From: Prevotellaceae bacterium KH2P17
GTDB taxonomy: Bacteria > Bacteroidota > Bacteroidia > Bacteroidales > Bacteroidaceae
Assembly: GCA_900199655.1 (NCBI GenBank)
Contig: FZRE01000001.1
Span: forward strand, 248,001-312,000
DNA length: 64,000 nt
Direction: 5' to 3'
This document shows positions 1 through 64,000 of the stretch, one piece after another. Within the stretch, counting starts at the first letter, position 1. Every line of letters begins with the position of its first letter. A program made the position numbers and the translations under genes. Under the pieces are notes generated by a model that saw only the letters and a program-made list of their open reading frames with translations, did no database searches and was not told the DNA's origin.

Positions 1-648
1 AAGTTGTCGAAGACATTGAACAGTCCGGGCATCGAATTCATCATCGAGGCGCCCAATGACATGAGCATTCAGGACGAGCTGAACACCATGACGGCCGAGG
101 GACGCAGCAAGGTCGCCATCACTATGTTGGCCTCCGGCATGTACCTCTCGGATGGAAATACGCGCGCGTTCTCCATGAACAGCGCGCTCAGCTCGTTCCT
201 GCAAACCGAGATAAACAACGTGGCAGGCTCGGCGCTGCGCTCCATGGGGCTCGATTTAGGTATGAGTGTAGACAACACGGTGGGTGCAAGCGGCGCCATG
301 CACACCGACTACAACTTCCGTTTTGCCAAGCGATTGTGGAACAACAGGCTCAATATCGTGGTGGGAGGAAAGGTCTCCTCGGGCTCTGACCTGGAGCAGG
401 GACGCGACCAGACCTTCTTTGACAACGTGGAGCTTGAGTACCGGCTGGACCAGAACTCCAGCAAGTATTTGCGCCTGTTCTACAACAACAATAAGTACGA
501 CTGGCTCGAAGGGCCCATCGGCGAGTACGGAGCAGGCTTCATGTGGCGCCGCAAACTGCAGCACTTCTGGGACATCTTCAACTTCAAGAGCGACAAAGTA
601 CAGCTGCCGCAACAACCAAGAGACTCTGTAAGAAATGAAAAGAAATAA
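1..648 (+). CDS. tamB: TamB-like translocation/assembly protein, C-terminal fragment
   Basis: The frame is open from the first base, so only the last 215 or so residues are present and the start lies outside the window. The text reads as the conserved C-terminal TamB (DUF490) domain: amphipathic beta-strands such as FRFAKRLWNNRLNIVVGGKV, then a final YGAGFMWRRKLQHFWDIF segment before a hydrophilic tail. TamB proteins are anchored in the inner membrane, span the periplasm and work with a TamA-type outer membrane barrel in envelope biogenesis. The next gene encodes such a barrel and overlaps this one by 14 bp, so the two are almost certainly translationally coupled. The family call is inferred from sequence character and from this pairing. 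Confidence 0.85.
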   Translation, partial: KLSKTLNSPGIEFIIEAPNDMSIQDELNTMTAEGRSKVAITMLASGMYLSDGNTRAFSMNSALSSFLQTEINNVAGSALRSMGLDLGMSVDNTVGASGAMHTDYNFRFAKRLWNNRLNIVVGGKVSSGSDLEQGRDQTFFDNVELEYRLDQNSSKYLRLFYNNNKYDWLEGPIGEYGAGFMWRRKLQHFWDIFNFKSDKVQLPQQPRDSVRNEKK

Positions 649-3001
649 CCTTCTACCGGCCCTCTGGGCACTGTTGCTGGCAGCAGTAGCCGCCTCGTGC
701 TCCACTACCAGCGCCATTCCCGAGGGCGAACAGCTCTTTACCGGGCTCAAGCACATCAAGTACACGAACTTCGAGAAGAGCAAGCATGCCACCACCACGC
801 AGGAAGAAATGGAGTACGCGCTGGCTTCGGCACCCAACGGAGCGCTCCTGGGCAGCAGCTATTACCGCACGCCTTTCCAGTTCAAGCTCTGGATATGGAA
901 TGCTTTTTCGCGCTCGGAGAGCGGCTTCGGCAAGTGGATGGTCCGCGCTTTCGGCACCCAACCCAAGCTGATGAGCGCCGTGAACCCCGCTCTGCGCGCA
1001 CAGGTGGCGGCCTCGCAGCTGCGCAAGTACGGCTACTTTGACGGCAAGGTGGGCTATGAAGTCATTACACAGCACAACCCCAAGAAGGCCAAAGTGGCCT
1101 ACACGGTCGATATGGGCCATCTGTGGACGCTCGACTCCGTGCGCTACGTCAACTTTCCACCGTTTGCCGACAGCCTCATAACGGCCCATGCCGCCGAGGC
1201 GCTCATCAGAAAGGGCGACCCCTTCAGCGTGCCCGCGCTCGAAAGCGAGCGCCAACGCGTGAGCCGGCTCTTCCGCAACAACGGCTATTATTACTACAAG
1301 GCGAGTAATGCCTCGTATCTGGCCGATACGGTGAACGTGCCCGGCAAGGCGCGCGTGAGGCTGCAGATGGCCGACAGCTTGGAGACTCGCGAAACCAGGC
1401 AGTGGTACATCGGCAACATCAACGTGAACTTCCGCAAGCAGTTCATGGAGGTGCTGCGCGACAGCATGCGCCGGGGCCACTTCACGGTGCGCTACAACGG
1501 GCGCCGCCCACCCATCCGTATGGGCGCCGTCAGGGGCGGACTGCGGTTCCGTCCGCGCCAGCTCTACAACCTCGAGAACGAGGAGCAGGCCGCCTTGAAC
1601 CTGCACAGCATGGGCCTGTTCAGCTACAGTTCGCTGCAATTTACGCCCCGCGACTCGTCCGAAACGTGCGATACGCTGAACCTGACGATGGACTTGGTGT
1701 TCGACAAACCTTACCAGTTCTACATCGAAGCCAATGCCAAGGGCAAGACGTCGGGCCGCATCGGCCCCGAGCTGGTGCTGGGTTTAACGAAGAACAACGC
1801 CTTCCACGGGGGCGAGAAGCTGGACATCAACCTGCACGGCTCCTACGAGTGGCAGACCGGACACAATGCCGAGGGAAGCTCGTCGAAGTTCAATTCCTAC
1901 GAGTACGGTGGCGACGTATCGCTCGTGTTGCCGCGACTGCTCACGCCGAACACCATCTTCAAGACCCTTGAACGCCGTGAGCAAGGCGCCCGAAGGTATC
2001 GTTCAAGGCGCTTGAAGCATAGCTATTTGCAAACCCCCACTACCACGCTGAAGGCAGCGATGAATATTCTGAACCGCGCGGGGTACTTCAAACGCCATGT
2101 TGTATCGGGCGAACTGACCTACGATTTCTGGACTTCGGCACAGTCGCATCACAGTTTCAGTCCGCTTATCCTCTCGTATGAGTACATGCACGGACAAACT
2201 TCCGCCTTCCTGGACCTGCTGCAGAAGAACCCTTACCTGCAGGTTTCCATGCGCGACCAGTTTGTACCGAAGATGAGTTACACCTATAATTATATAAGCG
2301 CACCTGCCCTGCGCAATCCCATCTCGTGGTCGGTCACGGTGAGCGAGGCTGCAAACATCCTCTCGCTGGGCTATGCCGCCTTCGGCGAAAAGTGGAACGA
2401 GAAGGACAAAACCATGTTCAAGAACCCCTATGCGCAGTTTGTCAAGGTAGAGACCGACTTCTCCAAGAAGTGGCAACTCGCCGAACACACCTCGCTGGTA
2501 GGCCATGTAAGCGCCGGCGTAGTTTACAGCTACGGCAACGCCGAGCAGACTCCGTACTACGAACAGTTCTATGTGGGCGGCGCCAACAGCATCAGAGCCT
2601 TCAACGTACGCAGCATCGGGCCGGGCAGATACTTCCCGCCCGACTCCAAACTCTCGTACATCGAGCAGACCGGCGACGTGAAGTTCCTGGCTAACCTGGA
2701 GTACCGGCCCCACCTGTTCGGCAGCCTCTACGGCGCATTGTTTCTCGATGCAGGCAACGTGTGGTCGCTTCACGGCGACGACAACCGTACCGGTTCCAAG
2801 TTCGAAGCCAAGAACTTCTTCCGCCAGATGGCCGTAGGAACGGGCGTGGGACTGCGCTATGACCTCGGCCTCTTCGTCATCCGGCTCGACTGGGGCTTCG
2901 GTCTGCACGTGCCCTACGACAACGGCAAGAGCGGCTTCTACAACATCAAGTCGTTCCGCGACGGGCAGAGCATCCACCTGGCCGTGGGCTATCCGTTCTG
3001 A
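635..3001 (+). CDS. tamL: TamL, lipoprotein form of TamA (BamA/TamA superfamily outer membrane protein)
   Basis: 788 residues. The N-terminus is a lipoprotein signal (LLLAAVAASCST, Cys at about residue 22), the feature that separates Bacteroidota TamL from classical TamA. POTRA-like segments follow to roughly residue 340, then a surface-antigen D15 beta-barrel with the FYVGGANSIRAF motif typical of the family near residue 650, ending in an aromatic barrel strand (LAVGYPF). It overlaps the tamB tail by 14 bp. The pair is expected to link inner and outer membranes and assist insertion of outer membrane proteins or lipids. Residues about 444-465 are an Arg-rich stretch (LERREQGARRYRSRRLK) encoded by a DNA inverted repeat (1966-2008), which may be an in-frame repeat insertion. 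Confidence 0.9.
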   Translation: MKRNNLLPALWALLLAAVAASCSTTSAIPEGEQLFTGLKHIKYTNFEKSKHATTTQEEMEYALASAPNGALLGSSYYRTPFQFKLWIWNAFSRSESGFGKWMVRAFGTQPKLMSAVNPALRAQVAASQLRKYGYFDGKVGYEVITQHNPKKAKVAYTVDMGHLWTLDSVRYVNFPPFADSLITAHAAEALIRKGDPFSVPALESERQRVSRLFRNNGYYYYKASNASYLADTVNVPGKARVRLQMADSLETRETRQWYIGNINVNFRKQFMEVLRDSMRRGHFTVRYNGRRPPIRMGAVRGGLRFRPRQLYNLENEEQAALNLHSMGLFSYSSLQFTPRDSSETCDTLNLTMDLVFDKPYQFYIEANAKGKTSGRIGPELVLGLTKNNAFHGGEKLDINLHGSYEWQTGHNAEGSSSKFNSYEYGGDVSLVLPRLLTPNTIFKTLERREQGARRYRSRRLKHSYLQTPTTTLKAAMNILNRAGYFKRHVVSGELTYDFWTSAQSHHSFSPLILSYEYMHGQTSAFLDLLQKNPYLQVSMRDQFVPKMSYTYNYISAPALRNPISWSVTVSEAANILSLGYAAFGEKWNEKDKTMFKNPYAQFVKVETDFSKKWQLAEHTSLVGHVSAGVVYSYGNAEQTPYYEQFYVGGANSIRAFNVRSIGPGRYFPPDSKLSYIEQTGDVKFLANLEYRPHLFGSLYGALFLDAGNVWSLHGDDNRTGSKFEAKNFFRQMAVGTGVGLRYDLGLFVIRLDWGFGLHVPYDNGKSGFYNIKSFRDGQSIHLAVGYPF

Positions 3002-3093
3002 ATTTGCCTCCTGCTGCCACTCCCGAAATGTGGGCAGGAGTGGCTGCTCAAATGGAGGAAGCACAAAATAAACTGCATTTGAGGGGCCTGTAG

Positions 3094-3126
3094 TTTGCCG
3101 ATTGTCAATTAAATTGTTTACTTTTG
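3094..3126 (+). promoter_or_regulatory. Bacteroidota-type promoter for the nucleotidyltransferase gene at 3154
   Basis: TTTG at 3094-3097 (-33 element) is followed after 21 bp by TACTTTTG at 3119-3126, which matches the TAnnTTTG -7 consensus. The ATG is 27 bp further on. This is one of the two best-formed promoters in the window. Confidence 0.75.
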
Positions 3127-3153
3127 CATTCAGTTACATTAAATATCAAGATT

Positions 3154-4065
3154 ATGAAACCAACCTTATTACTTCTTGCTGCCGGCATGGGCAGTCGCTA
3201 CGGAGGCCTTAAACAGCTCGACGGGTTAGGCCCCAACGGTGAAACCATTATGGACTATTCAATCTATGACGCTATTCAGGCCGGCTTCGGCAAGATAGTT
3301 TTCGTGATTAGAAAGGACTTTGAACAGGAGTTCCGCGATAAGATACTCTCCAAATACGAAGGCCACATACCCGCTGAACTTGTGTTCCAATCGCTCGACG
3401 ACCTGCCTGCAGGCTTCTCGGTTCCCGCAGGCCGCGTAAAGCCTTGGGGCACCAACCACGCCGTATTGATGGCTAAGGACGTTATCAAGGAACCCTTCTG
3501 CGTCATCAACTGCGACGACTTCTACAACCGCGACAGCTTTATGGTACTCGGAAAGTTCCTCAGCGAGCTGCCCGAAGGCAGCCGCAACCGCTACGCCATG
3601 GTAGGTTTCCGCGTAAGCAACACGCTGAGCGAGAACGGTACAGTGGCCCGCGGCGTGTGCTCAAAGGATGAAAACGACAACCTGACCACCGTCGTTGAGC
3701 GCACCGAGATAGAGCGCCACGAGGCCGGCGTGCAGTACAAAGACGAGCAGGGGCAGTGGGTTACCGTGCCCGACAACACGCCCGTGTCCATGAATGTGTG
3801 GGGTTTTACGCCCGATTACTTCGCGTACAGCGAGGCGTACTTTAAGGAGTTCCTCTCCAATCCGGCCAACCTGGCCAACCTGAAGGCAGAGTTCTTCATC
3901 CCCCTGATGGTCAACAAGCTCATCAACGAGGGCACCGCAACGGTCAAGGTACTTGATACAACCAGCAAATGGTTCGGCGTTACCTACGCTGCCGACCGTG
4001 AGAGCGTGGTTGAGAAGATACAGAAGCTGGTGGACGAGGGCGTCTATCCCGCCAAACTCTTTTAG
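3154..4065 (+). CDS. NTP-transferase family nucleotidyltransferase
   Basis: 303 residues. The first residues after the chosen ATG are MKPTLLLLAAGMGSRYGGLK, the G-x-G-x-R nucleotide-binding signature of sugar-1-phosphate nucleotidyltransferases. A later VINCDDFYNRDSF segment supplies the metal-binding aspartates. An upstream TTG would add ten residues but falls in the promoter, so the ATG at 3154 is preferred. The enzyme should activate a phosphorylated sugar or alcohol with an NTP, but the substrate cannot be read from sequence. It has its own promoter and a downstream terminator and is therefore probably monocistronic. Close relatives in Bacteroidota are annotated only as nucleotidyltransferases. 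Confidence 0.85.
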   Translation: MKPTLLLLAAGMGSRYGGLKQLDGLGPNGETIMDYSIYDAIQAGFGKIVFVIRKDFEQEFRDKILSKYEGHIPAELVFQSLDDLPAGFSVPAGRVKPWGTNHAVLMAKDVIKEPFCVINCDDFYNRDSFMVLGKFLSELPEGSRNRYAMVGFRVSNTLSENGTVARGVCSKDENDNLTTVVERTEIERHEAGVQYKDEQGQWVTVPDNTPVSMNVWGFTPDYFAYSEAYFKEFLSNPANLANLKAEFFIPLMVNKLINEGTATVKVLDTTSKWFGVTYAADRESVVEKIQKLVDEGVYPAKLF

Positions 4066-4090
4066 CTATGGCAGGCTTACTGACAGCAAC

Positions 4091-4127
4091 AGAGGGCGCA
4101 ACCTGCGGGTTTTGCCCTCTTTTTTTA
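4091..4127 (+). terminator. Intrinsic terminator after the nucleotidyltransferase gene
   Basis: AGAGGGC(GCAACC) at 4091-4103 pairs with (GGTTTT)GCCCTCT ending at 4120, followed by a run of seven or more T. Confidence 0.85.
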
Positions 4128-4172
4128 TGCTAAAATAACACCTTCATGCACCCCGAATCGGCAATCTTTTAC

Positions 4173-4180
4173 TATCTTTG
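4173..4180 (+). promoter_or_regulatory. -7 box TATCTTTG for the nrnA-like gene
   Basis: TATCTTTG matches TAnnTTTG and ends 8 bp before the ATG at 4189, so the transcript would have almost no leader. No clear -33 TTTG is seen. Confidence 0.6.
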
Positions 4181-4188
4181 CATCCATT

Positions 4189-5232
4189 ATGCGAATAGAA
4201 ATACTCTCCGAAACCGAGCTTTCGTTGCTCAATAAGCTGATAGACGAGGCCGACAACATCGTGATTTGCTGCCACAAGTCGCCCGATGGCGACGCCTTGG
4301 GGTCCAGCCTCGCCTGGGCCGAATACCTCAAGAACCAGCGCGGCAAGGACCCGATGGTGGTGATACCCGATGCCTTTCCCGACTTTCTTCAGTGGCTGCC
4401 AAACACCGAAACGATAGTGAGATACGACAAACATGCCGACATCGTGGACGCTGTCATGCAGCACGCAGACCTTGTCTTCTGCCTTGATTTCAACGCCATG
4501 AACCGTGTCGACGAGATGGAAGAGGTGCTTACGGCCTCTCCGGGGCACAAAGTAATGATTGACCATCACCTCAACCCCGAGCCCGCAGGCATCGAGCTGC
4601 TGGCTTCCCATCCGGAGATGAGCAGCACCTCGGAGCTCATCTTCCGCATCATCTGGCAGCTGGGCGGCTTCGAACTCATGTCAAAGAAGAACGCCGCACA
4701 GATATACTGCGGCATGATGACAGACACCGGAGGCTTTACCTACAACTCAAACGACCCCGCCATCTACTTCATCATCAGCCAGCTTCTTACCAAGCAAATC
4801 AACAAAGACAAGATTTACAGGCAGGTGTTCAATAACTACAGCTCGTGGGCCATACGCCTGCGCGGCTATCTGATGTACCGGAAACTGAACGTGTTCGACG
4901 AGTTCCACGCCGCTTATTTTACCATTACGCGCCAGGACATGAAGGATTTTCACTTCATGAAGGGCGACGTCGAGGGGCTTGTCAACGAGCCCTTGCGCAT
5001 CAAGGGGCTCAAACTTTCCATCTCGCTCCGTGAGGACGACCGCCACGACAACCTCATCTGGCTGAGCCTGAGGTCGGTAGACGACTTCCCGTGCAACGAG
5101 ATGGCGGAGCGCTTCTTCAATGGTGGAGGCCACCTGAACGCCAGCGGCGGCAGGCTGCAATGCTCGATGGATGAGGCTGAAAAAATTGTACGGCAGGCCC
5201 TCATAGCCTACGCCGAGAAGCTGAAACGCTGA
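4189..5232 (+). CDS. nrnA: DHH/DHHA1 phosphoesterase, NrnA-like oligoribonuclease/pAp phosphatase
   Basis: 347 residues. DHH-family metal motifs are in order: SPDGDALGSS near residue 25, DFNAMNRVD near residue 100, and the DHH triad at residues 125-127. The C-terminal DHHA1 domain carries GGGHLNASGG near residue 312. Proteins of this architecture degrade short oligoribonucleotides and 3'-phosphoadenosine 5'-phosphate in the cytoplasm. The substrate preference here is inferred from the family. The gene sits upstream of a DUF4827 lipoprotein gene and glmM on the same strand, although each of the first two has its own -7 box. Confidence 0.85.
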   Translation: MRIEILSETELSLLNKLIDEADNIVICCHKSPDGDALGSSLAWAEYLKNQRGKDPMVVIPDAFPDFLQWLPNTETIVRYDKHADIVDAVMQHADLVFCLDFNAMNRVDEMEEVLTASPGHKVMIDHHLNPEPAGIELLASHPEMSSTSELIFRIIWQLGGFELMSKKNAAQIYCGMMTDTGGFTYNSNDPAIYFIISQLLTKQINKDKIYRQVFNNYSSWAIRLRGYLMYRKLNVFDEFHAAYFTITRQDMKDFHFMKGDVEGLVNEPLRIKGLKLSISLREDDRHDNLIWLSLRSVDDFPCNEMAERFFNGGGHLNASGGRLQCSMDEAEKIVRQALIAYAEKLKR

Positions 5233-5294
5233 CTCCGGTATGGTAAAAAAAGCAAAATAAACGCCCTGCCCAAGCCTAATAGCCAATCTTTTCG

Positions 5295-5302
5295 TATCTT
5301 TG
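5295..5302 (+). promoter_or_regulatory. -7 box TATCTTTG for the DUF4827 lipoprotein gene
   Basis: TATCTTTG (TAnnTTTG) lies 29 bp upstream of the ATG at 5332. The sequence around it (CAATCTTTTCGTATCTTTG) resembles that before the preceding gene (CAATCTTTTACTATCTTTG). Confidence 0.6.
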
Positions 5303-5331
5303 TACACTGTAACATATTATATTCACTGTAA

Positions 5332-5970
5332 ATGAAGAAACTTACCAGTCTTTTGTTACTGCTCGTCGGAGCCTTTGCCTTTATGGCTTGCAACGACACG
5401 GAGACCTATGCCGACCAGCGTAAAAGAGAGAACGCTGCCATTGCACGCTACATAGCCGACTCATCGGTAACGGTGATTTCGGAAGCTGCTTTTGCCGCCA
5501 ACGGCTACAAGACGGATGTCAGGAAGAACGAGTTCGTGCTCTTTGCCAGCAACGGCGTGTACATGCAGATTATTGAACAGGGCTGTGGAGAGAAACTGAA
5601 GGACGGCGAAACGGCCACAGTTCTCTGCCGTTTCAACGAGCGTAACCTGCTTACCGACTCGCTCATCCTGTCGAACAACGTGCTGGCATACTCCATGATA
5701 ACCGACAAGATGTCGGTTTCCAATACCTCGGGCACGTTCACCGGCTCCTTCATACAGGGCGAGAGCGTGATGGCCAACGCCTATGGAAGCACCTCGGTGC
5801 CCGGCGGCTGGCTGGTTCCCTTTACCTATATTAACGTAGGGCGGCCTGCATCAGCCAACGAAAGCATTGCCAAGGTGCGCCTCATTGTACCTGCCGCGCA
5901 AGGCCAGCGGTCGGCATCGCAGTACGTGTACCCCTGTCTTTACGACATAACCTACATGCGCGGACGGTAG
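5332..5970 (+). CDS. DUF4827 lipoprotein
   Basis: 212 residues with a lipoprotein signal (LLLLLVGAFAFMACND, Cys at residue 20). The body, with VLFASNGVYMQIIEQGCGEKL and a predicted all-beta core, matches the DUF4827 family, thought to be FKBP-like in fold; the family has no established function. It is predicted to be anchored in the periplasm or outer membrane. It sits between the nrnA-like gene and glmM on the same strand. Confidence 0.75.
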   Translation: MKKLTSLLLLLVGAFAFMACNDTETYADQRKRENAAIARYIADSSVTVISEAAFAANGYKTDVRKNEFVLFASNGVYMQIIEQGCGEKLKDGETATVLCRFNERNLLTDSLILSNNVLAYSMITDKMSVSNTSGTFTGSFIQGESVMANAYGSTSVPGGWLVPFTYINVGRPASANESIAKVRLIVPAAQGQRSASQYVYPCLYDITYMRGR

Positions 5971-6095
5971 CATTCCGTACCCCGGGCGGGCTCGGAGCGG
6001 CACTGCCGGAACGGCAAACAGCAATCAACCAACAACCGGAAACATGGAGTGGGGCCCTTCCTTGTTTCGTTTTTCCGGTTTTTAATAGAAGAAAT

Positions 6096-7499
6096 ATGAC
6101 TTTAATCAAATCCATTTCAGGCATCCGCGGTACCATTGGCGGACGCGCGGGAGACACACTAAACCCGCTCGACATCGTTAAATTCACTTCAGCCTATGCC
6201 ACCTTCATCCGGCGCAGCACGGCAGCAGGCGGCCGGCAGGCCACCAACACCATCGTGGTAGGCCGCGATGCGCGCATTTCAGGCGACATGGTAAGGAACG
6301 TGGTGTGCGGAACATTGATGGGAATGGGCTACAACGTGCTCGACATAGGCCTTGCCACAACCCCCACCACGGAGCTTGCCGTGCGCATGAGCCAAGCCGA
6401 CGGCGGCATCATTATTACCGCCAGCCACAACCCCAGGCACTGGAACGCCCTCAAACTGCTCAACAGCGAGGGTGAATTTCTGACCAAGGACAACGGCAAC
6501 GAGGTGCTGGCGATAGCCGAAAAGGAAGACTTCGAATACGCCGACGTTGACCGTCTGGGCCACTACACAGAAGATGACAGCTTCAACCGCCGCCACATCG
6601 AGGTCGTGCTCAACCTCCGTCTGGTCGACGCAGAGGCCATTCGCAAGGCGCACTTCAATGTAGTTGTCGACTCCATCAACTCCGTTGGCGGCATCATCTT
6701 GCCCCAACTGCTCGACGAGCTGGGCGTGTCCTACACCTTCCTGAACGGCAAGGCAGACGGCGACTTCGCACATAATCCCGAGCCGCTGGAGAAGAATCTG
6801 GGCGGCATCATGGGCGAGTTAGCCAAGGGCGGATACGACCTTGGCATCGTGGTTGACCCGGATGTAGACCGCCTTGCATTCATTCAGGAAGATGGCCGCA
6901 TGTTCGGAGAGGAGTACACGCTGGTGAGCGTGGCCGACTACGTGCTCTCGCACGACGCCGGAAACACCGTGAGCAACCTCAGCTCCACACGTGCACTGCG
7001 CGACGTAACGCTGAAACACGGCGGCAGTTACTACGCCGCAGCCGTTGGCGAGGTAAATGTAACGACGAAGATGAAGGAAGTTGGCGCCGTCATAGGCGGC
7101 GAGGGCAACGGCGGAGTCATCTATCCCGAGAGCCATTACGGCCGCGATGCCCTCGTAGGTATTGCCCTCTTCCTGAGCTCACTGGCCCAGAAGGGCTGCA
7201 AGGTGAGCGAACTGCGCCGCTCGTTCCCCACCTATTTCATAGCCAAGAACCGCATAGACCTCACTGCCTCTACCGATGTAGACGCCATCTTGCTGAAGGT
7301 CAAGGACATGTTCGGTGCCGAGCCGGGCGTTACGGTAACTGATATTGACGGCGTGAAGCTGGACTTTGCCGATAAGTGGGTGCACCTGCGCAAGAGCAAC
7401 ACGGAGCCTATTATCCGCGTGTACAGCGAGGCTGCCACCATGGAAGAGGCCGACGCACTGGGCAAGAAGCTCATGCAGGTGGTCTACGACATGCAGTAA
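6096..7499 (+). CDS. glmM: Phosphoglucosamine mutase
   Basis: 467 residues, a normal alpha-D-phosphohexomutase length. The phosphoserine loop TASHNP is present with the catalytic Ser at residue 110, the metal loop DPDVDR at residues 254-259, a sugar-binding GEGNGG segment near residue 335, and the C-terminal phosphate-binding RKSNTEPIIR. The enzyme converts glucosamine-6-phosphate to glucosamine-1-phosphate for UDP-GlcNAc synthesis, which feeds peptidoglycan and LPS. Phosphomannomutases share this fold; the TASHNP loop and overall similarity to Bacteroidota GlmM favour the present call. A strong terminator follows. Confidence 0.88.
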   Translation: MTLIKSISGIRGTIGGRAGDTLNPLDIVKFTSAYATFIRRSTAAGGRQATNTIVVGRDARISGDMVRNVVCGTLMGMGYNVLDIGLATTPTTELAVRMSQADGGIIITASHNPRHWNALKLLNSEGEFLTKDNGNEVLAIAEKEDFEYADVDRLGHYTEDDSFNRRHIEVVLNLRLVDAEAIRKAHFNVVVDSINSVGGIILPQLLDELGVSYTFLNGKADGDFAHNPEPLEKNLGGIMGELAKGGYDLGIVVDPDVDRLAFIQEDGRMFGEEYTLVSVADYVLSHDAGNTVSNLSSTRALRDVTLKHGGSYYAAAVGEVNVTTKMKEVGAVIGGEGNGGVIYPESHYGRDALVGIALFLSSLAQKGCKVSELRRSFPTYFIAKNRIDLTASTDVDAILLKVKDMFGAEPGVTVTDIDGVKLDFADKWVHLRKSNTEPIIRVYSEAATMEEADALGKKLMQVVYDMQ

Positions 7500-7522
7500 C
7501 GGCTTTCGCCCAATCACATACA

Positions 7523-7558
7523 GAGGCATCTCCCCAATCGGTGGAGATGCCTCTTTTT
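7523..7558 (+). terminator. Intrinsic terminator of glmM
   Basis: GAGGCATCTCC (7523-7533) and GGAGATGCCTC (7543-7553) form a perfect 11-bp stem with a 9-nt loop, followed by TTTTT. Confidence 0.9.
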
Positions 7559-7630
7559 GTGCCTTTACAGTAGCAAACATCGTTGCTGCGGTTGCCGGAA
7601 ATCCTTATGAAGGGTGCTGAAGCTATGCTT

Positions 7631-7706
7631 CGGGAACTTTCGACAAGTGTCGCACGATTATTCGACACCTGTCACACAATCGTGCGACACTTGTCGAAAG
7701 TTCCCG
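7631..7706. repeat. Interspersed palindromic repeat, copy 1 of 7
   Basis: Perfect 29-bp inverted arms (7631-7659 and 7678-7706), starting CGGGAACTTTCGACAAGTGT, around an 18-bp centre. The inner unit CGACAAGTGTCG is itself a small palindrome. Other copies are at 25853, 31256, 37189, 41737, 51622 and 57031. All are intergenic. Confidence 0.9.
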
Positions 7707-7817
7707 ATTGTGGTCTTTTGCACCTTGAGAGGATGTTTCTTTGCCCCTTTTTCATGCCTTTTTCTTTCTGCACGTTTATGGGTTCATTTGTTCGTTTGCT
7801 GTTCTGCTGCTTGCACA

Positions 7818-8207
7818 TCATCCCCTCCTAACCTCCCCTTTCTAAGGGGAGGAAGCGTTGGTGACAATTCGTTTTGTAATTGAATAAGAGATTGCAAAAG
7901 GTGGAAGAAAAGCTAACTGGTATCCTCCCCTTAGAAAGGGGAGGCGGAGGAGGGGATGATGATTAGCAGGTTTATTGCCTCGGAGCTCGCGTATCATCCC
8001 CTCCTAACCTCCCCTTTCTAAGGGGAGGAAGCGTTGGTGACAATTCGTTTTGTAATTGAATAAGATAAAGTGAAAAGTAGAAGATAAGCTAACTGGTATC
8101 CTCCCCTTAGAAAGGGGAGGCGGAGGAGGGGATGATGATTAGCAGGTTTATTGCCTCGGAGTTCGCGTATCATCCCCTCCTAACCTCCTCTTTCTAAGGG
8201 GAGGAAC
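7818..8207. repeat. Tandem 176-bp repeat built from a MITE-like inverted-repeat element, about 2.2 copies
   Basis: Units start at 7818, 7994 and 8170, giving a period of 176 bp. Each full unit contains an element (7818-7962 and 7994-8138) whose ends are inverted copies of one another (CCCCTCCTAACCTCCCCTTT at the left; AGAAAGGGGAGG, then GAGGAGGGGATGATGA, at the right). The third unit is only the left end, with one CCCC to CTCC change. A further diverged copy lies at 51754-51895. Apart from these repeats the gap 7560-8237 holds nothing I can support. Confidence 0.9.
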
Positions 8208-8237
8208 CGCAACAGCCGATGTTTGGCGAGACTTTTA

Positions 8238-8269
8238 TTTGGAACTTCTGCGTTTTTTTCGTAGATTTG
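8238..8269 (+). promoter_or_regulatory. Promoter of the GH89 gene
   Basis: TTTG at 8238-8241 and TAGATTTG at 8262-8269 are separated by 20 bp, matching the -33/-7 arrangement of Bacteroidota. The ATG is at 8295. Confidence 0.75.
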
Positions 8270-8294
8270 CAACCGATACTAATACCTTGTCGTC

Positions 8295-10511
8295 ATGAAG
8301 AAATTGCTTACCTGCTGGTTTATGTGCTGCTGTTGTCTGCTCGCCAAGGCCGACGAAGTGAGCGTGTTCAAGGCGCTCGTGGGGCGCGTGTTGCCCGGTT
8401 ACGCCTCGCAGATAGAAGGAAGACTGCTGCCGGCAGCTGGCTCCGACTATTTTACACTTGGCTCCGAGGACGGTCGCATCGTAGTTGGCGGCAACTCGGC
8501 CAACAGCATGGCCACCGGCCTGAACTACTATCTGAAGTATTACTGCCACACAACGGTGTCGTGGTATGCCGAAGACAGCCTCGCCATGCCGGCCTCGCTG
8601 CCCGCTGTAGACAAGCCCGTAAAGGTCAGGGCACGCGTTCGCGACCGCTTCTTCCTGAACTACTGCACCTACGGATACACCATGCCGTGGTGGAACTGGA
8701 AAGAGTGGGAGCACTTTATAGACTGGATGGCGCTTAATGGCATTAACCTGCCGCTGGCCATAACGGGGCAGGAGAGCATCTGGTACAAGGTGTGGACCCG
8801 GCTCGGACTGAGCGGCGAGGCCGTGCGCCACTACTTTACAGGCCCGGCGCACCTGCCCTGGCACCGCATGATTAACATCGACTACTGGCAGGGCGACTTG
8901 CCTATGAGCTGGCTCAACGACCAGGAGGAGCTGCAAAAAAAGATTGTTGCACGCGAGCGGGAACTCAATATGCGGCCCGTGCTGCCGGCCTTCTCCGGCC
9001 ACGTACCGCAGGAGCTGAAGGGCATTTATCCTGATGCAAAGATAACGAAGATAGGAGCCTGGTCGGGCTACTCCGATGAGTATGCGCCCAGCTTCCTCGA
9101 CCCAATGGACCCGCTGTTCAGGAAGGTGCAGCAGATGTTTCTGCAGTTGCAGAACGAAACCTACGGAACCGACCACATCTACGGTATCGATCTCTTCAAC
9201 GAAATTGCCCCGCCGAGCTACGATGCCAAGTATCTGAGGCGCGTGGCGGCACAGGTTTACGGCACGCTTCATGATGCCGACCCGCGTGCGGTGTGGCTAC
9301 AGATGACGTGGCTCTTCTGGAACGAGCGCAAGGACTGGACCAACGAGCGCATCAAAGCGTTCATCACGGCCTATCCGGCCAGTCATTCGCTGCTGTTGGA
9401 CTACTATGCAGAGCGCAAGGAAATATGGCAGCAAACCGACAGATACTATGGCGTGCCCTACATCTGGTGCTATCTGGGCAACTTCGGGGGCAACACCATG
9501 CTGGCCGGAAACATCGAGGAGGTGAACCGCCGCATTGAGAACACGCTGCAAAAGGGCGGCCGCAACTTTGCCGGTATCGGCTCCACGCTCGAAGGGTTCG
9601 ACTGTAATCCCTTCATGTACGAGTATGTCTTCGAGAAGGCATGGGACATTGACACCCACAAGAACGTGGCTGCATGGGCCCGCCATCTGGCCGACGAGCA
9701 CGTGGGTCATGCCGACGCGTACGCCCGCCAGGCGTGGGACAGTCTGCTCACCAAGGTCTACGTGCGCTATGCCTCGCCCGGACAGTCGCCTGCCATCAAC
9801 ATCCGGCCGGCGTTGGGCAAGTTCCGCACCTACTATTCCAACTGGCGTCAGCCCTACAGCAACATGACGTTGCTGCGCGCAACGGAGCTCATGTTGCGCG
9901 CCGACAGCCGCCGCCCGGCCTATGAGTTCGATGTGGTGAACCTCACGAGGCAGCTGCTGAGCAACTATTTCAAGGATGTTTTCGACGATTATCAGCAAGC
10001 GCTGGCGGCCTCTGACTTTGCCCGCATGAAGGCCGACGAGTTCACCATGCTCGACATCATAGCCGATGTTGACCGGCTGATATCCACCCAGAGAGCCTTC
10101 CTGATGGGCAAGTGGATAGCCGATGCGCGGCAGAAAGGCGCCACGGAGGCCGAGAAGCGCTACTACGAACGTAACGCCCGCAACCTGCTGACAACGTGGG
10201 GAGAGAAGGCGAGCACGCTCAACGACTATGCCAATCGCACTTGGGGCGGGCTCACGGCCACGTATTACGGCGAGCGGTGGCGCATGTTCTTTGGTGCCGT
10301 TAGCCGCGCTTTCCTGCGTGGAGAGCAGTTTGACGAAGCGCACCAGCAGGCCTACGAGGCCGATGTTACGGAGTACGAGGAGCGCTGGTGGAAGGATTGC
10401 ATCGGCCACTTCAGCCCAACTCCGAGCGGCAACGGCATCGACCTGGCCCACGAGTTGGTTGCTAAATACAGGGAACGGATAGCCGCCGTGGACAGCGCCG
10501 GCGCTAAGTAA
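8295..10511 (+). CDS. GH89 alpha-N-acetylglucosaminidase (NAGLU family), secreted
   Basis: 738 residues with an N-terminal signal peptide (LLTCWFMCCCCLLAKA). The order matches NAGLU-type GH89 enzymes: a small alpha/beta N-terminal domain to about residue 100, a central TIM barrel (about 110-430) with NYCTYGYTMPWWNWKEWEHFIDWMA split over residues 117-141, ITGQESIWYKVW and GIDLFNEI segments, and an all-helical C-terminal domain. GH89 enzymes remove alpha-linked GlcNAc from glycans such as mucin O-glycans or heparan sulfate. It has its own promoter and no SusC/SusD or regulator beside it, so it is not in an obvious polysaccharide utilisation locus. Confidence 0.92.
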   Translation: MKKLLTCWFMCCCCLLAKADEVSVFKALVGRVLPGYASQIEGRLLPAAGSDYFTLGSEDGRIVVGGNSANSMATGLNYYLKYYCHTTVSWYAEDSLAMPASLPAVDKPVKVRARVRDRFFLNYCTYGYTMPWWNWKEWEHFIDWMALNGINLPLAITGQESIWYKVWTRLGLSGEAVRHYFTGPAHLPWHRMINIDYWQGDLPMSWLNDQEELQKKIVARERELNMRPVLPAFSGHVPQELKGIYPDAKITKIGAWSGYSDEYAPSFLDPMDPLFRKVQQMFLQLQNETYGTDHIYGIDLFNEIAPPSYDAKYLRRVAAQVYGTLHDADPRAVWLQMTWLFWNERKDWTNERIKAFITAYPASHSLLLDYYAERKEIWQQTDRYYGVPYIWCYLGNFGGNTMLAGNIEEVNRRIENTLQKGGRNFAGIGSTLEGFDCNPFMYEYVFEKAWDIDTHKNVAAWARHLADEHVGHADAYARQAWDSLLTKVYVRYASPGQSPAINIRPALGKFRTYYSNWRQPYSNMTLLRATELMLRADSRRPAYEFDVVNLTRQLLSNYFKDVFDDYQQALAASDFARMKADEFTMLDIIADVDRLISTQRAFLMGKWIADARQKGATEAEKRYYERNARNLLTTWGEKASTLNDYANRTWGGLTATYYGERWRMFFGAVSRAFLRGEQFDEAHQQAYEADVTEYEERWWKDCIGHFSPTPSGNGIDLAHELVAKYRERIAAVDSAGAK

Positions 10512-10971
10512 AGAGCGCGGTGCCTATCTTCCCGGCTATCCAAACGAGCAGCCAGAGCATGAGGAAGATGGCGGCAACGAAGACGAAGAACAGCACCAGC
10601 GACTGCAACGCCTTGCGGTTTACGGTGCGAATGATATCCTGGTCGTCGTTGATGAAGCCGTCGATGAGCGCCATGTTCTTCTTGTTGGCGCGGTGAAAGA
10701 AGTCAATCACATCGCCGACGTAGAAAGGTATGAGCCCCAACAGCACGTCGCGCAGCGCGTTGTTGAGGATGGCAAGGGTCAGGGGGATGGACCTCAGCTT
10801 GAACAAACTGAAGTAGACGTGCACCAGAGAGAACAGAGCAGACACGGCATCGCCTATGCCTCCGGGCACTATTCCTGCTATGGCGTCGAGATAGTACTTA
10901 TCTAAATAGGCGGTGATGGCCTGCATCGTGCCGTAGAGTTTGCTCTGTTTCAGTCGTTCTTTTCGTTCCAT
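10504..10971 (-). CDS. DUF4112 membrane protein
   Basis: 155 residues. A central hydrophobic region (LDAIAGIVPGGIGDAVSALF, then LTLAILNNALRDVLLGLIPFYVGDVIDF) and a C-terminal transmembrane helix (LVLFFVFVAAIFLMLWLLVWIAG split over about residues 125-147) match DUF4112, a family without known function. It is the last gene of a - strand operon. Its start overlaps the queG stop by 22 bp and its stop overlaps the end of the convergent GH89 gene by 8 bp. Confidence 0.8.
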   Translation of the reverse strand: MERKERLKQSKLYGTMQAITAYLDKYYLDAIAGIVPGGIGDAVSALFSLVHVYFSLFKLRSIPLTLAILNNALRDVLLGLIPFYVGDVIDFFHRANKKNMALIDGFINDDQDIIRTVNRKALQSLVLFFVFVAAIFLMLWLLVWIAGKIGTALFT

Positions 10972-12029
10972 GACGGTTTTGTTTGTGGTTGTCTTTCGCT
11001 TGCCAGGGCAGCTCTGATGTTGCGCATCAGCCCCTTGTACTTGGCTCTTTTTACCGCGCTGCCCTTGAATAACTGACGGTAGCGTTCCTCCGAAAGTTGC
11101 AGCCAGTCTGCTCTTTTCATGTTCAGCAGCTCCGGTTTGGGCTCAAACTCGGGCACGCTGGTGGGCTGTTGGAACCTGTTCCACGGGCAGGCAAGCTGGC
11201 ATTTGTCGCATCCATAGATGTTGTTGCCCATCTTCGCCTTCGCTTCTGCCGACAATTCGCCGCGGTTTTCTATCGTCTGGTAGCTCAAACAGCGGCCTGC
11301 ATCGAGCGTGGAGAATTGCGGCTGCGCCGCGTCGGCTGATGGGCAGAGGGCGTGAGTGGGGCAGCTGTCGATGCAGCTGCGGCACTTTCCGCATCGGTTA
11401 GGCATGGGGCTGTCGTACTCCAGGTCAATGTCAACGAGCAGTTCGCCCAGGAAGAACAGGCTTCCTGCATGCGGAATGATGAGCTGGCGGTTGCGTCCAA
11501 TCCAGCCCAATCCAGCCTGCTGTGCCCAGTAACGTTCCAGTATGGGCGCCGTATCGCAGCAGGCACGGTAGCGGGGGGTGGTGGGTGATGGGTGTTGGGT
11601 GGCGGGTGATGGGTGTTGGGTGGCGGGTGTTGGGTGATGGATGGGTGTGGGTGCGGCTGCGCCCTGGTAGATGAAGGCGGCCAGCTGGTGCAGCTTGCGC
11701 TTCACGATGTCGTGATAATCCTGCCCCAAGGCATAGGAGGCAACCTGCAGCTCGCCGTCGGCAATGCGGCTGGAGGGCGCGTAGTTCAGCGCCACACAGA
11801 TAACCGACTGGGCCTGAGGCATCAGCAGGCGGGGGTCGAGGCGCATCTCCACGTGTTCGTACATGTAGCTCATGTCGGCGTAGTTGTGTGCTTCAACCTG
11901 CTTGAGATAGTACGTCGCGAAGTCAGCATCTACCTTTCCGGCTTTCGCTATGCCGCAGGCAAAAAAGCCGAGACGCATTGCCTCGGCCTTTATAGCTGCT
12001 GTCAAGCTATTCGAAAGTCCTGAATTCAT
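10950..12029 (-). CDS. queG: Epoxyqueuosine reductase, with an in-frame minisatellite insertion
   Basis: 359 residues from the ATG at 12029. The longer open frame upstream runs into the deacetylase gene and is not conserved in character. QueG hallmarks are present: GQDYHDIVKRKL with the catalytic Asp, two 4Fe-4S motifs (CGKCRSCIDSCP, and CDKCQLACP with an upstream C), and the HEAT-like C-terminus. The cobalamin-dependent enzyme reduces epoxyqueuosine to queuosine in tRNA. Between the conserved parts is a low-complexity stretch with HPTPATQ and HPSPATQ units, encoded by a GGGTGNN heptamer array (about 11571-11648). The array keeps frame, so the protein is probably still functional. It overlaps the upstream deacetylase gene by 23 bp. 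Confidence 0.92.
   Translation of the reverse strand: MNSGLSNSLTAAIKAEAMRLGFFACGIAKAGKVDADFATYYLKQVEAHNYADMSYMYEHVEMRLDPRLLMPQAQSVICVALNYAPSSRIADGELQVASYALGQDYHDIVKRKLHQLAAFIYQGAAAPTPIHHPTPATQHPSPATQHPSPTTPRYRACCDTAPILERYWAQQAGLGWIGRNRQLIIPHAGSLFFLGELLVDIDLEYDSPMPNRCGKCRSCIDSCPTHALCPSADAAQPQFSTLDAGRCLSYQTIENRGELSAEAKAKMGNNIYGCDKCQLACPWNRFQQPTSVPEFEPKPELLNMKRADWLQLSEERYRQLFKGSAVKRAKYKGLMRNIRAALASERQPQTKPSWNEKND
11571..11648. repeat. GGGTGNN heptamer minisatellite inside queG
   Basis: Runs of TGGGTGATGGGTGTTGGGTG-type heptamers in triplets of 21 bp. On the coding strand they read HP(S/T)PATQ. The same array type occurs in dcp (55751-55860) and between genes (56975-57015, 57844-58021). Confidence 0.85.
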
Positions 12030-12618
12030 AACCTTCCTCCTTAAGCCAAGTGAGCGCGGCAGGCAATGCGAAGCGCAGCTTGTCAATGCTCTTGAGCGAG
12101 TCATGGAACGTGATAATCGACCCGTTGCGGGCATATCGCTTCACGTTATTGAGCACTCCTTGCGCTGTCATCCACTTGGAATAGTCGCGGGTAACGAGGT
12201 CCCACATGATAATCTTGTACCTGCGCTGCATCCACCAATAAACACTGGGCCTCATCCAGCCGTGCGGCGGGCGGAACAGATGGCTGTGTATGAGCTCGTT
12301 GGCCTTCTCTGAATTGATGGCGTAGGTAAGCGTCCAGTGCTTGAAGGCACCGATGTGGTTGAACGTGTGGTTGCCAATCTGATGCCCGTCTTCCACAATC
12401 CGGTTGTATAGGTCATGGTGTCGGAGCACGTTCTCACCAACCATGAAGAAAGTGGCCTTGACGTTGAACTGCTTCAACGTTTCCAGAATGAAGGGTGTGG
12501 ACTCAGGTATGGGGCCGTCGTCGAACGTCAGATAGACGGCGTGTTCATGCTTGTCCATCCTCCACACGGCCTTTGGATAAAGCCAGCGGAGCCACTTTGC
12601 CGGTTGCTCTATTATCAT
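12007..12618 (-). CDS. Polysaccharide deacetylase family protein (NodB homology domain)
   Basis: 203 residues from the ATG at 12618. The NodB motif 1 (TFDDGP) and motif 2 (HTFNH, metal-binding His pair) are present, as are FRPPHGW (motif 3) and IITFHDS (motif 5). Such enzymes remove acetyl groups from N-acetylated glycans; the substrate here is unknown. No signal peptide is evident, though the N-terminus (WLRWLYPKAVWRM) is amphipathic. The start is 1 bp from the stop of the upstream DUF2723 gene and the end overlaps queG, so the genes are cotranscribed. Confidence 0.88.
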   Translation of the reverse strand: MIIEQPAKWLRWLYPKAVWRMDKHEHAVYLTFDDGPIPESTPFILETLKQFNVKATFFMVGENVLRHHDLYNRIVEDGHQIGNHTFNHIGAFKHWTLTYAINSEKANELIHSHLFRPPHGWMRPSVYWWMQRRYKIIMWDLVTRDYSKWMTAQGVLNNVKRYARNGSIITFHDSLKSIDKLRFALPAALTWLKEEGYEFRTFE

Positions 12619-12619
12619 G

Positions 12620-15600
12620 CTATTCCTCTTCGGCAGGCGTTTGCGGCGTTTGCTGCTGCTCGGGCGTGATGCCACCCTTATTGATGTACATGTTGTACAG
12701 GGTGTTGAGCTGCTGCATTTGCTTGTTGGCCATGTCCTTGTCAACCATCTCCGTAATCATGTTAAGCTGCTGCATGATGTACACCTGGGTAAGACAGTCG
12801 TTCATGGACTGCGTGAACCGCTGGCCGTTCAGCGACACATAGTAGAGCATGTACTGCGAAGCGTCTCTCCAGAGTTCGGTCAGCACCTTCCTGGCCTGCG
12901 GCTTCATGCCCAGCAGGGCATAGGCTTTGGCAATGTCGCCACCGCCGCCCACGAACTTCATCGGCACGTTGTAGGCCGGCAGCTCCTTCTCGGCTTTGGC
13001 CAAAACTCGCTTTGCCTTGCCGTACTGATGTTCTCCGATAAGGTGCAGAGCCAGTGTTGCCATGAGCTGGCGGTGCGTGTAACACATGCGCCGAACAGTC
13101 TCGTCGAGGTACAGCCCGCGCTTGTTGGCGCCGCCGTACTTGTAACGTGTCATCACGTTAGCGTATGTTTTCTCGGTGTCGAAGTTCTTGGCACCGGCCA
13201 CGTTGGTGGTAAACGGCGTGATGCGATTGGCCAATCCTTCCTGCACGAAGTTGTCGCCTAAGTTCATGAAGTTCTCATCGCCCACGGTTATAGCCACGTA
13301 GAGTGGGCGTTTCCAGTCGCATTGCGAAATCATCTCGAGTATCATCAGGTCGCCTTTATACAGCGCCCGCTTGCCGCTGAGCGATATAACCATCTTGTCG
13401 GGGATGGTGTCGCGCGCCATCATCATGCCGCTTTTCTTCACTGCCTCCTTGTCTATCGTCATGTAGAGCGTATCGGTCGGGATGAAGTGCAGTTGCCTGC
13501 GCACTTCCTGCTTGCCAATTCCCATTACCTGCGAGAGCAGTTCCAGCTGCTCGTTGGTGAACTCATTGCGCACCCAATACTTGATGACGTTCTTCAGCTC
13601 GAACGGGTCATTGCCGAACATCTTCCTTGCCTGCTCCGGATAGAGCTTGTAAAGCTGGCGCAGCTGGTCCTTCATCTCGGCATTGATGCCCACGTACTCG
13701 TTGGTGCCCGAGCAGAAGTCGAGGCGCGGCCAGGATATGGGAACGGCCGGAGAATTGTAGGCCGGGCGCTTCATCTGGTCGATGTACCAGTCGGTTTGCA
13801 GGTAACTGAGGTTGCAGACGCGGGCATCCGTGCGCACGCCTTCTACGTCCTGGTTGTACCAGAGCGGGAAAGTATCGTTGTCGCCATTGGTAAAGATGAT
13901 GGGTGCTCCTTTGTCCTGAAGCGTCATGAGGTAGTTCTGACCGAAGTCGCGGCAAGTATAACGGCCGCTGCGGTCATGGTCGTCCCAGTTCTGACTGGCC
14001 ATCTGGATGGGCACCAACAGACAGGCAAGGCCAACGACTGCGGCAAGCACCACGCTCTCTGACTTGAGTCGCTTCTTCAGCTCGTCAATGATGGCGGCCA
14101 CGCCCATGCCACACCAGATGGCGAAAGCATAGAAGGAGCCGGCGTAGGCATAGTCTCTTTCGCGCGGCTGCATTGGCGTCTGGTTCAGATAGATGACAAT
14201 GGCAAGGCCCGTCATGAAGAACAGGAAGAACACCACCCAGAACTGGCGGATGCCCCTGCGGCCGCGGAAAGCCTGCCAGAAGAGGCCGATGAGGCCCAGC
14301 AACAGCGGCAGACAGTAGTACACGTTGTGGCCCTTGTTCTCCTTGAGTTCGTCGGGCAGCTTGCTCTGGTCGCCCAGCATGGCGTTGTCTATGACTGATA
14401 TGCCCGTTATCCAGTTGCCGTGTTCCAGCGCTCCGTTGCCCTGAATGTCGTTCTGCCGGCCAGCGAAGTTCCACATGAAGTACCTCCAATACATGAAGTT
14501 ACACTGGTAGGAGAGGAAGAAACGGATGTTGTCAATCTGCGAGGGAACCTTGACCATGATGTTTTCTCCGCACCGGTCGTAAGGCACCTGCTTGCCGTCT
14601 ACGCCGCCCAGCCAGTCTTCGTAGGCCTGTGCATACTTGGGTTCGTACATGCGGGGGAACAACATGTTCTGCGCGTAGATGTACTTGTCCTTGGTGTTTA
14701 CAACGAAGTAGGAGTCCTTCTCGTCCTTATTGCTCTTCTCCCTGCGGCTGTATATGGGCGCTCCTTTCTTCATGGCAGGCACGCACATGTCGCCTTCCTG
14801 GTTCAGTTTTACCTGCGATGTGTAGGCTTGTCCGTACAGGAGCGGGCGGTCGCCGTACTGGTCGCGGCTCAGGTAGTTGCCCAGCGTGAAGATGTCCTCG
14901 GGCGAGTTCTGGTCCATCGGCGGGTTGGCAGAAGAGCGGATAACGATGAGTGCATAGCTCGAATAGCCTATCATGAGCATGAGCATGCACAGCAGCGCCG
15001 TGTTCTTCATGCGCGGCGTGACCACGTTCTCGCTCGTTTTGCCCACCTTGCGCTTGTAGTTCAGCCCCAGCCACAGCACTGCCAGCACCACGATACCTAT
15101 TACCACGGCACTCCAGCCGTAGCCGTAAAAGGGTATGCCGAGCATGGCCACCGAGAGCAGGAACGCCAGGTTCTGCCGCTTCTCGCTGTGGTTGGTGTAG
15201 CTCTCGTATATGGCCCAGATAACTGTTGCTACCAAGAGCACGATGTAAACAATCTCACCGGTGTTGAAGGGGCAGCCCAGCACGTTCACAAAAAGCAGCT
15301 CGAACCACCCGCCCACGGTGATGATGCCCGGCACCACGCCGTAAAGCACGGCCACGATGAGAGCGAACGACACTGCGAGGGCTATGAGCGAGCCCTTGAG
15401 TTCGATGTCGGGAAACTTGCGGTAGCAGAACACCAGCACGATGGCCGGTATGCAGAGCAGGTTGAGCAGGTGCACTCCGATGCTCAGTCCCGTCATGTAC
15501 ATGATGAGCACCAGCCAGCGGTCGCTGTGCGGCTCGTCGGCATGGTCCTCCCATTTCAGGATGAGCCAGAACACAATAGCCGTGAAGGCAGACGAGTAAG

Positions 15601-16042
15601 CGTACACTTCGCCCTCCACGGCGCTGAACCAGAAGGTGTCAGAGAACGTGTAGATGAGTGCTCCCACCAGTCCCGAAGCCTCAATGGAGATGAGCTTGGC
15701 CGTTGTCAGCGCATCCCAGTCCTTGAGTATGAGCTTGCGGGTAAGGTGCGTGATGGTCCAGAACAGGAACAGGATAGTGGTTGCACTCAGCAGCGCACTC
15801 ATGGTGTTAACCATCCGGGCCACCTGCGACGGGTCGCTCACGAACTGCGAGAACAGGTTTGCTGTTAACATGAAGAACGGTGCCCCGGGTGGGTGACCGA
15901 TTTCAAGTTTATACCCCGTTGCTATAAACTCAGGGCAATCCCAGAACGATGCCGTTGGTTCAATGGTAGAGCAATAGACAAAGGCGGCGATGGCAAACAC
16001 CAACCAGCCCAGCACATTGTCCACTAACTTGTACTGTTTCAT
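12620..16042 (-). CDS. DUF2723 membrane protein, glycosyltransferase family 117 type
   Basis: 1140 residues from the ATG at 16042; the open frame continues upstream but into the promoter and a repeat. The N-terminus MKQYKLVDNVLGWLVFAIAA with FWDCPEFIATGYKLEIGHPPGAPFF (split here over about residues 33-57) is the DUF2723 signature, followed by about a dozen transmembrane helices, then a long C-terminal soluble region with TPR-like character and a low-complexity tail (PEQQQTPQTPAEEE). The family resembles protein O-mannosyltransferases (GT-C fold) and is catalogued as GT117, so a lipid-linked sugar transferase in the inner membrane is likely. The enzyme's product is not known. It leads the operon with a polysaccharide deacetylase. 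Confidence 0.88.
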   Translation of the reverse strand: MKQYKLVDNVLGWLVFAIAAFVYCSTIEPTASFWDCPEFIATGYKLEIGHPPGAPFFMLTANLFSQFVSDPSQVARMVNTMSALLSATTILFLFWTITHLTRKLILKDWDALTTAKLISIEASGLVGALIYTFSDTFWFSAVEGEVYAYSSAFTAIVFWLILKWEDHADEPHSDRWLVLIMYMTGLSIGVHLLNLLCIPAIVLVFCYRKFPDIELKGSLIALAVSFALIVAVLYGVVPGIITVGGWFELLFVNVLGCPFNTGEIVYIVLLVATVIWAIYESYTNHSEKRQNLAFLLSVAMLGIPFYGYGWSAVVIGIVVLAVLWLGLNYKRKVGKTSENVVTPRMKNTALLCMLMLMIGYSSYALIVIRSSANPPMDQNSPEDIFTLGNYLSRDQYGDRPLLYGQAYTSQVKLNQEGDMCVPAMKKGAPIYSRREKSNKDEKDSYFVVNTKDKYIYAQNMLFPRMYEPKYAQAYEDWLGGVDGKQVPYDRCGENIMVKVPSQIDNIRFFLSYQCNFMYWRYFMWNFAGRQNDIQGNGALEHGNWITGISVIDNAMLGDQSKLPDELKENKGHNVYYCLPLLLGLIGLFWQAFRGRRGIRQFWVVFFLFFMTGLAIVIYLNQTPMQPRERDYAYAGSFYAFAIWCGMGVAAIIDELKKRLKSESVVLAAVVGLACLLVPIQMASQNWDDHDRSGRYTCRDFGQNYLMTLQDKGAPIIFTNGDNDTFPLWYNQDVEGVRTDARVCNLSYLQTDWYIDQMKRPAYNSPAVPISWPRLDFCSGTNEYVGINAEMKDQLRQLYKLYPEQARKMFGNDPFELKNVIKYWVRNEFTNEQLELLSQVMGIGKQEVRRQLHFIPTDTLYMTIDKEAVKKSGMMMARDTIPDKMVISLSGKRALYKGDLMILEMISQCDWKRPLYVAITVGDENFMNLGDNFVQEGLANRITPFTTNVAGAKNFDTEKTYANVMTRYKYGGANKRGLYLDETVRRMCYTHRQLMATLALHLIGEHQYGKAKRVLAKAEKELPAYNVPMKFVGGGGDIAKAYALLGMKPQARKVLTELWRDASQYMLYYVSLNGQRFTQSMNDCLTQVYIMQQLNMITEMVDKDMANKQMQQLNTLYNMYINKGGITPEQQQTPQTPAEEE

Positions 16043-16079
16043 GTATAAATGGTAATTGATATATTTCGAAATACGATTG

Positions 16080-16087
16080 CAAAGATA
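16080..16087 (-). promoter_or_regulatory. -7 box for the DUF2723 operon
   Basis: CAAAGATA on the + strand reads TATCTTTG on the - strand, 38 bp upstream of the ATG at 16042. Confidence 0.6.
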
Positions 16088-16374
16088 GTGAAAACCACAG
16101 ACATAGCGACCCGCCGGCCGGCCTTTTTTAGATATATTATAGTTTTGCTTCGTGCAGGCTGCATTCCGTTTCAGCTCTGCCGGAAATGCCCCTCTTTTCC
16201 TACGGTTGCGCTTGCGCTGTTTTCCGCTGCCGCCAACCGGTGTTTGCAGGCTGGTGCGGATGGCCTGAAAACAGCCCTGCCGCATGCTTTGTAAACTCTT
16301 GGTTATGAGCAGTATATGGCTCAACGAGTGTCTCCGGCCGAGTTGCTGCACAGGAGCGGTTTTGCAGGAGCTGT

Positions 16375-16437
16375 CGTTCAAGAGGCTTGAAGCATACCTT
16401 CAAGGCCGTTGAAGCATGTGTTCAAGCCTCTTGAACG
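16375..16437. repeat. Second palindromic repeat family (TTCAAG type)
   Basis: Perfect 17-bp arms (CGTTCAAGAGGCTTGAA at 16375-16391; its complement at 16421-16437) around a centre that also contains TTCAAGGCCGTTGAA. Similar modules occur inside tamL (1966-2008) and near 62080-62190. The rest of the gap 16088-16574 shows one further hairpin (GGCTTTCGC at 16516-16524 with GCGAAAGCC at 16541-16549), possibly the terminator of the znu-type operon. Confidence 0.85.
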
Positions 16438-16574
16438 ATACCTCTTGTTTTGCCACTGCTGCCGAGTAAGCTAAACGGAGGGGCGGAAGAAGAGAAAGAG
16501 AGGGATGCGGAAGCGGGCTTTCGCGGGTGCAATGGCGGGTGCGAAAGCCGAAGCCGGAGGTGCCGGAGGGCGGC

Positions 16575-17276
16575 TTAGATGTTACGGAAGTGGTGCTCGA
16601 TGTCTTCCATCGGAATGTGGACGGAGTCGTGGTAGTGCAGGGTGCGGTTCACGCAGGCTATGTGGGTGGCGTTTTCAAGCACGGTGGCAATGTCGTGACT
16701 CACGATAACGATGGCGCACTCGCGGTTCAGCTGCTTCAGCATCTCGTACATCTGGGCCTGGAAGTGCTTGTCTATGTAGGTGTTGGGCTCGTCGAGCACG
16801 AGCACGTCGGGCACCGATACAATGGCCCGGGCCAGCAGAACGCGCTGCAATTGTCCGCCCGAGAGCGTGCCTATAGGCCGCTTCGCTATCTGCTCTATCT
16901 CCATTTTGCGGATGGTGCTGCGTACCTGTTCGTGCTGCAGGGCAGTGTAGCGGCCCAGAAACTTCTTCTGCCGGCACAGGCCGGAGAGCACCACCTCGTA
17001 GACCGAGATGGGGAACTTGCGGTCTATGTTGCTGTACTGCGGCAGGTAGCCCATGGTGAGTTCCTTTACCGGCCGGCCCTCTTTGAAGTATTCCACGCGG
17101 CCCTCGCTGGGCTTGAGCAGGCGCAGCAGCACCCGCATGAGGGTGGTCTTGCCGCCGCCGTTGGGGCCTATCACGCCCAGGAAGTCGTGGTCGTAAACGG
17201 TCAGGTTTACGCCGCTGAGCACCGTCTTGCCCTCGTATCCGGCCGCGATGCCGGTTAGTTTGATGATGGGTTCCAT
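16575..17276 (-). CDS. znuC: Metal (zinc/manganese-type) ABC transporter ATP-binding protein
   Basis: 233 residues. Walker A GPNGGGKTT, ABC signature LSGGQLQR, Walker B VLVLDEPNTY and the switch His in VSHD are all present. The segment after the Q-loop (YLPQYSNIDRKFPISVYEVV) is typical of ZnuC/MntB-type ATPases. It is 4 bp downstream of the znuA-like gene and should power metal uptake. No membrane permease gene (ZnuB type) occurs on either side, so the transporter is incomplete at this locus. The metal is inferred, not shown. Confidence 0.88.
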   Translation of the reverse strand: MEPIIKLTGIAAGYEGKTVLSGVNLTVYDHDFLGVIGPNGGGKTTLMRVLLRLLKPSEGRVEYFKEGRPVKELTMGYLPQYSNIDRKFPISVYEVVLSGLCRQKKFLGRYTALQHEQVRSTIRKMEIEQIAKRPIGTLSGGQLQRVLLARAIVSVPDVLVLDEPNTYIDKHFQAQMYEMLKQLNRECAIVIVSHDIATVLENATHIACVNRTLHYHDSVHIPMEDIEHHFRNI

Positions 17277-17280
17277 GGGT

Positions 17281-18135
17281 TTACTTGGTCTCTTGTCCGA
17301 GTACGCGCGCTATGTGCACCATCTGGGCGGGCCAGTCGGCACTCAGCGGGTTTATCTCTGCAGTGTGTGCACCTATCGCCTTCACTGCTCCCAGGGCGTT
17401 GTGCACGTTGAACTGGCGCTGTACGAACACCGTGCGCACGCCTTGGGCCTTGGCCGTGGCGATGATTTGCTGCAGCTGGCGGGCGCTCGTTTCGCGCCCT
17501 TCGTGCTCCAGGGGCAGCTGTCGGAGGCCGTACTCGTGGGCGTAGTAGGTGAGTATGGGGTGGTAGATAACGAACGAAATCTGGCTGCCGTCCTTTCCCG
17601 GAGGCAGCAGACGGCGGATAGAGTCATCGGTCTGGTTGATACGGCAGAGCAGTAGGTTGAGGTTGTTCTTGAAGTAGAGGCTGTCGGCCGGCTGCAGTTT
17701 GGCCACTGCCCGGTAAATGTTGCGGGCTATGGTGCGTGCGTTGGCACAGCTCATCCAGGTGTGCGGGTCGGCTATGCCGCGGGCCGAGTGCAGCAGAGGG
17801 ATGCCTTCGGAGGCATCGACCACCTGCATCCGGGGCGCGTTCTGCCGCAGTTTCTGCATCCAGGTACGCTCAAATCCAATCTGTCCCACCTTAATATATA
17901 GGGTTGCCTCTGCCAGTTGAACCATCTGGCGGGACGTAGGTTCGTAGGTTTCGGGGTTACTTCCGGCCGGTACCAGGGTGGTTATGTCGTAGCGGTTGCC
18001 TGCTATCTGGCCGGCGAAGTAGCGCAGCGGCTCTATCGTTACGGCCATTCGCGGCCTGCCGGGCTGCGGGGCAGGCGAGCAGGCGGTAAGGAGCAGCACC
18101 GCGAGGGCAGCGGGTAGGTGGCTTTTCTTCATCAT
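17281..18135 (-). CDS. znuA: Metal ABC transporter substrate-binding lipoprotein (ZnuA/TroA family)
   Basis: 284 residues from the ATG at 18135, whose ATGA overlaps the stop of the preceding gene. The signal ALAVLLLTACSP gives a lipoprotein Cys. Cluster A-I motifs are visible: SNPETYEPTSRQM, ADPHTWMS with the metal-ligand His, LEHEGRETSARQL and INPLSADW. The first position that is His in many relatives (PHxYEPT) is Glu here. There is no long His-rich loop, which many zinc-specific ZnuA proteins carry, so manganese or iron cannot be excluded. Confidence 0.87.
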   Translation of the reverse strand: MMKKSHLPAALAVLLLTACSPAPQPGRPRMAVTIEPLRYFAGQIAGNRYDITTLVPAGSNPETYEPTSRQMVQLAEATLYIKVGQIGFERTWMQKLRQNAPRMQVVDASEGIPLLHSARGIADPHTWMSCANARTIARNIYRAVAKLQPADSLYFKNNLNLLLCRINQTDDSIRRLLPPGKDGSQISFVIYHPILTYYAHEYGLRQLPLEHEGRETSARQLQQIIATAKAQGVRTVFVQRQFNVHNALGAVKAIGAHTAEINPLSADWPAQMVHIARVLGQETK

Positions 18136-18587
18136 TCTATCAACATTGTTACGCCGTAGATGAGCACCAGGTAGCGCAGAAACTTGCCTATGGTGATGCT
18201 CAGGAGCGAGATGGGCAGGTTGGCACGCAGGAGCCCCAGGGCTATGGTGATGGCGCTGCCGATAATGGGCAGGAAGGCGAAGAACCCCATCCAGGCACCG
18301 TGACCGGCCATGAAGCGCTCGGCTTTTGCAATGCTCTGGGGCTTTACGTGCAGGTACTTTTCTATCCAGTCCAGCCGTCCCAGGTGGCCTACTCCGTAGT
18401 TGAACATGCCTCCGGCCACGTTTCCTACGGTGCCGTAGAGCACCAGCGGCCACGGTTGCAGGCCCGCGGCAAGGAGTCCGAGCATGACACCCTCGCTGCT
18501 GAAGGGGATGAAACTGCCCGCCAGAAAGGCCGAGAGCAGCATGCCCCAGTAGCCGTAATTGATGAGAAAGTTAATCAGGGAATCCAT
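18132..18587 (-). CDS. YqaA-family membrane protein (VTT/DedA-related)
   Basis: 151 residues from the ATG at 18587. It has four or so hydrophobic segments and the motifs of YqaA/VTT proteins: SFIPFSSEGVMLGL, GNVAGGMFNYGVG, GWxGFFAFLPIIGS-like text and a terminal helix. DedA/VTT proteins of other bacteria include lipid flippases. The role of the short YqaA group is unknown. Its start overlaps the previous gene by 13 bp and its stop overlaps the znuA-like start. Confidence 0.8.
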   Translation of the reverse strand: MDSLINFLINYGYWGMLLSAFLAGSFIPFSSEGVMLGLLAAGLQPWPLVLYGTVGNVAGGMFNYGVGHLGRLDWIEKYLHVKPQSIAKAERFMAGHGAWMGFFAFLPIIGSAITIALGLLRANLPISLLSITIGKFLRYLVLIYGVTMLIE

Positions 18588-19504
18588 AAGTTGTAAGCTG
18601 TAAGGGCCAGGGTTGCCGCACACATGGCCACAAAGGCCCAGTTGGTAATCCTCGTTTGGGTAAGGGCAATGAAGTGGCCGATGAGCGGGGCGGTGTTGAT
18701 GATGAGCACATGCAGCAGCAAGTCGTGGTGTTGGGGCTGCAGAAGCATGAAGACAAGCGTGCTGACGGTCATCACGATGAGGAACTCATACAGCATGCGG
18801 GTGCGTATCTTGTCACGGTAGCTGTTGCGCAAGAAGTGGATGATGCCCGTTGCTGCAAGTAGCGCGATGAAGCAGAAGGTAACGGCCTGGTGGCTGTTCC
18901 AGCCCGAAAAGTCGAGCGGAGGTGCGAACTGGGCCAGCTCGGAGAAGTGACCGGCTATCCAGCGGATGTTGCCCTGGTAGGCATAATAGCCGCCCACGAA
19001 CCAGTAAGGCACGATGAGGCCGAGCAGGGAGGCAAAGAACGTGCGCCAGCTTAGGGCCAGGATGTTGTGCGCAAGCAGCAACCAGAGCACCGGAACGAAG
19101 AAAAGTATCTGGACGAAGAAGGCCGACGCCGTGCCAATGGCAAGGAAGGCGTAGAACACCCAGCCAGCTGCGCCCTTGTCCTGATAGGCCGCGAAGAGCG
19201 TTACATAGCATGCCATGAGGCACAGCTGCACCACGGCACCGGTGACGGAGGCGAAGGTATAAGCTGCCATGAGCGTGAGGGCAAGGAACGAACAGGACAC
19301 CATACGGCTGTAGATGCGTATGAGTGCGTTGGCATTATTGAGCTCTACCATGAGCAGAGTGGACAAGGCAAGCAGCACGAACGGCAGCCACAACTGCCCT
19401 TGCAGCAGTCCGGCGGCCACGCACACCAGCACTCCGTACACTGCCAATACGGGCAGTGAGAGGCGACTTTCTGCTATCCTGTTCTGTATTCGCTTCATTC
19501 TCAT
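18575..19504 (-). CDS. Polytopic membrane protein of unknown function
   Basis: 309 residues and about nine predicted transmembrane helices covering almost the whole length (for example VLAVYGVLVCVAAGLL, FVQILFFVPVLWLLLAHNIL, LLLHVLIINTAPLIGHFIAL). A basic N-terminus (MRMKRIQNRIAESR) suggests a cytoplasmic start. I do not recognise a named family, though similar proteins appear to occur beside purD and yqaA in related genomes (recollection only). It lies 51 bp downstream of purD in the same operon. A second ATG two codons in is an equally possible start. Confidence 0.75.
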   Translation of the reverse strand: MRMKRIQNRIAESRLSLPVLAVYGVLVCVAAGLLQGQLWLPFVLLALSTLLMVELNNANALIRIYSRMVSCSFLALTLMAAYTFASVTGAVVQLCLMACYVTLFAAYQDKGAAGWVFYAFLAIGTASAFFVQILFFVPVLWLLLAHNILALSWRTFFASLLGLIVPYWFVGGYYAYQGNIRWIAGHFSELAQFAPPLDFSGWNSHQAVTFCFIALLAATGIIHFLRNSYRDKIRTRMLYEFLIVMTVSTLVFMLLQPQHHDLLLHVLIINTAPLIGHFIALTQTRITNWAFVAMCAATLALTAYNLWIP

Positions 19505-19555
19505 GCGGCCGGCAGGCTTCTGCTTCGCGCAGCTTCGCCGCCGGCGGGTTGCTTG

Positions 19556-20824
19556 TTATAAGTCGGCTCCGATGTCTTTTCGGAAGTATTTGTCCTTGAA
19601 CTGTATCTTCTGGGCCTCTTGGAAGCTCTTCTGCAGAGCCTCGGCCTTGTCTTTTCCGTAGGATGAAACGGCTATCACGCGGCCTCCGTTGGTAACGGTC
19701 TGGCCGTCTTTGGTGGCTGTTCCGCTGTGAAAGACGATGCTCCCCTCCACTTGGTCCAGCCCGGTAATGGGGTAGCCCTTGACGTACTGCTGCGGATAAC
19801 CGCCGCTCACGAGCATCACGCAGACAGCAGCGCGGGGGTCGGTCTCTACGGGATGGCGGTCGAGTTGGCCGTTGGCCACGCCTTCAAACAGGTCAACGAT
19901 GTCGCTCTTGAGGCGCAGCATGACGGTTTCTGTTTCCGGGTCGCCCATGCGGCAGTTGTATTCTATCACCATGGGTTCGCCCTTCACGTTGATAAGTCCG
20001 AAGAAGATGAAGCCCTTGTAGTCGATGCCTTCCTCGGCGAGCCCGCTGACCGTGGGGCGTATGATGCGCTCTTCAACCTTCTGCATCCATGCCTTGTCGG
20101 CAAAAGGTACGGGCGACACGCTGCCCATTCCGCCGGTGTTGAGGCCGGTGTCGTGCTCGCCAATGCGCTTGTAGTCCTTGGCCTCGGGCAGTATCTGGTA
20201 GTGGCGGCCGTCGGTAAGCACGAAGACGGAGCACTCGATGCCGCTCAGGAACTCCTCGATGACGACCTTTGCCGATGCGTTACCGAACATGCCGCCGAGC
20301 ATCTCGCGCAGTTCGTGCCGGGCCTCGTCCAGTGTCGGCACGATGAGTACGCCCTTGCCGGCAGCCAGCCCGTCGGCTTTGAGCACGTAGGGAGGTTGGA
20401 GCGTTTCCAGAAAACGCAGCCCCTGGTCGATGGTTGTGCCGTCGAAGGTGGCGTATCTGGCTGTAGGAATGTGGTGACGGAGCATGAACGCCTTGGCAAA
20501 GTCCTTGCTCCCCTCGAGCCGGGCGCCCTCTTTGGAGGGTCCGATGACGGGGATGGAGGCCGTGCGGGCATCGGTCTTGAAGGCGTCGTAGATACCGCCA
20601 ACGAGCGGATCTTCAGGTCCCACGACCACCATGTCTATGTGCTGGCTCGCGGCAAAGTCCTTCAGGCGGTCGAACTCGTTAACACCAATGGCCACGTTCT
20701 CGCCACACTGGGCCGTTCCGGCATTGCCCGGAGCAATGAAAAGCCGGTCGCACTTGCTGCTTTGGGCAATCTTCCATGCCAGCGCATGCTCTCTTCCGCC
20801 GCTTCCTAACAATAATATATTCAT
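19556..20824 (-). CDS. purD: Phosphoribosylamine-glycine ligase
   Basis: 422 residues, normal family length. It starts [20 protein letters not shown], the family N-terminus. The ATP-grasp parts include [23 protein letters not shown]-like text ([13 protein letters not shown]), [18 protein letters not shown], and [11 protein letters not shown] with metal-ligand residues. It catalyses the second step of de novo purine synthesis in the cytoplasm. It lies 34 bp downstream of the DPP IV gene within a long - strand operon. Confidence 0.97.
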
Positions 20825-20858
20825 GAGTTTCTGGGTTTATGACGTTGCTGTTTGCAGT

Positions 20859-23060
20859 TTATTCTTTTCCGAGAGGTTTCAGGTAATCTTCAAAATACTG
20901 CGTGATGCGCTCGTGTAAGTGCACGCTCTGGTGGCCTCGCATGTTGTGTGGCTCGCCCGGATAGACAAAGAAGTCGGGCTGCGTGCCGGCCTGTATGCAC
21001 TTTGCTATGAAGGAGAGGCAGTGCTGTGGCACCACGGTGAGGTCGTTGTAGCCGGTTATTATCTGCAGTTTTCCTTTCAAGTCTTGGGCTTTGTTGAGCA
21101 GAGAAGTCTTCTCATAGCCCTCCGGATTGGTTTGCGGAGTGTCCATGTAACGCTCTCCGTACATCACTTCGTACCACTTCCAGTCTATCACCGGGCCTCC
21201 TGCTACGCCCACTTTGAACACGTCGGGGTAGTTGGTCATCAGCGAGATGGTCATGAATCCGCCGAAGCTCCAGCCATGAACACCGATGCGGTTGGCATCA
21301 ACGTAGGGCAGCGATTGGAGGAACCGGACGCCTTGCATCTGGTCTTTCATCTCCTCCTGGCCTAACTGCCGGAAGGTTGCCTGCTCAAAGTCCTTGCCCC
21401 GGTTCTCGCTTCCGCGGTTATCGATGATGAAGAGCAGGTAGCCTTTCTGCGCCATGTAGGTTTCCCAACCGCGGCTTCCGTAGTGCCAGCGGGCGTCTAC
21501 GTTGTGGGCGTGAGGGCCGCCATAAACGTACACAACGGTAGGATACTGCTTGTTGGAGTCGAAGTTCACGGGCTTCACCAGCCTGTAGTAGAGGTCGGTT
21601 GTGCCGTCGGCAGCCTTGATTATTCCGCATGAGTAATCGGGCACGTTGTAGCCTTTCCAAGGGGCGGTGGCGGTGAAGAGGCGTTTTACCTGCCCGTTCT
21701 CGCAGTTTACGAGGTCGATGTTGCGGGGCGTGGTGGGGGCGGAGTAGTTGTCGGCTACATACTGTCCGCTCTCGCTCAGCTGGCCATTGTGCCAGCCGTT
21801 GGTAGCTCCCATGCAGGCGCGTTTGCCGCTGTTGATGTCTACAATGAATACATTGGCCTGTATGGGGCTTATCTCGTTGGACTGAATAACGATGCTCTTG
21901 CGCTTTGTGTTGAAGCCCAGCACATCCATGACCACCCACTTTCCCTTTGTTATCTGCTTGAGTTCGCGGCCTTGGGTGTCAAAAAGATACAGGTGGTTGA
22001 AGCCGTCTTTCTGGCTTTGGAGGATGAACTTGCTGCTGTCCCAGGGCAGAAAAAGGATGGGATGGAGGGGCTCCACGTACTTTGCATCGGTCTCGCGGTA
22101 CAGCTCCTTCAGCTTTTCGCCCGTCTGTGCGTTGTAGCTCACGAGCCTGCAATCGTTCTGGTCGCGGTTCAACTCGAACAGGTAAAGCGTCTTGCCGTCG
22201 GGACTCCAGCTGATGTTCGTGAAGTATCGGTCGGTCGGGTCGCCAGCTTTCAGGTACACGGTCTTCTTCTTTTCCACGTCGTAAACGCCCACTGTAACCT
22301 TGTGACTGGTTTCTCCGGCCATGGGATATTTGTCGGGCTGATACGTTGCTATGCGCTGGAAGATGTCTACCTGCGGGTAATCTTTCACCATGCTCTGGTC
22401 CATCCGGTAGAACGCAAGGCGCTTGCCGTCGGGCGACCAGTATGTACCTTTGCTGATGCCGAACTCATCCCGGTGTACACTTTGCCCGTAGACGATTTCC
22501 CGAGAGCCGTCGGTGGTGAGCTGCTGCTCGTGTCCGGCGCCGTCGGTCACGTAGAGTTGGGCGTCTCTCACAAAGACCACGCTTCTTGAGGCAGCGCACC
22601 AGTCGGCATGCGATTGCCCCGGCGTGTCCTGGCTCCATTCCATTTTCTTCTTACGGAAGTTGTAGAGCACGCGCTTCCGGCCGTTCTCTACGAGTGCGAG
22701 CGGCTTGTCTGCGTAGGGGAAAGAGGCGTTGTAAACGGCGTGGAAATCATCTGCGCCATTGGCTTTGTTGAGCTCGGCCAGGGTGAAAAGCGGCGTTTCG
22801 CGGCCTGTCTGCTTATTAACAAGGTAGCAACTCTCCACGTCCAGCCGCACCAACTCATCGCCCCACCAGCCGTACCACTTGTTCTGGGGAACCATGTTGC
22901 GGTAGTTGGTGCCGCCGAAGTTCAGATCTTCGAGTGTAAATTGCTTGAGTTCCTGTGCCATTGATGACTGAAAGCAGAGCGTAAGCAGCAGAACGGTCAG
23001 CATGAGGCCGGCCGTTGAGAGGCGTCCACCTGCCGGATGGGTTGCCGAATTAGTTGTCAT
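20859..23060 (-). CDS. Dipeptidyl-peptidase IV-type S9 family serine peptidase, exported
   Basis: 733 residues from the ATG at 23060, which overlaps the methyltransferase stop by 11 bp. A signal peptide (LMLTVLLLTLCFQSSMAQ) follows a short hydrophilic start. The N-terminal two thirds form the DPP IV beta-propeller (repeated YWSPDGKRLAF, SWSPDGKTLYL). The C-terminal alpha/beta hydrolase has the nucleophile motif HGWSFGG (Ser about 598), a putative acid in ITGYNDLTVVPQ, and His in PGEPHNMRG. These periplasmic or outer membrane enzymes release Xaa-Pro dipeptides and help asaccharolytic or protein-using Bacteroidota feed on peptides. Confidence 0.93.
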   Translation of the reverse strand: MTTNSATHPAGGRLSTAGLMLTVLLLTLCFQSSMAQELKQFTLEDLNFGGTNYRNMVPQNKWYGWWGDELVRLDVESCYLVNKQTGRETPLFTLAELNKANGADDFHAVYNASFPYADKPLALVENGRKRVLYNFRKKKMEWSQDTPGQSHADWCAASRSVVFVRDAQLYVTDGAGHEQQLTTDGSREIVYGQSVHRDEFGISKGTYWSPDGKRLAFYRMDQSMVKDYPQVDIFQRIATYQPDKYPMAGETSHKVTVGVYDVEKKKTVYLKAGDPTDRYFTNISWSPDGKTLYLFELNRDQNDCRLVSYNAQTGEKLKELYRETDAKYVEPLHPILFLPWDSSKFILQSQKDGFNHLYLFDTQGRELKQITKGKWVVMDVLGFNTKRKSIVIQSNEISPIQANVFIVDINSGKRACMGATNGWHNGQLSESGQYVADNYSAPTTPRNIDLVNCENGQVKRLFTATAPWKGYNVPDYSCGIIKAADGTTDLYYRLVKPVNFDSNKQYPTVVYVYGGPHAHNVDARWHYGSRGWETYMAQKGYLLFIIDNRGSENRGKDFEQATFRQLGQEEMKDQMQGVRFLQSLPYVDANRIGVHGWSFGGFMTISLMTNYPDVFKVGVAGGPVIDWKWYEVMYGERYMDTPQTNPEGYEKTSLLNKAQDLKGKLQIITGYNDLTVVPQHCLSFIAKCIQAGTQPDFFVYPGEPHNMRGHQSVHLHERITQYFEDYLKPLGKE

Positions 23061-24570
23061 GATCGAATCTCCTGTTCTTTTTTGCAAATCCGCCACGTTT
23101 GTCTCCCTTGTCGAACTTGCGCTTTCCGTCGCGGTCGTCGAAGCGTCTGCCGCCTCTGCCTTCCGGCTTCCGGCCGTCTCGGTCGTTGAACCTGCGGCCC
23201 CGCCGGTCGTCTGTGCGGCGCTCGTCGCGGTCTTTCCATTCCCGTCGTCCTGGCCTTTCGTCGTCGTGGTTGCCGAAGGAGTGGAACTTGAAGGAGCGTA
23301 TGTCGCCCTCTTCATTTTCCTCTTTCTCGTCCAGCCGCTTCTTAAATTCGCGCTCCTTCTTGAACCGGTGCTTCTGTGCCATTTCCGTTTTCTCCTCTTC
23401 GGTCTTCACAATACCGCCGTCAGAGCGGAAGTCTTTCATCTTGCCATCGAACATCTGGTACCGGCGGAACTCACATTCAAGCGAACCGTTGTACACGGGT
23501 ATCTTGATGCTTGGCTTGAGTCCGATGGCCTCGAAGCACTCTTCGCGGTACGAGAGTATCCAGGCTTCGTTGCCCATGAACTGGTGTTTCAGCCTTTCTC
23601 CTATCACTTTGTAGGTGTTCAGCAGGTTAGGAGTCGAGATGCGTTCGCCGTACGGCGGGTTCATTACCATGATGCTCTTCTCCCGGGGCTGTGTAAAGTC
23701 CTTGATGTCCTGCTGCTCCACGCTGATGTCCTGCGTCAGCCCGGCCGCGCGCATGTTGATGCGGGCGGTGTTGACGGCCTTCATGTCTACATCATATCCA
23801 TAGATGTGGTGAGTGAACTCGCGCTCCTGAGAGTCGTCGTTGTATATGCTGTCGAAGAGTTCTTGGTCAAAGTCAGGCCACTTCTCGAATGCGTAGCCCT
23901 TGCGGAAGATGCCCGGGCTCATGTTGTGAGCTATGAGGGCAGCCTCTATGAGGATGGTGCCGGAGCCGCACATGGGGTCGATGAAGTCGGTTTCACCCTG
24001 CCATCCGGTCATCAGAATCATGCCGGCGGCAAGCACCTCGTTAAGCGGTGCCTCCACGCTCTCCTGCCTGTAGCCGCGCCGGTGCAGGCTTTCGCCGCTG
24101 GAGTCGAGGCAGAGCGTGGCGTCTTCATCGGCTATGTGGATGTGCAGCCTGATATCGGGATTGGATACGGAGATGTTGGGCCGGTCGCCCGTATGCTCGC
24201 GAAACTGGTCTACGATGGCGTCCTTTACCTTATAGGTAACGAAGCGCGAGTTGCGGAACTCTTCGGAGTAGACCACTGAGTCGACGGAGAACGTCTTGCC
24301 CTTCTCTATGTACTGGCTCCAGTCCAGCTTCTTTACTTCCTCGTAAACGTCCTCGGCCGAGCGGGCCTTGAAGTGCTTCACGGGCTTCAGTATGCGGATG
24401 GCGGTGTGCAGCTGGAAGTTGGCACGATACATCATCTCCTTGTTTCCGGTGAAGGAGACCATCCTCCGGCCTATTTGTACATTGTTGGCACCCAGCTGGG
24501 TGAGCTCTTTCGCCAGGACTGGTTCCAGTCCCATGAAGGTCTTGGCGATGAGTTCAAATTCCTGTTCCAT
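23050..24570 (-). CDS. THUMP-domain class I SAM-dependent rRNA methyltransferase (RlmL/Trm14 type) with an RG-rich tail
   Basis: 506 residues from the ATG at 24570; the two extra upstream codons start at TTG. A THUMP RNA-binding domain (about residues 45-150) precedes a Rossmann methyltransferase with DPMCGSGTILIEAA and the catalytic NPPYGER loop (Asn about 304). This matches the N-terminal half of RlmL, which makes m2G2445 in 23S rRNA. From about residue 390 the protein continues as a basic disordered tail with repeated RRFxDRDGRK/RGG-like units, longer than the family core. It overlaps the cysE stop by 17 bp. Confidence 0.88.
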   Translation of the reverse strand: MEQEFELIAKTFMGLEPVLAKELTQLGANNVQIGRRMVSFTGNKEMMYRANFQLHTAIRILKPVKHFKARSAEDVYEEVKKLDWSQYIEKGKTFSVDSVVYSEEFRNSRFVTYKVKDAIVDQFREHTGDRPNISVSNPDIRLHIHIADEDATLCLDSSGESLHRRGYRQESVEAPLNEVLAAGMILMTGWQGETDFIDPMCGSGTILIEAALIAHNMSPGIFRKGYAFEKWPDFDQELFDSIYNDDSQEREFTHHIYGYDVDMKAVNTARINMRAAGLTQDISVEQQDIKDFTQPREKSIMVMNPPYGERISTPNLLNTYKVIGERLKHQFMGNEAWILSYREECFEAIGLKPSIKIPVYNGSLECEFRRYQMFDGKMKDFRSDGGIVKTEEEKTEMAQKHRFKKEREFKKRLDEKEENEEGDIRSFKFHSFGNHDDERPGRREWKDRDERRTDDRRGRRFNDRDGRKPEGRGGRRFDDRDGKRKFDKGDKRGGFAKKNRRFDHDN

Positions 24571-25495
24571 TATCAAATTCTATGTCTAAGTTGCTTATTT
24601 GTTTTCTTTTAAATTTCTTTGTCTTGGGCTTCATGTCCTCAGTAATCCAGATGTTGGCACCCACCACGCAGCTCTCGCCGATGGTTATGCGGCCCAGAAT
24701 GGTGGCGTTGGAGTAGATAACCACGTTGTCCTTGATGATGGGATGGCGCGGAATGCCCTTGATGGGGTTGCCCTGGGCATCGAGCGGGAAGCTCTTTGCG
24801 CCCAGCGTTACGCCCTGGTACAGCTTCACGTTGTTGCCTATAACGCACGTGGCGCCTATGACCACGCCCGTGCCGTGGTCAATCGTGAAGTATTCTCCTA
24901 TGGTGGCGGCGGGATGGATGTCGATACCTGTCTCCGAGTGGGCCATCTCCGTCATCATGCGCGGTATGAGGGGCACGCCCATGAGCAGCAGCTCGTGGGC
25001 AATGCGGTAGTTGGTCAGCGCCTTGATAACGGGGTAGCAGGAAATTACCTCGGCGTAAGTTTCGGCCGCGGGGTCGCCGTTGTAGGCCGCCGTAACGTCG
25101 GTGGCGAGCATCCGGCGTATCTCCGGCAGCCGCGTGATGAGGCTCGTTGCCATCTCTTCTGCTTTCTCCCTGCGCCGGCACAGCTGCTCCTGCGTCTCCA
25201 CCAGGCATGTATCCGTAAAGCAGAGACCGGCCAGTATCTGGTCGGAAAGCAGCTTGTGCAGCCGCTCCACATTAACGCCGATGTGGTATTTCAGCGTGCG
25301 CGTGTTGACCGAAGACTTGCCGTAGAAGCCCGGAAAGATGATGGAACGTGACAAGGATATGATTTCTTCGAGTGCCAGACCCGAAGGTAACGGATTGCCG
25401 TCACGGTGTTCGTGAAACAAGCCCTTGAGCGATTCGGCAGCGCTTAGCCGTTCGATGACTTGTGTCAGCACATGAGTTTGTTCTTGGGTACTCAT
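24554..25495 (-). CDS. cysE: Serine O-acetyltransferase
   Basis: 313 residues. The N-terminal helical domain is followed by a left-handed beta-helix with hexapeptide repeats and the active-site segment IDIHPAATIGEYFTIDHGTGVVIGAT (spread over about residues 190-216), including the catalytic Asp/His pair. The long N-terminus is typical of the EpsC-like form in Bacteroidota. It makes O-acetylserine for cysteine synthesis in the cytoplasm. It is the first gene of an eight-gene - strand run. Confidence 0.93.
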   Translation of the reverse strand: MSTQEQTHVLTQVIERLSAAESLKGLFHEHRDGNPLPSGLALEEIISLSRSIIFPGFYGKSSVNTRTLKYHIGVNVERLHKLLSDQILAGLCFTDTCLVETQEQLCRRREKAEEMATSLITRLPEIRRMLATDVTAAYNGDPAAETYAEVISCYPVIKALTNYRIAHELLLMGVPLIPRMMTEMAHSETGIDIHPAATIGEYFTIDHGTGVVIGATCVIGNNVKLYQGVTLGAKSFPLDAQGNPIKGIPRHPIIKDNVVIYSNATILGRITIGESCVVGANIWITEDMKPKTKKFKRKQISNLDIEFDNGTGI

Positions 25496-25530
25496 TTAGC
25501 TCTTTACTCTGTATCAATACTTTCAGAGCA

Positions 25531-25538
25531 CAAAAGTA
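25531..25538 (-). promoter_or_regulatory. -7 box for the cysE operon
   Basis: CAAAAGTA on the + strand reads TACTTTTG on the - strand, 36 bp upstream of the cysE ATG. It fits TAnnTTTG. Confidence 0.65.
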
Positions 25539-25584
25539 CGAATAAATCTTGAAACAACGACGCTTGAGGAAACGATTTTTTACT

Positions 25585-25716
25585 AATTGAGAATTGAAAG
25601 TTGACAATTGATAATTATGATTGGTCGTAATTGAGAATTGAAAATTGACAATTGAGAATGATGATTGGCTGGAATTGAGAATTGAAAGTTGACAATTGAG
25701 AATGATGATTGGCTTT
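25585..25716. repeat. Three tandem copies of a 44-bp AT-rich repeat
   Basis: Units start at 25585, 25629 and 25673 with AATTGAGAATTGAAAGTTGA, differing at a few positions. Nothing codes here. Together with palindrome copy 2 at 25853 it fills most of the gap between cysE and the activase gene. Confidence 0.9.
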
Positions 25717-25852
25717 TTATTTGAGGTGCGGAATGAATAAGAAAAGGCTGCTTTTAGGTTTTTCAACCTGCAAAGCACTCCTTTCAGTACTGCAAAACAC
25801 ATCCTGCCAAGTTCCTGTGAGCGGCGGATTGAGGTGTTAAAGATATGCTTCA

Positions 25853-25924
25853 GGAACTTTCGACAAGTGTCGCACGATTGTGTGACAGGTGTCGAATATA
25901 TGTGCGACACTTGTCGAAAGTTCC
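25853..25924. repeat. Interspersed palindromic repeat, copy 2 of 7
   Basis: Arms GGAACTTTCGACAAGTGTCG(CAC) at 25853-25875 and the exact complement at 25902-25924. Flanks (ATGCTTCA before, CGAAGGTGCC after) match those of other copies. Confidence 0.9.
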
Positions 25925-26051
25925 CGAAGGTGCCATTTGGCACCGCCGGAGCATGCTGATGATAACCTCGGAGCATGCTGATGAGGGCACGGAAAGAGGC
26001 TTCCGTGCAGGATGATTGAGTTCTGTAAAGATATATGGAGAGTAAATTCCG

Positions 26052-26086
26052 GCCGTTGCCCTGTGCTGTCAGGCACGGGCAACGGC
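26052..26086 (-). terminator. Hairpin overlapping the stop codon of the activase gene
   Basis: GCCGTTGCCC (26052-26061) pairs with GGGCAACGGC (26077-26086) and the stem extends inward with one bulge (TGTGC/GCAC). The stop codon (26069-26071) lies in the loop. The T-rich tail on the - strand is weak (GGAATTTACT). Confidence 0.5.
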
Positions 26087-29000
26087 GGCGTTTCCAGCCT
26101 CGGCGGTGCCGCTTTCGGCTCCCGTGGCGGCACTCTTGAGGAACAGTATCAACCTGTTGGTTACGTTCACGGCACTCACGCCCGAGTCAAAGTCGAGCGA
26201 GAGCAGGTTCAGGTCAGGATAGTCGCGGTGCAGCCTTTTCTCTATTCCCTTGCTTACCACATGGTTGGCAATGCACCCGAAGGGCTGTAGCGAGACGATG
26301 TTCCTTACACCCTCCTTTATCAGTCGGATGATGTCGGCCGGCAGCAGCCATCCTTCGCCGAACTGGGCAGCCATCGACACCACGTTTCCTACGCCGTGGG
26401 CATCGTCAAATATGTTGGTAAATTTCCTGAAATAACGGAACTCCGAGCACGCCTTGTTTACCTTGTTGATGCGCCGCTGGATGAGTTCGTGAATGCCGCG
26501 CACCACCATGTCGGGCACGCGAGAGCAGCTCAGACCCAGGTGCTTCTGCGTGAGCACGTTGACGAACTCCTGCAGGAAGAACGGCGCAAGCAGCGGGGGC
26601 ACCACCTCGAAGCCGCGGGCTATCATCTGGCCGGCCAGGAACTGGTGGGCAAAAGGATTGAACTTGAGGAATATCTCGCCCACAATGCCCACCTGGGGCA
26701 CCTCCCTGTTAACCGTTGCTGCATTGAATTCGGCCGCTGCCCGGCGCAGCAGGTCCATCATGGCGTGCACGTCGTTGGCCCTTATCGGCGCGTCGGCAGC
26801 CTGCATGTAGTGGTCGCGCAGCCGTGCGGCGGTGCCTTCCGTGCCTTCCCGCACGATGCAGGCGTGGTACATCTGCGATATGGCGTCGCCGTAGAGCAGT
26901 GTCATCACTATCATCGAGGCATATTTCACCCATGGTATCTCGAAGCCTTGCTGCTCATTCTCCTCGCCCGCGTTGGTGGCTACTCCAAGCGTAATGAGCG
27001 GCACGTCGGCAAATCCGTTGGCCACCATGGCGCGCTTGATGAGGCCCGCATAGTTGGTGGCGCGGCACTGTCCGCCCGTCTGGCTCATGGCTACGGCCGT
27101 GTTCTTGAGGTCGTAACGCCCCGAGCGCAGTGCCTTCACCACGTCGCCCACGATGAGAGTTGCCGGGTAGCACACCTCGTTATTGGCGTATTCAAGGCCC
27201 AGCCGGGCGCTTTCGTCGTCGCTCTGGGGCAGCACCTCGCAGTCGTAACCGCACAAGTTGATAATTGCGGGCAGCAGTGGAGTGAGGTATTCGGTAAAGT
27301 ACGGGGCCAGTATCTTGCGCCTCACGTCCTGGTTTCCGAACACTCGCGTGGCTCTGAGCGGCTGCGCCTGGCGTGCCGGGGCTTCGTCTTTCTTGGCTTT
27401 CAGGCTCTCTATGAGCGAGCGTACGCGCAGCTTCAGGCTGCCGATGTTGCTCACGTCGTCAATCTTGAGCAGTGTAAACGGCTTGCCGTGGCGGCTCAGT
27501 ATGTCGCGCACTTCGTCCTGGATGAAGGCGTCGGGGCCGCATCCAAAGCTCGTCATCTGCACAAAGTGCACGTCGTCCGGCTGCAGGGCGGCCCACTGCC
27601 CGGCCTTTACAATGCGGTTCATGTAGGCCCACTGCTTCACGAGATAGGTCTCTCCGGAGTCGGTACTCAGGTCACCGCGCACCATGTCGTCGCTTATCAC
27701 GTCCACTCCCAGTGCCGCTATCATCTCCGAGAGCTTGTGTTGTATGAGCGGGTCGGTATGGTATGGCCGGCCTGCCAGCACGATGGTGAGGCGTCCCTGG
27801 CGCCTGCTTTCGGCGCGTATCTCCTCACATTTCTGCCTCAAACGTACCGTGTACTGCCGCTGGGCGGCCACAGCGCGGTCGAAGGCGGCGTTTATCACGC
27901 TCCGTGCTACGCCCAGTCCTTTGAGGTAAACGGTAACTTGCTTCTTCAAGAGTTTGGGGTTCGCGAAGTTGATAACGGGCGAGTCGAGGGGTATCTTGGG
28001 CTCCATGGCGCTGCGTATCACGTCGGAGTAGGCCGACACAATGGGGCAGTTGTAGGAGTTCATGGTGCGTTCGTCGTCGTTGTGTTCGTAGACCACGTAT
28101 GGCATCAGTATGCGGTCGGCCTTCTGCTCCAGCTCACGGATGTGGCTGTGCACCAGCTTCGCGGGGAAACAAATGTTGTCGCTCATGACCGTATGCAGTG
28201 CTCCCTCGTAGTTGGTGAAATTGGACGGCGAGCTCAACACGACCCGGAAGCCGGCCTGCTGCATGAGCGTGTGCCAGAAAGGATAGTCCTCGTACATGTT
28301 CAGAACGCGCGGAATGCCGATGCGCAGCTGTCCTTCCTTCGGCTTGTCCGCTTCGTCCGGCGTTCTTTCTTCATCGAACAGCAGGTGGTACTTGTACGGG
28401 TAAATATTCTCGCCCTTAACCTTTTGCCTGCCGTAATTGTTGAATACGCGCTCGCACTTGTTGCCAGAATAGAACTTGCGGCCGCCCCCGAACCGGTACA
28501 TTGTTACGTAGCAGCGGTTCTCGCAGCCCTTGCACTGCAGGTTGCGGGTCTGGAACGAGGCGCCGTCGAGCAGCATCTCGAGCGTTACGGCGCCGGCTCC
28601 GGTCTCGCGGCTTGCATCCGGTTGGGCCAGCGCATGCAGTGCGCAGCCGTATGCGCCCATCATTTCGGGCATGTTGCTGCGGGCCACCTTGGCGCCCGTA
28701 AGCAGCTCGAAGGCGCGCACCACGGCATCGTTGCGCATGGTGCCGCCCTGCACCACGATGTTTGCTCCCAAGGTGTCGTGGCCTTGCAGTTTAAGAACTT
28801 TGTACAGGCAGTTCTTCACCACCGAGTATGCCAGTCCCGCCGAGATGTCTGCTATGCTTGCTCCCTCGCGCAAGACCTGCTTCACCTTGGAGTTCATGAA
28901 CACCGTGCAGCGCGTTCCGAGGTCGCAGGGAGAGGGCGCGGTGCAGGCTATGTTGGCAAAGTCTTGTATCTGGTAGCCCAGGTTGTTGGCAAAAGTCTGG

Positions 29001-30397
29001 AGGAAAGTGCCGCACCCCGAGGAGCATGCTTCATTGAGTTCCATGCGTACAACGGCCCCGCGGTCAACGAAGATGGCCTTCATGTCCTGCCCGCCGATGT
29101 CGAGGATGAAGGTAACTCCGGGCATCAGGCTGGCTGCGGCCTGGTAATGAGCCATGGTTTCTATGATGCCCGAGCCCAGGTTAAAGGCCGACTTGATGAG
29201 CTCTTCGCCGTAACCGGTGGAGCAGCTCCCCACTACCGCCAGCTCGCAACCGGCCTGCCGGGCCTCCTGCTGCATCTTCTCGAGCCCGTTCTTGACGGCC
29301 TGGATGGGGTTGCCAAGGTTCGATGTGTAGTATGAAAAGAGGATATCGTGCCCCTTGACATCGTCCGGCCGGCTGCCGGAGGCATCAAGTGCGATGATTT
29401 TAGTGGTCGTTGAGCCGCTGTCGATGCCGATAACAACGGGCTGCCTGCCCGCCTTCATGGGCTGTACCTGCATGGCGTACTGCTGCTTGGAGGCTGTCCA
29501 GGCGCGGTGCTCGTCTTCGTTGTCGAAGAGCGGAGCCAGGTCGCTGTGCCATGAGAGCTTGCGTTTGGTGTCTATGAGCTTGCGTAGATGGGACAGGGTC
29601 ACCGTTTCCTGCTTCTCGCTGCTGTGCAGGGCGCATCCCACTGCAGGTATCAGGTTGCTCCGGTTGCTTACGATGAAGTCCTTCTCGTCCAGCTTCAGAT
29701 AGTCGGCAAAGGCCTTGCGCAGGGCCGGAAGGAACGTAAGCGGACCGCCGCAGAGCAGGATGGGCGGCGTAAAGTCGCATCCGTGCGACAGCGTAGTGAC
29801 TGTTTGAACGGCGATGGAGTGGAAGATACTGGCCGCAATGTCACTCTCCGGAAGGTTTCGGGACATCAGGTTCTGGATGTCGGTCTTGGCAAACACGCCG
29901 CAGCGTGCAGCCATGGGATAGATGTGAGTGGCCTGCATGGCGAGCTCGCTCATGCGGTTGTTCTCCGTTCCCATTAGCACACTCATCTGGTCGAGGAATG
30001 CTCCGGTGCCGCCGGCGCAGTTCCCGTTCATGCGTAACTCGGTGTTGCGGCCGTTGAAGAACACAACTTTGGCATCCTCGCCCCCTATGTCGATGAGGGC
30101 TTTAGCTTCCGGATGGCGCCGCCGGGCGTAGATAGTGGCGGCCACAACCTCCTGTACGAACTCGGCCCCGAGCTGCTCCGCCGTCGACATGCCTACCGAG
30201 CCGGTAACGCACAGGCTCACCTCAACGTCGCCGAACTGCCCCTGCAACTCGTCGATATAGCGCGACACGAGCTCGCCAACACGCGCGTTGTGCCGCTCGT
30301 AGCGTGAATAGACAATGTTATCGTTGGCGTCTAAAGCGACTATTTTTGCTGTAGTAGAACCAACATCGAGACCTAATCGCAGGCGTGAGTTGTACAT
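26069..30397 (-). CDS. Acyl-CoA dehydratase activase-type protein (two BadF/BcrAD ATPase domains plus DUF2229-type and dehydratase-like regions)
   Basis: 1442 residues from the ATG at 30397. Two ASKHA ATPase modules are visible: LDVGSTTAK at residues 10-18 and IGIDSGSTTTK near 330-340, each followed by the IDIGGEDAK/LDIGGQDMK and CAGGTGAF/CSSGCGTF signatures of 2-hydroxyglutaryl-CoA dehydratase activators, whose cysteines hold a shared 4Fe-4S cluster. A Cys-rich CKGCENRCYV segment and a DUF2229/CoA-substrate-specific region follow, and the C-terminal part resembles the dehydratase partner. Such giant fused proteins are common in anaerobes, but their reaction is not established; ATP-driven electron transfer is inferred from the domains. 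It is transcribed alone, divergently from the GIN lipoprotein gene. Confidence 0.88.
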   Translation of the reverse strand: MYNSRLRLGLDVGSTTAKIVALDANDNIVYSRYERHNARVGELVSRYIDELQGQFGDVEVSLCVTGSVGMSTAEQLGAEFVQEVVAATIYARRRHPEAKALIDIGGEDAKVVFFNGRNTELRMNGNCAGGTGAFLDQMSVLMGTENNRMSELAMQATHIYPMAARCGVFAKTDIQNLMSRNLPESDIAASIFHSIAVQTVTTLSHGCDFTPPILLCGGPLTFLPALRKAFADYLKLDEKDFIVSNRSNLIPAVGCALHSSEKQETVTLSHLRKLIDTKRKLSWHSDLAPLFDNEDEHRAWTASKQQYAMQVQPMKAGRQPVVIGIDSGSTTTKIIALDASGSRPDDVKGHDILFSYYTSNLGNPIQAVKNGLEKMQQEARQAGCELAVVGSCSTGYGEELIKSAFNLGSGIIETMAHYQAAASLMPGVTFILDIGGQDMKAIFVDRGAVVRMELNEACSSGCGTFLQTFANNLGYQIQDFANIACTAPSPCDLGTRCTVFMNSKVKQVLREGASIADISAGLAYSVVKNCLYKVLKLQGHDTLGANIVVQGGTMRNDAVVRAFELLTGAKVARSNMPEMMGAYGCALHALAQPDASRETGAGAVTLEMLLDGASFQTRNLQCKGCENRCYVTMYRFGGGRKFYSGNKCERVFNNYGRQKVKGENIYPYKYHLLFDEERTPDEADKPKEGQLRIGIPRVLNMYEDYPFWHTLMQQAGFRVVLSSPSNFTNYEGALHTVMSDNICFPAKLVHSHIRELEQKADRILMPYVVYEHNDDERTMNSYNCPIVSAYSDVIRSAMEPKIPLDSPVINFANPKLLKKQVTVYLKGLGVARSVINAAFDRAVAAQRQYTVRLRQKCEEIRAESRRQGRLTIVLAGRPYHTDPLIQHKLSEMIAALGVDVISDDMVRGDLSTDSGETYLVKQWAYMNRIVKAGQWAALQPDDVHFVQMTSFGCGPDAFIQDEVRDILSRHGKPFTLLKIDDVSNIGSLKLRVRSLIESLKAKKDEAPARQAQPLRATRVFGNQDVRRKILAPYFTEYLTPLLPAIINLCGYDCEVLPQSDDESARLGLEYANNEVCYPATLIVGDVVKALRSGRYDLKNTAVAMSQTGGQCRATNYAGLIKRAMVANGFADVPLITLGVATNAGEENEQQGFEIPWVKYASMIVMTLLYGDAISQMYHACIVREGTEGTAARLRDHYMQAADAPIRANDVHAMMDLLRRAAAEFNAATVNREVPQVGIVGEIFLKFNPFAHQFLAGQMIARGFEVVPPLLAPFFLQEFVNVLTQKHLGLSCSRVPDMVVRGIHELIQRRINKVNKACSEFRYFRKFTNIFDDAHGVGNVVSMAAQFGEGWLLPADIIRLIKEGVRNIVSLQPFGCIANHVVSKGIEKRLHRDYPDLNLLSLDFDSGVSAVNVTNRLILFLKSAATGAESGTAEAGNAAVARA

Positions 30398-30421
30398 TCT
30401 GAAATCTCCTATGTTTCTATG

Positions 30422-30429
30422 CAAAAATA
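30422..30429 (-). promoter_or_regulatory. -7 box for the activase gene
   Basis: CAAAAATA on the + strand reads TATTTTTG on the - strand, 25 bp upstream of the ATG at 30397. Confidence 0.6.
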
Positions 30430-30534
30430 CGAAGAATAACTTAGACGTCGAAATATTTTTGCGTTTTTTACACCTCTCTGCAACTTTTAGAGCACGTTTT
30501 GCGTCAAACGGACAGCAACAAAACCTGTAAGAAG

Positions 30535-31236
30535 ATGAAGAAAACAACCTGTCTGCTGGCCCTTGTGGCCGTGGCAACGATGGCATCGTGCCGCGTAAGG
30601 ACCGTGAACCATGACAATGGGCCCAAAGTGGAACGTGTAGTAAAGGTGGTGCCGTTTGAAAGGATAAAGGCCGAAACTGCCTGCGACGTCTATTATACGC
30701 AAGGAGATGTGCCGAGTGTGAAGATTGTCGGTGACGAGCGTGACGTGAAGAACGTGGTCATATCGGCCCGTAACGGCGAACTGAACATCCGCAGCGCCAT
30801 GCGGCAACGCCTCCTGAACCTGAGCCGCCAGCACCCGGTAAAGGTCTACCTTACCTCGCCCGACCTCATCGAAGTAGACTTCCGCGGCGTGGGCGGCTTC
30901 TATGCCGACGGCCGGATAGATACCGACACGCTGGCCGTAGCGCTGCGCGGCGTGGGCGACGTGAAGCTGGAAGACGTTATCTGCGACCATATCAAGGTGC
31001 GGCTGGAGGGCCCCGGCGACATTGACATCGACAAGCTGCAGGCCCAGCAGGCAGATGTAACCCTGCGCGGCGTGGGCGACATTGACATCAACTTCGTGAA
31101 CTCGGGCAATGTGAACTGCACGCTCTACGGCGTGGGCGACATCTCGCTCAAGGGCAACGTGCGCACTTTTAGCAAGGACAAGAAAGGAACGGGCGACATA
31201 GACACCGACGGACTGGTCGTGGCACGCCCCAATTGA
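30535..31236 (+). CDS. GIN-domain (DUF2807) lipoprotein
   Basis: 233 residues from the ATG at 30535, which gives a clean lipoprotein signal (LLALVAVATMASCR). The body is a right-handed beta-helix of the GIN/DUF2807 type, with a repeating glycine turn seen five times: FRGVGGF, LRGVGDV, LEGPGDI, LRGVGDI, LYGVGDI. These proteins sit in the periplasm or on the outer membrane. They are often seen near envelope or stress genes, and no biochemical role is proven. An earlier in-frame ATG at 30499 would put charged residues before the signal and is unlikely. Confidence 0.85.
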   Translation: MKKTTCLLALVAVATMASCRVRTVNHDNGPKVERVVKVVPFERIKAETACDVYYTQGDVPSVKIVGDERDVKNVVISARNGELNIRSAMRQRLLNLSRQHPVKVYLTSPDLIEVDFRGVGGFYADGRIDTDTLAVALRGVGDVKLEDVICDHIKVRLEGPGDIDIDKLQAQQADVTLRGVGDIDINFVNSGNVNCTLYGVGDISLKGNVRTFSKDKKGTGDIDTDGLVVARPN

Positions 31237-31255
31237 GGGTGCTGAAGCTATGCTT

Positions 31256-31331
31256 CGCGAACTTTCGACACTTGTCGCACGATTGTGTGACAAGTGTCGA
31301 ATTCATGTGCGACAAGTGTCGAAAGTTCACG
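31256..31331. repeat. Interspersed palindromic repeat, copy 3 of 7
   Basis: Arms CGCGAACTTTCGACACTTGT(CGCAC) at 31256-31280 and its near complement at 31307-31331. The 20-bp upstream flank GAGGGTGCTGAAGCTATGCT also precedes copy 1, and GTGCC-TTT-CGGCAC follows. Confidence 0.9.
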
Positions 31332-31503
31332 GATGTGCCTTTCGGCACCTTTTCGGTTATCTTCCAACCACCCCGGAGTGGGGCTGTTTCACCGCCGCTT
31401 GGTCTTGTCCGCGGGCTGCATCGCCGCAAGACGGAGCGCCCGCAGGCAGCGGCCGGCAAAGTGAAATTAAACTTAAAAGTTTCATCTTTCCGTGAGAATT
31501 GTG

Positions 31504-31511
31504 TATCTTTG
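31504..31511 (+). promoter_or_regulatory. -7 box for the first lipid head-group operon
   Basis: TATCTTTG fits TAnnTTTG and lies 29 bp before the ATG at 31541. Confidence 0.6.
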
Positions 31512-31540
31512 TGTGACCTTATACGGAAAGAACGAAACAA

Positions 31541-32266
31541 ATGAACTATGCAATCATAGCTGCCGGCGCCGGTTCCAGGCTGGCAGCCGAGGGCGTAAGG
31601 CAACCCAAGCCGCTGGTTGAGGTGGGGGGCGAGTGCCTGATAGACCGACTCATCCGCATCTTCATGCAGAACGACGCCCACCAGATTAGCGTTATCTGCA
31701 ACCAGGAGGCCCATGCAGTGAGCCGGCACCTGCTCTCCGTCAAGGAGAACGGCCTGCAGGGGAGGCCCGTACCGCTGCGTTTCATCGCCAAGAGCACGCC
31801 CAGCTCCATGCACAGTCTGTACGAGTTGCAGCGGATTATGGACGGCGGGCCGTTCGTACTCACAACAGTAGACACGGTGTTCAGTGCAGGCGAGTTCGGC
31901 AGGTTTGTCCAATCGTTCGCCGAAACATTGCAGCAAGGCCTCGACGGACTGATGGGCGTAACCCCGTACGTGGACGATGAGCGGCCGCTTTACGTCGAAA
32001 CGACCGCCGAGGGCAGGGTTGCCGGCTTCCGGGATGACAGCACCCGCGGCTGCACCCGTGTCTCTGCAGGCATCTACGGGCTCGGTTCCGCCACGCTGCC
32101 CACACTCCGCGCCTGCGTTGAGGGCGGCGAGAGCCGCCTGCGCAGCTATCAGCGGGCGCTGCTGCGCGACGGCTGCCGGCTGCGGGCATACACCTTCGGC
32201 AAGGTGTTCGACATCGACCACGCCTCGGATATAGCCAAGGCAGAACTCTTTCTGGCACGCGAATGA
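31541..32266 (+). CDS. Nucleotidyltransferase (NTP-transferase fold), first gene of a lipid head-group operon
   Basis: 241 residues. The N-terminus YAIIAAGAGSRLAAEGVRQP-KPL carries the G-x-G-x-R and K-P nucleotide-binding motifs, and TTVDTVF supplies a metal-binding Asp. The closing FDIDHASDIAKAE is typical of small-molecule phosphate nucleotidyltransferases. The stop overlaps the next start (ATGA), and a CDP-alcohol phosphotransferase lies two genes on. The likely job is therefore to make a CDP-activated polar head group, possibly CDP-inositol. The substrate is inferred from context only. Confidence 0.82.
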   Translation: MNYAIIAAGAGSRLAAEGVRQPKPLVEVGGECLIDRLIRIFMQNDAHQISVICNQEAHAVSRHLLSVKENGLQGRPVPLRFIAKSTPSSMHSLYELQRIMDGGPFVLTTVDTVFSAGEFGRFVQSFAETLQQGLDGLMGVTPYVDDERPLYVETTAEGRVAGFRDDSTRGCTRVSAGIYGLGSATLPTLRACVEGGESRLRSYQRALLRDGCRLRAYTFGKVFDIDHASDIAKAELFLARE

Positions 32267-33090
32267 GACGACACATCATAGCCATACAGCGCGATGCGGG
32301 CTTCTCGCCCAACTCCGTAGACCGTGACCAGGCCATCCTGCAGGCCGTAGCCGAAGGGCTGGAGGGTGATGTCAGCGTGGTTCCGGAGCTGGAGCTGGCG
32401 GCCTGCAGCACGGCCCACGTCTACCTGTCCATGGCTCGCAGCCCGCAGGCTCTGGCGCTGCTGGAGCAGCGGGAGCGCGAAGGGGCGCTCGTGATTAACA
32501 GCACCCGGGGCGTGAGGGCGTGCAGCCGCAAGACCATAGACGGCCTCATGCGCCGCTGCGGCATACCGATGCCGCCGCCGTACACCGCCGGCAGCTGCTG
32601 GCTGAAGCGTGGTGAAGGCTACGTGCAGAGCCGCGACGACGTGGTGTTCTGCCGCGACGAGGCCGAACTTGCTGCCGCCCGCCGCCGCTTCCGGGCACGA
32701 GGCATCGGCGAGACGGTGGTCAGCACTCACGTGGCAGGCGACGTTATCAAGTTCTACGGCGTAGCAGGAGGCTTCTTCCGTTACTTCTATCCGGCCGACG
32801 ACGGTCTCTCCAAGTTCGGCAACGAGCGTCATAACGGCCGGGCGCACCATTACCCCTTCGCCGCCGCTGACCTGCAGCACGACGTCCAACGGCTTGCCCG
32901 GCTGGCGCAGGTAGAGGTCTATGGCGGCGATGCCATCGTGGGTGCCGACGGCCGCTACTATCTTATCGACTTCAATGACTGGCCCAGTTTCTCGCCTTGT
33001 TTTCAAGAGGCAGCCCGTGCCATTGTACATCTCATCAACTCGAAAATGCACCATGACAGATTTCAAGCAACTCTTACACAACTCTTTTAA
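32263..33090 (+). CDS. ATP-grasp-like protein in the lipid head-group operon
   Basis: 275 residues. I assign an ATP-grasp fold from the C-terminal pattern VEVYGGDAIVGADGRYYLID-FNDWPSF (metal and Asn ligands near residues 237-244), the TCWLKR-like lysine segment (SCWLKRGEGYV) and the VINSTRGVRACSRK region near residue 77. The final pattern recalls RimK-type ligases and also inositol-polyphosphate 5/6-kinases. It could ligate an amino acid or phosphorylate a polyol. The start overlaps the upstream stop by 4 bp and the 3' end overlaps the next gene by 38 bp, showing tight coupling. The reaction is unknown. Confidence 0.65.
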   Translation: MRRHIIAIQRDAGFSPNSVDRDQAILQAVAEGLEGDVSVVPELELAACSTAHVYLSMARSPQALALLEQREREGALVINSTRGVRACSRKTIDGLMRRCGIPMPPPYTAGSCWLKRGEGYVQSRDDVVFCRDEAELAAARRRFRARGIGETVVSTHVAGDVIKFYGVAGGFFRYFYPADDGLSKFGNERHNGRAHHYPFAAADLQHDVQRLARLAQVEVYGGDAIVGADGRYYLIDFNDWPSFSPCFQEAARAIVHLINSKMHHDRFQATLTQLF

Positions 33091-34000
33091 GTCCAACGAG
33101 ACCGAAGAATGGTTAGACATACACTTCACGAGGCCCGTAGGCTTGGTGTTTGCCATGCTGTGGCAACGCCTCGGAGTCAGGCCCAATGCGGTCACGCTGC
33201 TGTCCATCGTGCTGGGTGCTGCGGCCGGTTACATGTTCTACTTTACCGATCTGGCGCACAATCTGGCCGGTGTGGCGCTGCTGGTTCTGGCCAATCTCTG
33301 CGATTCTACCGACGGTCAGCTGGCCCGCCTCACCCATCAGACCTCGGCGCTGGGCCGTGCGCTCGACGGCTTCTCGGGCGAGTTGTGGTTCTTCTGCATC
33401 TATCTGGCGCTGGCATTGCGGCTCGACGGGCAGTTCATGCCTTACACCGACGTGGAGTGGGGCATCTGGATATGGGCGCTGGCGGCCGTCTCCGGGCTTA
33501 TTTGTCATTCGTCTCAAAGCTCGCTGAGCGATTATTACAGGCAGATACACCTCTACTTCCTGCAAGGCAACAAGGAGCTCGACAGCTATCGCAGTCAGCT
33601 TGCAGTCTACGGACAGACGCCCCGCGAGGCCGTCGTGCTGCGCCTTTACCATTACTTCTACGCCCATTACTGCAAGCGGCAGGAGGCTCGCACGCCTGCT
33701 TTTCAGCAGTTCTTCGCCCTCTGGCAGCAGGCTGCGGCCGGTCCGCAGGGGACTGCCGGCACCGCCGCAGTGCGTGAGCAGTTTCTCCGGGGTAGTCGAC
33801 GGCTGATACCGTACACCAACATCCTCACCTTTAACGTGCGTGCACTGGTGCTTTATGTCACCTGTCTGGCCAACTTCCCGTGGGTGTATTTCTTCTTTGA
33901 AATTACCGTCCTGCACGCCCTCTACATCTATATGCACAAGCAGCACGAGGCCTTGTGCAGGCGCATGAGCGAACAGCTGACCGGTCAATCCAGGCAATGA
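33053..34000 (+). CDS. CDP-alcohol phosphotransferase, with a variant active-site motif
   Basis: 315 residues from the ATG at 33053. The family signature appears as DSTDGQLARLTHQTSALGRA then LDGFSGE: the first three aspartates and the G/AR positions are kept, but the fourth Asp position is Gly followed by Glu. About six transmembrane helices follow. Enzymes of this family move a phosphoalcohol from a CDP carrier to an acceptor in the inner membrane. With the nucleotidyltransferase upstream, a pathway that activates a head group and then transfers it is plausible. A large hydrophilic insert (about residues 195-250) separates the last helices. Confidence 0.82.
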   Translation: MTDFKQLLHNSFKSNETEEWLDIHFTRPVGLVFAMLWQRLGVRPNAVTLLSIVLGAAAGYMFYFTDLAHNLAGVALLVLANLCDSTDGQLARLTHQTSALGRALDGFSGELWFFCIYLALALRLDGQFMPYTDVEWGIWIWALAAVSGLICHSSQSSLSDYYRQIHLYFLQGNKELDSYRSQLAVYGQTPREAVVLRLYHYFYAHYCKRQEARTPAFQQFFALWQQAAAGPQGTAGTAAVREQFLRGSRRLIPYTNILTFNVRALVLYVTCLANFPWVYFFFEITVLHALYIYMHKQHEALCRRMSEQLTGQSRQ

Positions 34001-34707
34001 TGATAAAAGGATATATTTTCGATTATGGCGGAACGATAGATACCGACGGCTGCCATTGGGCAAAGATGCTGTGGCATGCGTATGAGCGCCACTGCCCGAG
34101 CATACGGGAAGCCGACTTCCGCGAGGCCTATGTCTACACCGAACGTGCGTTGGGCAGGCAGCCCATCATACAAAGTGAGTACACTTTCCACCGCACCCTG
34201 GACATCAAACTGCGCCTGCAGCTGTCTTATTTGCTGGAGAAAGGCATCCTGACCTGTACCGGCAAGGCTGCCGCCACGTTGCGCCAGGACCTGCTAAGCG
34301 ACCTTTACGCCAGGGTGCAGGCTACCTGCAAGGCCAGCCGGAGCGTGCTGCTGAGGCTGAAAAGGGATTGTCCGCTGGTGCTGGTGAGCAACTTCTACGG
34401 CAATCTGCACGTCGTCTTGCGCGAGTTCGGGCTTGATGACGTGTTCCTGAGTGTGGTGGAATCGGCGCTCGTTGGCGTGAAGAAACCCGACGAACGCATC
34501 TTTCTCCTGGGCGTGCAGCAGTTAGGCGTGCAGCCCGGAGAGGTGATGGTGGTGGGCGACAGCTATGAGAAAGACGTGCTGCCTGCCAAGAAAGCGGGCT
34601 GCCAAGTTACCTGGCTGAAGGGTGAGCAGTGGCTCGAAAGCCTCGCGGAGAATGCTCCCTGCGCGGCCGACAGGGTTATTTCGAGCCTTCAGGAGTTGCT
34701 GCAATGA
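33997..34707 (+). CDS. HAD-superfamily hydrolase
   Basis: 236 residues from the ATG at 33997, overlapping the preceding stop (ATGA). HAD motif I reads FDYGGTIDTDG, with the nucleophile Asp kept but the second Asp of the usual DxD replaced by Gly; motif II is LVSNFYG, the motif III Lys lies in GVKKPDERIF, and motif IV is VVGDSYEKDV. In this operon it may dephosphorylate a lipid or head-group phosphate, but the missing acid/base Asp makes activity uncertain. The 3' end overlaps the convergent PAP2 gene by 32 bp. Confidence 0.8.
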   Translation: MMIKGYIFDYGGTIDTDGCHWAKMLWHAYERHCPSIREADFREAYVYTERALGRQPIIQSEYTFHRTLDIKLRLQLSYLLEKGILTCTGKAAATLRQDLLSDLYARVQATCKASRSVLLRLKRDCPLVLVSNFYGNLHVVLREFGLDDVFLSVVESALVGVKKPDERIFLLGVQQLGVQPGEVMVVGDSYEKDVLPAKKAGCQVTWLKGEQWLESLAENAPCAADRVISSLQELLQ

Positions 34708-35527
34708 AGGCTGCATACCTGTCCAGGCCCCGCCGGATGCAGGGAACGCGGAAGATGACCAGCTCCAGCAGCCCTATTCCTACGATGGCCGTAAGGATGC
34801 CGAGGATAACATCAATCACGTAATGGTGGCCGGTGTACACGGCCGTCCACCATATCCCGATGCAGATAAAGGCAAAAGCAGCCGTCATGCCCTTCGTCCG
34901 CCGGCTTGCAAAAGCATAGATGGTGGTTATTAGCATGTAGGCAGCGTGGAGCGAGGGAACGGCAGCGAACACGTTTGCATTTTCTCCGTAGATTTGATGA
35001 AACACCGGAATGCCGAGCAAACTGTCGAACCTCGCCAGCCCTGCTACGTTGCCCGGGGTGTGCAGAATGGGCTCAAAACCGTAGCTCATGGCGTACCAGG
35101 GCGGGGCTGCGGGATGGATGTAATAGCCGCAGAAGCCTACAAGATTAACGAAAAGGAAAGCTATCGTGAAGCGGAGAAACCACCTGTACTGCCGCTTGAA
35201 GTACAGATAGAAGCTGAAAAACAGCGGCACCGGAACCCAACACAGATAGAAGAGACCCGCCAGAACATCGGCCGCAGCGGCGTGGTGGATGGCAAAATAC
35301 TCGCTCGGAATGAGCCTGCCGCCCGCCGTGCTGATGCCGAAGAGGGCCTTCTCGGCATCGTACAGCCCCTTGACGTCAATGGAGTTGAACTCGTAGTTGG
35401 GCCAAAGCCGCATCCAGTCGTAGGTACATGCGAAGACCACCCACGGCAGAAAAGCCGCCGCAAACTTCCTTGTGGGCTTGGCAACAACCAAGATCACGTA
35501 CAAAAGAACAATGTAAACGCTGTACAT
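34676..35527 (-). CDS. PAP2-superfamily membrane enzyme, AUR1/inositol-phosphorylceramide synthase-like
   Basis: 283 residues from the ATG at 35527. About six transmembrane helices. The lipid phosphatase/transferase motifs are of the AUR1 kind: VPSLHAAY (C2) and YTGHHYVIDVILG (C3, with catalytic His and Asp). In fungi and in Bacteroides such enzymes move phosphoinositol from phosphatidylinositol to ceramide. It is the last gene of a - strand operon with a CDP-alcohol phosphotransferase, a GtrA-like protein and PgpA, a set that I recall as the inositol-lipid cluster of Bacteroides thetaiotaomicron. Substrate is inferred from that resemblance. Confidence 0.85.
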   Translation of the reverse strand: MYSVYIVLLYVILVVAKPTRKFAAAFLPWVVFACTYDWMRLWPNYEFNSIDVKGLYDAEKALFGISTAGGRLIPSEYFAIHHAAAADVLAGLFYLCWVPVPLFFSFYLYFKRQYRWFLRFTIAFLFVNLVGFCGYYIHPAAPPWYAMSYGFEPILHTPGNVAGLARFDSLLGIPVFHQIYGENANVFAAVPSLHAAYMLITTIYAFASRRTKGMTAAFAFICIGIWWTAVYTGHHYVIDVILGILTAIVGIGLLELVIFRVPCIRRGLDRYAAFIAATPEGSK

Positions 35528-35538
35528 CTGCCCCTGTC

Positions 35539-36189
35539 TTACTCCCTGCCTTTTAGTTCCCGATAACAGTGAGCCACTCTCCAGAAAGCTGTGATGTTGG
35601 CCAGCACGGCTATTACCATCATGCCGCCGGCCAGCCACCACAGGTTGGCGGTGCAGCCGCTGACGATGGCCACCACGGCCAGAACCACCACCCGCTCGGG
35701 GCGCTGCATCAGTCCCACCTTGCAGTCTATGTCCAGTCCCTCGGCTCTTGCGCGCACATAGCTCACCATGATGGAGCCAACCATCGCCGCAAAGCTCGTT
35801 ACCCCCATCCAGAACCAGTTGTTTTCGAGGAATACGAGGGTAACACCAAAGAGCGTGATGAGCTCGCTGTAGCGGTCGAGAGTAGAGTCCCAGAGCGCTC
35901 CGAAGGCAGAAGACATGTTGCCCAGGCGTGCCAATCGGCCGTCCATCATGTCGAACAGTCCGGCAAAGAGGATGATGGCTCCTCCCCAGCCTATAACAGC
36001 GTACGCACTGTCAGCCTGCCCGTCCTTCATCAGCAGGGCTCCCCAGACAAAGAAAGCCGTAGCCACGATGTTGCCGATAAAGCCCAGCGTGGTAACGAGG
36101 TTAGGCGTAAAACCAATCTTTATCATCCCTCTGATGAGCGGATTGATGATGACATATATCACTTTCTGTAAGTAATCTCTGTAATTCAT
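35539..36189 (-). CDS. CDP-alcohol phosphatidyltransferase (phosphatidylinositol-phosphate synthase-like)
   Basis: 216 residues with a complete signature: DMMDGRLARLGNMSSAFGAL followed by WDSTLD, all four aspartates present. About six transmembrane helices. The family condenses CDP-diacylglycerol with an alcohol or alcohol phosphate in the inner membrane. The first residues NYRDYLQKVIYVIINPLIRG and the neighbours (PgpA-like phosphatase, AUR1-like transferase) favour inositol phosphate as acceptor. Its ATG overlaps the GtrA stop by 4 bp, and the AUR1-like gene starts 11 bp downstream. Confidence 0.85.
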   Translation of the reverse strand: MNYRDYLQKVIYVIINPLIRGMIKIGFTPNLVTTLGFIGNIVATAFFVWGALLMKDGQADSAYAVIGWGGAIILFAGLFDMMDGRLARLGNMSSAFGALWDSTLDRYSELITLFGVTLVFLENNWFWMGVTSFAAMVGSIMVSYVRARAEGLDIDCKVGLMQRPERVVVLAVVAIVSGCTANLWWLAGGMMVIAVLANITAFWRVAHCYRELKGRE

Positions 36190-36620
36190 ATATCGTTCTT
36201 GATTTTAATTTCATCCCTTTTCCGGTGGCTCCTGAATACAAAGAGCCGCTGCATCTGGTAATTCCAGAGCACTGCTACTATGATGGAGACGGCTGCCTTG
36301 ATGATGATGAAGCTGATACCCGTAAGTTCAGTGAAGAAGTAAGTGCCGTAGGTGTTGAGTGCTATGCTTACTGTCCACACCAGGAAGTACTTGAGCGCCA
36401 CGTTGCTCTTCTTCTGCGACTGCGACCGGAACACCCAGCGGTAGTTGATGCAGCAGTTGACGATGCCGCCCGACAAGGCTCCCAGGAACGAGGCCAGGGC
36501 ATACCACACGCCGCATACCTGCGCCAGCAGGATGGTGATGCCGAAGTCTGCGGCCGATGCTATGCTCGCCGAAGTCTCCGCCTTGCCAAAAGTCCAGATG
36601 GCGTTCCTTATGTTACCCAT
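36186..36620 (-). CDS. GtrA-family membrane protein
   Basis: 144 residues from the ATG at 36620; the longer open frame upstream is an overlap with pgpA in another frame. Four transmembrane helices with the GtrA pattern (ASAADFGITILLAQVCG, NCCINYRWVFRSQ, LNTYGTYFFTELTG, LWNYQMQRLFVFR). GtrA proteins are thought to help flip polyprenyl-linked sugars. Here it is embedded in a phospholipid operon, overlapping both neighbours, so it may act on the lipid product instead. Confidence 0.85.
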   Translation of the reverse strand: MGNIRNAIWTFGKAETSASIASAADFGITILLAQVCGVWYALASFLGALSGGIVNCCINYRWVFRSQSQKKSNVALKYFLVWTVSIALNTYGTYFFTELTGISFIIIKAAVSIIVAVLWNYQMQRLFVFRSHRKRDEIKIKNDI

Positions 36621-37078
36621 TGCGTCAGCAGTATAACAACCAGCGAGTAGAGGCCGGCCAGAATGTCGTCGGCCATTACCCAGAAAGCCCCCACGCGCCT
36701 GTCGAGGGCGCGGATGCCCAGAGGTTTGGCGATGTCGAAGAAGCGGAAGAGCACAAAAGCCCACAGAGCGAGCGGCCAGCTCAAGGCCGGCACGGCCAGC
36801 AGAGGTATCCACACGCCCACCATCTCGTCTACTACCACCCGCTTGGGGTCGTTGCCCCAGGCCGGCATCAGCCGTGCCGTAGCCCACGTTCCGGCTGCGC
36901 CGAAGACGATGCAGAGCCCCAGCGTGAGGAGAGCGAGTGCCCAGCCTTGCACGAAACAGCCCGCCGCCAGCCATACGAGGGTGGCAAGCAGTGCGCCCGC
37001 AGTTCCCGGTCCCCAAGGCCAGAAGCCACTGCCAAAGCCCGTTCCGATGAGAATCGCAAAAAACGATGGTCGTGTCAT
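36608..37078 (-). CDS. pgpA: Phosphatidylglycerophosphatase A-family protein, candidate phosphatidylinositol-phosphate phosphatase
   Basis: 156 residues from the ATG at 37078; an ATG four codons earlier lies inside the -7 box and is rejected. PgpA motifs are present: GTGFGSGFWPWGPGTAGALL near the N-terminus, DPKRVVVDEMVGVW (DExxG type metal site) and RFFDIAKPLGIRALDR. The enzyme removes the terminal phosphate from phosphatidyl-alcohol phosphates. In an inositol-lipid operon the likely substrate is phosphatidylinositol phosphate, but ordinary phosphatidylglycerophosphate is equally compatible with sequence alone. Confidence 0.87.
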   Translation of the reverse strand: MTRPSFFAILIGTGFGSGFWPWGPGTAGALLATLVWLAAGCFVQGWALALLTLGLCIVFGAAGTWATARLMPAWGNDPKRVVVDEMVGVWIPLLAVPALSWPLALWAFVLFRFFDIAKPLGIRALDRRVGAFWVMADDILAGLYSLVVILLTQWVT

Positions 37079-37087
37079 ACGAATGTG

Positions 37088-37095
37088 CAAAGGTA
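37088..37095 (-). promoter_or_regulatory. -7 box for the pgpA-GtrA-CDP-AP-PAP2 operon
   Basis: CAAAGGTA on the + strand reads TACCTTTG on the - strand. It ends 9 bp before the ATG at 37078, so the mRNA is nearly leaderless. Confidence 0.7.
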
Positions 37096-37188
37096 CTGAA
37101 AATATTCAAGATACGCACACCGAGACGGGAAAAATTCCGAAATTGCGCTTTTTACGCATCCCTCTCAGGGGCTTGAAGACCATGAGCA

Positions 37189-37260
37189 GGAACTTTCGAC
37201 ACTTGTCGCACGATCGTGCGACACCTGTCAAACAATCATGCGACAAGTGTCGAAAGTTCC
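37189..37260. repeat. Interspersed palindromic repeat, copy 4 of 7
   Basis: Arms GGAACTTTCGACACTTGTCG(CA) and complement, with a perfect inner palindrome TGTCGCACGATCGTGCGACA at 37205-37224. It lies between divergent promoters of pgpA and the DUF5686 gene. Confidence 0.9.
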
Positions 37261-37399
37261 CGAAGCATACCTTCATGCACCCCCGACGCCTGCGGCAAGG
37301 AGCCCGGCCGACTGCTCCGCGGAGTGCCTTCCGGCCCCTTTTCTTGCTTCGTAAACACTTAAAAAGCGCAAAAAGTTTTCTTGTGTCGCAACAAATGCT

Positions 37400-37407
37400 T
37401 AACTTTG
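37400..37407 (+). promoter_or_regulatory. -7 box for the DUF5686 gene
   Basis: TAACTTTG fits TAnnTTTG, 48 bp before the ATG at 37456. Confidence 0.6.
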
Positions 37408-37455
37408 CAGATTATTTAGGATAATGTAGTTTTTCTGATTAGTCACGGATAGAAG

Positions 37456-40002
37456 ATGAAGAAATATATATTGGCGTTACTGGTGTGCATCATCACGTCC
37501 CTGGGTGCAGCCGCTCAGGACAAGATTACCGGCCAGGTAGTTGATGCCGACGATGATTACGCCATCCCTTATGCCAGCGTTTCGTACAAAGGACACCAAG
37601 TAGCAGTGTCGTGTGACGGTGAAGGCCGCTTTGCCATCGACCGTCACGACGGCTGGGTTCTCACGTTCAGTTCCGTGGGATATGCGTCACAGGTGCAGAC
37701 CGTAACGCCCGGCACCAAGACCGTCAAGATAGCTCTCAAGAGCTCGACCAACAAGTTACAGGAGGTTGTCATCAAGTCGCGCCGCGGCCGCTACACGCGT
37801 AAGAACAACCCGGCAGTGGATCTCATGCGCCGTGTGATAGCCGCCAAGAAGCGCACTCACCTGGAGAACCACGACTACTATCAGTACAACAAATATCAGA
37901 AGCTGACCTTCGGCGTCAACGACATCCAGCCCACGGACCTCGAGGAGGGCATTTTCAAGCGCTCGCCCTGGCTGGTAGACTATGTTGAAATGTCGCAGTA
38001 CAACAACAAACTCATTCTGCCGCTCTCGGTGAACGAAACCGTGAGCCAGCACATCTACCGCAAGGAACCCCGCACGGAGAAAGACATTATCAAGGGAGAG
38101 CAGAGCGACGGGCTGAACAACGTTATCCAAACGGGCGAAATACTCAATACAGTTTTGAAGGATGTGTTTACCGACGTGGATATTTACGACGACCACATCC
38201 GCCTGCTCCAGTATCCTTTCACCTCGCCGATTGGCGAGACAGCCATCTCGTTCTACCGCTATTACATCGAAGATACGGTCTACGTAGACCGCGATTTGTG
38301 CTATCACTTGCAGTTCCTGCCCAACAATCAGCAGGATTTCGGCTTCCGTGGAGACCTCTATGTGCTGGCAGACTCGTCGCTGCACGTAAAGCGCTGCGAC
38401 ATGATAATACCCAAGAAGAGCGACGTGAACTTTGTGGAGAACATGAAGATACAGCAGGTTTTCAGCAAACTTCCTAACGGGGAATGGGCGCTTACGACCG
38501 ATGACATGATGGCGGAACTTAAACTCAACAAGTATCTTGCTAAGGCTATCTGCATCCGGACGACACGACTGAGCGACTATGCGTTCGACGAATTGCCCAA
38601 AAACCTGTTCAAGGGAAAGGCCAAGACACGGCGGGAGGTCGACGCGATGGACCGCGACGAGGCCTTCTGGAACCAGTACCGGGCGGTGGAACTCACCAAG
38701 TCGGAGTCGTCCATGGATGCCTTCATCCACCGCATGGAGCAGTCCAAGAACTACAAGTGGCTGCTGGCAGGCGTCAAGGCGCTGGTAGAAAACTACGTTG
38801 AAACATCGGGAACGAAGGAGAACAACAAGTTCGATATCGGCCCCATCAATACCATCGTCTCCTCTAACTTTGTGGACGGGCTGCGTCTCAGGATGAGTGG
38901 AAGGACCACGGCAAGGCTGAATCCGCACCTTTTCTGGACGGGTTTCTACGCTTATGGCACCAAGAGCAGGCGCCATTATTACGGCTCCGAGCTCACTTAC
39001 AGCTTCAACCGGAAGAAGAATGCGTGGTTTGAATTCCCCCAGCAGAGCATCACCTTCGAGTCAAGTTACGATGTCATGTCGCCTGCGGACAAGTTTCTGC
39101 TGCACAACAAGGATAATGCCTTCATGGCATTCCGTACGCAGAAAGTGGAGCAGATGTACCTTTACAACCGCCAGCACCTGCGCTTCAACTTCGAGACTCT
39201 GTGGGGATTGAGCTTCAACGGAGGCATTAAAGCCGAGAGCGACCAGCCTATGGGCGACCTTGTTTTCAGCAAGCTGGCCGACGGCTCCTTAGTTCACAAG
39301 ATACGAACGACCGAAGTTTCGCTCGGCATTAAGTACAGTCCGGGCCAGACCTTTGTAAACACAAAACAGCAGCGCCTGCCCATCAACCTGGATTCTCCGG
39401 AGTTCACGCTTACCCACACCATGGGACTGAAGCACTTCCTCGGCGGACAATACAAGCTCAACTACACCCAGCTGAACATCTACAAGCGCTGGTGGCTGGG
39501 CAGCTGGGGCTACGTTGACACCCATCTCGACGGCGGGGCACAGTGGAACAAGGTGCCTTTCCCGCTGCTCATCATGCCGCCCGTCAACGTAACTTACTTT
39601 GAGTACGAGGGCACCTTCTCACTAATGCGCAACATGGAGTTCCTCAACGACCGCTATGCCTTTTGGTCCATAGCGTGGGATATGAATGGAAAGCTGCTCA
39701 ACCGGATACCGCTCATCAAGCATCTTAAGTGGCGTGAGTACGTTGCCTTCAAAGGTATGTTCGGCCAGCTCACCGACAAGAACAACCCGTTCCTGGCCTC
39801 CAATGCCGCCGACCCGTTGCTTTTCAGCTTCCCGGCAGACTCATACGTCATGGATTCCAAGAAGCCTTACATGGAGATAGTGGCAGGAGTACACAACATC
39901 TTCAAGTTCTTCGGCGTCGATTTTATCCACCGTTTCAACTACAACGAGCACCCGGGAACAAAGAAGAACGGCGTGAGGTTCAGCTTTGCCCTGAGCTTCT
40001 AA
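37456..40002 (+). CDS. DUF5686 outer membrane protein with carboxypeptidase-regulatory-like domain
   Basis: 848 residues. A signal peptide (ILALLVCIITSLGAAAQ) leads into a CarboxypepD_reg-like (CNA-B-like) domain at about residues 25-100 (KITGQVVDADDDYAIPYASV), as in many TonB-dependent proteins, but no plug domain follows. Instead the DUF5686 region runs to the end, with many amphipathic strands and a final Phe (FSFALSF), so a C-terminal outer membrane barrel is likely. Function unknown. Its stop overlaps the convergent DUF190 gene. Confidence 0.88.
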   Translation: MKKYILALLVCIITSLGAAAQDKITGQVVDADDDYAIPYASVSYKGHQVAVSCDGEGRFAIDRHDGWVLTFSSVGYASQVQTVTPGTKTVKIALKSSTNKLQEVVIKSRRGRYTRKNNPAVDLMRRVIAAKKRTHLENHDYYQYNKYQKLTFGVNDIQPTDLEEGIFKRSPWLVDYVEMSQYNNKLILPLSVNETVSQHIYRKEPRTEKDIIKGEQSDGLNNVIQTGEILNTVLKDVFTDVDIYDDHIRLLQYPFTSPIGETAISFYRYYIEDTVYVDRDLCYHLQFLPNNQQDFGFRGDLYVLADSSLHVKRCDMIIPKKSDVNFVENMKIQQVFSKLPNGEWALTTDDMMAELKLNKYLAKAICIRTTRLSDYAFDELPKNLFKGKAKTRREVDAMDRDEAFWNQYRAVELTKSESSMDAFIHRMEQSKNYKWLLAGVKALVENYVETSGTKENNKFDIGPINTIVSSNFVDGLRLRMSGRTTARLNPHLFWTGFYAYGTKSRRHYYGSELTYSFNRKKNAWFEFPQQSITFESSYDVMSPADKFLLHNKDNAFMAFRTQKVEQMYLYNRQHLRFNFETLWGLSFNGGIKAESDQPMGDLVFSKLADGSLVHKIRTTEVSLGIKYSPGQTFVNTKQQRLPINLDSPEFTLTHTMGLKHFLGGQYKLNYTQLNIYKRWWLGSWGYVDTHLDGGAQWNKVPFPLLIMPPVNVTYFEYEGTFSLMRNMEFLNDRYAFWSIAWDMNGKLLNRIPLIKHLKWREYVAFKGMFGQLTDKNNPFLASNAADPLLFSFPADSYVMDSKKPYMEIVAGVHNIFKFFGVDFIHRFNYNEHPGTKKNGVRFSFALSF

Positions 40003-40355
40003 TCGCGGTTTTGGCCGTGCTTGATGTAGAGGATATCTACATCCTGCATCGTGACCAGGCACCCCTTGGGCTGCTCCTGCAGGATGGGGGCGACGGTAGC
40101 CATGAAGTCCTGCACGGCTGCCTGGCTGTCTATGATTTCTATAGTCACCGGAACTTTCTCCGCGTTGGCCCAGGAATCGAGGGGCAACAGGTCGGAGCTG
40201 GTGCCGTAACCCATCACTCCCTTGTAAATGGTGGTGCCGGCCATGCCCAGTTCGCGGGCCGTGCGCACCAGTACCTGGTACAGAGGCTCGTTGCGATAGG
40301 CATCGGTATTGCTGACGTATATTCTGAGTTTCTTCGCTTTTTCGTTTCTTTCCAT
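39999..40355 (-). CDS. DUF190 (PII-like) protein
   Basis: 118 residues. The pattern KLRIYVSNTDAYRNEPLYQV with YKGVMGYGTSSDL and VTIEIIDSQAAVQDFM matches DUF190, a small ferredoxin-like fold related to PII signalling proteins. DUF190 genes are usually next to crcB fluoride-channel genes; none is present here. It is divergent from the thioesterase gene. Confidence 0.85.
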   Translation of the reverse strand: MERNEKAKKLRIYVSNTDAYRNEPLYQVLVRTARELGMAGTTIYKGVMGYGTSSDLLPLDSWANAEKVPVTIEIIDSQAAVQDFMATVAPILQEQPKGCLVTMQDVDILYIKHGQNRD

Positions 40356-40381
40356 GGCTCTTTTGGTATTTGTTAGTTGTG

Positions 40382-40389
40382 CAAATATA
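40382..40389 (-). promoter_or_regulatory. -7 box for the DUF190 gene
   Basis: CAAATATA on the + strand reads TATATTTG on the - strand, 27 bp upstream of the ATG at 40355. Confidence 0.6.
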
Positions 40390-40434
40390 ATAAAATAATG
40401 AGCTCGAAAGCATCAGATTACGAATTTATTTATA

Positions 40435-40442
40435 TATTTTTG
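40435..40442 (+). promoter_or_regulatory. -7 box for the thioesterase-LuxR pair
   Basis: TATTTTTG fits TAnnTTTG. The transcript would have an 80-nt GC-rich leader before the ATG at 40527. Confidence 0.5.
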
Positions 40443-40526
40443 CACAAACCACAGGTGCATCCTGCCTTCCGCGGTGGCAGAAATACCGCTCGTGGAGGCC
40501 TGTACCCGGTGCTAAAATTGCTGCTT

Positions 40527-41009
40527 ATGAGAAAGATAAAGAACCCCTGGCTACATCAAGAAGGATACGACTGCTTTGGCTGCAGCCCCGACAATCCCAT
40601 CGGACTGCACATGGAATTCTACGAAGACGGCGACCAGATAATCTCCTACTGGCGGCCGCAAGAACACTTGCAGAGCTGGGTCGGCGTGATGCACGGCGGC
40701 ATTCTGGCCACGCTGGCTGACGAAACGGCCGGCTGGGTCATAACCCGCAAGCTGCAGACTACCGGACTCACCACCCACCTCGACCTGCGTTACCATCACC
40801 CCGTGCGCGTAACGGACGACTTGACCATACGCGCCTGCATACGGGAGCAGAAACGCAGCATGGTGTTTATCGACGTGCAGATAGAGAATGCCGATGGAAC
40901 AGTGTGCGTAGAGGGCACCGCCACCTATTATGCCTGCAGCCGGGAGCAGGCCCAGGAGATGGGATTTACGCACTGCGAGCTGGAAGACGAGCAGCTGTTA
41001 CCGATGTAG
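40527..41009 (+). CDS. PaaI-family hotdog thioesterase
   Basis: 160 residues from the ATG at 40527; the open frame extends upstream across the promoter but without family character. The hotdog signature VMHGGILATLADETAGWVI includes the HGG and the catalytic Asp/Glu position, and FGCSPDNPIGLHMEF at the N-terminus is common in this subgroup. These cytoplasmic enzymes hydrolyse acyl-CoA or aryl-CoA thioesters; the substrate is not predictable. The LuxR-type regulator starts 17 bp downstream. Confidence 0.87.
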   Translation: MRKIKNPWLHQEGYDCFGCSPDNPIGLHMEFYEDGDQIISYWRPQEHLQSWVGVMHGGILATLADETAGWVITRKLQTTGLTTHLDLRYHHPVRVTDDLTIRACIREQKRSMVFIDVQIENADGTVCVEGTATYYACSREQAQEMGFTHCELEDEQLLPM

Positions 41010-41026
41010 AAACCTTACGCCAGCAC

Positions 41027-41665
41027 ATGAACATACTGATTGCCGACAATCAAGGCATCACCCGCGCAGGGCTGATGTACCTCTGCGAACGCATGACCGG
41101 GGTGGAATACAAGTACGTTCCGGACAAGGCCGAACTGCTGCTACAGCTCGTGCAGCACCCCGGGAGCGTGGTTGTTGTGGACTACACGCTCTTCGACATC
41201 AACGATGCAGCCGAGCTGCTCATCCTCAACCAGCGCTTTCCGCAGGTGGAGTGGATGCTCTTCAGCGAGGACCTGAGCGTGGACTTCGTAAGGTTCCTGC
41301 TTGCCAGCAGCCAGCATTTCAGCGTGCTGCTCAAGGAGTCGCCCCTCTCGGAGATAAAAGAAGGGCTGGCCTACGCCGTCAGCGGGCGGCGCTTTATCTG
41401 CCAACGCATGATGGAGATGCTGCTCCATCCCGAGCCCGTAAGGGACGAAAAGGTAAACTTAACCAAGACAGAAACCGAGATACTGAAGGACATCGCCCTC
41501 GGCATGACTACCAGGGAGATAGCCGAGAAGCGCTTTTCCAGCTTCCACACCGTGAACACCCACCGCAAGAACATTTTCCGTAAGTTAGGCGTCAACAACG
41601 TGCACGAGGCCACGAAGTATGCCCTCCGCGCCGGACTTGTTGACTCGGCCGACTATTACATCTGA
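41027..41665 (+). CDS. LuxR-family DNA-binding response regulator
   Basis: 212 residues from the ATG at 41027. A receiver-like domain has the acidic pair near ADNQ (Asp7), a phospho-acceptor candidate Asp52 in VVVVDYTLFD, and Lys in LLKESPLSE. A LuxR HTH follows (LTKTETEILKDIALGMTTRE, then SSFHTVNTHRKNIFRKLGV). It has no sensor kinase neighbour and is cotranscribed with the thioesterase gene. The second acidic pocket residue is Asn rather than Asp or Glu, so phosphorylation is uncertain. Confidence 0.87.
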   Translation: MNILIADNQGITRAGLMYLCERMTGVEYKYVPDKAELLLQLVQHPGSVVVVDYTLFDINDAAELLILNQRFPQVEWMLFSEDLSVDFVRFLLASSQHFSVLLKESPLSEIKEGLAYAVSGRRFICQRMMEMLLHPEPVRDEKVNLTKTETEILKDIALGMTTREIAEKRFSSFHTVNTHRKNIFRKLGVNNVHEATKYALRAGLVDSADYYI

Positions 41666-41736
41666 CTTTTCGTACCGTTAAAAGGCGCTCCCAGGGGTGC
41701 CGGAATTACCCTCCGGGGGGCTTGAAGATATGCTCC

Positions 41737-41810
41737 TGGAACTTTTGACAGGTGTCGCACGGTCGTGCGACAAGTGTCGAAAGATTGTGCGACACCTGTC
41801 AAAAGTTCCA
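41737..41810. repeat. Interspersed palindromic repeat, copy 5 of 7
   Basis: Arms TGGAACTTTTGACAGGTGTC(GCAC) at 41737-41760 and exact complement at 41787-41810. A short GGGTGTTGGGTGATG minisatellite stretch follows at about 41817-41833. The gap between the LuxR and MBL genes holds nothing else I can support. Confidence 0.88.
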
Positions 41811-41957
41811 GAAGGTGGGGTGTTGGGTGATGAGTGCAGGCACGCAACACCCCGCATACAACCCCCGAGCTGCGTGCAGAGGCTGCATACGGAGAGACCG
41901 ATGTCCGGTGCCTCGGGCTTCCCTATGGCACGTAATGTTGCCCGGAGCCGGCAGCGG

Positions 41958-42704
41958 CTACTTGAAGGAGCGCAGGCGCACGTCTATGCCCATGCCCTTG
42001 GTGGCTTCAACCATCTGCTCCGTGTCCGTATTACCAAAGTGGTAGGGGTACAGCACCTTGGGTTTAACCATGGCGGCAGCGCGGTGCAGTTGCTCGGGTG
42101 TCATGGTGTAGGGCTGGTTGCAGGGCATGAGGGCGATGTCGATGTCCCGTATCTGCGCCATTTCGGGTATGTCCTCCGTGTCGCCGGCAATGTAGATGCG
42201 CAGCCCGTCGAGCTGGAGGATGAACCCGTTGTCGCGTCCCTTGGGGTGGAACTGCGTATGACCGGGCGTTGTGTTGTAAGCAGCAACGGCGTAGAGCATG
42301 ACGTCCGGCAAGAGTTGCAGTGAGTCGCCGTTGGCCATTACGGTACCGCTGCCCATCATGTCAAAGCACCGCCGGTTGAGTATCAGCTGCGTGTTGTCCT
42401 TGGTAAGGGCCTCGATGGCGGCCTTGTCGAAGTGGTCCTGGTGCTCGTGAGTTACCAAGATGAAGTCGGCCTTGGCCATTTTGGCGTAGTCGGTGGCCGG
42501 AGCAACGGCCTGGCCCACGGGGTCTATCTCGAACACCGTGCCGTTGTAGTTTATCTCCAGGCTGCCATGTTTGATGGGAGTGAGGGTAACGGACTTGCCG
42601 CTACGTGTCTTGAAAGAATCTTTTTCCATATCGTTTTGATTGTTGGCCTGCGTGCATCCCGTTATCAGAGTGACGCACAAGAGCAGTAGAAGTTTCTGTT
42701 TCAT
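41958..42704 (-). CDS. MBL-fold metal-dependent hydrolase lipoprotein
   Basis: 248 residues from the ATG at 42704, giving a lipoprotein signal (LLLLLCVTLITGCTQ). The metallo-beta-lactamase motif is THEHQDHFD (about residues 87-95), with later metal ligands in TPGHTQFHPKG and YIAGDTEDIPE. The fold matches UlaG/YfnR-like proteins (L-ascorbate-6-phosphate lactonase group). Being a lipoprotein it acts outside the cytoplasm. Substrate unknown. Confidence 0.85.
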   Translation of the reverse strand: MKQKLLLLLCVTLITGCTQANNQNDMEKDSFKTRSGKSVTLTPIKHGSLEINYNGTVFEIDPVGQAVAPATDYAKMAKADFILVTHEHQDHFDKAAIEALTKDNTQLILNRRCFDMMGSGTVMANGDSLQLLPDVMLYAVAAYNTTPGHTQFHPKGRDNGFILQLDGLRIYIAGDTEDIPEMAQIRDIDIALMPCNQPYTMTPEQLHRAAAMVKPKVLYPYHFGNTDTEQMVEATKGMGIDVRLRSFK

Positions 42705-42825
42705 GTTGCGATGTGATTGGTTATAGCTGCGTAAAGGAAGCATTTTTTTCTGAATTGTGCAATCGTTTGCCCTCTTAAAATACATTTTTTATACAAATAA
42801 CTGAACCTTTTGCATTTTTTGCCCC

Positions 42826-42833
42826 TAACTTTG
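42826..42833 (+). promoter_or_regulatory. -7 box for the candidate small RNA
   Basis: TAACTTTG fits TAnnTTTG. No protein-coding frame starts downstream before a strong terminator at 43003-43031. Confidence 0.6.
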
Positions 42834-42839
42834 TACCCG

Positions 42840-43036
42840 GAAACTTGTATTCTCGTTTTCAGGAATAGCATTCAATCAAGGAATTGGTTCTTGGTAAAAA
42901 AGATTGTTGAAGGTTTAGTTGTGAGTTATAAAAGTCAGGTGTTATTCTTGTAGAATAACGATTTTGAAGTATTATTAGGTTTTAAATGGTTTTAGTGATT
43001 GCAAATCCCCGGAGTGCTGCTCCGGGGATTTCTTGT
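42840..43036 (+). ncRNA. Candidate structured small RNA of about 195 nt
   Basis: An AT-rich (clearly below the window average) stretch is bounded by a Bacteroidota -7 box and a strong hairpin terminator and holds no credible reading frame. Internal structure includes a perfect hairpin GTTATTC-TTGTA-GAATAAC (42941-42959) and a possible AAGGAA/TTCTT hairpin near 42880. Its length would suit a 6S-like RNA. I see none of the hallmarks of RNase P, tmRNA or SRP RNA, and a 6S match cannot be shown without a covariance search. The exact ends are estimates. Confidence 0.5.
43003..43031. terminator. Strong hairpin terminator
   Basis: AAATCCCCGGAG (43003-43014) pairs perfectly with CTCCGGGGATTT (43020-43031) around a 5-nt loop. 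It would end the candidate RNA on the + strand and could also serve the DUF4230 operon on the - strand. Confidence 0.75.
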
Positions 43037-43117
43037 ACCAGGCGTGTGCCTTTTTACCCGCCGGGCGGTTGCCGCCGTCGGGCTGCAGGTTGTTGGCAGC
43101 GCGTTTAACGCGGCAGC

Positions 43118-43810
43118 TTATTTCTTCTTTTCCGGCTTTTCGAATGTCACCCTTACATGCTCAAAGCCCATGGAGCGCAGCAGGTTGTCGAACTGGCGGG
43201 CGGCATTCTGCTCGGCGCTGGCTATGTTGCGGCTGTTGAGGCAGCGCTCCTTCATCTTGCGGTAGGCCTTGCGGTAGAGTGCCTCGCGGTCTTGTTGGCT
43301 CCAGGAGCCCTCTTCGTAGAAGGATTTAGTCTTGGCTTCGTCGATAAAGTCCTCGTCGAGCAGCTTCACGGGCGGCAGCGTTGCCACTATTGTATCCTTG
43401 TTGGCCTTGAGCCATCCGGGCTTGGCTTCGTGCAGGTTTACGCCCAGCCGGAGGGTGCCGTAGTAGATGCGCACCAGCTCGTCGTCGCCAAAGAAGCCGT
43501 GCCTCACGGTGTCCACCAGCTCTTCATCGCTCACTGAGAGGAACTCCCATTCGCCTATGTCGCGTATGGAGCGCACCTGCGTGGGCGTGATGTCAATCTT
43601 GCCGTTCTGTTCCAGGCGCAGACTGTTGTCGCGGTTGAGCCATACAACGATGAAAACCACGGCCACCGCCAGCAGTACAGCAGAGAAGATGACCATCCAT
43701 ACCGTCATGGAGACGGTTTTGAGAAAGGAGAACAGGTCGTGCGAAAACGACGAGCCGGCCGGTACCGGCTTCTTTTCATCCGGCGTGGGGGTAGGGTTAT
43801 TGTTTTGCAT
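43118..43810 (-). CDS. DUF4230 protein, membrane-anchored (second of pair)
   Basis: 230 residues from the ATG at 43810. One transmembrane helix (VWMVIFSAVLLAVAVVFIVV) follows a short Pro-rich cytoplasmic start; the rest is the DUF4230 domain, with a mixed alpha/beta pattern and a charged C-terminus (EKPEKKK). Family function is unknown. Its start overlaps the upstream DUF4230 gene by 14 bp. Confidence 0.75.
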   Translation of the reverse strand: MQNNNPTPTPDEKKPVPAGSSFSHDLFSFLKTVSMTVWMVIFSAVLLAVAVVFIVVWLNRDNSLRLEQNGKIDITPTQVRSIRDIGEWEFLSVSDEELVDTVRHGFFGDDELVRIYYGTLRLGVNLHEAKPGWLKANKDTIVATLPPVKLLDEDFIDEAKTKSFYEEGSWSQQDREALYRKAYRKMKERCLNSRNIASAEQNAARQFDNLLRSMGFEHVRVTFEKPEKKK

Positions 43811-44474
43811 GTTCAACTGTCGTTTTGTCGATGATGGCGGGTATGTCGTCAAGAGTGAACTTCTTGCGGAAGGTGATGGTGATGTCCTGCTCCTTGTAAC
43901 CCATCTGCACGATGATGGGAATGAGTGTGCGGGCGGCGCTGCTGCGTGCCATTTCGAATATCTGGAGCTGGGGCAGGTCGCGTATAACGGCCTCGCGGCC
44001 CTGGCGCTCGTAGCTGGTCAGCTCCTCGTCGGTAAAGTTGCCGCGTGTAAGAGCCACGTACTGCTTTACCTCCTCATGGTTAATCTTGGTGCTGGTGAGG
44101 GTGAGCCGAGGGTCGGGGAGGATGATTTCCACCTTGTCGCCGTGCTTCTTCACGTTGCGTTCGCTGAAGTCGGCAAAGTCGATGTAGGCCTTCACGGTGG
44201 CGTCTATGGGTATGGCCACCTTCCGTTTGCCAAGAGGCAGGTCGATGGAGAAGTCCTTGTTCAGGAATGTTCCGCTCAGTCGCTTGCTGTCGTCGTGTGT
44301 AATGATTTTGTGCAGGCGCATCTCCGTGGCGTACAGACGCGAGCACTTCTGTATCTGCATCACCATCATGGGAATGGTGTCTATGGGCTTCGACGTTGCT
44401 GCCGTCTTCTTTTCGGAGCACGAAAGCATCAACAGCGCGAGCCCTATAATATAAATAGGTAGTCGTTTCATCAT
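43797..44474 (-). CDS. DUF4230 lipoprotein (first of pair)
   Basis: 225 residues from the ATG at 44474 with a lipoprotein signal (IIGLALLMLSCSEK). The remainder is a DUF4230 domain (CSRLYATEMRLHKIITHDDS, IDFADFSERNV, IILPDPRLTLTSTKI). Tandem DUF4230 genes are a pattern in the phylum. The proteins are predicted to sit on opposite sides of, or within, the periplasm, one lipid-anchored and one by a helix. No function is known. Confidence 0.8.
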   Translation of the reverse strand: MMKRLPIYIIGLALLMLSCSEKKTAATSKPIDTIPMMVMQIQKCSRLYATEMRLHKIITHDDSKRLSGTFLNKDFSIDLPLGKRKVAIPIDATVKAYIDFADFSERNVKKHGDKVEIILPDPRLTLTSTKINHEEVKQYVALTRGNFTDEELTSYERQGREAVIRDLPQLQIFEMARSSAARTLIPIIVQMGYKEQDITITFRKKFTLDDIPAIIDKTTVEHAKQ

Positions 44475-44517
44475 CTTCTGGGTTGTGGTTTGCCGCTTAT
44501 GTGTTGCGCGGACGCTG

Positions 44518-44525
44518 CAAATGTA
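44518..44525 (-). promoter_or_regulatory. -7 box for the DUF4230 operon
   Basis: CAAATGTA on the + strand reads TACATTTG on the - strand, 44 bp upstream of the ATG at 44474. Confidence 0.55.
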
Positions 44526-44638
44526 GGCAAAAAAAATGACATGGCGCGCCGGCGGAGGCAAAAAGTGAGGTTGGTGCACGTGTTTATCGCTTCCGCCGGA
44601 GCCATCCTGCCGGCCGAATGGCTTGGGCTATCGGCAGT

Positions 44639-44881
44639 CTATGACTTCTTTCCTTTGTGCCAAAGGCAGATGAAGAGGATGACTAAGAGGACAAAATGAG
44701 CAAGAACAAGAAGCCCTATCCGGTCAATCTGTGATATGGTATAGCCCTTTACATCGGCTATGGTGATAAACGCTCCTTTATAAGTTTGTATGCCTATTCG
44801 GGCACTTGTCACGGCATAGTAGTCGTATGCAGCCAGTGCCAATAAGGCAACTACGCCTGTAATCTTTTGGTATCGTTTCAT
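44639..44881 (-). CDS. Small membrane protein, paralogue of the next gene's N-terminal part
   Basis: 80 residues with two transmembrane helices (VVALLALAAYDYYAV and IGLLVLAHFVLLVILFICLW). Its start MKRYQKITGVVALLALAAYD and end LFICLWHKGK resemble the start MKLWQKITGIVILAGIAWTG and LFICLWRKGN of the 206-residue protein just upstream, so the two are probably duplicates. Not recognised as a named family. Confidence 0.65.
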   Translation of the reverse strand: MKRYQKITGVVALLALAAYDYYAVTSARIGIQTYKGAFITIADVKGYTISQIDRIGLLVLAHFVLLVILFICLWHKGKKS

Positions 44882-44908
44882 CTGTAGGGTGCTTTCGGGA
44901 TTGTTGTT

Positions 44909-45529
44909 TCAGGTTGTGGAGTAGCATAAGTCGTTCTGGTTCCAAAGGCGGAAGAACTCTTCCTTGCTGATGCCTTCCTCCGGTTGCAGGCTGTAGGTTA
45001 ACCGGCACTCATGTCGGTAGTCCTCTATCTGGGCAATCAAAGCGTCAAATTCGGGAGAAACGAGTGTTTCGGCATCCTCTTGCTCCGCTTCTGTCATCTC
45101 TTCCCAAGACTTGTCTGGGTAGCCGCAGAACTCCATGCTGCCGTCTTGCTTTGCCCACACAATCTTGCTGCATTCGTGGGCGGGCTCCTCTACTTCTATA
45201 TAGAGGTGTTCTCCGTTGACGTTAATGTGCCAATAGGTTAGTGATTTTTCTTTCTTCATATTCGCGCTCTTAGTTTCCTGTAATTCATTTCCTTTCCGCC
45301 AGAGACAGATAAAGAGGAAGACGGAAAACAGCAGGCTGATGACCAAAGCGATGGAAATGTGGGTAACGAGGGTATAGTAATTCTCTACCATTCCCCATTG
45401 TTTATCTGATTGGGCAAATGGTTCCACCATGTACTTCATGTCGACCAGGGCGTTTATCCACACCCAGAAGCCGGTCCAGGCAATGCCGGCCAGGATGACA
45501 ATCCCTGTAATCTTCTGCCAAAGTTTCAT
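44909..45529 (-). CDS. Membrane protein with a cytoplasmic C-terminal domain, unknown function
   Basis: 206 residues. Two transmembrane helices (about residues 8-28 and 55-75) are followed by a soluble region from about residue 90 that starts with its own Met (MKKEKSLTYWHINVNGEHLY) and is acidic (SWEEMTEAEQEDAETL). The arrangement looks like a small membrane protein fused to an independent cytosolic domain; an internal start for the second part is possible. Not recognised. It precedes its smaller paralogue by 27 bp. Confidence 0.7.
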   Translation of the reverse strand: MKLWQKITGIVILAGIAWTGFWVWINALVDMKYMVEPFAQSDKQWGMVENYYTLVTHISIALVISLLFSVFLFICLWRKGNELQETKSANMKKEKSLTYWHINVNGEHLYIEVEEPAHECSKIVWAKQDGSMEFCGYPDKSWEEMTEAEQEDAETLVSPEFDALIAQIEDYRHECRLTYSLQPEEGISKEEFFRLWNQNDLCYSTT

Positions 45530-45656
45530 CTTTTTGTATTTCTGATATTTGCGTTTTCATGCCGGAAACAGGCCAGTGAAGAAGCCGTTGAGGCTGTTGT
45601 GGCCGTATTTCTTCATTGAGCTTGTCTTTAAATAGCAGGTTTATCTGCGGACAGGA

Positions 45657-45673
45657 CAAATATAGCAAAAATA
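45657..45673 (-). promoter_or_regulatory. Two overlapping -7 boxes upstream of the small membrane protein pair
   Basis: On the - strand TATATTTG (45664-45657) and TATTTTTG (45673-45666) both fit TAnnTTTG, leaving a leader of about 120 nt before the ATG at 45529. The gap 45530-45822 shows nothing else I can support. Confidence 0.45.
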
Positions 45674-45822
45674 TGTCAAAGAGTATTTTATTCGGATTAA
45701 AAAGTGCAGGAAGATTAAACTTTATATCCTGCGGCGCGTCAAACAATCAGTTACAACAAAATAAAATGTACGGGGCATGACCAGGAGTCGGCCTCTATAG
45801 GAAACTTAAAAGAACAGAGAAT

Positions 45823-46230
45823 ATGAAGAAAATGTTACTGGCCATGGTGGCCGTTTTGGCAATGAGCACATCTGCTTTTGCACAGGAAAAACAATGTAAG
45901 GAACAGTGCGGCAAGTGTTGCGACACTACCCAGGTGAAACAAGACCGCACCGACCGCATGGTGAAGCGGTATAACCTGACCGACAAGCAGGCTGCCAAGC
46001 TGCGCAAGTTGAATGAGGAGTATGCCGACAAGCTGCCGATGGGCCGCTTCCGTGGGGAGAGGAAAGACTTCAAACTCAGTCGTGAGGAAGTGCAGAAGAA
46101 CCGTGCAGCCTATGAAAAGGAACTGAAGGACATCCTCGGCGACGATGTTTATGCCAAGCTGCAGCAAGACCGAAAGCAGCGTAGGCAGGGCTTCCATCAC
46201 CGTCCACAGCGTCTGCCGGGCAATGATTAA
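45823..46230 (+). CDS. DUF4890 exported protein
   Basis: 135 residues with a signal peptide (MLLAMVAVLAMSTSAFAQ). A short Cys-rich start (CKEQCGKCCDTT) leads into a helical region rich in Lys/Arg with LSREEVQKNRAAYEKELKDI, the DUF4890 pattern, which resembles Spy/CpxP-type periplasmic helical proteins (LTxxQ-like LTDKQAAKLRKL). A chaperone-like or metal-sensing role is only a guess. A terminator follows. Confidence 0.8.
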   Translation: MKKMLLAMVAVLAMSTSAFAQEKQCKEQCGKCCDTTQVKQDRTDRMVKRYNLTDKQAAKLRKLNEEYADKLPMGRFRGERKDFKLSREEVQKNRAAYEKELKDILGDDVYAKLQQDRKQRRQGFHHRPQRLPGND

Positions 46231-46313
46231 AGGCCGGTTGGCCTATGGAAACCGAACATTCATCACCTTGTGTGATGTCTCCATAAGGGTATGAGATATG
46301 CTCGGGATAGCAG

Positions 46314-46341
46314 GCACCTCCATTTTTTGGAGGTGCTTTTT
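46314..46341 (+). terminator. Intrinsic terminator of the DUF4890 gene
   Basis: GCACCTCC (46314-46321) and GGAGGTGC (46329-46336) form an 8-bp stem followed by TTTTTAT. Confidence 0.85.
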
Positions 46342-46364
46342 ATGTTTATACCAACTATTTTTAC

Positions 46365-46372
46365 TACCTTTG
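46365..46372 (+). promoter_or_regulatory. -7 box for the DUF4738 lipoprotein gene
   Basis: TACCTTTG fits TAnnTTTG and ends 9 bp before the ATG at 46382, so the mRNA is nearly leaderless. Confidence 0.65.
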
Positions 46373-46381
46373 CCCCCGTTA

Positions 46382-46981
46382 ATGAAGCAAACAATGAAGA
46401 TTTCATGCTCTGCGCTCGCCGCGTTGATGATGCTTTGCAGCCTTGCCGGGTGCAAGAAGAAAGTTGAATCAACGGATATCATCGCCAAGAAGCCCGTCAT
46501 CGTAAAGCCCGTTGGTACCAAGAAGATGGGCGACTATTCGCAGTCGCACAAGATAGAGTGGCTGGGCAGCACCTATACCGTGGGCATCCGGTTCGCTGCG
46601 GACACATCGTTGCCGACCGTACTCGACGGCAACCAGAAGTATTACGACAACAAGATAACGCTCCGCATCACCCGAAAGGACGGCTCGGAATTCTTCAACC
46701 GCACGTTTACGAAGGGTGATTTTGCCGCTTACATAGGCGAGAACTACAAGAAGAACGGTGCGCTGACGGGCATTGTCTATGACCGTACGGAGGGCGACAT
46801 GCTGTTTTTTGCAGCCAGCGTAGGGTCTCCCGACAAGAGCAGCGACGACTTTATTCCGCTTGTCTTGAAGCTCTCACGCTTCGGCGAGGTGAGTATCAGC
46901 AAGGATACTCAGCTGGATACGGGCGGCAGTGCGGCCGAAGGAGGCTCCGAGATTGATGCCGCCGAGGCTGAAGGAATGTAG
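46382..46981 (+). CDS. DUF4738 lipoprotein
   Basis: 199 residues from the ATG at 46382 with a lipoprotein signal (ALMMLCSLAGCKKK). The rest is predicted beta-rich (YDNKITLRITRKDGSEFFNR, DMLFFAASVGSPDKSSDDFI), matching the DUF4738 family, and ends in an acidic Gly/Ser/Glu tail. Function unknown. Confidence 0.75.
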   Translation: MKQTMKISCSALAALMMLCSLAGCKKKVESTDIIAKKPVIVKPVGTKKMGDYSQSHKIEWLGSTYTVGIRFAADTSLPTVLDGNQKYYDNKITLRITRKDGSEFFNRTFTKGDFAAYIGENYKKNGALTGIVYDRTEGDMLFFAASVGSPDKSSDDFIPLVLKLSRFGEVSISKDTQLDTGGSAAEGGSEIDAAEAEGM

Positions 46982-47013
46982 CTCCAGGCGCGTTACCTTA
47001 TATATATTATAGC

Positions 47014-47067
47014 AAAAGGACTATGCAGAAAAGCGGTGAAACATCACCTTTCTGCATAGTCCTTTTT
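47014..47067. terminator. Bidirectional terminator between convergent genes
   Basis: AAAAGGACTATGCAGAAA (47014-47031) and TTTCTGCATAGTCCTTTTT (47049-47067) form an 18-bp stem with A/T runs on both sides, serving the + lipoprotein gene and the - gene ending at 47099. Confidence 0.92.
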
Positions 47068-47098
47068 GTTTCCGGGGCTGTTGGTTGTTGTTTTCGGC

Positions 47099-47479
47099 CT
47101 ATCTCATCAGCTGCTTCCGGGCCTCTTCAAACTCCTTGGGATACTTGCCAAGGAAGCAAAGATTGACCAGACAGTTGGCTGCCAGCTCTACGTCCGACAA
47201 GTCCACGCCTTTCTCCCGGCTCACTTCCTTGCCCAAGCTCACCTCCCACGTGGAGGTGAAGCATGAGTCCTCTGCGCCCATGTAGTTCTGGTTGCCGGCC
47301 TCGTCGTGCATCACTTTGTAGCGTATAGCTTTCTTTGAGTCAACCGGCTTCATCTTTACAAGGATGTCGTAGGCTTTCTTCAGGGGTTCGCGATACTTGC
47401 TCGTACCGGGAAACATGTCGTTAACAACAGGCATAATCTCCTCGAAATTATAAGCCTGCATGAGGTGAATGAGTTTCAT
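47099..47479 (-). CDS. Hypothetical protein, last gene of the ribH operon
   Basis: 126 residues, cytoplasmic, no signal or membrane segment. Text such as FEEIMPVVNDMFPGTSKYRE and VELAANCLVNLCFLGKYPKE suggests a small helical protein; I recall similar proteins under a DUF number (possibly DUF6557) but cannot be certain. It starts 3 bp after the AlkZ-related gene. Confidence 0.7.
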   Translation of the reverse strand: MKLIHLMQAYNFEEIMPVVNDMFPGTSKYREPLKKAYDILVKMKPVDSKKAIRYKVMHDEAGNQNYMGAEDSCFTSTWEVSLGKEVSREKGVDLSDVELAANCLVNLCFLGKYPKEFEEARKQLMR

Positions 47480-47482
47480 ATC

Positions 47483-48220
47483 TTATCCTATTATCTTTAG
47501 TATTTGTTGTTCCGAGGCTTGCGGAAGCAGCTTGCGCAGGTGGCGGAAGATGCGTTCGTGCGACTCGGCTGGCGTGCGCTTCAGTTGCGAGAAGTTCTCC
47601 CGACCGAAGAAATCCTCCGGAGTACAGTACCTGGCCACGCCCCATCCGTACCTCCGGCCTTGCTTGTCGTAGTTGTATTCAAAGTCGGCAGTCACCACGT
47701 AGGTGGCCATCTGCAGTTTTGTAATGGCGGTGTCGAAGCCTTCCTTGCCTTTCGTGCGCTTTGGATGGGCTGCCTTCAGTTCTTTCTCTGCCATTTGCGA
47801 CAGCTTGAGCAGTGGGTTTCGCTCCACCTGCCGGCGAGGTTTTACGTAGCCGCAGAGCTTCTTCAGCTCTTTTGACAGCAGCGACTGGTGCTCTTCTATC
47901 GTGCTAAGAATAACCTTCTCCTGTTCCGACAGCTTGCTGATACTCCGCCTGTAGTTCACGAAGTCAGGGAACCAGTCCATGCTAATCCATCCTGCTTTGC
48001 CGTCAAAGAACTTGCCGTAGGCGAATCCTCCTTCGATGATAGACGGCCCCTTCCAGTCCCACACGCCCATGCCTTCGTCCGGAAACCACAGCTCTTGCGG
48101 CGTGTAGTAATCTAAGGAGAAGTAGGGAATGCCGCTGAAGAAGAAGGGCAGGAAGCCTCTGTGGGCTATCAGCCGTTCCAGATCTTCTATGTTTGCTATC
48201 ATGCCGTTGTCCATGAGCAT
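47483..48220 (-). CDS. AlkZ-related protein
   Basis: 245 residues. GFLPFFFSGIPYFSLDYYTP, GVWDWKGP and LLSKELKKLCGY match a family named for weak similarity to the interstrand-crosslink DNA glycosylase AlkZ/YcaQ (winged-helix fold). The C-terminal PAESHERIFRHLRKLLP is also typical. No activity is established, and the family lacks an obvious QxQ/QxD active site here. The start could be at 48220, 48214 or 48202 (three in-frame ATGs). Confidence 0.7.
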   Translation of the reverse strand: MLMDNGMIANIEDLERLIAHRGFLPFFFSGIPYFSLDYYTPQELWFPDEGMGVWDWKGPSIIEGGFAYGKFFDGKAGWISMDWFPDFVNYRRSISKLSEQEKVILSTIEEHQSLLSKELKKLCGYVKPRRQVERNPLLKLSQMAEKELKAAHPKRTKGKEGFDTAITKLQMATYVVTADFEYNYDKQGRRYGWGVARYCTPEDFFGRENFSQLKRTPAESHERIFRHLRKLLPQASEQQILKIIG

Positions 48221-48236
48221 TCTCCTGAAGGGATGG

Positions 48237-48734
48237 TTACAGTATTTTCAGTGCAATGGCAGCACATGCCTCGGCATCGGCCAGGGCGTTGTGGTGCTGC
48301 GTCAGGTCGTAGCCGCATGCCTTTGCCACGGTTTGCAGCTGGTAGTTGGGCAGCGTGCCGCGGGCGAACGTGCGCCGTGCACCTATCAGGGTACAATAGA
48401 AAGGATAATCAGGATATTCCATGCCGTAGGCACTGAACACAGCCTTCAGACAGTTTTCGTCGAACGCCTTGTTGTGGGCAACGAGCGGCAGATACCTGAT
48501 TTTGGGAGCTATCTCTGCCCACACCTCCGGAAAAGTGGGTGCATCGGCCGTGTCGGCATACACGAGTCCGTGCACGGCCGTGGTCCACATGGTGTAGAAG
48601 TTGGGTATAGGACGAATGAGGTGATAGTATGAATCGGTTATCTCACCATTCTCTACTATCACCACACCAACGCTGCAAACGCTCGTCCGCGAGCCGTTTG
48701 CCGTTTCAAAGTCTATTGCTGCGAAGTCTTTCAA
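48237..48734 (-). CDS. DEDDh 3'-5' exonuclease (DnaQ/RNase T fold), TTG start
   Basis: 165 residues. Exo I is FAAIDFETAN, Exo II VAHNKAFDENCL and Exo III HHNALADAEACA, giving the DEDDh set. Such proteins trim DNA or RNA 3' ends. The only start near the conserved N-terminus (KDFAAIDFE) is a TTG at 48734; the upstream codons TGG and AAG lead straight to the in-frame TGA stop of ribH. Confidence 0.87.
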   Translation of the reverse strand: MKDFAAIDFETANGSRTSVCSVGVVIVENGEITDSYYHLIRPIPNFYTMWTTAVHGLVYADTADAPTFPEVWAEIAPKIRYLPLVAHNKAFDENCLKAVFSAYGMEYPDYPFYCTLIGARRTFARGTLPNYQLQTVAKACGYDLTQHHNALADAEACAAIALKIL

Positions 48735-48740
48735 CCACTT

Positions 48741-49217
48741 TCAGAATTTTGCCATCTTGATAGCATCCACTGCGCATTCGTCACCTTTGTTGCCCAGTTT
48801 GCCTCCGCTGCGGTCTTGAGCCTGCTGAAAGTCGTTCGTGGTCAGCAGTCCGTAGATTACCGGAATGTTCTGCGAGGCGTTGAGACGGGCAATGCCGTAG
48901 GTCACGCCCTGGCAGATATAGTCGAAGTGAGGCGTCTCTCCCTTGATGACACAGCCCAGGATGATGACTGCATCGAACCCGTCGTTCTTCGTCATCTGCT
49001 GTGCTCCGTACACCAGTTCAAAGCTCCCGGGCACCGTCTTCACGTGAATGTTCTCGGGCAGGCAGCCGTGTTTCTGCAGTGTTCTCACGGCTCCGTCAAG
49101 CAATGCGCCCGTAATTTCCTTGTTCCATTCGGCCACCACGATGCCGAAACACATGTTGCTGGCATCGGGAACCTTGTCAAAGTCGTAGTCGGAGAGGTGA
49201 TGTAAAGCAGTTGCCAT
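48741..49217 (-). CDS. ribH: 6,7-dimethyl-8-ribityllumazine synthase
   Basis: 158 residues, the usual length. [51 protein letters not shown] (catalytic His) and [19 protein letters not shown] (with Arg/Asp near the end) are all family motifs. It performs the penultimate step of riboflavin synthesis. Its ATG shares one base with the stop of the upstream TPR gene (TAATG). Other rib genes are elsewhere, and no FMN riboswitch is seen here. Confidence 0.96.
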
Positions 49218-49918
49218 TATCTTGAAGCGCGTTCGATGTATTTGTCAATCTCCTGGCCCTGTACGAGTGCAGAGTTCACATATTTCTTCTTGATGTCCTG
49301 ATAGAGTTTCAGAGCCTCGGCCTTGTTGCCTTGGCTCTCCAAAATCTCACCTGCCTGCAGCAGGAAAGTGGGTGAGAGGCTGTTGTTAGCCTTGTCAACG
49401 GCCTTGGAATCGGCCATGTCGGCAGCCTTCTTCAGGGCACTCACAGCCTTGTCCAGCTGGTTAAGGTGGGCGTAGGTGTTGCCGAGTGCAGCCTGTGCTG
49501 CCGGGCTAATCATGGCATCGCTGCCTGCATCATAGCTCTCAAGATAGTCGGCTGCCTCCTTGTACTTGCCGAGTTTGAACTGGCAGAGGCCTGCATACAG
49601 ATTGGCCAAGTTGCCGGCATCGGTGCTTCCATACTCGTCGGCAATCTTCGCAAAGCCTGCATATCCGGCCCCGTCGCCATTGAGTGCCTTGTCAAACTGC
49701 TCGGCATTGAAGTATTCGGCGCCACGACCCAGCGCGGTCTGTGCCTTCTCCTCGCGCGGCCCACCAATGAACGCCTTGTAGCAGAACCAGCCTGCAATGA
49801 CGATGATGAGTGCTGCTACCACGCCAAGGATGAGCTTCTTGTTCTTGTCGAAGAATGCCTCTGATTTTGCAAATGTGTCGTAAGTCTCTGCATTTGCCTG
49901 TTTTTTGTTGTTTGCCAT
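49217..49918 (-). CDS. TPR-repeat membrane-anchored protein (YfgM-like)
   Basis: 233 residues from the ATG at 49918; upstream in-frame residues are Pro/Ser/Arg-rich and precede the promoter. One N-terminal transmembrane helix ([21 protein letters not shown]) is followed by TPR repeats ([60 protein letters not shown]). YfgM-type proteins of other bacteria assist periplasmic folding near the Sec translocon. The gene leads the ribH operon. Confidence 0.85.
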
Positions 49919-50039
49919 TTTATGTTTTGCTTTTTTATTTAATTCTTTCAAGGTTGTGCCCCCGGTCTGCCGGCGGCCTCTGCTGCGGGTGCCCGGTGAG
50001 GCTGCAGGGGCGCTCGGAGCCCTGTTTTCCCACAAGTTG

Positions 50040-50047
50040 CAAAATTA
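50040..50047 (-). promoter_or_regulatory. -7 box for the TPR-ribH operon
   Basis: CAAAATTA on the + strand reads TAATTTTG on the - strand, 121 bp upstream of the ATG at 49918. It is back-to-back with the recF promoter. Confidence 0.5.
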
Positions 50048-50109
50048 CTCTTTTTCTTGGAGATGGTGAAATATATTTCCTGTTTTTTTCGTTTTTCGCC
50101 TATTTTGAT

Positions 50110-50117
50110 TAATTTTG
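50110..50117 (+). promoter_or_regulatory. -7 box for recF
   Basis: TAATTTTG fits TAnnTTTG and ends 6 bp before the recF ATG at 50124, so the mRNA is probably leaderless. Confidence 0.65.
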
Positions 50118-50123
50118 CAGTCT

Positions 50124-51221
50124 ATGATACTCCGCAAGCTATCCATCGTCAATTACAGGAATATACGCGCAGCCACGCTGGACTTATCTCCAAAGATGAA
50201 TTGTCTCATCGGCAGCAACGGCGAAGGGAAGACCAACTTCCTTGATGCCATATATTACTTGTCCTTCTGCCGCAGCGCTTTCAACCCCATAGACTCGCAG
50301 GTGATTACTCACGACTGTGATTTCTTTGTCCTGGAGGGCAGCTACCTGAACGACAACGGCGACGAGGAACACATCTACTGCGGCATGAAGAAAGGTTTGC
50401 GCAAGCACTTCAGGCGCAACAAGAAGGAGTACAAGCGGCTCTCGGAGCACATAGGGCTCATCCCCATCATCTTCATTTCTCCCTCTGACACGTCGCTCAT
50501 AGAGGGCGGGTCGGAAGAACGGCGCCGACTGATGGATACCGTCATTTCGCAGTACGACCACAGTTATATCGACGCCCTGACCCGTTACAACAAGGCACTG
50601 CAGCAGCGCAACGCCCTGTTACGCATGGAGCAGGAGCCCGACATGGCGCTCATGGAGATATGGGAACAGGAAATGGCAACGCAGGGGGAGATACTTTTCC
50701 GCAAGCGGGAGGAGTTTGTACGCGAGCTGGTTCCGGTGTTTCAGGAAATCTATCAAGATATTTCAGCACAAAAAGAGACCGTCTCCCTGCGTTACGTGTC
50801 CCACTGCCAGCGCGGCCCGCTGCTGGATGTCATCCGGCGCGACCGCCTGAAGGACCGCGCCGTAGGCTACAGTCTGCACGGCGTACACCGTGATGACCTG
50901 GAGATGCTCATAGGCGATTACCAGATGAAACGCGAGGGAAGCCAGGGGCAGAACAAGACTTTTGTGCTGGCGCTCAAGCTCGCGCAGTTCGATTTCCTGC
51001 GCCGCACGGCCAGCAACACCACACCGCTGCTGCTGCTCGACGACATCTTCGACAAGCTCGATGCCGGCCGCGTAGAGCAGATAGTGAAGCTGGTATCGCG
51101 CCCGGAGTTCGGCCAAATCTTCATTACCGACACCAACCGCGACCATCTGGACAAGATATTGAGCCACTCGGCGCTGGATTACAAACTCTTTACCGTGCAC
51201 AACGGTGAATTCAAGGAATAG
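50124..51221 (+). CDS. recF: DNA replication/repair protein RecF
   Basis: 365 residues from the ATG at 50124; an upstream TTG lies inside the -7 box and is rejected. Walker A is GSNGEGKTNF at residues 30-39, the signature is in EGSQGQNKTFVLALKLAQ, and Walker B is LLLLDDIFDKLD. RecF helps load RecA at gaps on single-stranded DNA. It is followed after 2 bp by a DciA-like gene, a common pairing. No dnaN or gyrB is adjacent. Confidence 0.96.
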   Translation: MILRKLSIVNYRNIRAATLDLSPKMNCLIGSNGEGKTNFLDAIYYLSFCRSAFNPIDSQVITHDCDFFVLEGSYLNDNGDEEHIYCGMKKGLRKHFRRNKKEYKRLSEHIGLIPIIFISPSDTSLIEGGSEERRRLMDTVISQYDHSYIDALTRYNKALQQRNALLRMEQEPDMALMEIWEQEMATQGEILFRKREEFVRELVPVFQEIYQDISAQKETVSLRYVSHCQRGPLLDVIRRDRLKDRAVGYSLHGVHRDDLEMLIGDYQMKREGSQGQNKTFVLALKLAQFDFLRRTASNTTPLLLLDDIFDKLDAGRVEQIVKLVSRPEFGQIFITDTNRDHLDKILSHSALDYKLFTVHNGEFKE

Positions 51222-51223
51222 CC

Positions 51224-51514
51224 ATGTTCAAGCGCGATGTACAGCCTCTGAGCGAGATACTGAAGAAACTGCTGCGGCAGGAAGGCCTCGAGACGCCCCT
51301 CATGCAGAAGCGGCTGGTGGATGCGTGGGCGCAGGTGGCGGGCCCGTCGGTCGACCGTTACACGGCCGAAAAGTTCATCCGCAACCAAACTTTGTACGTT
51401 AAGATACAGAATCCGGCCCTCCGTCAGGACCTGAGTATGATGCGTTCGCAGCTCGTCAGGCGTCTGAACGAACACGTGGGTGCGCAGGTCATTGCCGATA
51501 TCCGTTTCTATTAA
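51224..51514 (+). CDS. DciA-like DUF721 protein
   Basis: 96 residues. The pattern LSEILKKLLRQEGLETPLMQ, VDAWAQVAGP and LYVKIQNPALRQDLSMMRSQ is the DUF721 domain, which in other bacteria is DciA, the loader of the replicative helicase. It lies right behind recF in one transcription unit. Whether this short form loads DnaB here is inferred. Confidence 0.88.
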   Translation: MFKRDVQPLSEILKKLLRQEGLETPLMQKRLVDAWAQVAGPSVDRYTAEKFIRNQTLYVKIQNPALRQDLSMMRSQLVRRLNEHVGAQVIADIRFY

Positions 51515-51621
51515 AGTTTTTTCATCTTCTTTTCTTCTTGGCCGCAAGCCCCGGCAGCGGCTTTTGCCGTTGCCCTTTCCGGTTGCCTGCGTTATTGTTC
51601 GTGGTCGTTAAAGATGCCTTT

Positions 51622-51697
51622 CGGGAACTTTCGACACTTGTCGCACATGAATTCGACAAGTGTCACACAATCGTGCGACAAGTGTCGAAAGTTCGTG
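51622..51697. repeat. Interspersed palindromic repeat, copy 6 of 7
   Basis: Arms CGGGAACTTTCGACACTTGT(CGCAC) at 51622-51646 and near complement at 51673-51697. A weak hairpin GGCAGCGGC/GCCGTTGCC (51553-51574) just upstream may end the recF unit. Confidence 0.9.
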
Positions 51698-51753
51698 AAG
51701 CATATCTTTTGTACTTCCGAAGCATTCTTTCAGCAACGCGAGTTGACAGTAAA

Positions 51754-51895
51754 TCATCCCCTCCTCCGCCTCCCCTTTCTAAGGGGAGGAACCTTTGCAG
51801 CGCTTCTTCCGATATGTTCGTATAAACAGCTGCATAAAAGCAACAACGGTAACTGGTATCCTCCCCTTGGAAAAGGGAGGCGGAGGAAGGGTTGA
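51754..51895. repeat. MITE-like element, diverged fourth copy
   Basis: Inverted ends TCATCCCCTCCTCCGCCTCC (left) and GGAGGCGGAGGAAGGGTTGA (right) match the elements at 7818-8207, and both share the internal AACTGGTATCCTCCCCTT. The centre differs. It carries no reading frame of note. 51896-52016 holds nothing I can support. Confidence 0.85.
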
Positions 51896-52016
51896 TAACT
51901 GATGAGCCATAGCCGGTTTACAGCCCGGTGAAGAGCAAGAAAGGTAAAGGTTGGGACGCAAAAAGAAGCAAATGGTTCTCTAAGTTGCTATTATATATAA
52001 GGTGTAAGCTCGCCCT

Positions 52017-52565
52017 TTACCCTATTATTTCGTCCATCGGCACGTCGTAGGGGCCTGCGGGAATGGTGTCGAAGAGCTGGAAATCGAAGCAAATGCCCAA
52101 TTTCCATGCCTGCGGAACCTGTTGCAGAAAGCGGTCGTAGTAGCCCCGCCCGCGTCCCAGTCGGTGGTTGTGGCGGTCGAAGGCCATGCCCGGAACCACC
52201 ACGACCTCTATCTCCCGGTAGCTGGTAAAGAGCGGGCCGGTGGGCTCCATGATGTGGTAGCTGCTCTCGCTGAGGTCGGCCGGGCCGGTATAGCGGCGTA
52301 TCTCCATCCGTTCGCCGTCAACTACGCGGGGCAGGAGAATGGTCTTTCCCTGCGCTGTAAGCCGTTCGACGGCCTGGTGGGTGCAAACCTCATCGGGCAG
52401 GGAGTAGTACAGCAGGATGATTTGGGCATGCTGTATGCGGGGGTGGGCGAGCAGCCTGTCCTCCTTCGCGTGCGAGAGTTGCAGCAGCTCTTCAGGTGTG
52501 TGGAGGCGCTTCTGCCGGCGTACGTAGTCGCGTAACTGTTGCTTTGAAAGGTTTGCGGTGTTCAT
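52017..52565 (-). CDS. 5-formyltetrahydrofolate cyclo-ligase
   Basis: 182 residues. It has the family's LRDYVRRQKRLHT start, an ATP-binding basic region, and the conserved VVPGMAFDRHNHRLGRGRGY-YDRFL motif near residue 130. It converts 5-formyl-THF to 5,10-methenyl-THF in the cytoplasm. Its ATG overlaps the S41 protease stop by 4 bp. Confidence 0.93.
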   Translation of the reverse strand: MNTANLSKQQLRDYVRRQKRLHTPEELLQLSHAKEDRLLAHPRIQHAQIILLYYSLPDEVCTHQAVERLTAQGKTILLPRVVDGERMEIRRYTGPADLSESSYHIMEPTGPLFTSYREIEVVVVPGMAFDRHNHRLGRGRGYYDRFLQQVPQAWKLGICFDFQLFDTIPAGPYDVPMDEIIG

Positions 52566-54211
52566 GCCTTGCGCTCCTTTGGTGCCGGAGCGGGCTTCTT
52601 GGGGAAGGCCGCGTTATCGCGGAACACCTTCTGGGCGGCTCGTATCACCGGGTCGTCCACGTTGAGGTACTGCATCCAGGCCTGCTCATCGAGCATGTTG
52701 TAGATGATGCGGCTGTTGATGAACTCCTCGAGCAGCTTGTGGCTCTTCATGATCAGCAGGTTGCGGCGCTGCAGTCCGCGCTTGTCGGCGTAGGTGGCAA
52801 ACTTGTCTACCATGTTCTGTTTGGTCAGGTAGTCCGACAGCTCCATCATTTCCTTGAAGTTGTTCAGCTTCAGCCGGTTGTCGTCCGTGTACGAGTAGGC
52901 GAACTGGAGGATGAGTCCGCTCATGGCGGCCTGCTTGTAGTAGGAAGTCATGCCGGTGGTGTCTTCGGCCACGAAGATATCGGGCGTAATGCCGCCGCCG
53001 CCGTAAACCACCCTTCCTATGCTCGTATGGTAGGCCGGTCCGGTGTGTTTGATGCTGTCCTGCGAGAAGAATTCGCCGTGCTGATAGCGTGTAATGAGGT
53101 CTTGCTCGTAGTCGGCGTCGTCGCCAAGCGTATAGGGTTTCTGGATGCAACGGCCCGAGGGCGTGTAGTAACGGGCTATGGTGAGGCGTATCATGGAGCC
53201 GTCGGGGAAGGCTATCTGCTGCTGCACGAGTCCTTTTCCGAACGAACGGCGGCCGATGATGGTTGCCCGGTCGTTGTCTTGCATGGCTCCGGTGAAGATT
53301 TCGGAGGCCGAAGCAGACCCCTCGTTGATGAGCACCACGAGCGGTATGTCTTGGTAGCTGCCGTGGCCATCGGACCGGTAATCCTGGCGGGGGCTCTTCC
53401 GTCCCTGGGTGTAAACGATGAGTCGGTTCTTGGGAAGGAACTCGTTGGCCATCTGTACGGCACTCTGCAAGATGCCGCCCGTGTTGTCGCGCAGGTCTAT
53501 CACGAGGTTACTGAAGCCTTGCTGCGACAGTTTTGCCAGCGCTATAAGCAGTTCGGCATAGGTCGTTTCGCCAAAACTCTTGATGCGGATGTAGCCCGTC
53601 GTGTCGTCGAGCATGTAGGTTGCAGCGATGCTCTTCTGCGGAATGTCGGCGCGGGTAACGGTAAACGACTGCACTTTCTTGCTGCCGTAGCGCACCACAC
53701 CAATCTTAACCTTGGTGTCCTTGGGGCCCTTGAGGCGGTGCATAGCTTCCTCCGTGGTTACTATCTTGCCCACAAACGGCTTGTCGTCTACGCTCACTAT
53801 CTTGTCTCCTGCTATAATCCCCGCGCGCTCGGCCGGGCCGTTCTTGATGACGTTTTGCACGTGGATGGTGTCCTGCCGGATAGTAAATTCGATGCCGACC
53901 CCGGAGAACGAGCCCTTCAGTCCGTCGTTGGCGAGCTGCACATCCTTAGCACTGATGTAGACGGAGTGGGGGTCCAGGCCGGCCAGAATTTGCGGAATGG
54001 CCTTGTCTACCAGCGAGTCGATGTTCACGTTGTCAACGTACTGGTCGTCGATAATGTGCAGGAGGTTGTTCAGTCGGTTGCTTCCGCTGTTGATGATGTT
54101 CAGCCGGTTGCCCGAAAAATGATTGGCATAGAAAGACCCTATCACAATGCCCAGGACGACGCAGAGCGCCATCAGCAGCGGCATGTAGCGGTTGGACTTG
54201 TTGTAATTCAT
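52562..54211 (-). CDS. S41-family C-terminal processing peptidase
   Basis: 549 residues from the ATG at 54211; the open frame upstream crosses the dCMP deaminase gene in another frame. An N-terminal membrane anchor/signal (MPLLMALCVVLGIVIGSFYA) is followed by a PDZ domain (GSFSGVGIEFTIRQDTIHVQ to about residue 170) and the S41 core with catalytic Ser in GSASASEIF and Lys in RSFGKGLVQQ. CtpA-like enzymes trim periplasmic or outer membrane proteins. The gene lies 50 bp downstream of the dCMP deaminase gene. Confidence 0.93.
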   Translation of the reverse strand: MNYNKSNRYMPLLMALCVVLGIVIGSFYANHFSGNRLNIINSGSNRLNNLLHIIDDQYVDNVNIDSLVDKAIPQILAGLDPHSVYISAKDVQLANDGLKGSFSGVGIEFTIRQDTIHVQNVIKNGPAERAGIIAGDKIVSVDDKPFVGKIVTTEEAMHRLKGPKDTKVKIGVVRYGSKKVQSFTVTRADIPQKSIAATYMLDDTTGYIRIKSFGETTYAELLIALAKLSQQGFSNLVIDLRDNTGGILQSAVQMANEFLPKNRLIVYTQGRKSPRQDYRSDGHGSYQDIPLVVLINEGSASASEIFTGAMQDNDRATIIGRRSFGKGLVQQQIAFPDGSMIRLTIARYYTPSGRCIQKPYTLGDDADYEQDLITRYQHGEFFSQDSIKHTGPAYHTSIGRVVYGGGGITPDIFVAEDTTGMTSYYKQAAMSGLILQFAYSYTDDNRLKLNNFKEMMELSDYLTKQNMVDKFATYADKRGLQRRNLLIMKSHKLLEEFINSRIIYNMLDEQAWMQYLNVDDPVIRAAQKVFRDNAAFPKKPAPAPKERKA

Positions 54212-54261
54212 ATTTCTTGTTGCGTAATTCGTATTTGTTTGTTGCGTGTGTGGGCTGCAGC

Positions 54262-54690
54262 TCATTCGTTGCCCGGCAGCTCCTTGTACACTACTTCGAT
54301 GCCGGCACGCCGCAGCAGGTCTATTCCGTCCTCCAGGCGGTACTTCTCTCCGTACACTACTCGCTTGATGCCGGCCTGTATGATGAGCTTGGCACACTCG
54401 ATGCAGGGCGATGCCGTGACGTAGAGAGTTGACCCGTCGGAGTTGTTACTGCTGCGGGCCAGCTTGGTGATGGCATTGGCCTCGGCATGCAGAACGTAGG
54501 GCTTGGTTACGTTGTTGTCGTCTTCGCACACGTTCTCGAAGCCACTCGGCGTGCCGTTATAGCCGTCGCTGATTATCATCTTGTCCTTTACAACGAGCGC
54601 GCCGACCTGTCTTCGCTTGCAATAGCTGTTCTCCGCCCATATCTGAGCCATGCGGAGGTAACGGTAGTCGAGTAATGTCTGCTTGTCCAT
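54262..54690 (-). CDS. dCMP/cytidine deaminase family protein
   Basis: 142 residues. The zinc-binding motifs are LHAEANAI and TASPCIECAKLI. ISDGYNGTPSGFENV near residue 40 is typical of ComEB/dCMP deaminases, which make dUMP for thymidylate synthesis. The ATG is 1 bp from the stop of the upstream dcp gene. Confidence 0.92.
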   Translation of the reverse strand: MDKQTLLDYRYLRMAQIWAENSYCKRRQVGALVVKDKMIISDGYNGTPSGFENVCEDDNNVTKPYVLHAEANAITKLARSSNNSDGSTLYVTASPCIECAKLIIQAGIKRVVYGEKYRLEDGIDLLRRAGIEVVYKELPGNE

Positions 54691-54691
54691 G

Positions 54692-56875
54692 TTAGTGTTT
54701 TGTTTTGATGCCGTTGCGTTCCAGCAGCGCGTCTATGGTGGGTTCCTGACCGCGGAAGCGTTTGTAGAGCGTCATGGGGTGCTCTGTTCCGCCCCGTGAG
54801 AGAATGTTGTCGCGGAAGCTCCGGGCTGTTTTGCGGTCGAAGATGCCGTTCTTCTTGAACACGCTGAAGGCATCGGCGTCGAGCACTTCGGCCCACTTGT
54901 AGCTGTAGTAGCCGGCAGCGTAGCCTCCGGCCATGATGTGCGAGAACTGTACTGTCATGCAGGTATCGGGCAGCTGGGGCATGATGATGGCCTTCTCCCA
55001 GGCTTTTTTCTCGAATGGAATAATGTCCTCCGTGAACTCATCGGCCTTAGTATAGTAGGCCATGTCGAGCAATCCGAAGCTCACTTGCCGCATGCAGGCG
55101 TAGGCAGCGTTGAAGTTGCGGCTCCTGACAATGCGGTCTATCAGCTCGTCGGGGATGGGTTCGCCCGTCTGATAGTGAAAGGCGAAGGTGCGGAGGAAGT
55201 CTTTCTCCACGGCATAGTTCTCCATGAACTGCGACGGGAGCTCAACGAAATCCCACCAGACGTTGGTTCCACTCAGGCTCTGGAACCGTGTGTTGGCCAG
55301 CATGCCGTGCAGAGAATGGCCGAATTCGTGCAGGAACGTCTCCACTTCTCCTAACGTGAGCAGGGCCGGCTTGTCGGCGGTGGGCTTGGTGAGGTTCATC
55401 ACCAGGCTCACGTGGGGGCGTATGTTACGGCCTTTGTAGTCAATCCACTGGCCCTGGAACTCCGTCATCCAGGCGCCGCCTTGCTTGCCTTTGCGCGGAT
55501 AAAAGTCCGCATAGAGCACTGCCAGATAGCTTCCGTCCTGGTCAAAGACCTCATAGGCCTTTACGTCAGGATGGTAAACGGGTATCTCGTTGTTCTCCCT
55601 GAAGGTGATGCCGTACAGCTTCGTGGCCAGTCCGAACACGCCTTTGATGACGTTCTCCAGCTTGAAATAGGGCCTGAGCATCTCTGCATCGAGGTTGTAA
55701 CGTTCCATCTGGAGCTTGTGGCTGTAGTAGCCGAAGTCCCAGGGACGTAGCGGGGTGGCGGGTGATGGGTGTTGGGTGTTGGGTGATAGATGCTGTTGGG
55801 TGATGGGTGATGGGTGTTGGGTGGTGGGTGATGGGTATTGGGTGTTGGGTGATGAGGGCTGGACATCGCGTGCGGCGATGGCTTCGATGGCCTCTACCTC
55901 CTTGATGGCGGCGGGCCGGTAGGCGTCAATGAGGTCGTTGAGCAGCTTGTACACGTTGGCCGTGTTGCTGGCCATGCGGTGCTGGAGCACGTAGTCGGCA
56001 TAGGTGTTGTAGCCCAGCAGCTGCGCCATCTCCCTGCGCAGGTTAACCAGCCGCTTGCAGATGTCGAGGTTGTTGTACTCGTTGGCGTGCGTGCAAACGG
56101 TGTTGCGGGCCATGTACATCTGCTTGCGCAGCTCGCGTTGGGTAGAATATGTCATGAAAGGGCTGAAGCTCGGGAAGTCGAGTGTGAACACCCAGCCGTC
56201 CTTCCCCCGCTCTTTGGCCGCCTGGGCTGCCGCTGCGCGAGCCGTTTCAGGTAGTCCGTCCAGCTGCTGCTCGTCGGTAATGTGCAGCTCGTAGGCCTTG
56301 TTTTCCTTCAGCAGATTTTGCGAGAACTGCAGCGTGAGCACGCCTGCCTCCTCGGTGAGTTGGCGCAGTTTGGCCTTTCCCTCGTCGTCCAGCAGGGCTC
56401 CGCTGCGTACAAATCCGTCGTAGCTGGTGTCGAGCAGCATCTGCTCCTCGGCGTTGAGTGGGCGGTTGGGATGGTCGTGCACGTACTTGATGCGTTCAAA
56501 GAGCTTGCTGTTCAGGCTCACGTCGTTGGCGTGGCGGGTCAGTATGGGGCTCATCTTCTGGGCCAGCGCGTCGAGCTCGTCGTTGGTTTCGGCGCTCAGC
56601 ATGCACGAGAACACGTTGCTCACGCGGTCCAGCAGGTCGTAATAATGCTCGCCGTGGCTTAGGTCAACGCGTGTGAGCGTATTCTCGAAGGTGGGCGTCT
56701 CGGGGTCGTTCACGAGCTTGTCAATGGCTTCGTCGTCACGGCGGATGCCCTCCATGAATGCTTCCTCGTAGTCAGCAGTGCCTATACGGTCAAAGGGCAC
56801 CGTGTCATGCGGCGTATGATAGTCGGTAAAAAAGGGATTTGTTCGTTGGCTTGTCTCTATCTGGTTTTCACTCAT
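54692..56875 (-). CDS. dcp: M3-family metallopeptidase (peptidyl-dipeptidase Dcp), with in-frame minisatellite
   Basis: 727 residues. The thimet-oligopeptidase zinc site HEFGH is at residues 516-520 (TFLHEFGHSLHGML) with the downstream Glu ligand. No signal peptide is seen, so it is probably cytoplasmic and degrades short peptides by releasing C-terminal dipeptides. Between about residues 339 and 375 lies a low-complexity insert of YPSPTTQ/HPSPITQ/HPSPATP units encoded by the same heptamer array as in queG. It falls between conserved regions, so activity may survive. Confidence 0.92.
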   Translation of the reverse strand: MSENQIETSQRTNPFFTDYHTPHDTVPFDRIGTADYEEAFMEGIRRDDEAIDKLVNDPETPTFENTLTRVDLSHGEHYYDLLDRVSNVFSCMLSAETNDELDALAQKMSPILTRHANDVSLNSKLFERIKYVHDHPNRPLNAEEQMLLDTSYDGFVRSGALLDDEGKAKLRQLTEEAGVLTLQFSQNLLKENKAYELHITDEQQLDGLPETARAAAAQAAKERGKDGWVFTLDFPSFSPFMTYSTQRELRKQMYMARNTVCTHANEYNNLDICKRLVNLRREMAQLLGYNTYADYVLQHRMASNTANVYKLLNDLIDAYRPAAIKEVEAIEAIAARDVQPSSPNTQYPSPTTQHPSPITQQHLSPNTQHPSPATPLRPWDFGYYSHKLQMERYNLDAEMLRPYFKLENVIKGVFGLATKLYGITFRENNEIPVYHPDVKAYEVFDQDGSYLAVLYADFYPRKGKQGGAWMTEFQGQWIDYKGRNIRPHVSLVMNLTKPTADKPALLTLGEVETFLHEFGHSLHGMLANTRFQSLSGTNVWWDFVELPSQFMENYAVEKDFLRTFAFHYQTGEPIPDELIDRIVRSRNFNAAYACMRQVSFGLLDMAYYTKADEFTEDIIPFEKKAWEKAIIMPQLPDTCMTVQFSHIMAGGYAAGYYSYKWAEVLDADAFSVFKKNGIFDRKTARSFRDNILSRGGTEHPMTLYKRFRGQEPTIDALLERNGIKTKH
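55751..55860. repeat. GGGTGNN heptamer minisatellite inside dcp
   Basis: About fifteen TGGGTGN heptamers with interruptions. The boundary GTAGCGGGG (55748-55756) also marks the edge of the queG array (11568-11576). On the coding strand it reads as HPSPxTQ units. Confidence 0.85.
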
Positions 56876-56898
56876 ACTAATTGTGATACTTTACCTTA

Positions 56899-56906
56899 CA
56901 AAGGTA
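56899..56906 (-). promoter_or_regulatory. -7 box for the dcp operon
   Basis: CAAAGGTA on the + strand reads TACCTTTG on the - strand, 24 bp upstream of the ATG at 56875. Confidence 0.65.
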
Positions 56907-57030
56907 GTAAAAAGATTATGAACCGCTAAACAGCAATCCTTGTTTTTAACGAATATTATATGCGGCGTGCGTCGTGGTGTGGGTGACGGGTGCCGGGTGC
57001 GGGGTGATGGGTGCCGGAAGGGGCGTTGGG

Positions 57031-57102
57031 GGAACTTTTGACAGGTGTCGCACAATCGTGCGACAAGTGTCGAATTCATGTGCGACACTTGTCGAAAGTT
57101 CC
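57031..57102. repeat. Interspersed palindromic repeat, copy 7 of 7, with an adjacent minisatellite remnant
   Basis: Arms GGAACTTTTGACAGGTGTCG(CAC) at 57031-57053 and GTGCGACACTTGTCGAAAGT(TCC) at 57080-57102, complementary apart from two positions. A GGGTGNN remnant lies just before it (about 56975-57015). These fill the gap between dcp and the Crp-like gene. Confidence 0.88.
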
Positions 57103-57174
57103 TGAAGCTATCCTTTGAGACCGAAAAGCGGCAACGGCAAGACGCCAGCCGGGCTGCAACGGGCGGGCCGGAGG

Positions 57175-57843
57175 TTAGGCGAGGATGAGTTTCTCGAGTG
57201 CGGGAATGTGGATGCCGCTGCGCCTGAGCGTGAGCAGGCCTTCGTCCTGGAGACCGTGCAGGGCGCGCGAAACGTCGAGCCGGCTGTCGTTAAGCTCGTG
57301 GGCGAGGGTTGTCATGCGGATGCTCACGTCCTTGCAGCCGGCCGGCCGCAGGCAGTGGTCCTGGAAGAAGCGGATGAGCCGGCTCCGCAAGTCGTCCTGC
57401 TGGTGGCGCCAGGGGCGGTGGTCGAGCTTCTGCAGGCGGGTGGAAATGAGGTTGAGCAGGTTGAGGCGGAAGATGAGGAACTGGTCAGAGAGTTGCGTGA
57501 TTTCGTCCTTGCCCAGTACAATGAAGTTGCAGTTGGTCTTCGCGGTGTAGCTGTGAGTGTGGCGTTGGTTGAGCCCGAAGAGGCACTCCGGCTGCAGCAG
57601 GTCGGGCGCGGCGGTATCTTCGGTAAAGCTGTATTCGTGGTCGTCGGCCGTTGTTGTTATGCTCACGGTGCCTTTCACGAGGAAAAACAGGCGCGTGCAG
57701 ACCTCTCCCTCGTTGATAATCGGCTTGCCTTCGGCGTACTTCATGAAGCCGAATTTGGTGTGGGCAACCACCCACGAGAGGTCGTCACGGTTCATTCCCA
57801 GGAACAGGGGCAGTTGAAGCAGCTGATGGTTGAGGGTTATCAT
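57175..57843 (-). CDS. Crp/Fnr-family transcriptional regulator
   Basis: 222 residues. An N-terminal cyclic-nucleotide-binding-like beta-roll (GKPIINEGEVCTRLFFLVKG, SITTTADDHEYSF) precedes a C-terminal winged HTH (VSIRMTTLAHELNDSRLDVS-RALHGLQDEGLLTLRRSGI). No Cys cluster for an Fnr iron-sulfur centre is seen, so the ligand is unknown. It has no clear promoter of its own: the 181 bp upstream are a minisatellite, and it may be read from the apbE operon. Confidence 0.87.
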   Translation of the reverse strand: MITLNHQLLQLPLFLGMNRDDLSWVVAHTKFGFMKYAEGKPIINEGEVCTRLFFLVKGTVSITTTADDHEYSFTEDTAAPDLLQPECLFGLNQRHTHSYTAKTNCNFIVLGKDEITQLSDQFLIFRLNLLNLISTRLQKLDHRPWRHQQDDLRSRLIRFFQDHCLRPAGCKDVSIRMTTLAHELNDSRLDVSRALHGLQDEGLLTLRRSGIHIPALEKLILA

Positions 57844-58021
57844 TCTTTTTGGGTGTTAGGTGTTGGGTGTTGGATTTACGGGTGTTAGGTGTTAGGTGAT
57901 GGGTGTTAATGAATGGTGGTGTTGGGTGTTGGTAGTTCGGATGGTAGAAATTGGGAGCTTCGTGTTAATGATTAGTTTCAAAACCATTCACCAACACCCA
58001 TCACCTACCACCCAACACCCA
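57844..58021. repeat. Intergenic heptamer minisatellite in inverted arrangement
   Basis: GGTGTTAGGTGTTGGGTGTT-type repeats run to about 57938. After a 45-bp unique spacer the complementary type (ACCAACACCCATCACCTACC) runs to 58021, so the two parts could pair as a long imperfect hairpin. It separates apbE from the Crp-like gene. Confidence 0.85.
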
Positions 58022-58024
58022 AAT

Positions 58025-59056
58025 CTATTGCATAATCTTATCCTTGAGAGAAGGGGAGAACCAGACGGCGTTTCGGCCCTTGGCATCGGAGTAGATGAGG
58101 TAGGCCATCAGGCGGGGATGCTTCTCCAAGACCTTCTTTGCACCGTCCAGACCCAGCACCATGAAGCTGGTGGCGTAGGCATCGGCCGTGGCACAGTCGG
58201 CTGCCAGCACGGTGGCAGAGAGGATGTTGTGCTGTACAGGGTAGCCGGTGCGCGGATCTATGGTGTGCGCATATTTGCGTCCGCCCTTGTAGTAGAAGTT
58301 GCGGTAGTTGCCGCTCGTGGCCATCGCCTTGTCTGTTACGTTGAGCACGGTCTGCAGTTCCGTGTTCTGCTGCAGCGAATCGTCCGTGGGCTTGGTCACG
58401 CCGATGTGCCACGGCACGCGCTTGGGGCTCATGCCGCTCGTTACGATTTCGCCTCCAATCTCCACCATGAAGTTCTTGATGCCCTTGTGGCGCAGCAGTC
58501 GGGCCACCACATCGCTGCCGTAGCCCTTGGCAATGGCACTGAAGTCGAGCATCGTAAGCGGGTTGTTGCTTACCAGAAGCGTGCGCCCGCCTGTTTTCTT
58601 CTTCGTGAGATGACGCATGCCCACGCCCTGCAAAAGACGGCGAACCTGGCTGCTGTCGGGCATCTGGCGGGTCTTGAAGCCAAATCCCCATGCGTTTACG
58701 AGCGGTGCCACGGTGATGTCGAAGGCGCCGCCGGTCTCTCGGTTCACCTCTGCAGCGAGTTCGTAGACCTCGCTGAACATGCTGCTCATCTCGCACGAGC
58801 GGTTGTTGTTGAAGCCCGTAACGGTTGACCGGCGGTTGAACATCGAGAACTCGCGGTCCACCTTCTGCAGCTCCCGGATGATTTCCGGCTGCAGGTCGGC
58901 GTCGTTCTGGTAAGTGATGTTATACACGGTGCCGAATATCATGCCGTGGTTCTGGCGGTAGGGCATGGCATGCTGCTGCCTGATGACGAACACCGTGCCC
59001 ACAATCAGGAAGAGCAGGAACGGCAGCTGCCAGTATAATTGCTTGCGATTTTTCAT
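58025..59056 (-). CDS. apbE: FAD:protein FMN transferase
   Basis: 343 residues. An N-terminal hydrophobic anchor (LPFLLFLIVGTVFVI) without lipobox Cys is followed by the ApbE domain: GTVYNITYQND, FSMFNRRSTVTGFN, GGAFDITVAPLVNAWGFG, DFSAIAKGYGSDVV and YAHTIDPRTGYPV. The enzyme attaches FMN to Thr/Ser of proteins such as Nqr and Rnf subunits in the periplasm. No target gene is nearby; it follows the DUF6048 gene by 13 bp. Confidence 0.93.
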   Translation of the reverse strand: MKNRKQLYWQLPFLLFLIVGTVFVIRQQHAMPYRQNHGMIFGTVYNITYQNDADLQPEIIRELQKVDREFSMFNRRSTVTGFNNNRSCEMSSMFSEVYELAAEVNRETGGAFDITVAPLVNAWGFGFKTRQMPDSSQVRRLLQGVGMRHLTKKKTGGRTLLVSNNPLTMLDFSAIAKGYGSDVVARLLRHKGIKNFMVEIGGEIVTSGMSPKRVPWHIGVTKPTDDSLQQNTELQTVLNVTDKAMATSGNYRNFYYKGGRKYAHTIDPRTGYPVQHNILSATVLAADCATADAYATSFMVLGLDGAKKVLEKHPRLMAYLIYSDAKGRNAVWFSPSLKDKIMQ

Positions 59057-59069
59057 CGTGCCTCGGGGG

Positions 59070-59765
59070 TTATATCTCTAAAACTACGTTGAAGGTGCCG
59101 CCCAGTCGTGACCCTCCGGCCTTGCCGAAGCCTGGAACGTACCAGGGCTGGCCTATCTGCGGGTTGCTTGCCGTAATGCGGCGGCGGTACCGCACGCTCC
59201 ATCCCAGCCTCACGGGGCCCCATATCCGGGCGTCTACACCGGCCGCTCCTTCGAGCCAGTGCCACGTGCTCTTGTTGCCGGTATAGCTGAAGGGCGCCTC
59301 TCCTCCGTACACCGGGTCGGACAGTGGGGGGCCGGAAACGTCGAACTTGAACGTGGTGAAGCCGTAGCGGAACCCCACATAGACGCGGTAGTCGTCGTGC
59401 TTGTTCTTCATGACGTTGAAGTCCATGCCGATGCGTCCGTAGGGAGCGGAAGTCTTGTAGGTGAGCTTGGTCGTCACGTCGTCGGCATCCGCCTTGCCGA
59501 TACCTAACTCTACGATGGGGAAGAACTTGTCTTTCAGGTTCACCCTCAGTGCTGCTTCGTACTGCCCATAGTCGCTCCAAAGCATTTGGCCCAGTCCCAC
59601 AAGGTCGGCCGATACCGACACGCCCCGCAGCAGAGGTATGGTGTCAGGCTGCTGCACCATCTTCTTGCGCTGTCCCTGGGCACTCGCCGTGAGGGTTGCA
59701 AGGAGCAGGAGACTAATTGATATTGCTCTTGAAAGTAAGGAGGAACTGAGCCTTGGATGTGTCAT
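59070..59765 (-). CDS. DUF6048 exported protein
   Basis: 231 residues from the ATG at 59765, needed to keep the signal peptide (AISISLLLLATLTASAQ). The rest has amphipathic beta-strands alternating with turns (YEAALRVNLKDKFFPIVELG, VYVGFRYGFTTFKFDVSG, LGGTFNVVLEI), suggesting a small outer membrane barrel. It overlaps the DUF6452 gene by 53 bp; these two families are regularly paired. Function unknown. Confidence 0.8.
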   Translation of the reverse strand: MTHPRLSSSLLSRAISISLLLLATLTASAQGQRKKMVQQPDTIPLLRGVSVSADLVGLGQMLWSDYGQYEAALRVNLKDKFFPIVELGIGKADADDVTTKLTYKTSAPYGRIGMDFNVMKNKHDDYRVYVGFRYGFTTFKFDVSGPPLSDPVYGGEAPFSYTGNKSTWHWLEGAAGVDARIWGPVRLGWSVRYRRRITASNPQIGQPWYVPGFGKAGGSRLGGTFNVVLEI

Positions 59766-60192
59766 AGCTGACGTTGGGATTGTTGATTTCAATGGACTCG
59801 ATGGCGTGGTTGGTGGAACTTACGCCCGTAATGGTGTGGAACATGGCCGGACTACAGTCCACCGACTCGAAGTGAGGGCTGTCGGTCTTCTGTATCCTCA
59901 CCGTGTCCTTGAGCGTTTGTGTGGTGCCCCGCACCTCAAAGTAGAGCACGTCTTCGGGATGGCTGTAGCTCATGGGCAGGCTGAAACTGTCAACCTGCTG
60001 CGCCTGGTTCAGCAGAACGGAGTCGTTGCCGTCGGGCCGCGCGGTGCTTACGGTTAGCGTGGCAGAGAGCGGAGCGGCGGTGCCGGTGAGCTTGTAGGTG
60101 GCCATTACCGTGTTGTTAAGCGGGCAGTCTACGGTCGAGCAGGCTGCCAGCACGGCGCAGCCGATGAGCAAGAGTGCGGTTACTTTTTGCAT
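59713..60192 (-). CDS. DUF6452 lipoprotein
   Basis: 159 residues with a lipoprotein signal (ALLLIGCAVLAACSTVDC). The core is beta-rich (ATLTVSTARPDGNDSVLLNQ, ESIEINNPNVSYDTSKAQFL). The family is typically encoded next to DUF6048, as here. The start overlaps the GT2 stop by 13 bp. Confidence 0.78.
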   Translation of the reverse strand: MQKVTALLLIGCAVLAACSTVDCPLNNTVMATYKLTGTAAPLSATLTVSTARPDGNDSVLLNQAQQVDSFSLPMSYSHPEDVLYFEVRGTTQTLKDTVRIQKTDSPHFESVDCSPAMFHTITGVSSTNHAIESIEINNPNVSYDTSKAQFLLTFKSNIN

Positions 60193-61142
60193 TTGATGGT
60201 CTTTTCTATCTGATAATCGTTGCGTCCGGGGTTCGATCGGCTGATGAGATCGCCGATGAAGCCGGCCAGGAAGAACTGGGTGCCGATGAGCATTGAGGTG
60301 AGGAAGATGTAGAACCAGGCCGAGTCGGTAACCAGATGACCGTAAACGCCGTTGCTGAGCTCAATGAGTTTGCCGGCGCCGAGCACTGCCAAGGCTACAA
60401 AACTGATGAAGAAGACCACTGACCCCAAGAAGCCGAACACGTGCATGGGCTTCTTACCGAAGTTGTTGAGGAACCACAGCGTGAGCAAGTCAAGGTATCC
60501 GTTGAAGAAACGGTTGATACCGAACTTCGACTTGCCGTACTTGCGGGCCTGATGGTGCACCTCCTTCTCGCCAATCTTGACGAAGCCGGCGCTCTTGGCC
60601 AGGTAAGGAATGTAACGGTGCATCTCTCCGTACACCTCAATATTCTTCACTACGTCCCTGCGGTAGGCCTTGAGGCCGCAGTTGAAGTCGTGCAGGTTGT
60701 GTATGCCCGAAATCCTCCGGGCCGTGGCGTTGAAGAGTTTGGTGGGGAGCGTCTTGGTAAGCGGGTCGTAGCGTTTCCTCTTGTAGCCCGACACCATGTC
60801 GTAACCCTCGGCCGTAATCATGCGGTACAGCGCCGGTATCTCGTCGGGCGAGTCCTGCAGGTCGGCGTCCATGGTAATCACGACGTCGCCCTCGGCCTCC
60901 TTGAAACCGCAGTACAGGGCAGGGCTCTTGCCGTAGTTGCGGCGGAACTTGATGCCCCTCACGTTCTCGTCCTGGGCCGCGAGCTGCTCTATGACGTCCC
61001 AGGAGCGGTCGCGAGAGCCGTCGTTTACGAAAATAATCTCGTAGCTGAAGCCGTTCTGCTGCATCACCCTGCGTATCCAGGTATGCAGCTCCGGCAAAGA
61101 TTCTTCCTCATTGTACAGAGGTACTACAACTGATATATCCAT
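60180..61142 (-). CDS. GT2-family glycosyltransferase (dolichol-phosphate-mannose-synthase-like)
   Basis: 320 residues. The GT-A fold reads ISVVVPLYNEEESLPELHTW at the start, with VITMDADLQDSPDEIP as the DxD site and HHQARKYGKSKFGINRFFNG later. Two C-terminal helices (FLGSVVFFISFVALAVLG and WFYIFLTSMLIGTQFFLAGF) match the ArnC/GtrB-like group that makes undecaprenyl- or dolichyl-phosphate sugars. The sugar is unknown. Confidence 0.9.
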   Translation of the reverse strand: MDISVVVPLYNEEESLPELHTWIRRVMQQNGFSYEIIFVNDGSRDRSWDVIEQLAAQDENVRGIKFRRNYGKSPALYCGFKEAEGDVVITMDADLQDSPDEIPALYRMITAEGYDMVSGYKRKRYDPLTKTLPTKLFNATARRISGIHNLHDFNCGLKAYRRDVVKNIEVYGEMHRYIPYLAKSAGFVKIGEKEVHHQARKYGKSKFGINRFFNGYLDLLTLWFLNNFGKKPMHVFGFLGSVVFFISFVALAVLGAGKLIELSNGVYGHLVTDSAWFYIFLTSMLIGTQFFLAGFIGDLISRSNPGRNDYQIEKTIKCKK

Positions 61143-61185
61143 TTCAAAAAATCAAAATTCACTGTCAAAAGTCGGTCTCCGGCCG

Positions 61186-61713
61186 TCAGCCTTTTTTCTT
61201 CCGCCTGCCTATGAGGGCAATGGGGAGGCTTAGCAGCACGGCTATGAAGATGTTCTGCGTGAGCACCACGAAGGCCAGCTGGATGGGCTTGAGCGTCTGG
61301 AGCAGGCTCATGGAGTCCTTGAGTTCCTGCACCGAGAGCCCCTGCTCCTTGTAGATGGGTTCCAGCATCCTGAGCCCTGAGTTCATGATATCGAAGAAGC
61401 GGCCGCCATCCAGGAACCGGAAGTACACGTACTGCACGATGCAGAAGAGCAGCGATGCGTAGAAGAGCGTGTACCACGAGTAGGCAAAGGCGCGCCAGAA
61501 GCTGATGCTCCCGCCGAGTGCATAGTCGCGGAAGCCGGCCAGCCGCCAGTAAACAACGAATGGCGTGGCCAGGGCCAGCAGGTTGCCCCAGGGCATTTGG
61601 GGCATGAGAATGGTGGCCGCAAAGCTGGCCGTCCATAGCAGGAGCACGATGAGGCCATCCTGTCGGGCGAAAGCCTTGAGCTGAACTAACGCTTGCGCAA
61701 ATCCCATATTCAT
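61186..61713 (-). CDS. DUF4199 membrane protein
   Basis: 175 residues from the ATG at 61713. Four transmembrane helices (LIVLLLWTASFAATILMPQM, FVVYWRLAGFRDYALGGSIS, WYTLFYASLLFCIVQYVYF, TQNIFIAVLLSLPIALIG) with the DUF4199 pattern. It leads an operon with the GT2 gene, 43 bp apart, as is usual in the phylum. Function unknown. Confidence 0.82.
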   Translation of the reverse strand: MNMGFAQALVQLKAFARQDGLIVLLLWTASFAATILMPQMPWGNLLALATPFVVYWRLAGFRDYALGGSISFWRAFAYSWYTLFYASLLFCIVQYVYFRFLDGGRFFDIMNSGLRMLEPIYKEQGLSVQELKDSMSLLQTLKPIQLAFVVLTQNIFIAVLLSLPIALIGRRKKKG

Positions 61714-61720
61714 AGCGATG

Positions 61721-61728
61721 CAAAAGTA
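61721..61728 (-). promoter_or_regulatory. -7 box for the DUF4199-GT2-DUF6452-DUF6048-apbE operon
   Basis: CAAAAGTA on the + strand reads TACTTTTG on the - strand and ends 7 bp before the ATG at 61713: a nearly leaderless start. Confidence 0.65.
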
Positions 61729-62480
61729 CTCATTTTCATTCAGATAACAGAGAAAGTTTGCCAACATTTACATTTTTTTGATAGAAACTTGCTCCGTCGG
61801 CCCCGTTACCTTAGCCCGAGCGGTGCGAATTGGGCGCAGCGGCGGGCCGGATGGGTGCAGGGTGAGCACCGTCTCCGGGCTCTTTGCTGTCCGGTATGCT
61901 TCGCCCTGCGCCCGGTTCAGGCCGGTTTGCCGGCCGGGAGGGTAGGGGGCAGCCGGCTTGTTTGTAAAGAAAACATGACTGAAAAGCGTGCGCTGATTTC
62001 GCTCGAAATAGAAAACCGACGCCTCACAAACACCCCTTTCGGCCTCCGAAAATTACCATCTGCCACGCAAAAGCATGCCTTCAGCGCCCTTGAAGCACGC
62101 CTTCAGCCTCCTTAAAGGATAGCTCCAAGACGGTTAAAACATGGTTTTCGGCACCCGAAAAATCACTTTTTCCACCCTTGAAGGACAGCTCCAAAGGGGC
62201 GTGAAAATATCAGTAAAATACAAGCATCTGGTTATCAGCCTCTTATATGCACCGCCCATTTTTGCGTATTTGCGCCCAAACGCCCCTCCGTTCGTCAAAA
62301 CGTAAAACTACAGAGGGTGTTTGTCAAAAAGAATGTAATAAGATAAGGCCGCTTTACTACATGGAAGCGGAGGGAGAAAACGCAGTGAGCTGTTGCCAAG
62401 TCGTGCAGCTTTATGCCTTGTAACCAAGCGCGAACAAACGGAAATCGTACCCAGCTCTTGCTTGTATGAGAGAAATAACG
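61729..62480. other. Long non-coding gap with degenerate palindromic modules
   Basis: No convincing gene on either strand. Modules such as GCATGCCTTCAGCGCCCTTG and CACGCCTTCAGCCTCCTTAA (62080-62120) and two TAGCTCCAAG/CAGCTCCAAA stretches (about 62122 and 62187) resemble the TTCAAG repeat family at 16375. Base composition drops from GC-rich to AT-rich across this gap. Confidence 0.6.
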
Positions 62481-62488
62481 TATATTTG
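62458..62488 (+). promoter_or_regulatory. Promoter for the low-GC gene group
   Basis: TTG at 62458-62460 is followed after 20 bp by TATATTTG at 62481-62488, fitting the -33/-7 pattern. It gives a leader of about 165 nt before the gene at 62661. Confidence 0.6.
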
Positions 62489-62526
62489 CCTGCAAAACAA
62501 TGACGATTCAGAAAGGAGGTGGAAAC

Positions 62527-62556
62527 ATGAGTGTAATTGTTTTCAATGAAACATAA
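62527..62556 (+). other. Tiny reading frame (9 codons) behind a strong Shine-Dalgarno sequence
   Basis: AAAGGAGGT at 62512-62520 sits 6 bp before ATG, encoding MSVIVFNET and stopping at 62556. A longer frame from the ATG at 62500 joins in the same frame (18 codons). Such strong SD sequences are rare in this window, so a leader peptide or attenuator is possible. Confidence 0.35.
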
Positions 62557-62660
62557 CCGGAGCTGCGAAGCATGCCTCTGCACAACTCTGTTTTGTGTGA
62601 AGTCGGCATCTCAATACTCGGGTTTATAAACCAACCGTGAAATAAATACCCTATAGGACT

Positions 62661-63101
62661 ATGTTTCTGACTGATGAAGAGTTAGCCTTGATAGAGAGAG
62701 CAAAAGAATATCTCTATGCGTTCCTTTCAGAATTTGGGGAGTTCCTTCCCTTTACCATGCTCATGCAAGGTGATGAGATTTTCCCCTTAGAGCATGAAGT
62801 GAATGAGAAATCATCAACTCCGGCCTATTTGATAAATATGTATGAAGAATATTTCTGCAAAGAACGAAAAGACAATGCCGGGTATCAAGTCGGACTTCTG
62901 TGCATAGACATATCCATCCGCTCAAAAACACAAACCAACCGGCGGAGCGGTATCGAGTATAGATTGTTCGGCACCGACTGTACAAAGAGCGTGATACAAT
63001 ATTATCAGATAAAGAAAGACAAAACTGTGTTGTTTGAAGAGATGGTTGGCTGGGGCGGTGAAGAAAAGGCTATACATTCAATGATAATGAACGGAGAATA
63101 A
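62661..63101 (+). CDS. Hypothetical protein, low-GC immunity-like group
   Basis: 146 residues, cytoplasmic, no signal. Text includes LALIERAKEYLYAFLSEFGE at the start and DCTKSVIQYYQIKKDKTVLF later. Not recognised. It is much AT-richer than upstream genes, ends directly against the next start, and heads a group that finishes in an NTF2-fold immunity-like gene, so a role in toxin immunity is possible but unproven. Confidence 0.7.
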   Translation: MFLTDEELALIERAKEYLYAFLSEFGEFLPFTMLMQGDEIFPLEHEVNEKSSTPAYLINMYEEYFCKERKDNAGYQVGLLCIDISIRSKTQTNRRSGIEYRLFGTDCTKSVIQYYQIKKDKTVLFEEMVGWGGEEKAIHSMIMNGE

Positions 63102-63500
63102 ATGAAGATTAATGTCATATTGCTTTCTTTAGGTCTTCTGTGCATCATCTGCTTTAGCATGATTGCCTATTTTATTATGACAGACTGGGATGTTAGAGTA
63201 AACGGGCAGTTGGTCAATGCAGAAGTAGTTGCTATAGAAGGCCGTGTCTCCAGACCTGTTGGAAGTGCGACAGTAAGAATAGGAAATCAATTCTATGATG
63301 CAGGCAGTATAGATAGTTCTGTTTCCATTGGCGATTCTATTCTTGTCCGCTATTCAGCCAAGGATCAGAGTGTTATACAAGAAAAAGTAAATCCTCACCT
63401 ATACATCTTCTATATGTTCTTAGACATGCTTTTAATTCTCCCAGGGGTGTTGCTGATAAAAGAATCTTTTAAAGGACGAAAGCTATGGGAATATTTATGA
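63102..63500 (+). CDS. DUF3592-like membrane protein
   Basis: 132 residues with a helix at each end (VILLSLGLLCIICFSMIAYF and LYIFYMFLDMLLILPGVLLI) around a small beta domain (GQLVNAEVVAIEGRVSRPVG, DSILVRYSAKDQS). This layout is that of DUF3592 proteins. It begins at the base after the previous stop. Confidence 0.7.
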   Translation: MKINVILLSLGLLCIICFSMIAYFIMTDWDVRVNGQLVNAEVVAIEGRVSRPVGSATVRIGNQFYDAGSIDSSVSIGDSILVRYSAKDQSVIQEKVNPHLYIFYMFLDMLLILPGVLLIKESFKGRKLWEYL

Positions 63501-63688
63501 AAGGACAATTATCTTTCCTCGTTACGCCAAATGGCTCTTTGCAATCATTTAATCTAAGGACGGGGAAAACAAAAGTGCTTGGCAATAATATGCCAAGCGA
63601 CAATAGAGAGCCGGGCAGGATGAAATCTGTATCAAGTTATATAGAACTACATCCCGCATCAACCATGAGCGCGATATTAAAAACTTAA
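63497..63688 (+). CDS. Short hypothetical protein, possibly a fragment
   Basis: 63 residues from the ATG at 63497, which overlaps the previous stop (ATGA); an ATG at 63485 would add four residues. LSFLVTPNGSLQSFNLRTGK and HPASTMSAILKT show no known domain. It could be a true small gene or the remains of a longer one. Confidence 0.45.
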   Translation: MKGQLSFLVTPNGSLQSFNLRTGKTKVLGNNMPSDNREPGRMKSVSSYIELHPASTMSAILKT

Positions 63689-63716
63689 GGTAAGTAATAA
63701 GTATAATTGACAGATA

Positions 63717-64000
63717 ATGAAGAAAGAATATATTTTTGCTCCGATATTAGCAATACTCTGTTTCCTTGGAGGGTATTATTATCGCACCTATAACACTAAA
63801 GAACGAACTCTATTTGTTAATAAAGGCATAGCAATAGAAAAGGAAACCCAAGATTCGGTTCAGGGTATAAATTACTCAACTTCGGTAAATTCCGGAAATA
63901 CAGAAAGTTTGTTTAAAAAGGACGTTATACCCGATGCCGAAACAGCATGTAAAGTAGCTATTCCCATTATTAAAGCAGTGTATGGAGAGCGGCAGTTAAA
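63717..64000 (+). CDS. NTF2-fold immunity protein-like, partial (runs off the window)
   Basis: The first 94 codons are present; the stop lies outside. An N-terminal membrane anchor (YIFAPILAILCFLGGYYY) is followed by a polar linker and DAETACKVAIPIIKAVYGER, the start motif of the YbbC/YhhH-type NTF2-fold immunity family (PDAETA-x-x-A-x2-I-x2-A-x-YG). Such proteins neutralise polymorphic toxins. The match rests on this one motif. Confidence 0.65.
   Translation, partial: MKKEYIFAPILAILCFLGGYYYRTYNTKERTLFVNKGIAIEKETQDSVQGINYSTSVNSGNTESLFKKDVIPDAETACKVAIPIIKAVYGERQL

Follow-up and report, generated by a model that had tools for sequence, protein, structure and literature searches.

Two operons meet tail to tail in the window, the whole 64,000-nucleotide stretch of DNA from Prevotellaceae bacterium KH2P17 that was analysed (Table 1). 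All eight ORFs of these convergent operons were open at their coordinates, and their families were matched by profile or, for ATPG, by structure model and fold search, so the gene calls and the tail-to-tail meeting proposed by an earlier sequence-only reading held for both operons. Neighbouring genes inside each operon overlapped by 4 to 38 bp or were separated by an 11-bp gap, and the 3' ends of HAD and AUR overlapped by 32 bp. The Pfam scan of PF01066 was begun from 33029 for CDPp; for the GtrA-like protein the Pfam scan was begun from 36656, and the start was taken as the ATG at 36620. The PgpA-like gene has two candidate starts, TTG at 37090 and ATG at 37078. The DUF5686 protein is probably of the BT_1527 kind.

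Table 1. Features of the KH2P17 locus, including the + operon (31541-34707) and the − operon (37090-34676).
Feature	Coordinates	Strand	Assignment
DUF2807 protein	30499..31236	+	left border of site; PF10988 3e-32
NTP	31541..32266	+	sugar/polyol-phosphate nucleotidyltransferase, predicted CTP:inositol-phosphate cytidylyltransferase; PF00483 1e-9
ATPG	32263..33090	+	ATP-grasp enzyme, kinase or ligase; structure model and fold search
CDPp	33053..34000	+	CDP-alcohol phosphotransferase, fourth motif Asp absent; PF01066 1.3e-11
HAD	33997..34707	+	haloacid-dehalogenase-superfamily protein, Gly at nucleophile+2; PF00702 4.8e-17
AUR	34676..35527	−	AUR1-like PAP2, predicted PI-dihydroceramide synthase (BT_1522 type); PF14378 4e-19
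CDPm	35539..36189	−	predicted PIP synthase of the BT_1523 type, a CDP-alcohol phosphotransferase with the canonical motif
GtrA-like membrane protein	36186..36620	−	BT_1524 type; PF04138 3e-16
PgpA-like phosphatase	36608..37090	−	predicted PIP phosphatase (BT_1525 type); PF04608 7e-36
DUF5686 protein, carboxypeptidase-regulatory N-terminus	37456..40002	+	right border of site; PF18939 3.9e-48, PF13715 1e-14

The − operon combines an AUR1-like gene with genes of the PIP synthase and PgpA types, the trio that defines a BT-type cluster (BT_1522/23/25); inositol-3-phosphate synthase usually accompanies such a cluster but lies outside this definition. A set of this type is in print as the inositol-lipid cluster of B. 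thetaiotaomicron (Heaver 2022, PMC9246714), and the − operon has four genes in common with BT_1522-BT_1526 (AUR1-like, PIP synthase type, GtrA and PgpA type), as well as the canonical PIP synthase motif and a neighbour of the BT_1527 kind. However, the B. thetaiotaomicron cluster includes the inositol-3-phosphate synthase BT_1526, while KH2P17 has no synthase in the locus or in the genome, and in KH2P17 a second, unrelated cassette meets the operon tail to tail. The sequence-only description of the − operon as the B. thetaiotaomicron gene set minus the synthase thus agrees with both the families and the genome-wide search. AUR carries the PSLH and GHHYVID motifs. CDPm has the full PIP synthase motif DxxDGxxARx8GxxxDxxxD, whose fourth Asp was present in 41 of 41 ORFs with the first part of the motif in the related AUR stretches, + type ORFs being excluded. 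AUR scored 408 bits against NF052609 (phosphoinositol dihydroceramide synthase) and CDPm 275 bits against NF052561 (PIPSynBT1523), below the curated cut-offs of 480 and 350, respectively, which would count against an inositol-lipid reading; the NF052609 cut-off does not discriminate in the genus, as it was passed by 0 of 249 genomes.

The + operon holds an NTP transferase, a CDP-alcohol phosphotransferase and a HAD protein together, as does the alternative cluster of B. vulgatus and Prevotella (BVU_RS13095/13105/13115), and has the same kind of neighbour. This set was described in 2022 as a prediction only (Heaver 2022, PMC9246714), with a scheme of three enzymes giving CDP-inositol, then PI-DAG, and with HAD last as the lipid synthase; a gene of the BT_1527 kind was reported near both clusters (PMC9246714). 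The second route common in Prevotella that the sequence-only reading invoked is thus in print. Unlike the published cluster, the KH2P17 + operon has a recognised ATP-grasp member, lacks a synthase and lies beside a rival cassette. The gene set was recurrent: among 80 ATP-grasp-centred loci, HAD was present in 77, NTP in 77 and the CDP-alcohol enzyme in 76, and its presence in named genomes indicates a grouping beyond chance. Fusions of NTP-ATPG, ATPG-HAD and CDPp-HAD were also seen, tying the four genes together. The ATP-grasp gene is a near-constant fourth member, and the term "ATP-grasp" is absent from the text of PMC9246714. NTP and CDPp each weakly matched one half of NF041135, the model of the Thermococcales IPCT-DIPPS of the CDP-inositol route (2.5e-6 and 2.4e-5, respectively); the NTP match covered positions 4-106 of 419, in the cytidylyltransferase half. 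The match of the CDPp model to the Archaeoglobus fulgidus IPCT-DIPPS structure 4mnd was also weak (E 0.033). In contrast to IPCT-DIPPS, NTP and CDPp are separate proteins in KH2P17, the CDPp motif deviates, and the predicted product is a lipid rather than a solute.

Canonical catalytic residues were missing from two proteins of the + operon. The CDPp model had a pLDDT of 94.6, and its best Foldseek match was AF2299 (E 2e-3), with none under 1e-3. In the motif count, none of the 87 distinct + sequences had the canonical fourth Asp at D+4; 80 of them had D or E at +5, and CDPp of the window has Gly at +4 and Glu at +5. The canonical CDP-alcohol motif is given as the search pattern of the published study, and the + motif differs from it (PMC9246714). 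The HAD motif is FDYGGT, with Gly at nucleophile+2 in 90 of 90 distinct sequences. HAD phosphatases canonically have the motif DxDx(T/V), with Asp at nucleophile+2; this acid/base Asp was found in 0 of the 90. Asp9, Lys163, Asp188 and Asp193 of HAD were conserved in all 94 rows. HAD was retained in 27 of 30 ATPG genomes without the synthase (window included), indicating a role beyond the processing of what the synthase makes. The absence of both Asp residues, together with the near-constant ATP-grasp gene, indicates that the published three-enzyme scheme is incomplete or chemically wrong. These missing residues could not be seen by the earlier reader from the letters alone.

Comparison of the 249 genus genomes showed that the two sets are usually alternatives and that relatives normally have one of them. 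ATPG and AUR occurred together in 8 genomes versus about 27 expected (p 6e-10), although the 8 are not independent: the operon tree groups G029, G046, G230 and G251 in a single clade, and G136, also one of the 8, carried a distant ATPG alone, its 17-kb stretch containing neither NTP nor HAD. The − operon genes were found in none of the 80 ATP-grasp-centred loci, and the + operon was found in 2 of 49 AUR-centred stretches (from 48 other genomes), those of G006 and G269. Both operons side by side are thus rare in the genus. The borders were shared: DUF5686 was present in 68 of 80 + stretches and 36 of 49 AUR stretches, and DUF2807 in 31 of 80 and 4 of 49, respectively. One genome (G176) had the order RlmL-SAT-DUF2807-[AUR operon]-DUF5686 and another (G148) RlmL-SAT-BadF-DUF2807-[NTP operon]-DUF5686. 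The type of DUF5686 tracked the type of cassette, with 4 changes on a 65-row tree versus a shuffled mean of 21. The cassettes therefore exchange at one site, which argues for equivalent products; in KH2P17 the site is of the AUR type and is occupied by the + cassette as well. The usual alternation of cassettes and the near-constancy of the ATP-grasp gene were beyond the view of the earlier reader.

In the genome-wide search that the sequence-only reading had suggested, no match to the synthase domains PF01658 and PF07994 was found in the 3.30-Mb, 99.93%-complete assembly; applied to 14 control genomes, the two profiles matched 6 and 7, respectively. Serine palmitoyltransferase was present (650 bits, curated cut-off 640). 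The synthase was absent in 6 of 8 dual genomes and 16 of 49 AUR genomes, KH2P17 included in both, and in 30 of 138 ATPG genomes, incomplete assemblies inflating such counts. Of the 138 ATPG genomes 108 had it, against 42 of the 111 genomes without ATPG (Fisher p 9e-11, kinship ignored). Outside the genus, ATPG was found in 6 of 40 genomes, all six with the synthase. The synthase lay in the same stretch as the + operon in 31 of 80 loci and was not seen there in the other 49; the alternative cluster is described as usually near the synthase, with exceptions such as P. copri named (PMC9246714). This association and the shared site further support the sequence-only suggestion that the + operon is a strong candidate for a head-group-activating route. 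Loss of the synthase in B. thetaiotaomicron is reported to abolish inositol lipids, with very small inositol uptake (PMC9246714). Its absence here counts against an inositol-lipid reading unless inositol is salvaged: a genome without the synthase must salvage inositol, or its head group differs. KH2P17 probably takes inositol from its surroundings. With 30 of 138 carriers lacking the synthase, dependence on inositol supplied by diet, host or neighbours may extend to a sizeable minority of Prevotella-type species.

We consider it reasonably likely that the locus is a doubly occupied inositol-lipid site, with the − operon acting as in B. thetaiotaomicron, the + operon acting via CDP-inositol, and inositol being salvaged. 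One place between RlmL/SAT/DUF2807 and DUF5686 often holds either cassette in Prevotella-type genomes. In the − operon, CDPm would convert CDP-DAG and inositol phosphate to PIP-DAG, PgpA would then dephosphorylate this to PI-DAG, and AUR would move phosphoinositol onto dihydroceramide. In the + operon, NTP would activate inositol phosphate to CDP-inositol, CDPp would pass the phosphoinositol on to the hydroxyl of a lipid, either dihydroceramide or DAG, and HAD may act on a phosphate of an intermediate or of the lipid. ATPG would most likely be a kinase of inositol or inositol phosphate that acts in the step preceding NTP. Since the genome has no synthase, inositol or its phosphates would have to come from outside, and a kinase would allow both operons to run on salvage. 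Both gene sets themselves are published; the avoidance between the sets and their exchange at one site, the lack of the synthase, the ATP-grasp membership and the missing residues of CDPp and HAD are new here.

ATPG may instead be a RimK-like ligase that attaches an amino acid or another carboxylate to the inositol intermediate or to a partner, the + product then being a decorated lipid unlike the − product; we regard this as a real if tentative possibility. The window protein had no Pfam or NCBIfam match of its own, including none to PF05770 over the curated cut-off (0 families). Its AlphaFold2 model (pLDDT 94.8) has the whole ATP-grasp fold, as in ITPK and RimK/LysX, whose family models it nevertheless does not match. 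The best fold matches were D-Ala ligases, LysX/ArgX and RimK (VIA Z 19.1 to RimK and 18.5 to LysX/ArgX), with ITPK also in the Foldseek list; however, this fold is common to ligases and kinases. NCBIfam rimK_fam (TIGR00768) matched 47 of 69 ATPG members at E up to 1 (best 9e-8) and MptN matched 32 of 69, whereas Pfam favoured Ins134_P3_kin (PF05770; 9 of 69, weakly, best 0.0088) over RimK (1 of 69). NCBIfam thus places ATPG nearer to RimK-type ligases than Pfam does to inositol phosphate kinases, which would count against a kinase. Profile A1 gave the graspetide ligase PsnB at E 0.0019, but profile A2 put an ITPK4 chain first (0.018), a glyoxalase second and ITPK1 next, before PsnB. In the A1 alignment, Arg89 and Lys163 of the family stand where PsnB has Lys and Arg, and ITPK enzymes presumably have Arg and Lys at these two places. 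Moreover, B. vulgatus and P. veroralis, species that have the alternative cluster and are described as lacking the BT set, are reported to contain plain PI-dihydroceramide (PMC9246714). A kinase acting before NTP remains our preferred reading.

It is rather doubtful that a cassette replacement is in progress, with both sets making the same lipid, one newly arrived and one to be lost. The mutual avoidance and the shared site would fit, as would the DUF5686 of the window, which grouped among AUR-type rows (support 99, 65-row tree) although the + cassette is present. On the operon tree, the + cassette of the window had a long end branch (0.99 versus a median of 0.46) and an unusual letter make-up. 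In G269 the layout was the same except that HAD was missing between CDPp and AUR, and the contig broke off within AUR. However, the conserved-column deviations of the window cassette (NTP 3 of 72 columns, ATPG 0 of 45, CDPp 4 and HAD 1) were all inside the 95th percentile of relatives and thus without decay, and coexistence can last, as within a single clade G029, G046 and G230 each carry the two cassettes on different contigs. The KH2P17 locus is best read as a doubly occupied site, and the genome is a natural test bed for telling redundancy of the two routes from the making of distinct lipids in one background. In B. thetaiotaomicron, inositol-lipid loss is reported to change the capsule, antimicrobial-peptide resistance and fitness in mice (PMC9246714).

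That the + operon without the synthase shifted to another head-group alcohol, so that only the − operon (or neither) concerns inositol, is improbable: the missing synthase, here and in the other synthase-less carriers, and deviations of the window NTP at conserved residues 200, 202 and 203 would fit, but synthase-less operons are scattered among synthase-bearing ones, synthase status changing at least 10 times on the 55-row operon tree while the + operon persists, which fits repeated synthase loss better than repeated change of substrate, and the − operon PIP synthase with its canonical motif also needs inositol phosphate.

It is distinctly unlikely that the two operons make mass-identical, stereochemically different inositol lipids. 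In the − route, a free hydroxyl of inositol phosphate would become the site of the lipid ester, with the original phosphate removed afterwards; in the + route, the original phosphate would itself end up as the lipid linkage. The synthase product is 1D-myo-inositol 3-phosphate. If both routes share an inositol phosphate, the ring positions through which the two head groups are linked would differ and be mirror-related, unless the phosphate is shifted by ATPG and HAD. Mass spectrometry would not separate such lipids. This would explain the kinase-like and phosphatase-like members of the + operon as well as the layout of two loci (L158 and L182), in which ATPG-HAD sits with the synthase and NTP-CDPp lies elsewhere in the stretch.

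The window lies on contig C15 of genome G000, an assembly of 3.30 Mb that is 99.93% complete and belongs to a Prevotella-type genus. ORF and family checks returned the same eight genes in two operons as the sequence-only reading. Neighbouring genes inside each operon overlapped by 4 to 38 bp or were spaced by 11 bp, and HAD and AUR, the terminal genes of the two operons, overlapped tail to tail by 32 bp. The proposal that the operons represent two routes to inositol lipids was largely right; both routes are of known kinds, and the reactions of both operons are predicted ones throughout. What is new is that a swap site is doubly occupied, that inositol-3-phosphate synthase (synthase) is missing, that an ATP-grasp gene is near-constant and that catalytic residues are non-canonical.

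Features of the window around the two operons
Feature	Position	Strand	Remark
AT-rich tandem unit	25584-25715		
BadF-labelled ORF	26069-30586		1505 aa
DUF2807	30499-31236	+	left flank
NTP	31541-32266	+	nucleotidyltransferase
ATPG	32263-33090	+	ATP-grasp
CDPp	33053-34000	+	CDP-alcohol phosphotransferase
HAD	33997-34707	+	
AUR	35527-34676	-	AUR1-like PAP2
CDPm	36189-35539	-	CDP-alcohol phosphotransferase
GtrA	36620-36186	-	
PgpA	37090-36608	-	
DUF5686	37456-40002	+	right flank
Palindromic repeat (7 places)	25833-25944, 31238-31349, 37169-37280, 41718-41829; near 7641, 51632, 57039		

The genes AUR, CDPm, GtrA and PgpA, together with DUF5686, which is divergent from PgpA, match the B. thetaiotaomicron cluster in gene content, except that synthase is missing here. 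CDPm had the complete motif DxxDGxxARx8GxxxDxxxD, which was also full in 41/41 ORFs of related AUR stretches carrying the motif's first part, and AUR had the motifs PSLH and GHHYVID. According to excerpts of Heaver et al. 2022 (PMC9246714), PI-dihydroceramide was lost on deletion of BT_1522, BT_1523, BT_1525 or BT_1526, and deletion of the GtrA gene left inositol lipids unchanged by TLC.

The same excerpts describe an alternative route, at that time untested, that comprises NTP transferase, CDP-alcohol phosphotransferase and HAD, occurs in B. vulgatus and is common among Prevotella (PMC9246714). The route is still termed predicted in the consulted part of a 2023 review (PMC10191378), and inositol dihydroceramide is reported in an excerpt of a P. 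copri lipid paper (PMC10865984). In a search of PMC literature, its preprints included, no title among the matches listed was a test of this route, and the one match for an ATP-grasp together with inositol and phosphatidyltransferase had a title on a different topic.

Stretches around 80 ATP-grasp genes of named genomes (the best 80 of 580) came from Prevotella, Hoylesella, Hallella, Segatella, Marseilla and uncultured kin, and because of contig ends the counts are lower bounds. HAD, NTP and CDP-alcohol phosphotransferase shared the stretch in at least 77/80, 77/80 and 76/80 of these, respectively, and DUF5686 and synthase in at least 68/80 and 31/80; within the view that contig ends allow, an AUR-operon gene was seen near the ATP-grasp in 0/80. 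Among 96 loci, with four genomes entered twice, NTP-ATPG fusions were found in L101, L117, L134, L156 and L173, an ATPG-HAD fusion in L164, and CDPp-HAD fusions in L151 (which is L097 again), L172 and L174. These counts and fusions make the ATP-grasp a regular member of the alternative route. The + operon may be built from a pair of modules, since ATPG-HAD and NTP-CDPp occurred as separate pairs in some loci, with synthase behind ATPG-HAD in L158 and L182 and without synthase in genome G054. In L217 (genome G195) and L232 (G136), ATPG and CDPp formed distant pairs with 31-44% identity; NTP or HAD was not found in their stretches of 15-17 kb, and the pairs are possibly a further variant of the route. 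L211 (G113) carried NTP, ATPG and HAD as a set, and CDPp was not seen within 17 kb.

The genus survey combined counts of ATPG, AUR and synthase, which were present in 138, 49 and 150 of 249 genomes, respectively. ATPG and AUR occurred together in 8/249 genomes (dual genomes), compared with about 27 expected (Fisher p 6e-10, uncorrected for kinship). Both cassettes can occupy the place between the same neighbours. The order was RlmL-SAT-DUF2807-[AUR operon]-DUF5686-c16-c12 in G176, RlmL-SAT-BadF-DUF2807-[NTP operon]-DUF5686 in G148, and RlmL-SAT-BadF-DUF2807-[NTP operon][AUR operon]-DUF5686-c16-c12 in the window, c16 and c12 being two further conserved neighbours. The ORF labelled BadF is presumably CoA-enzyme-activase-like, and its type was present in at least 4/80 of the + stretches (best 80 of 580). 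The 49 AUR stretches, from 48 genomes, contained DUF5686 in 36, RlmL, SAT or DUF2807 in 13, and synthase in 12.

In a 65-row tree of DUF5686, made up of 30 AUR-type rows, 34 NTP-type rows (dual genome G006 among them) and the window, cassette type switched 4 times compared with a shuffled mean of 21, and the DUF5686 of the window grouped with AUR-type rows with a support of 99. The simplest history would be that an AUR-type site gained the + cassette, or that recombination between the operons joined the two site types. Since its type changes together with the cassette, the DUF5686 protein may serve the lipid made by the adjoining cassette. Among other genomes, G269 had the layout of the window with HAD absent between the operons and a contig end inside AUR, and G006 had both cassettes at the site in a different order. 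The two cassettes lay on separate contigs in G029, G046, G230 and G251, and in G136 a distant ATPG was on a different contig from AUR.

The absence of synthase from the window's operons extended to the genome, which gave no match to PF01658 or PF07994. PF01658 was missing from 6/8 dual genomes (that of the window included), 24/130 ATPG-only and 10/41 AUR-only genomes, counts that are inflated by incomplete assemblies; G012, G016 (a single contig), G029, G046 and G230 lack synthase and are listed at 99% completeness. On a tree of 55 + operons, for which synthase-less rows were fetched on purpose, synthase status showed a minimum of 10 changes (12 by fewest changes, against 18.5 on average after shuffling); the + operon thus often persists where synthase has gone. 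Salvage of inositol or its phosphates fits these observations. Against salvage, inositol uptake by B. thetaiotaomicron was very small according to an excerpt of PMC9246714, and outside the genus a set of 40 genomes contained 6 with ATPG, each of which kept synthase. A single histidine-phosphatase gene (PF00328, 35.8 bits, cut-off 23.6), named by no NCBIfam model, may release inositol phosphates, with phytate as a putative inositol source. Ceramide acceptors are plausible because the genome encodes serine palmitoyltransferase (L209, 650 bits, cut-off 640).

The ATPG of the window matched no family model in NCBIfam, nor any in Pfam, where E up to 10 was allowed, and six ATPG proteins gave two weak PF14397 matches and nothing else in Pfam. 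Its AlphaFold2 model (69 sequences, pLDDT 94.8) was a complete ATP-grasp fold. Foldseek matched it to both ligases and ITPK, with D-Ala-D-Ala ligase best at 9e-10, then LysX/ArgX, and ITPK1 at 4.3e-8 (rank 31); VIA gave RimK (Z 19.1) and LysX/ArgX (Z 18.5), with ITPK chains absent among the 50 matches listed, an absence that does not count against a kinase. We lean towards a kinase, at about even chances, because ATPG is fused to nucleotidyltransferase in some loci and the published lipids are plain PI-dihydroceramide. Fkp and HldE are parallels for such a kinase-nucleotidyltransferase fusion. A ligase is nearly as likely. The sequence evidence pointed both ways: NCBIfam rimK_fam matched 47/69 members (best 9e-8), with no ITPK model among the NCBIfam matches listed, and Pfam matched inositol 1,3,4-trisphosphate 5/6-kinase in 9/69 (best 0.0088) vs RimK in 1/69. 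Profile search A1 against the PDB gave PsnB ligase at 0.0019 and ITPK4 at 0.0039, and search A2 gave ITPK4 at 0.018, an unrelated glyoxalase at 0.028, ITPK1 at 0.07 and PsnB at 0.16; the ITPK alignments were short and C-terminal, and those to PsnB long.

That ATPG is the reason for synthase loss is a weak explanation. Synthase was missing more often from dual than from ATPG-only genomes (p 0.0014) and, among AUR genomes with a completeness of 90% or more, from 5/6 dual vs 2/17 others (p 0.003), both uncorrected for kinship; however, 10 AUR genomes, two of which reach 90% completeness, lacked both ATPG and synthase. A main role of ATPG as a simple replacement for synthase was ruled out, since 108/138 ATPG genomes also carry synthase.

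CDPp was assigned to the CDP-alcohol phosphotransferases by Pfam and by its predicted model (pLDDT 94.6), for which Foldseek ranked AF2299 first (2e-3), followed by A. fulgidus IPCT-DIPPS and by PIP synthases, with no match below 1e-3. The fourth motif Asp was in place in 0/91 rows (0/87 distinct sequences), and Asp or Glu stood one residue past it in 83/91 (80/87 distinct). Phosphatases carry Asp at nucleophile +2; in HAD this residue was Gly in 94/94 rows (90 distinct), with Asp9, Lys163, Asp188 and Asp193 retained. Judged from these residues, a scheme with a standard-mechanism CDPp and with HAD as lipid synthase or ordinary phosphatase needs revision, because CDPp lacks the fourth Asp and HAD has Gly at +2. 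The CDP-alcohol enzyme of B. vulgatus was retrieved by a full canonical pattern search, and HAD was suggested as an AUR1-like lipid synthase, according to excerpts of PMC9246714. The latter is unlikely, as the acid/base Asp is absent and a crude hydropathy count, which found only 2 membrane segments in CDPp, found 0 in HAD.

The window deviated at columns conserved in relatives at 3/72 for NTP, 0/45 for ATPG, 4/86 for CDPp (two gap columns left out) and 1/56 for HAD, all within the 95th percentile of relatives. With so few deviations, we read the + cassette as under constraint. Decay of the cassette through redundancy was not seen. G+C was 60.8% in the + operon (31541-34707), 56.6% in the - operon and 55.6% in the window.

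Directly upstream of both operons were copies of a palindromic repeat (about 90-110 nt, core CGACA..TGTCG, RNA fold z-score -9.3) that is dispersed over intergenic regions and is REP- or MITE-like; of 198 genomic candidates, 40 places were scored. A mobile unit of both operons bracketed by inverted repeats was ruled out by this genome-wide dispersal. The AT-rich unit left of the BadF-labelled ORF measured 44 nt and was present in three tandem copies with 86-89% identity to the first.
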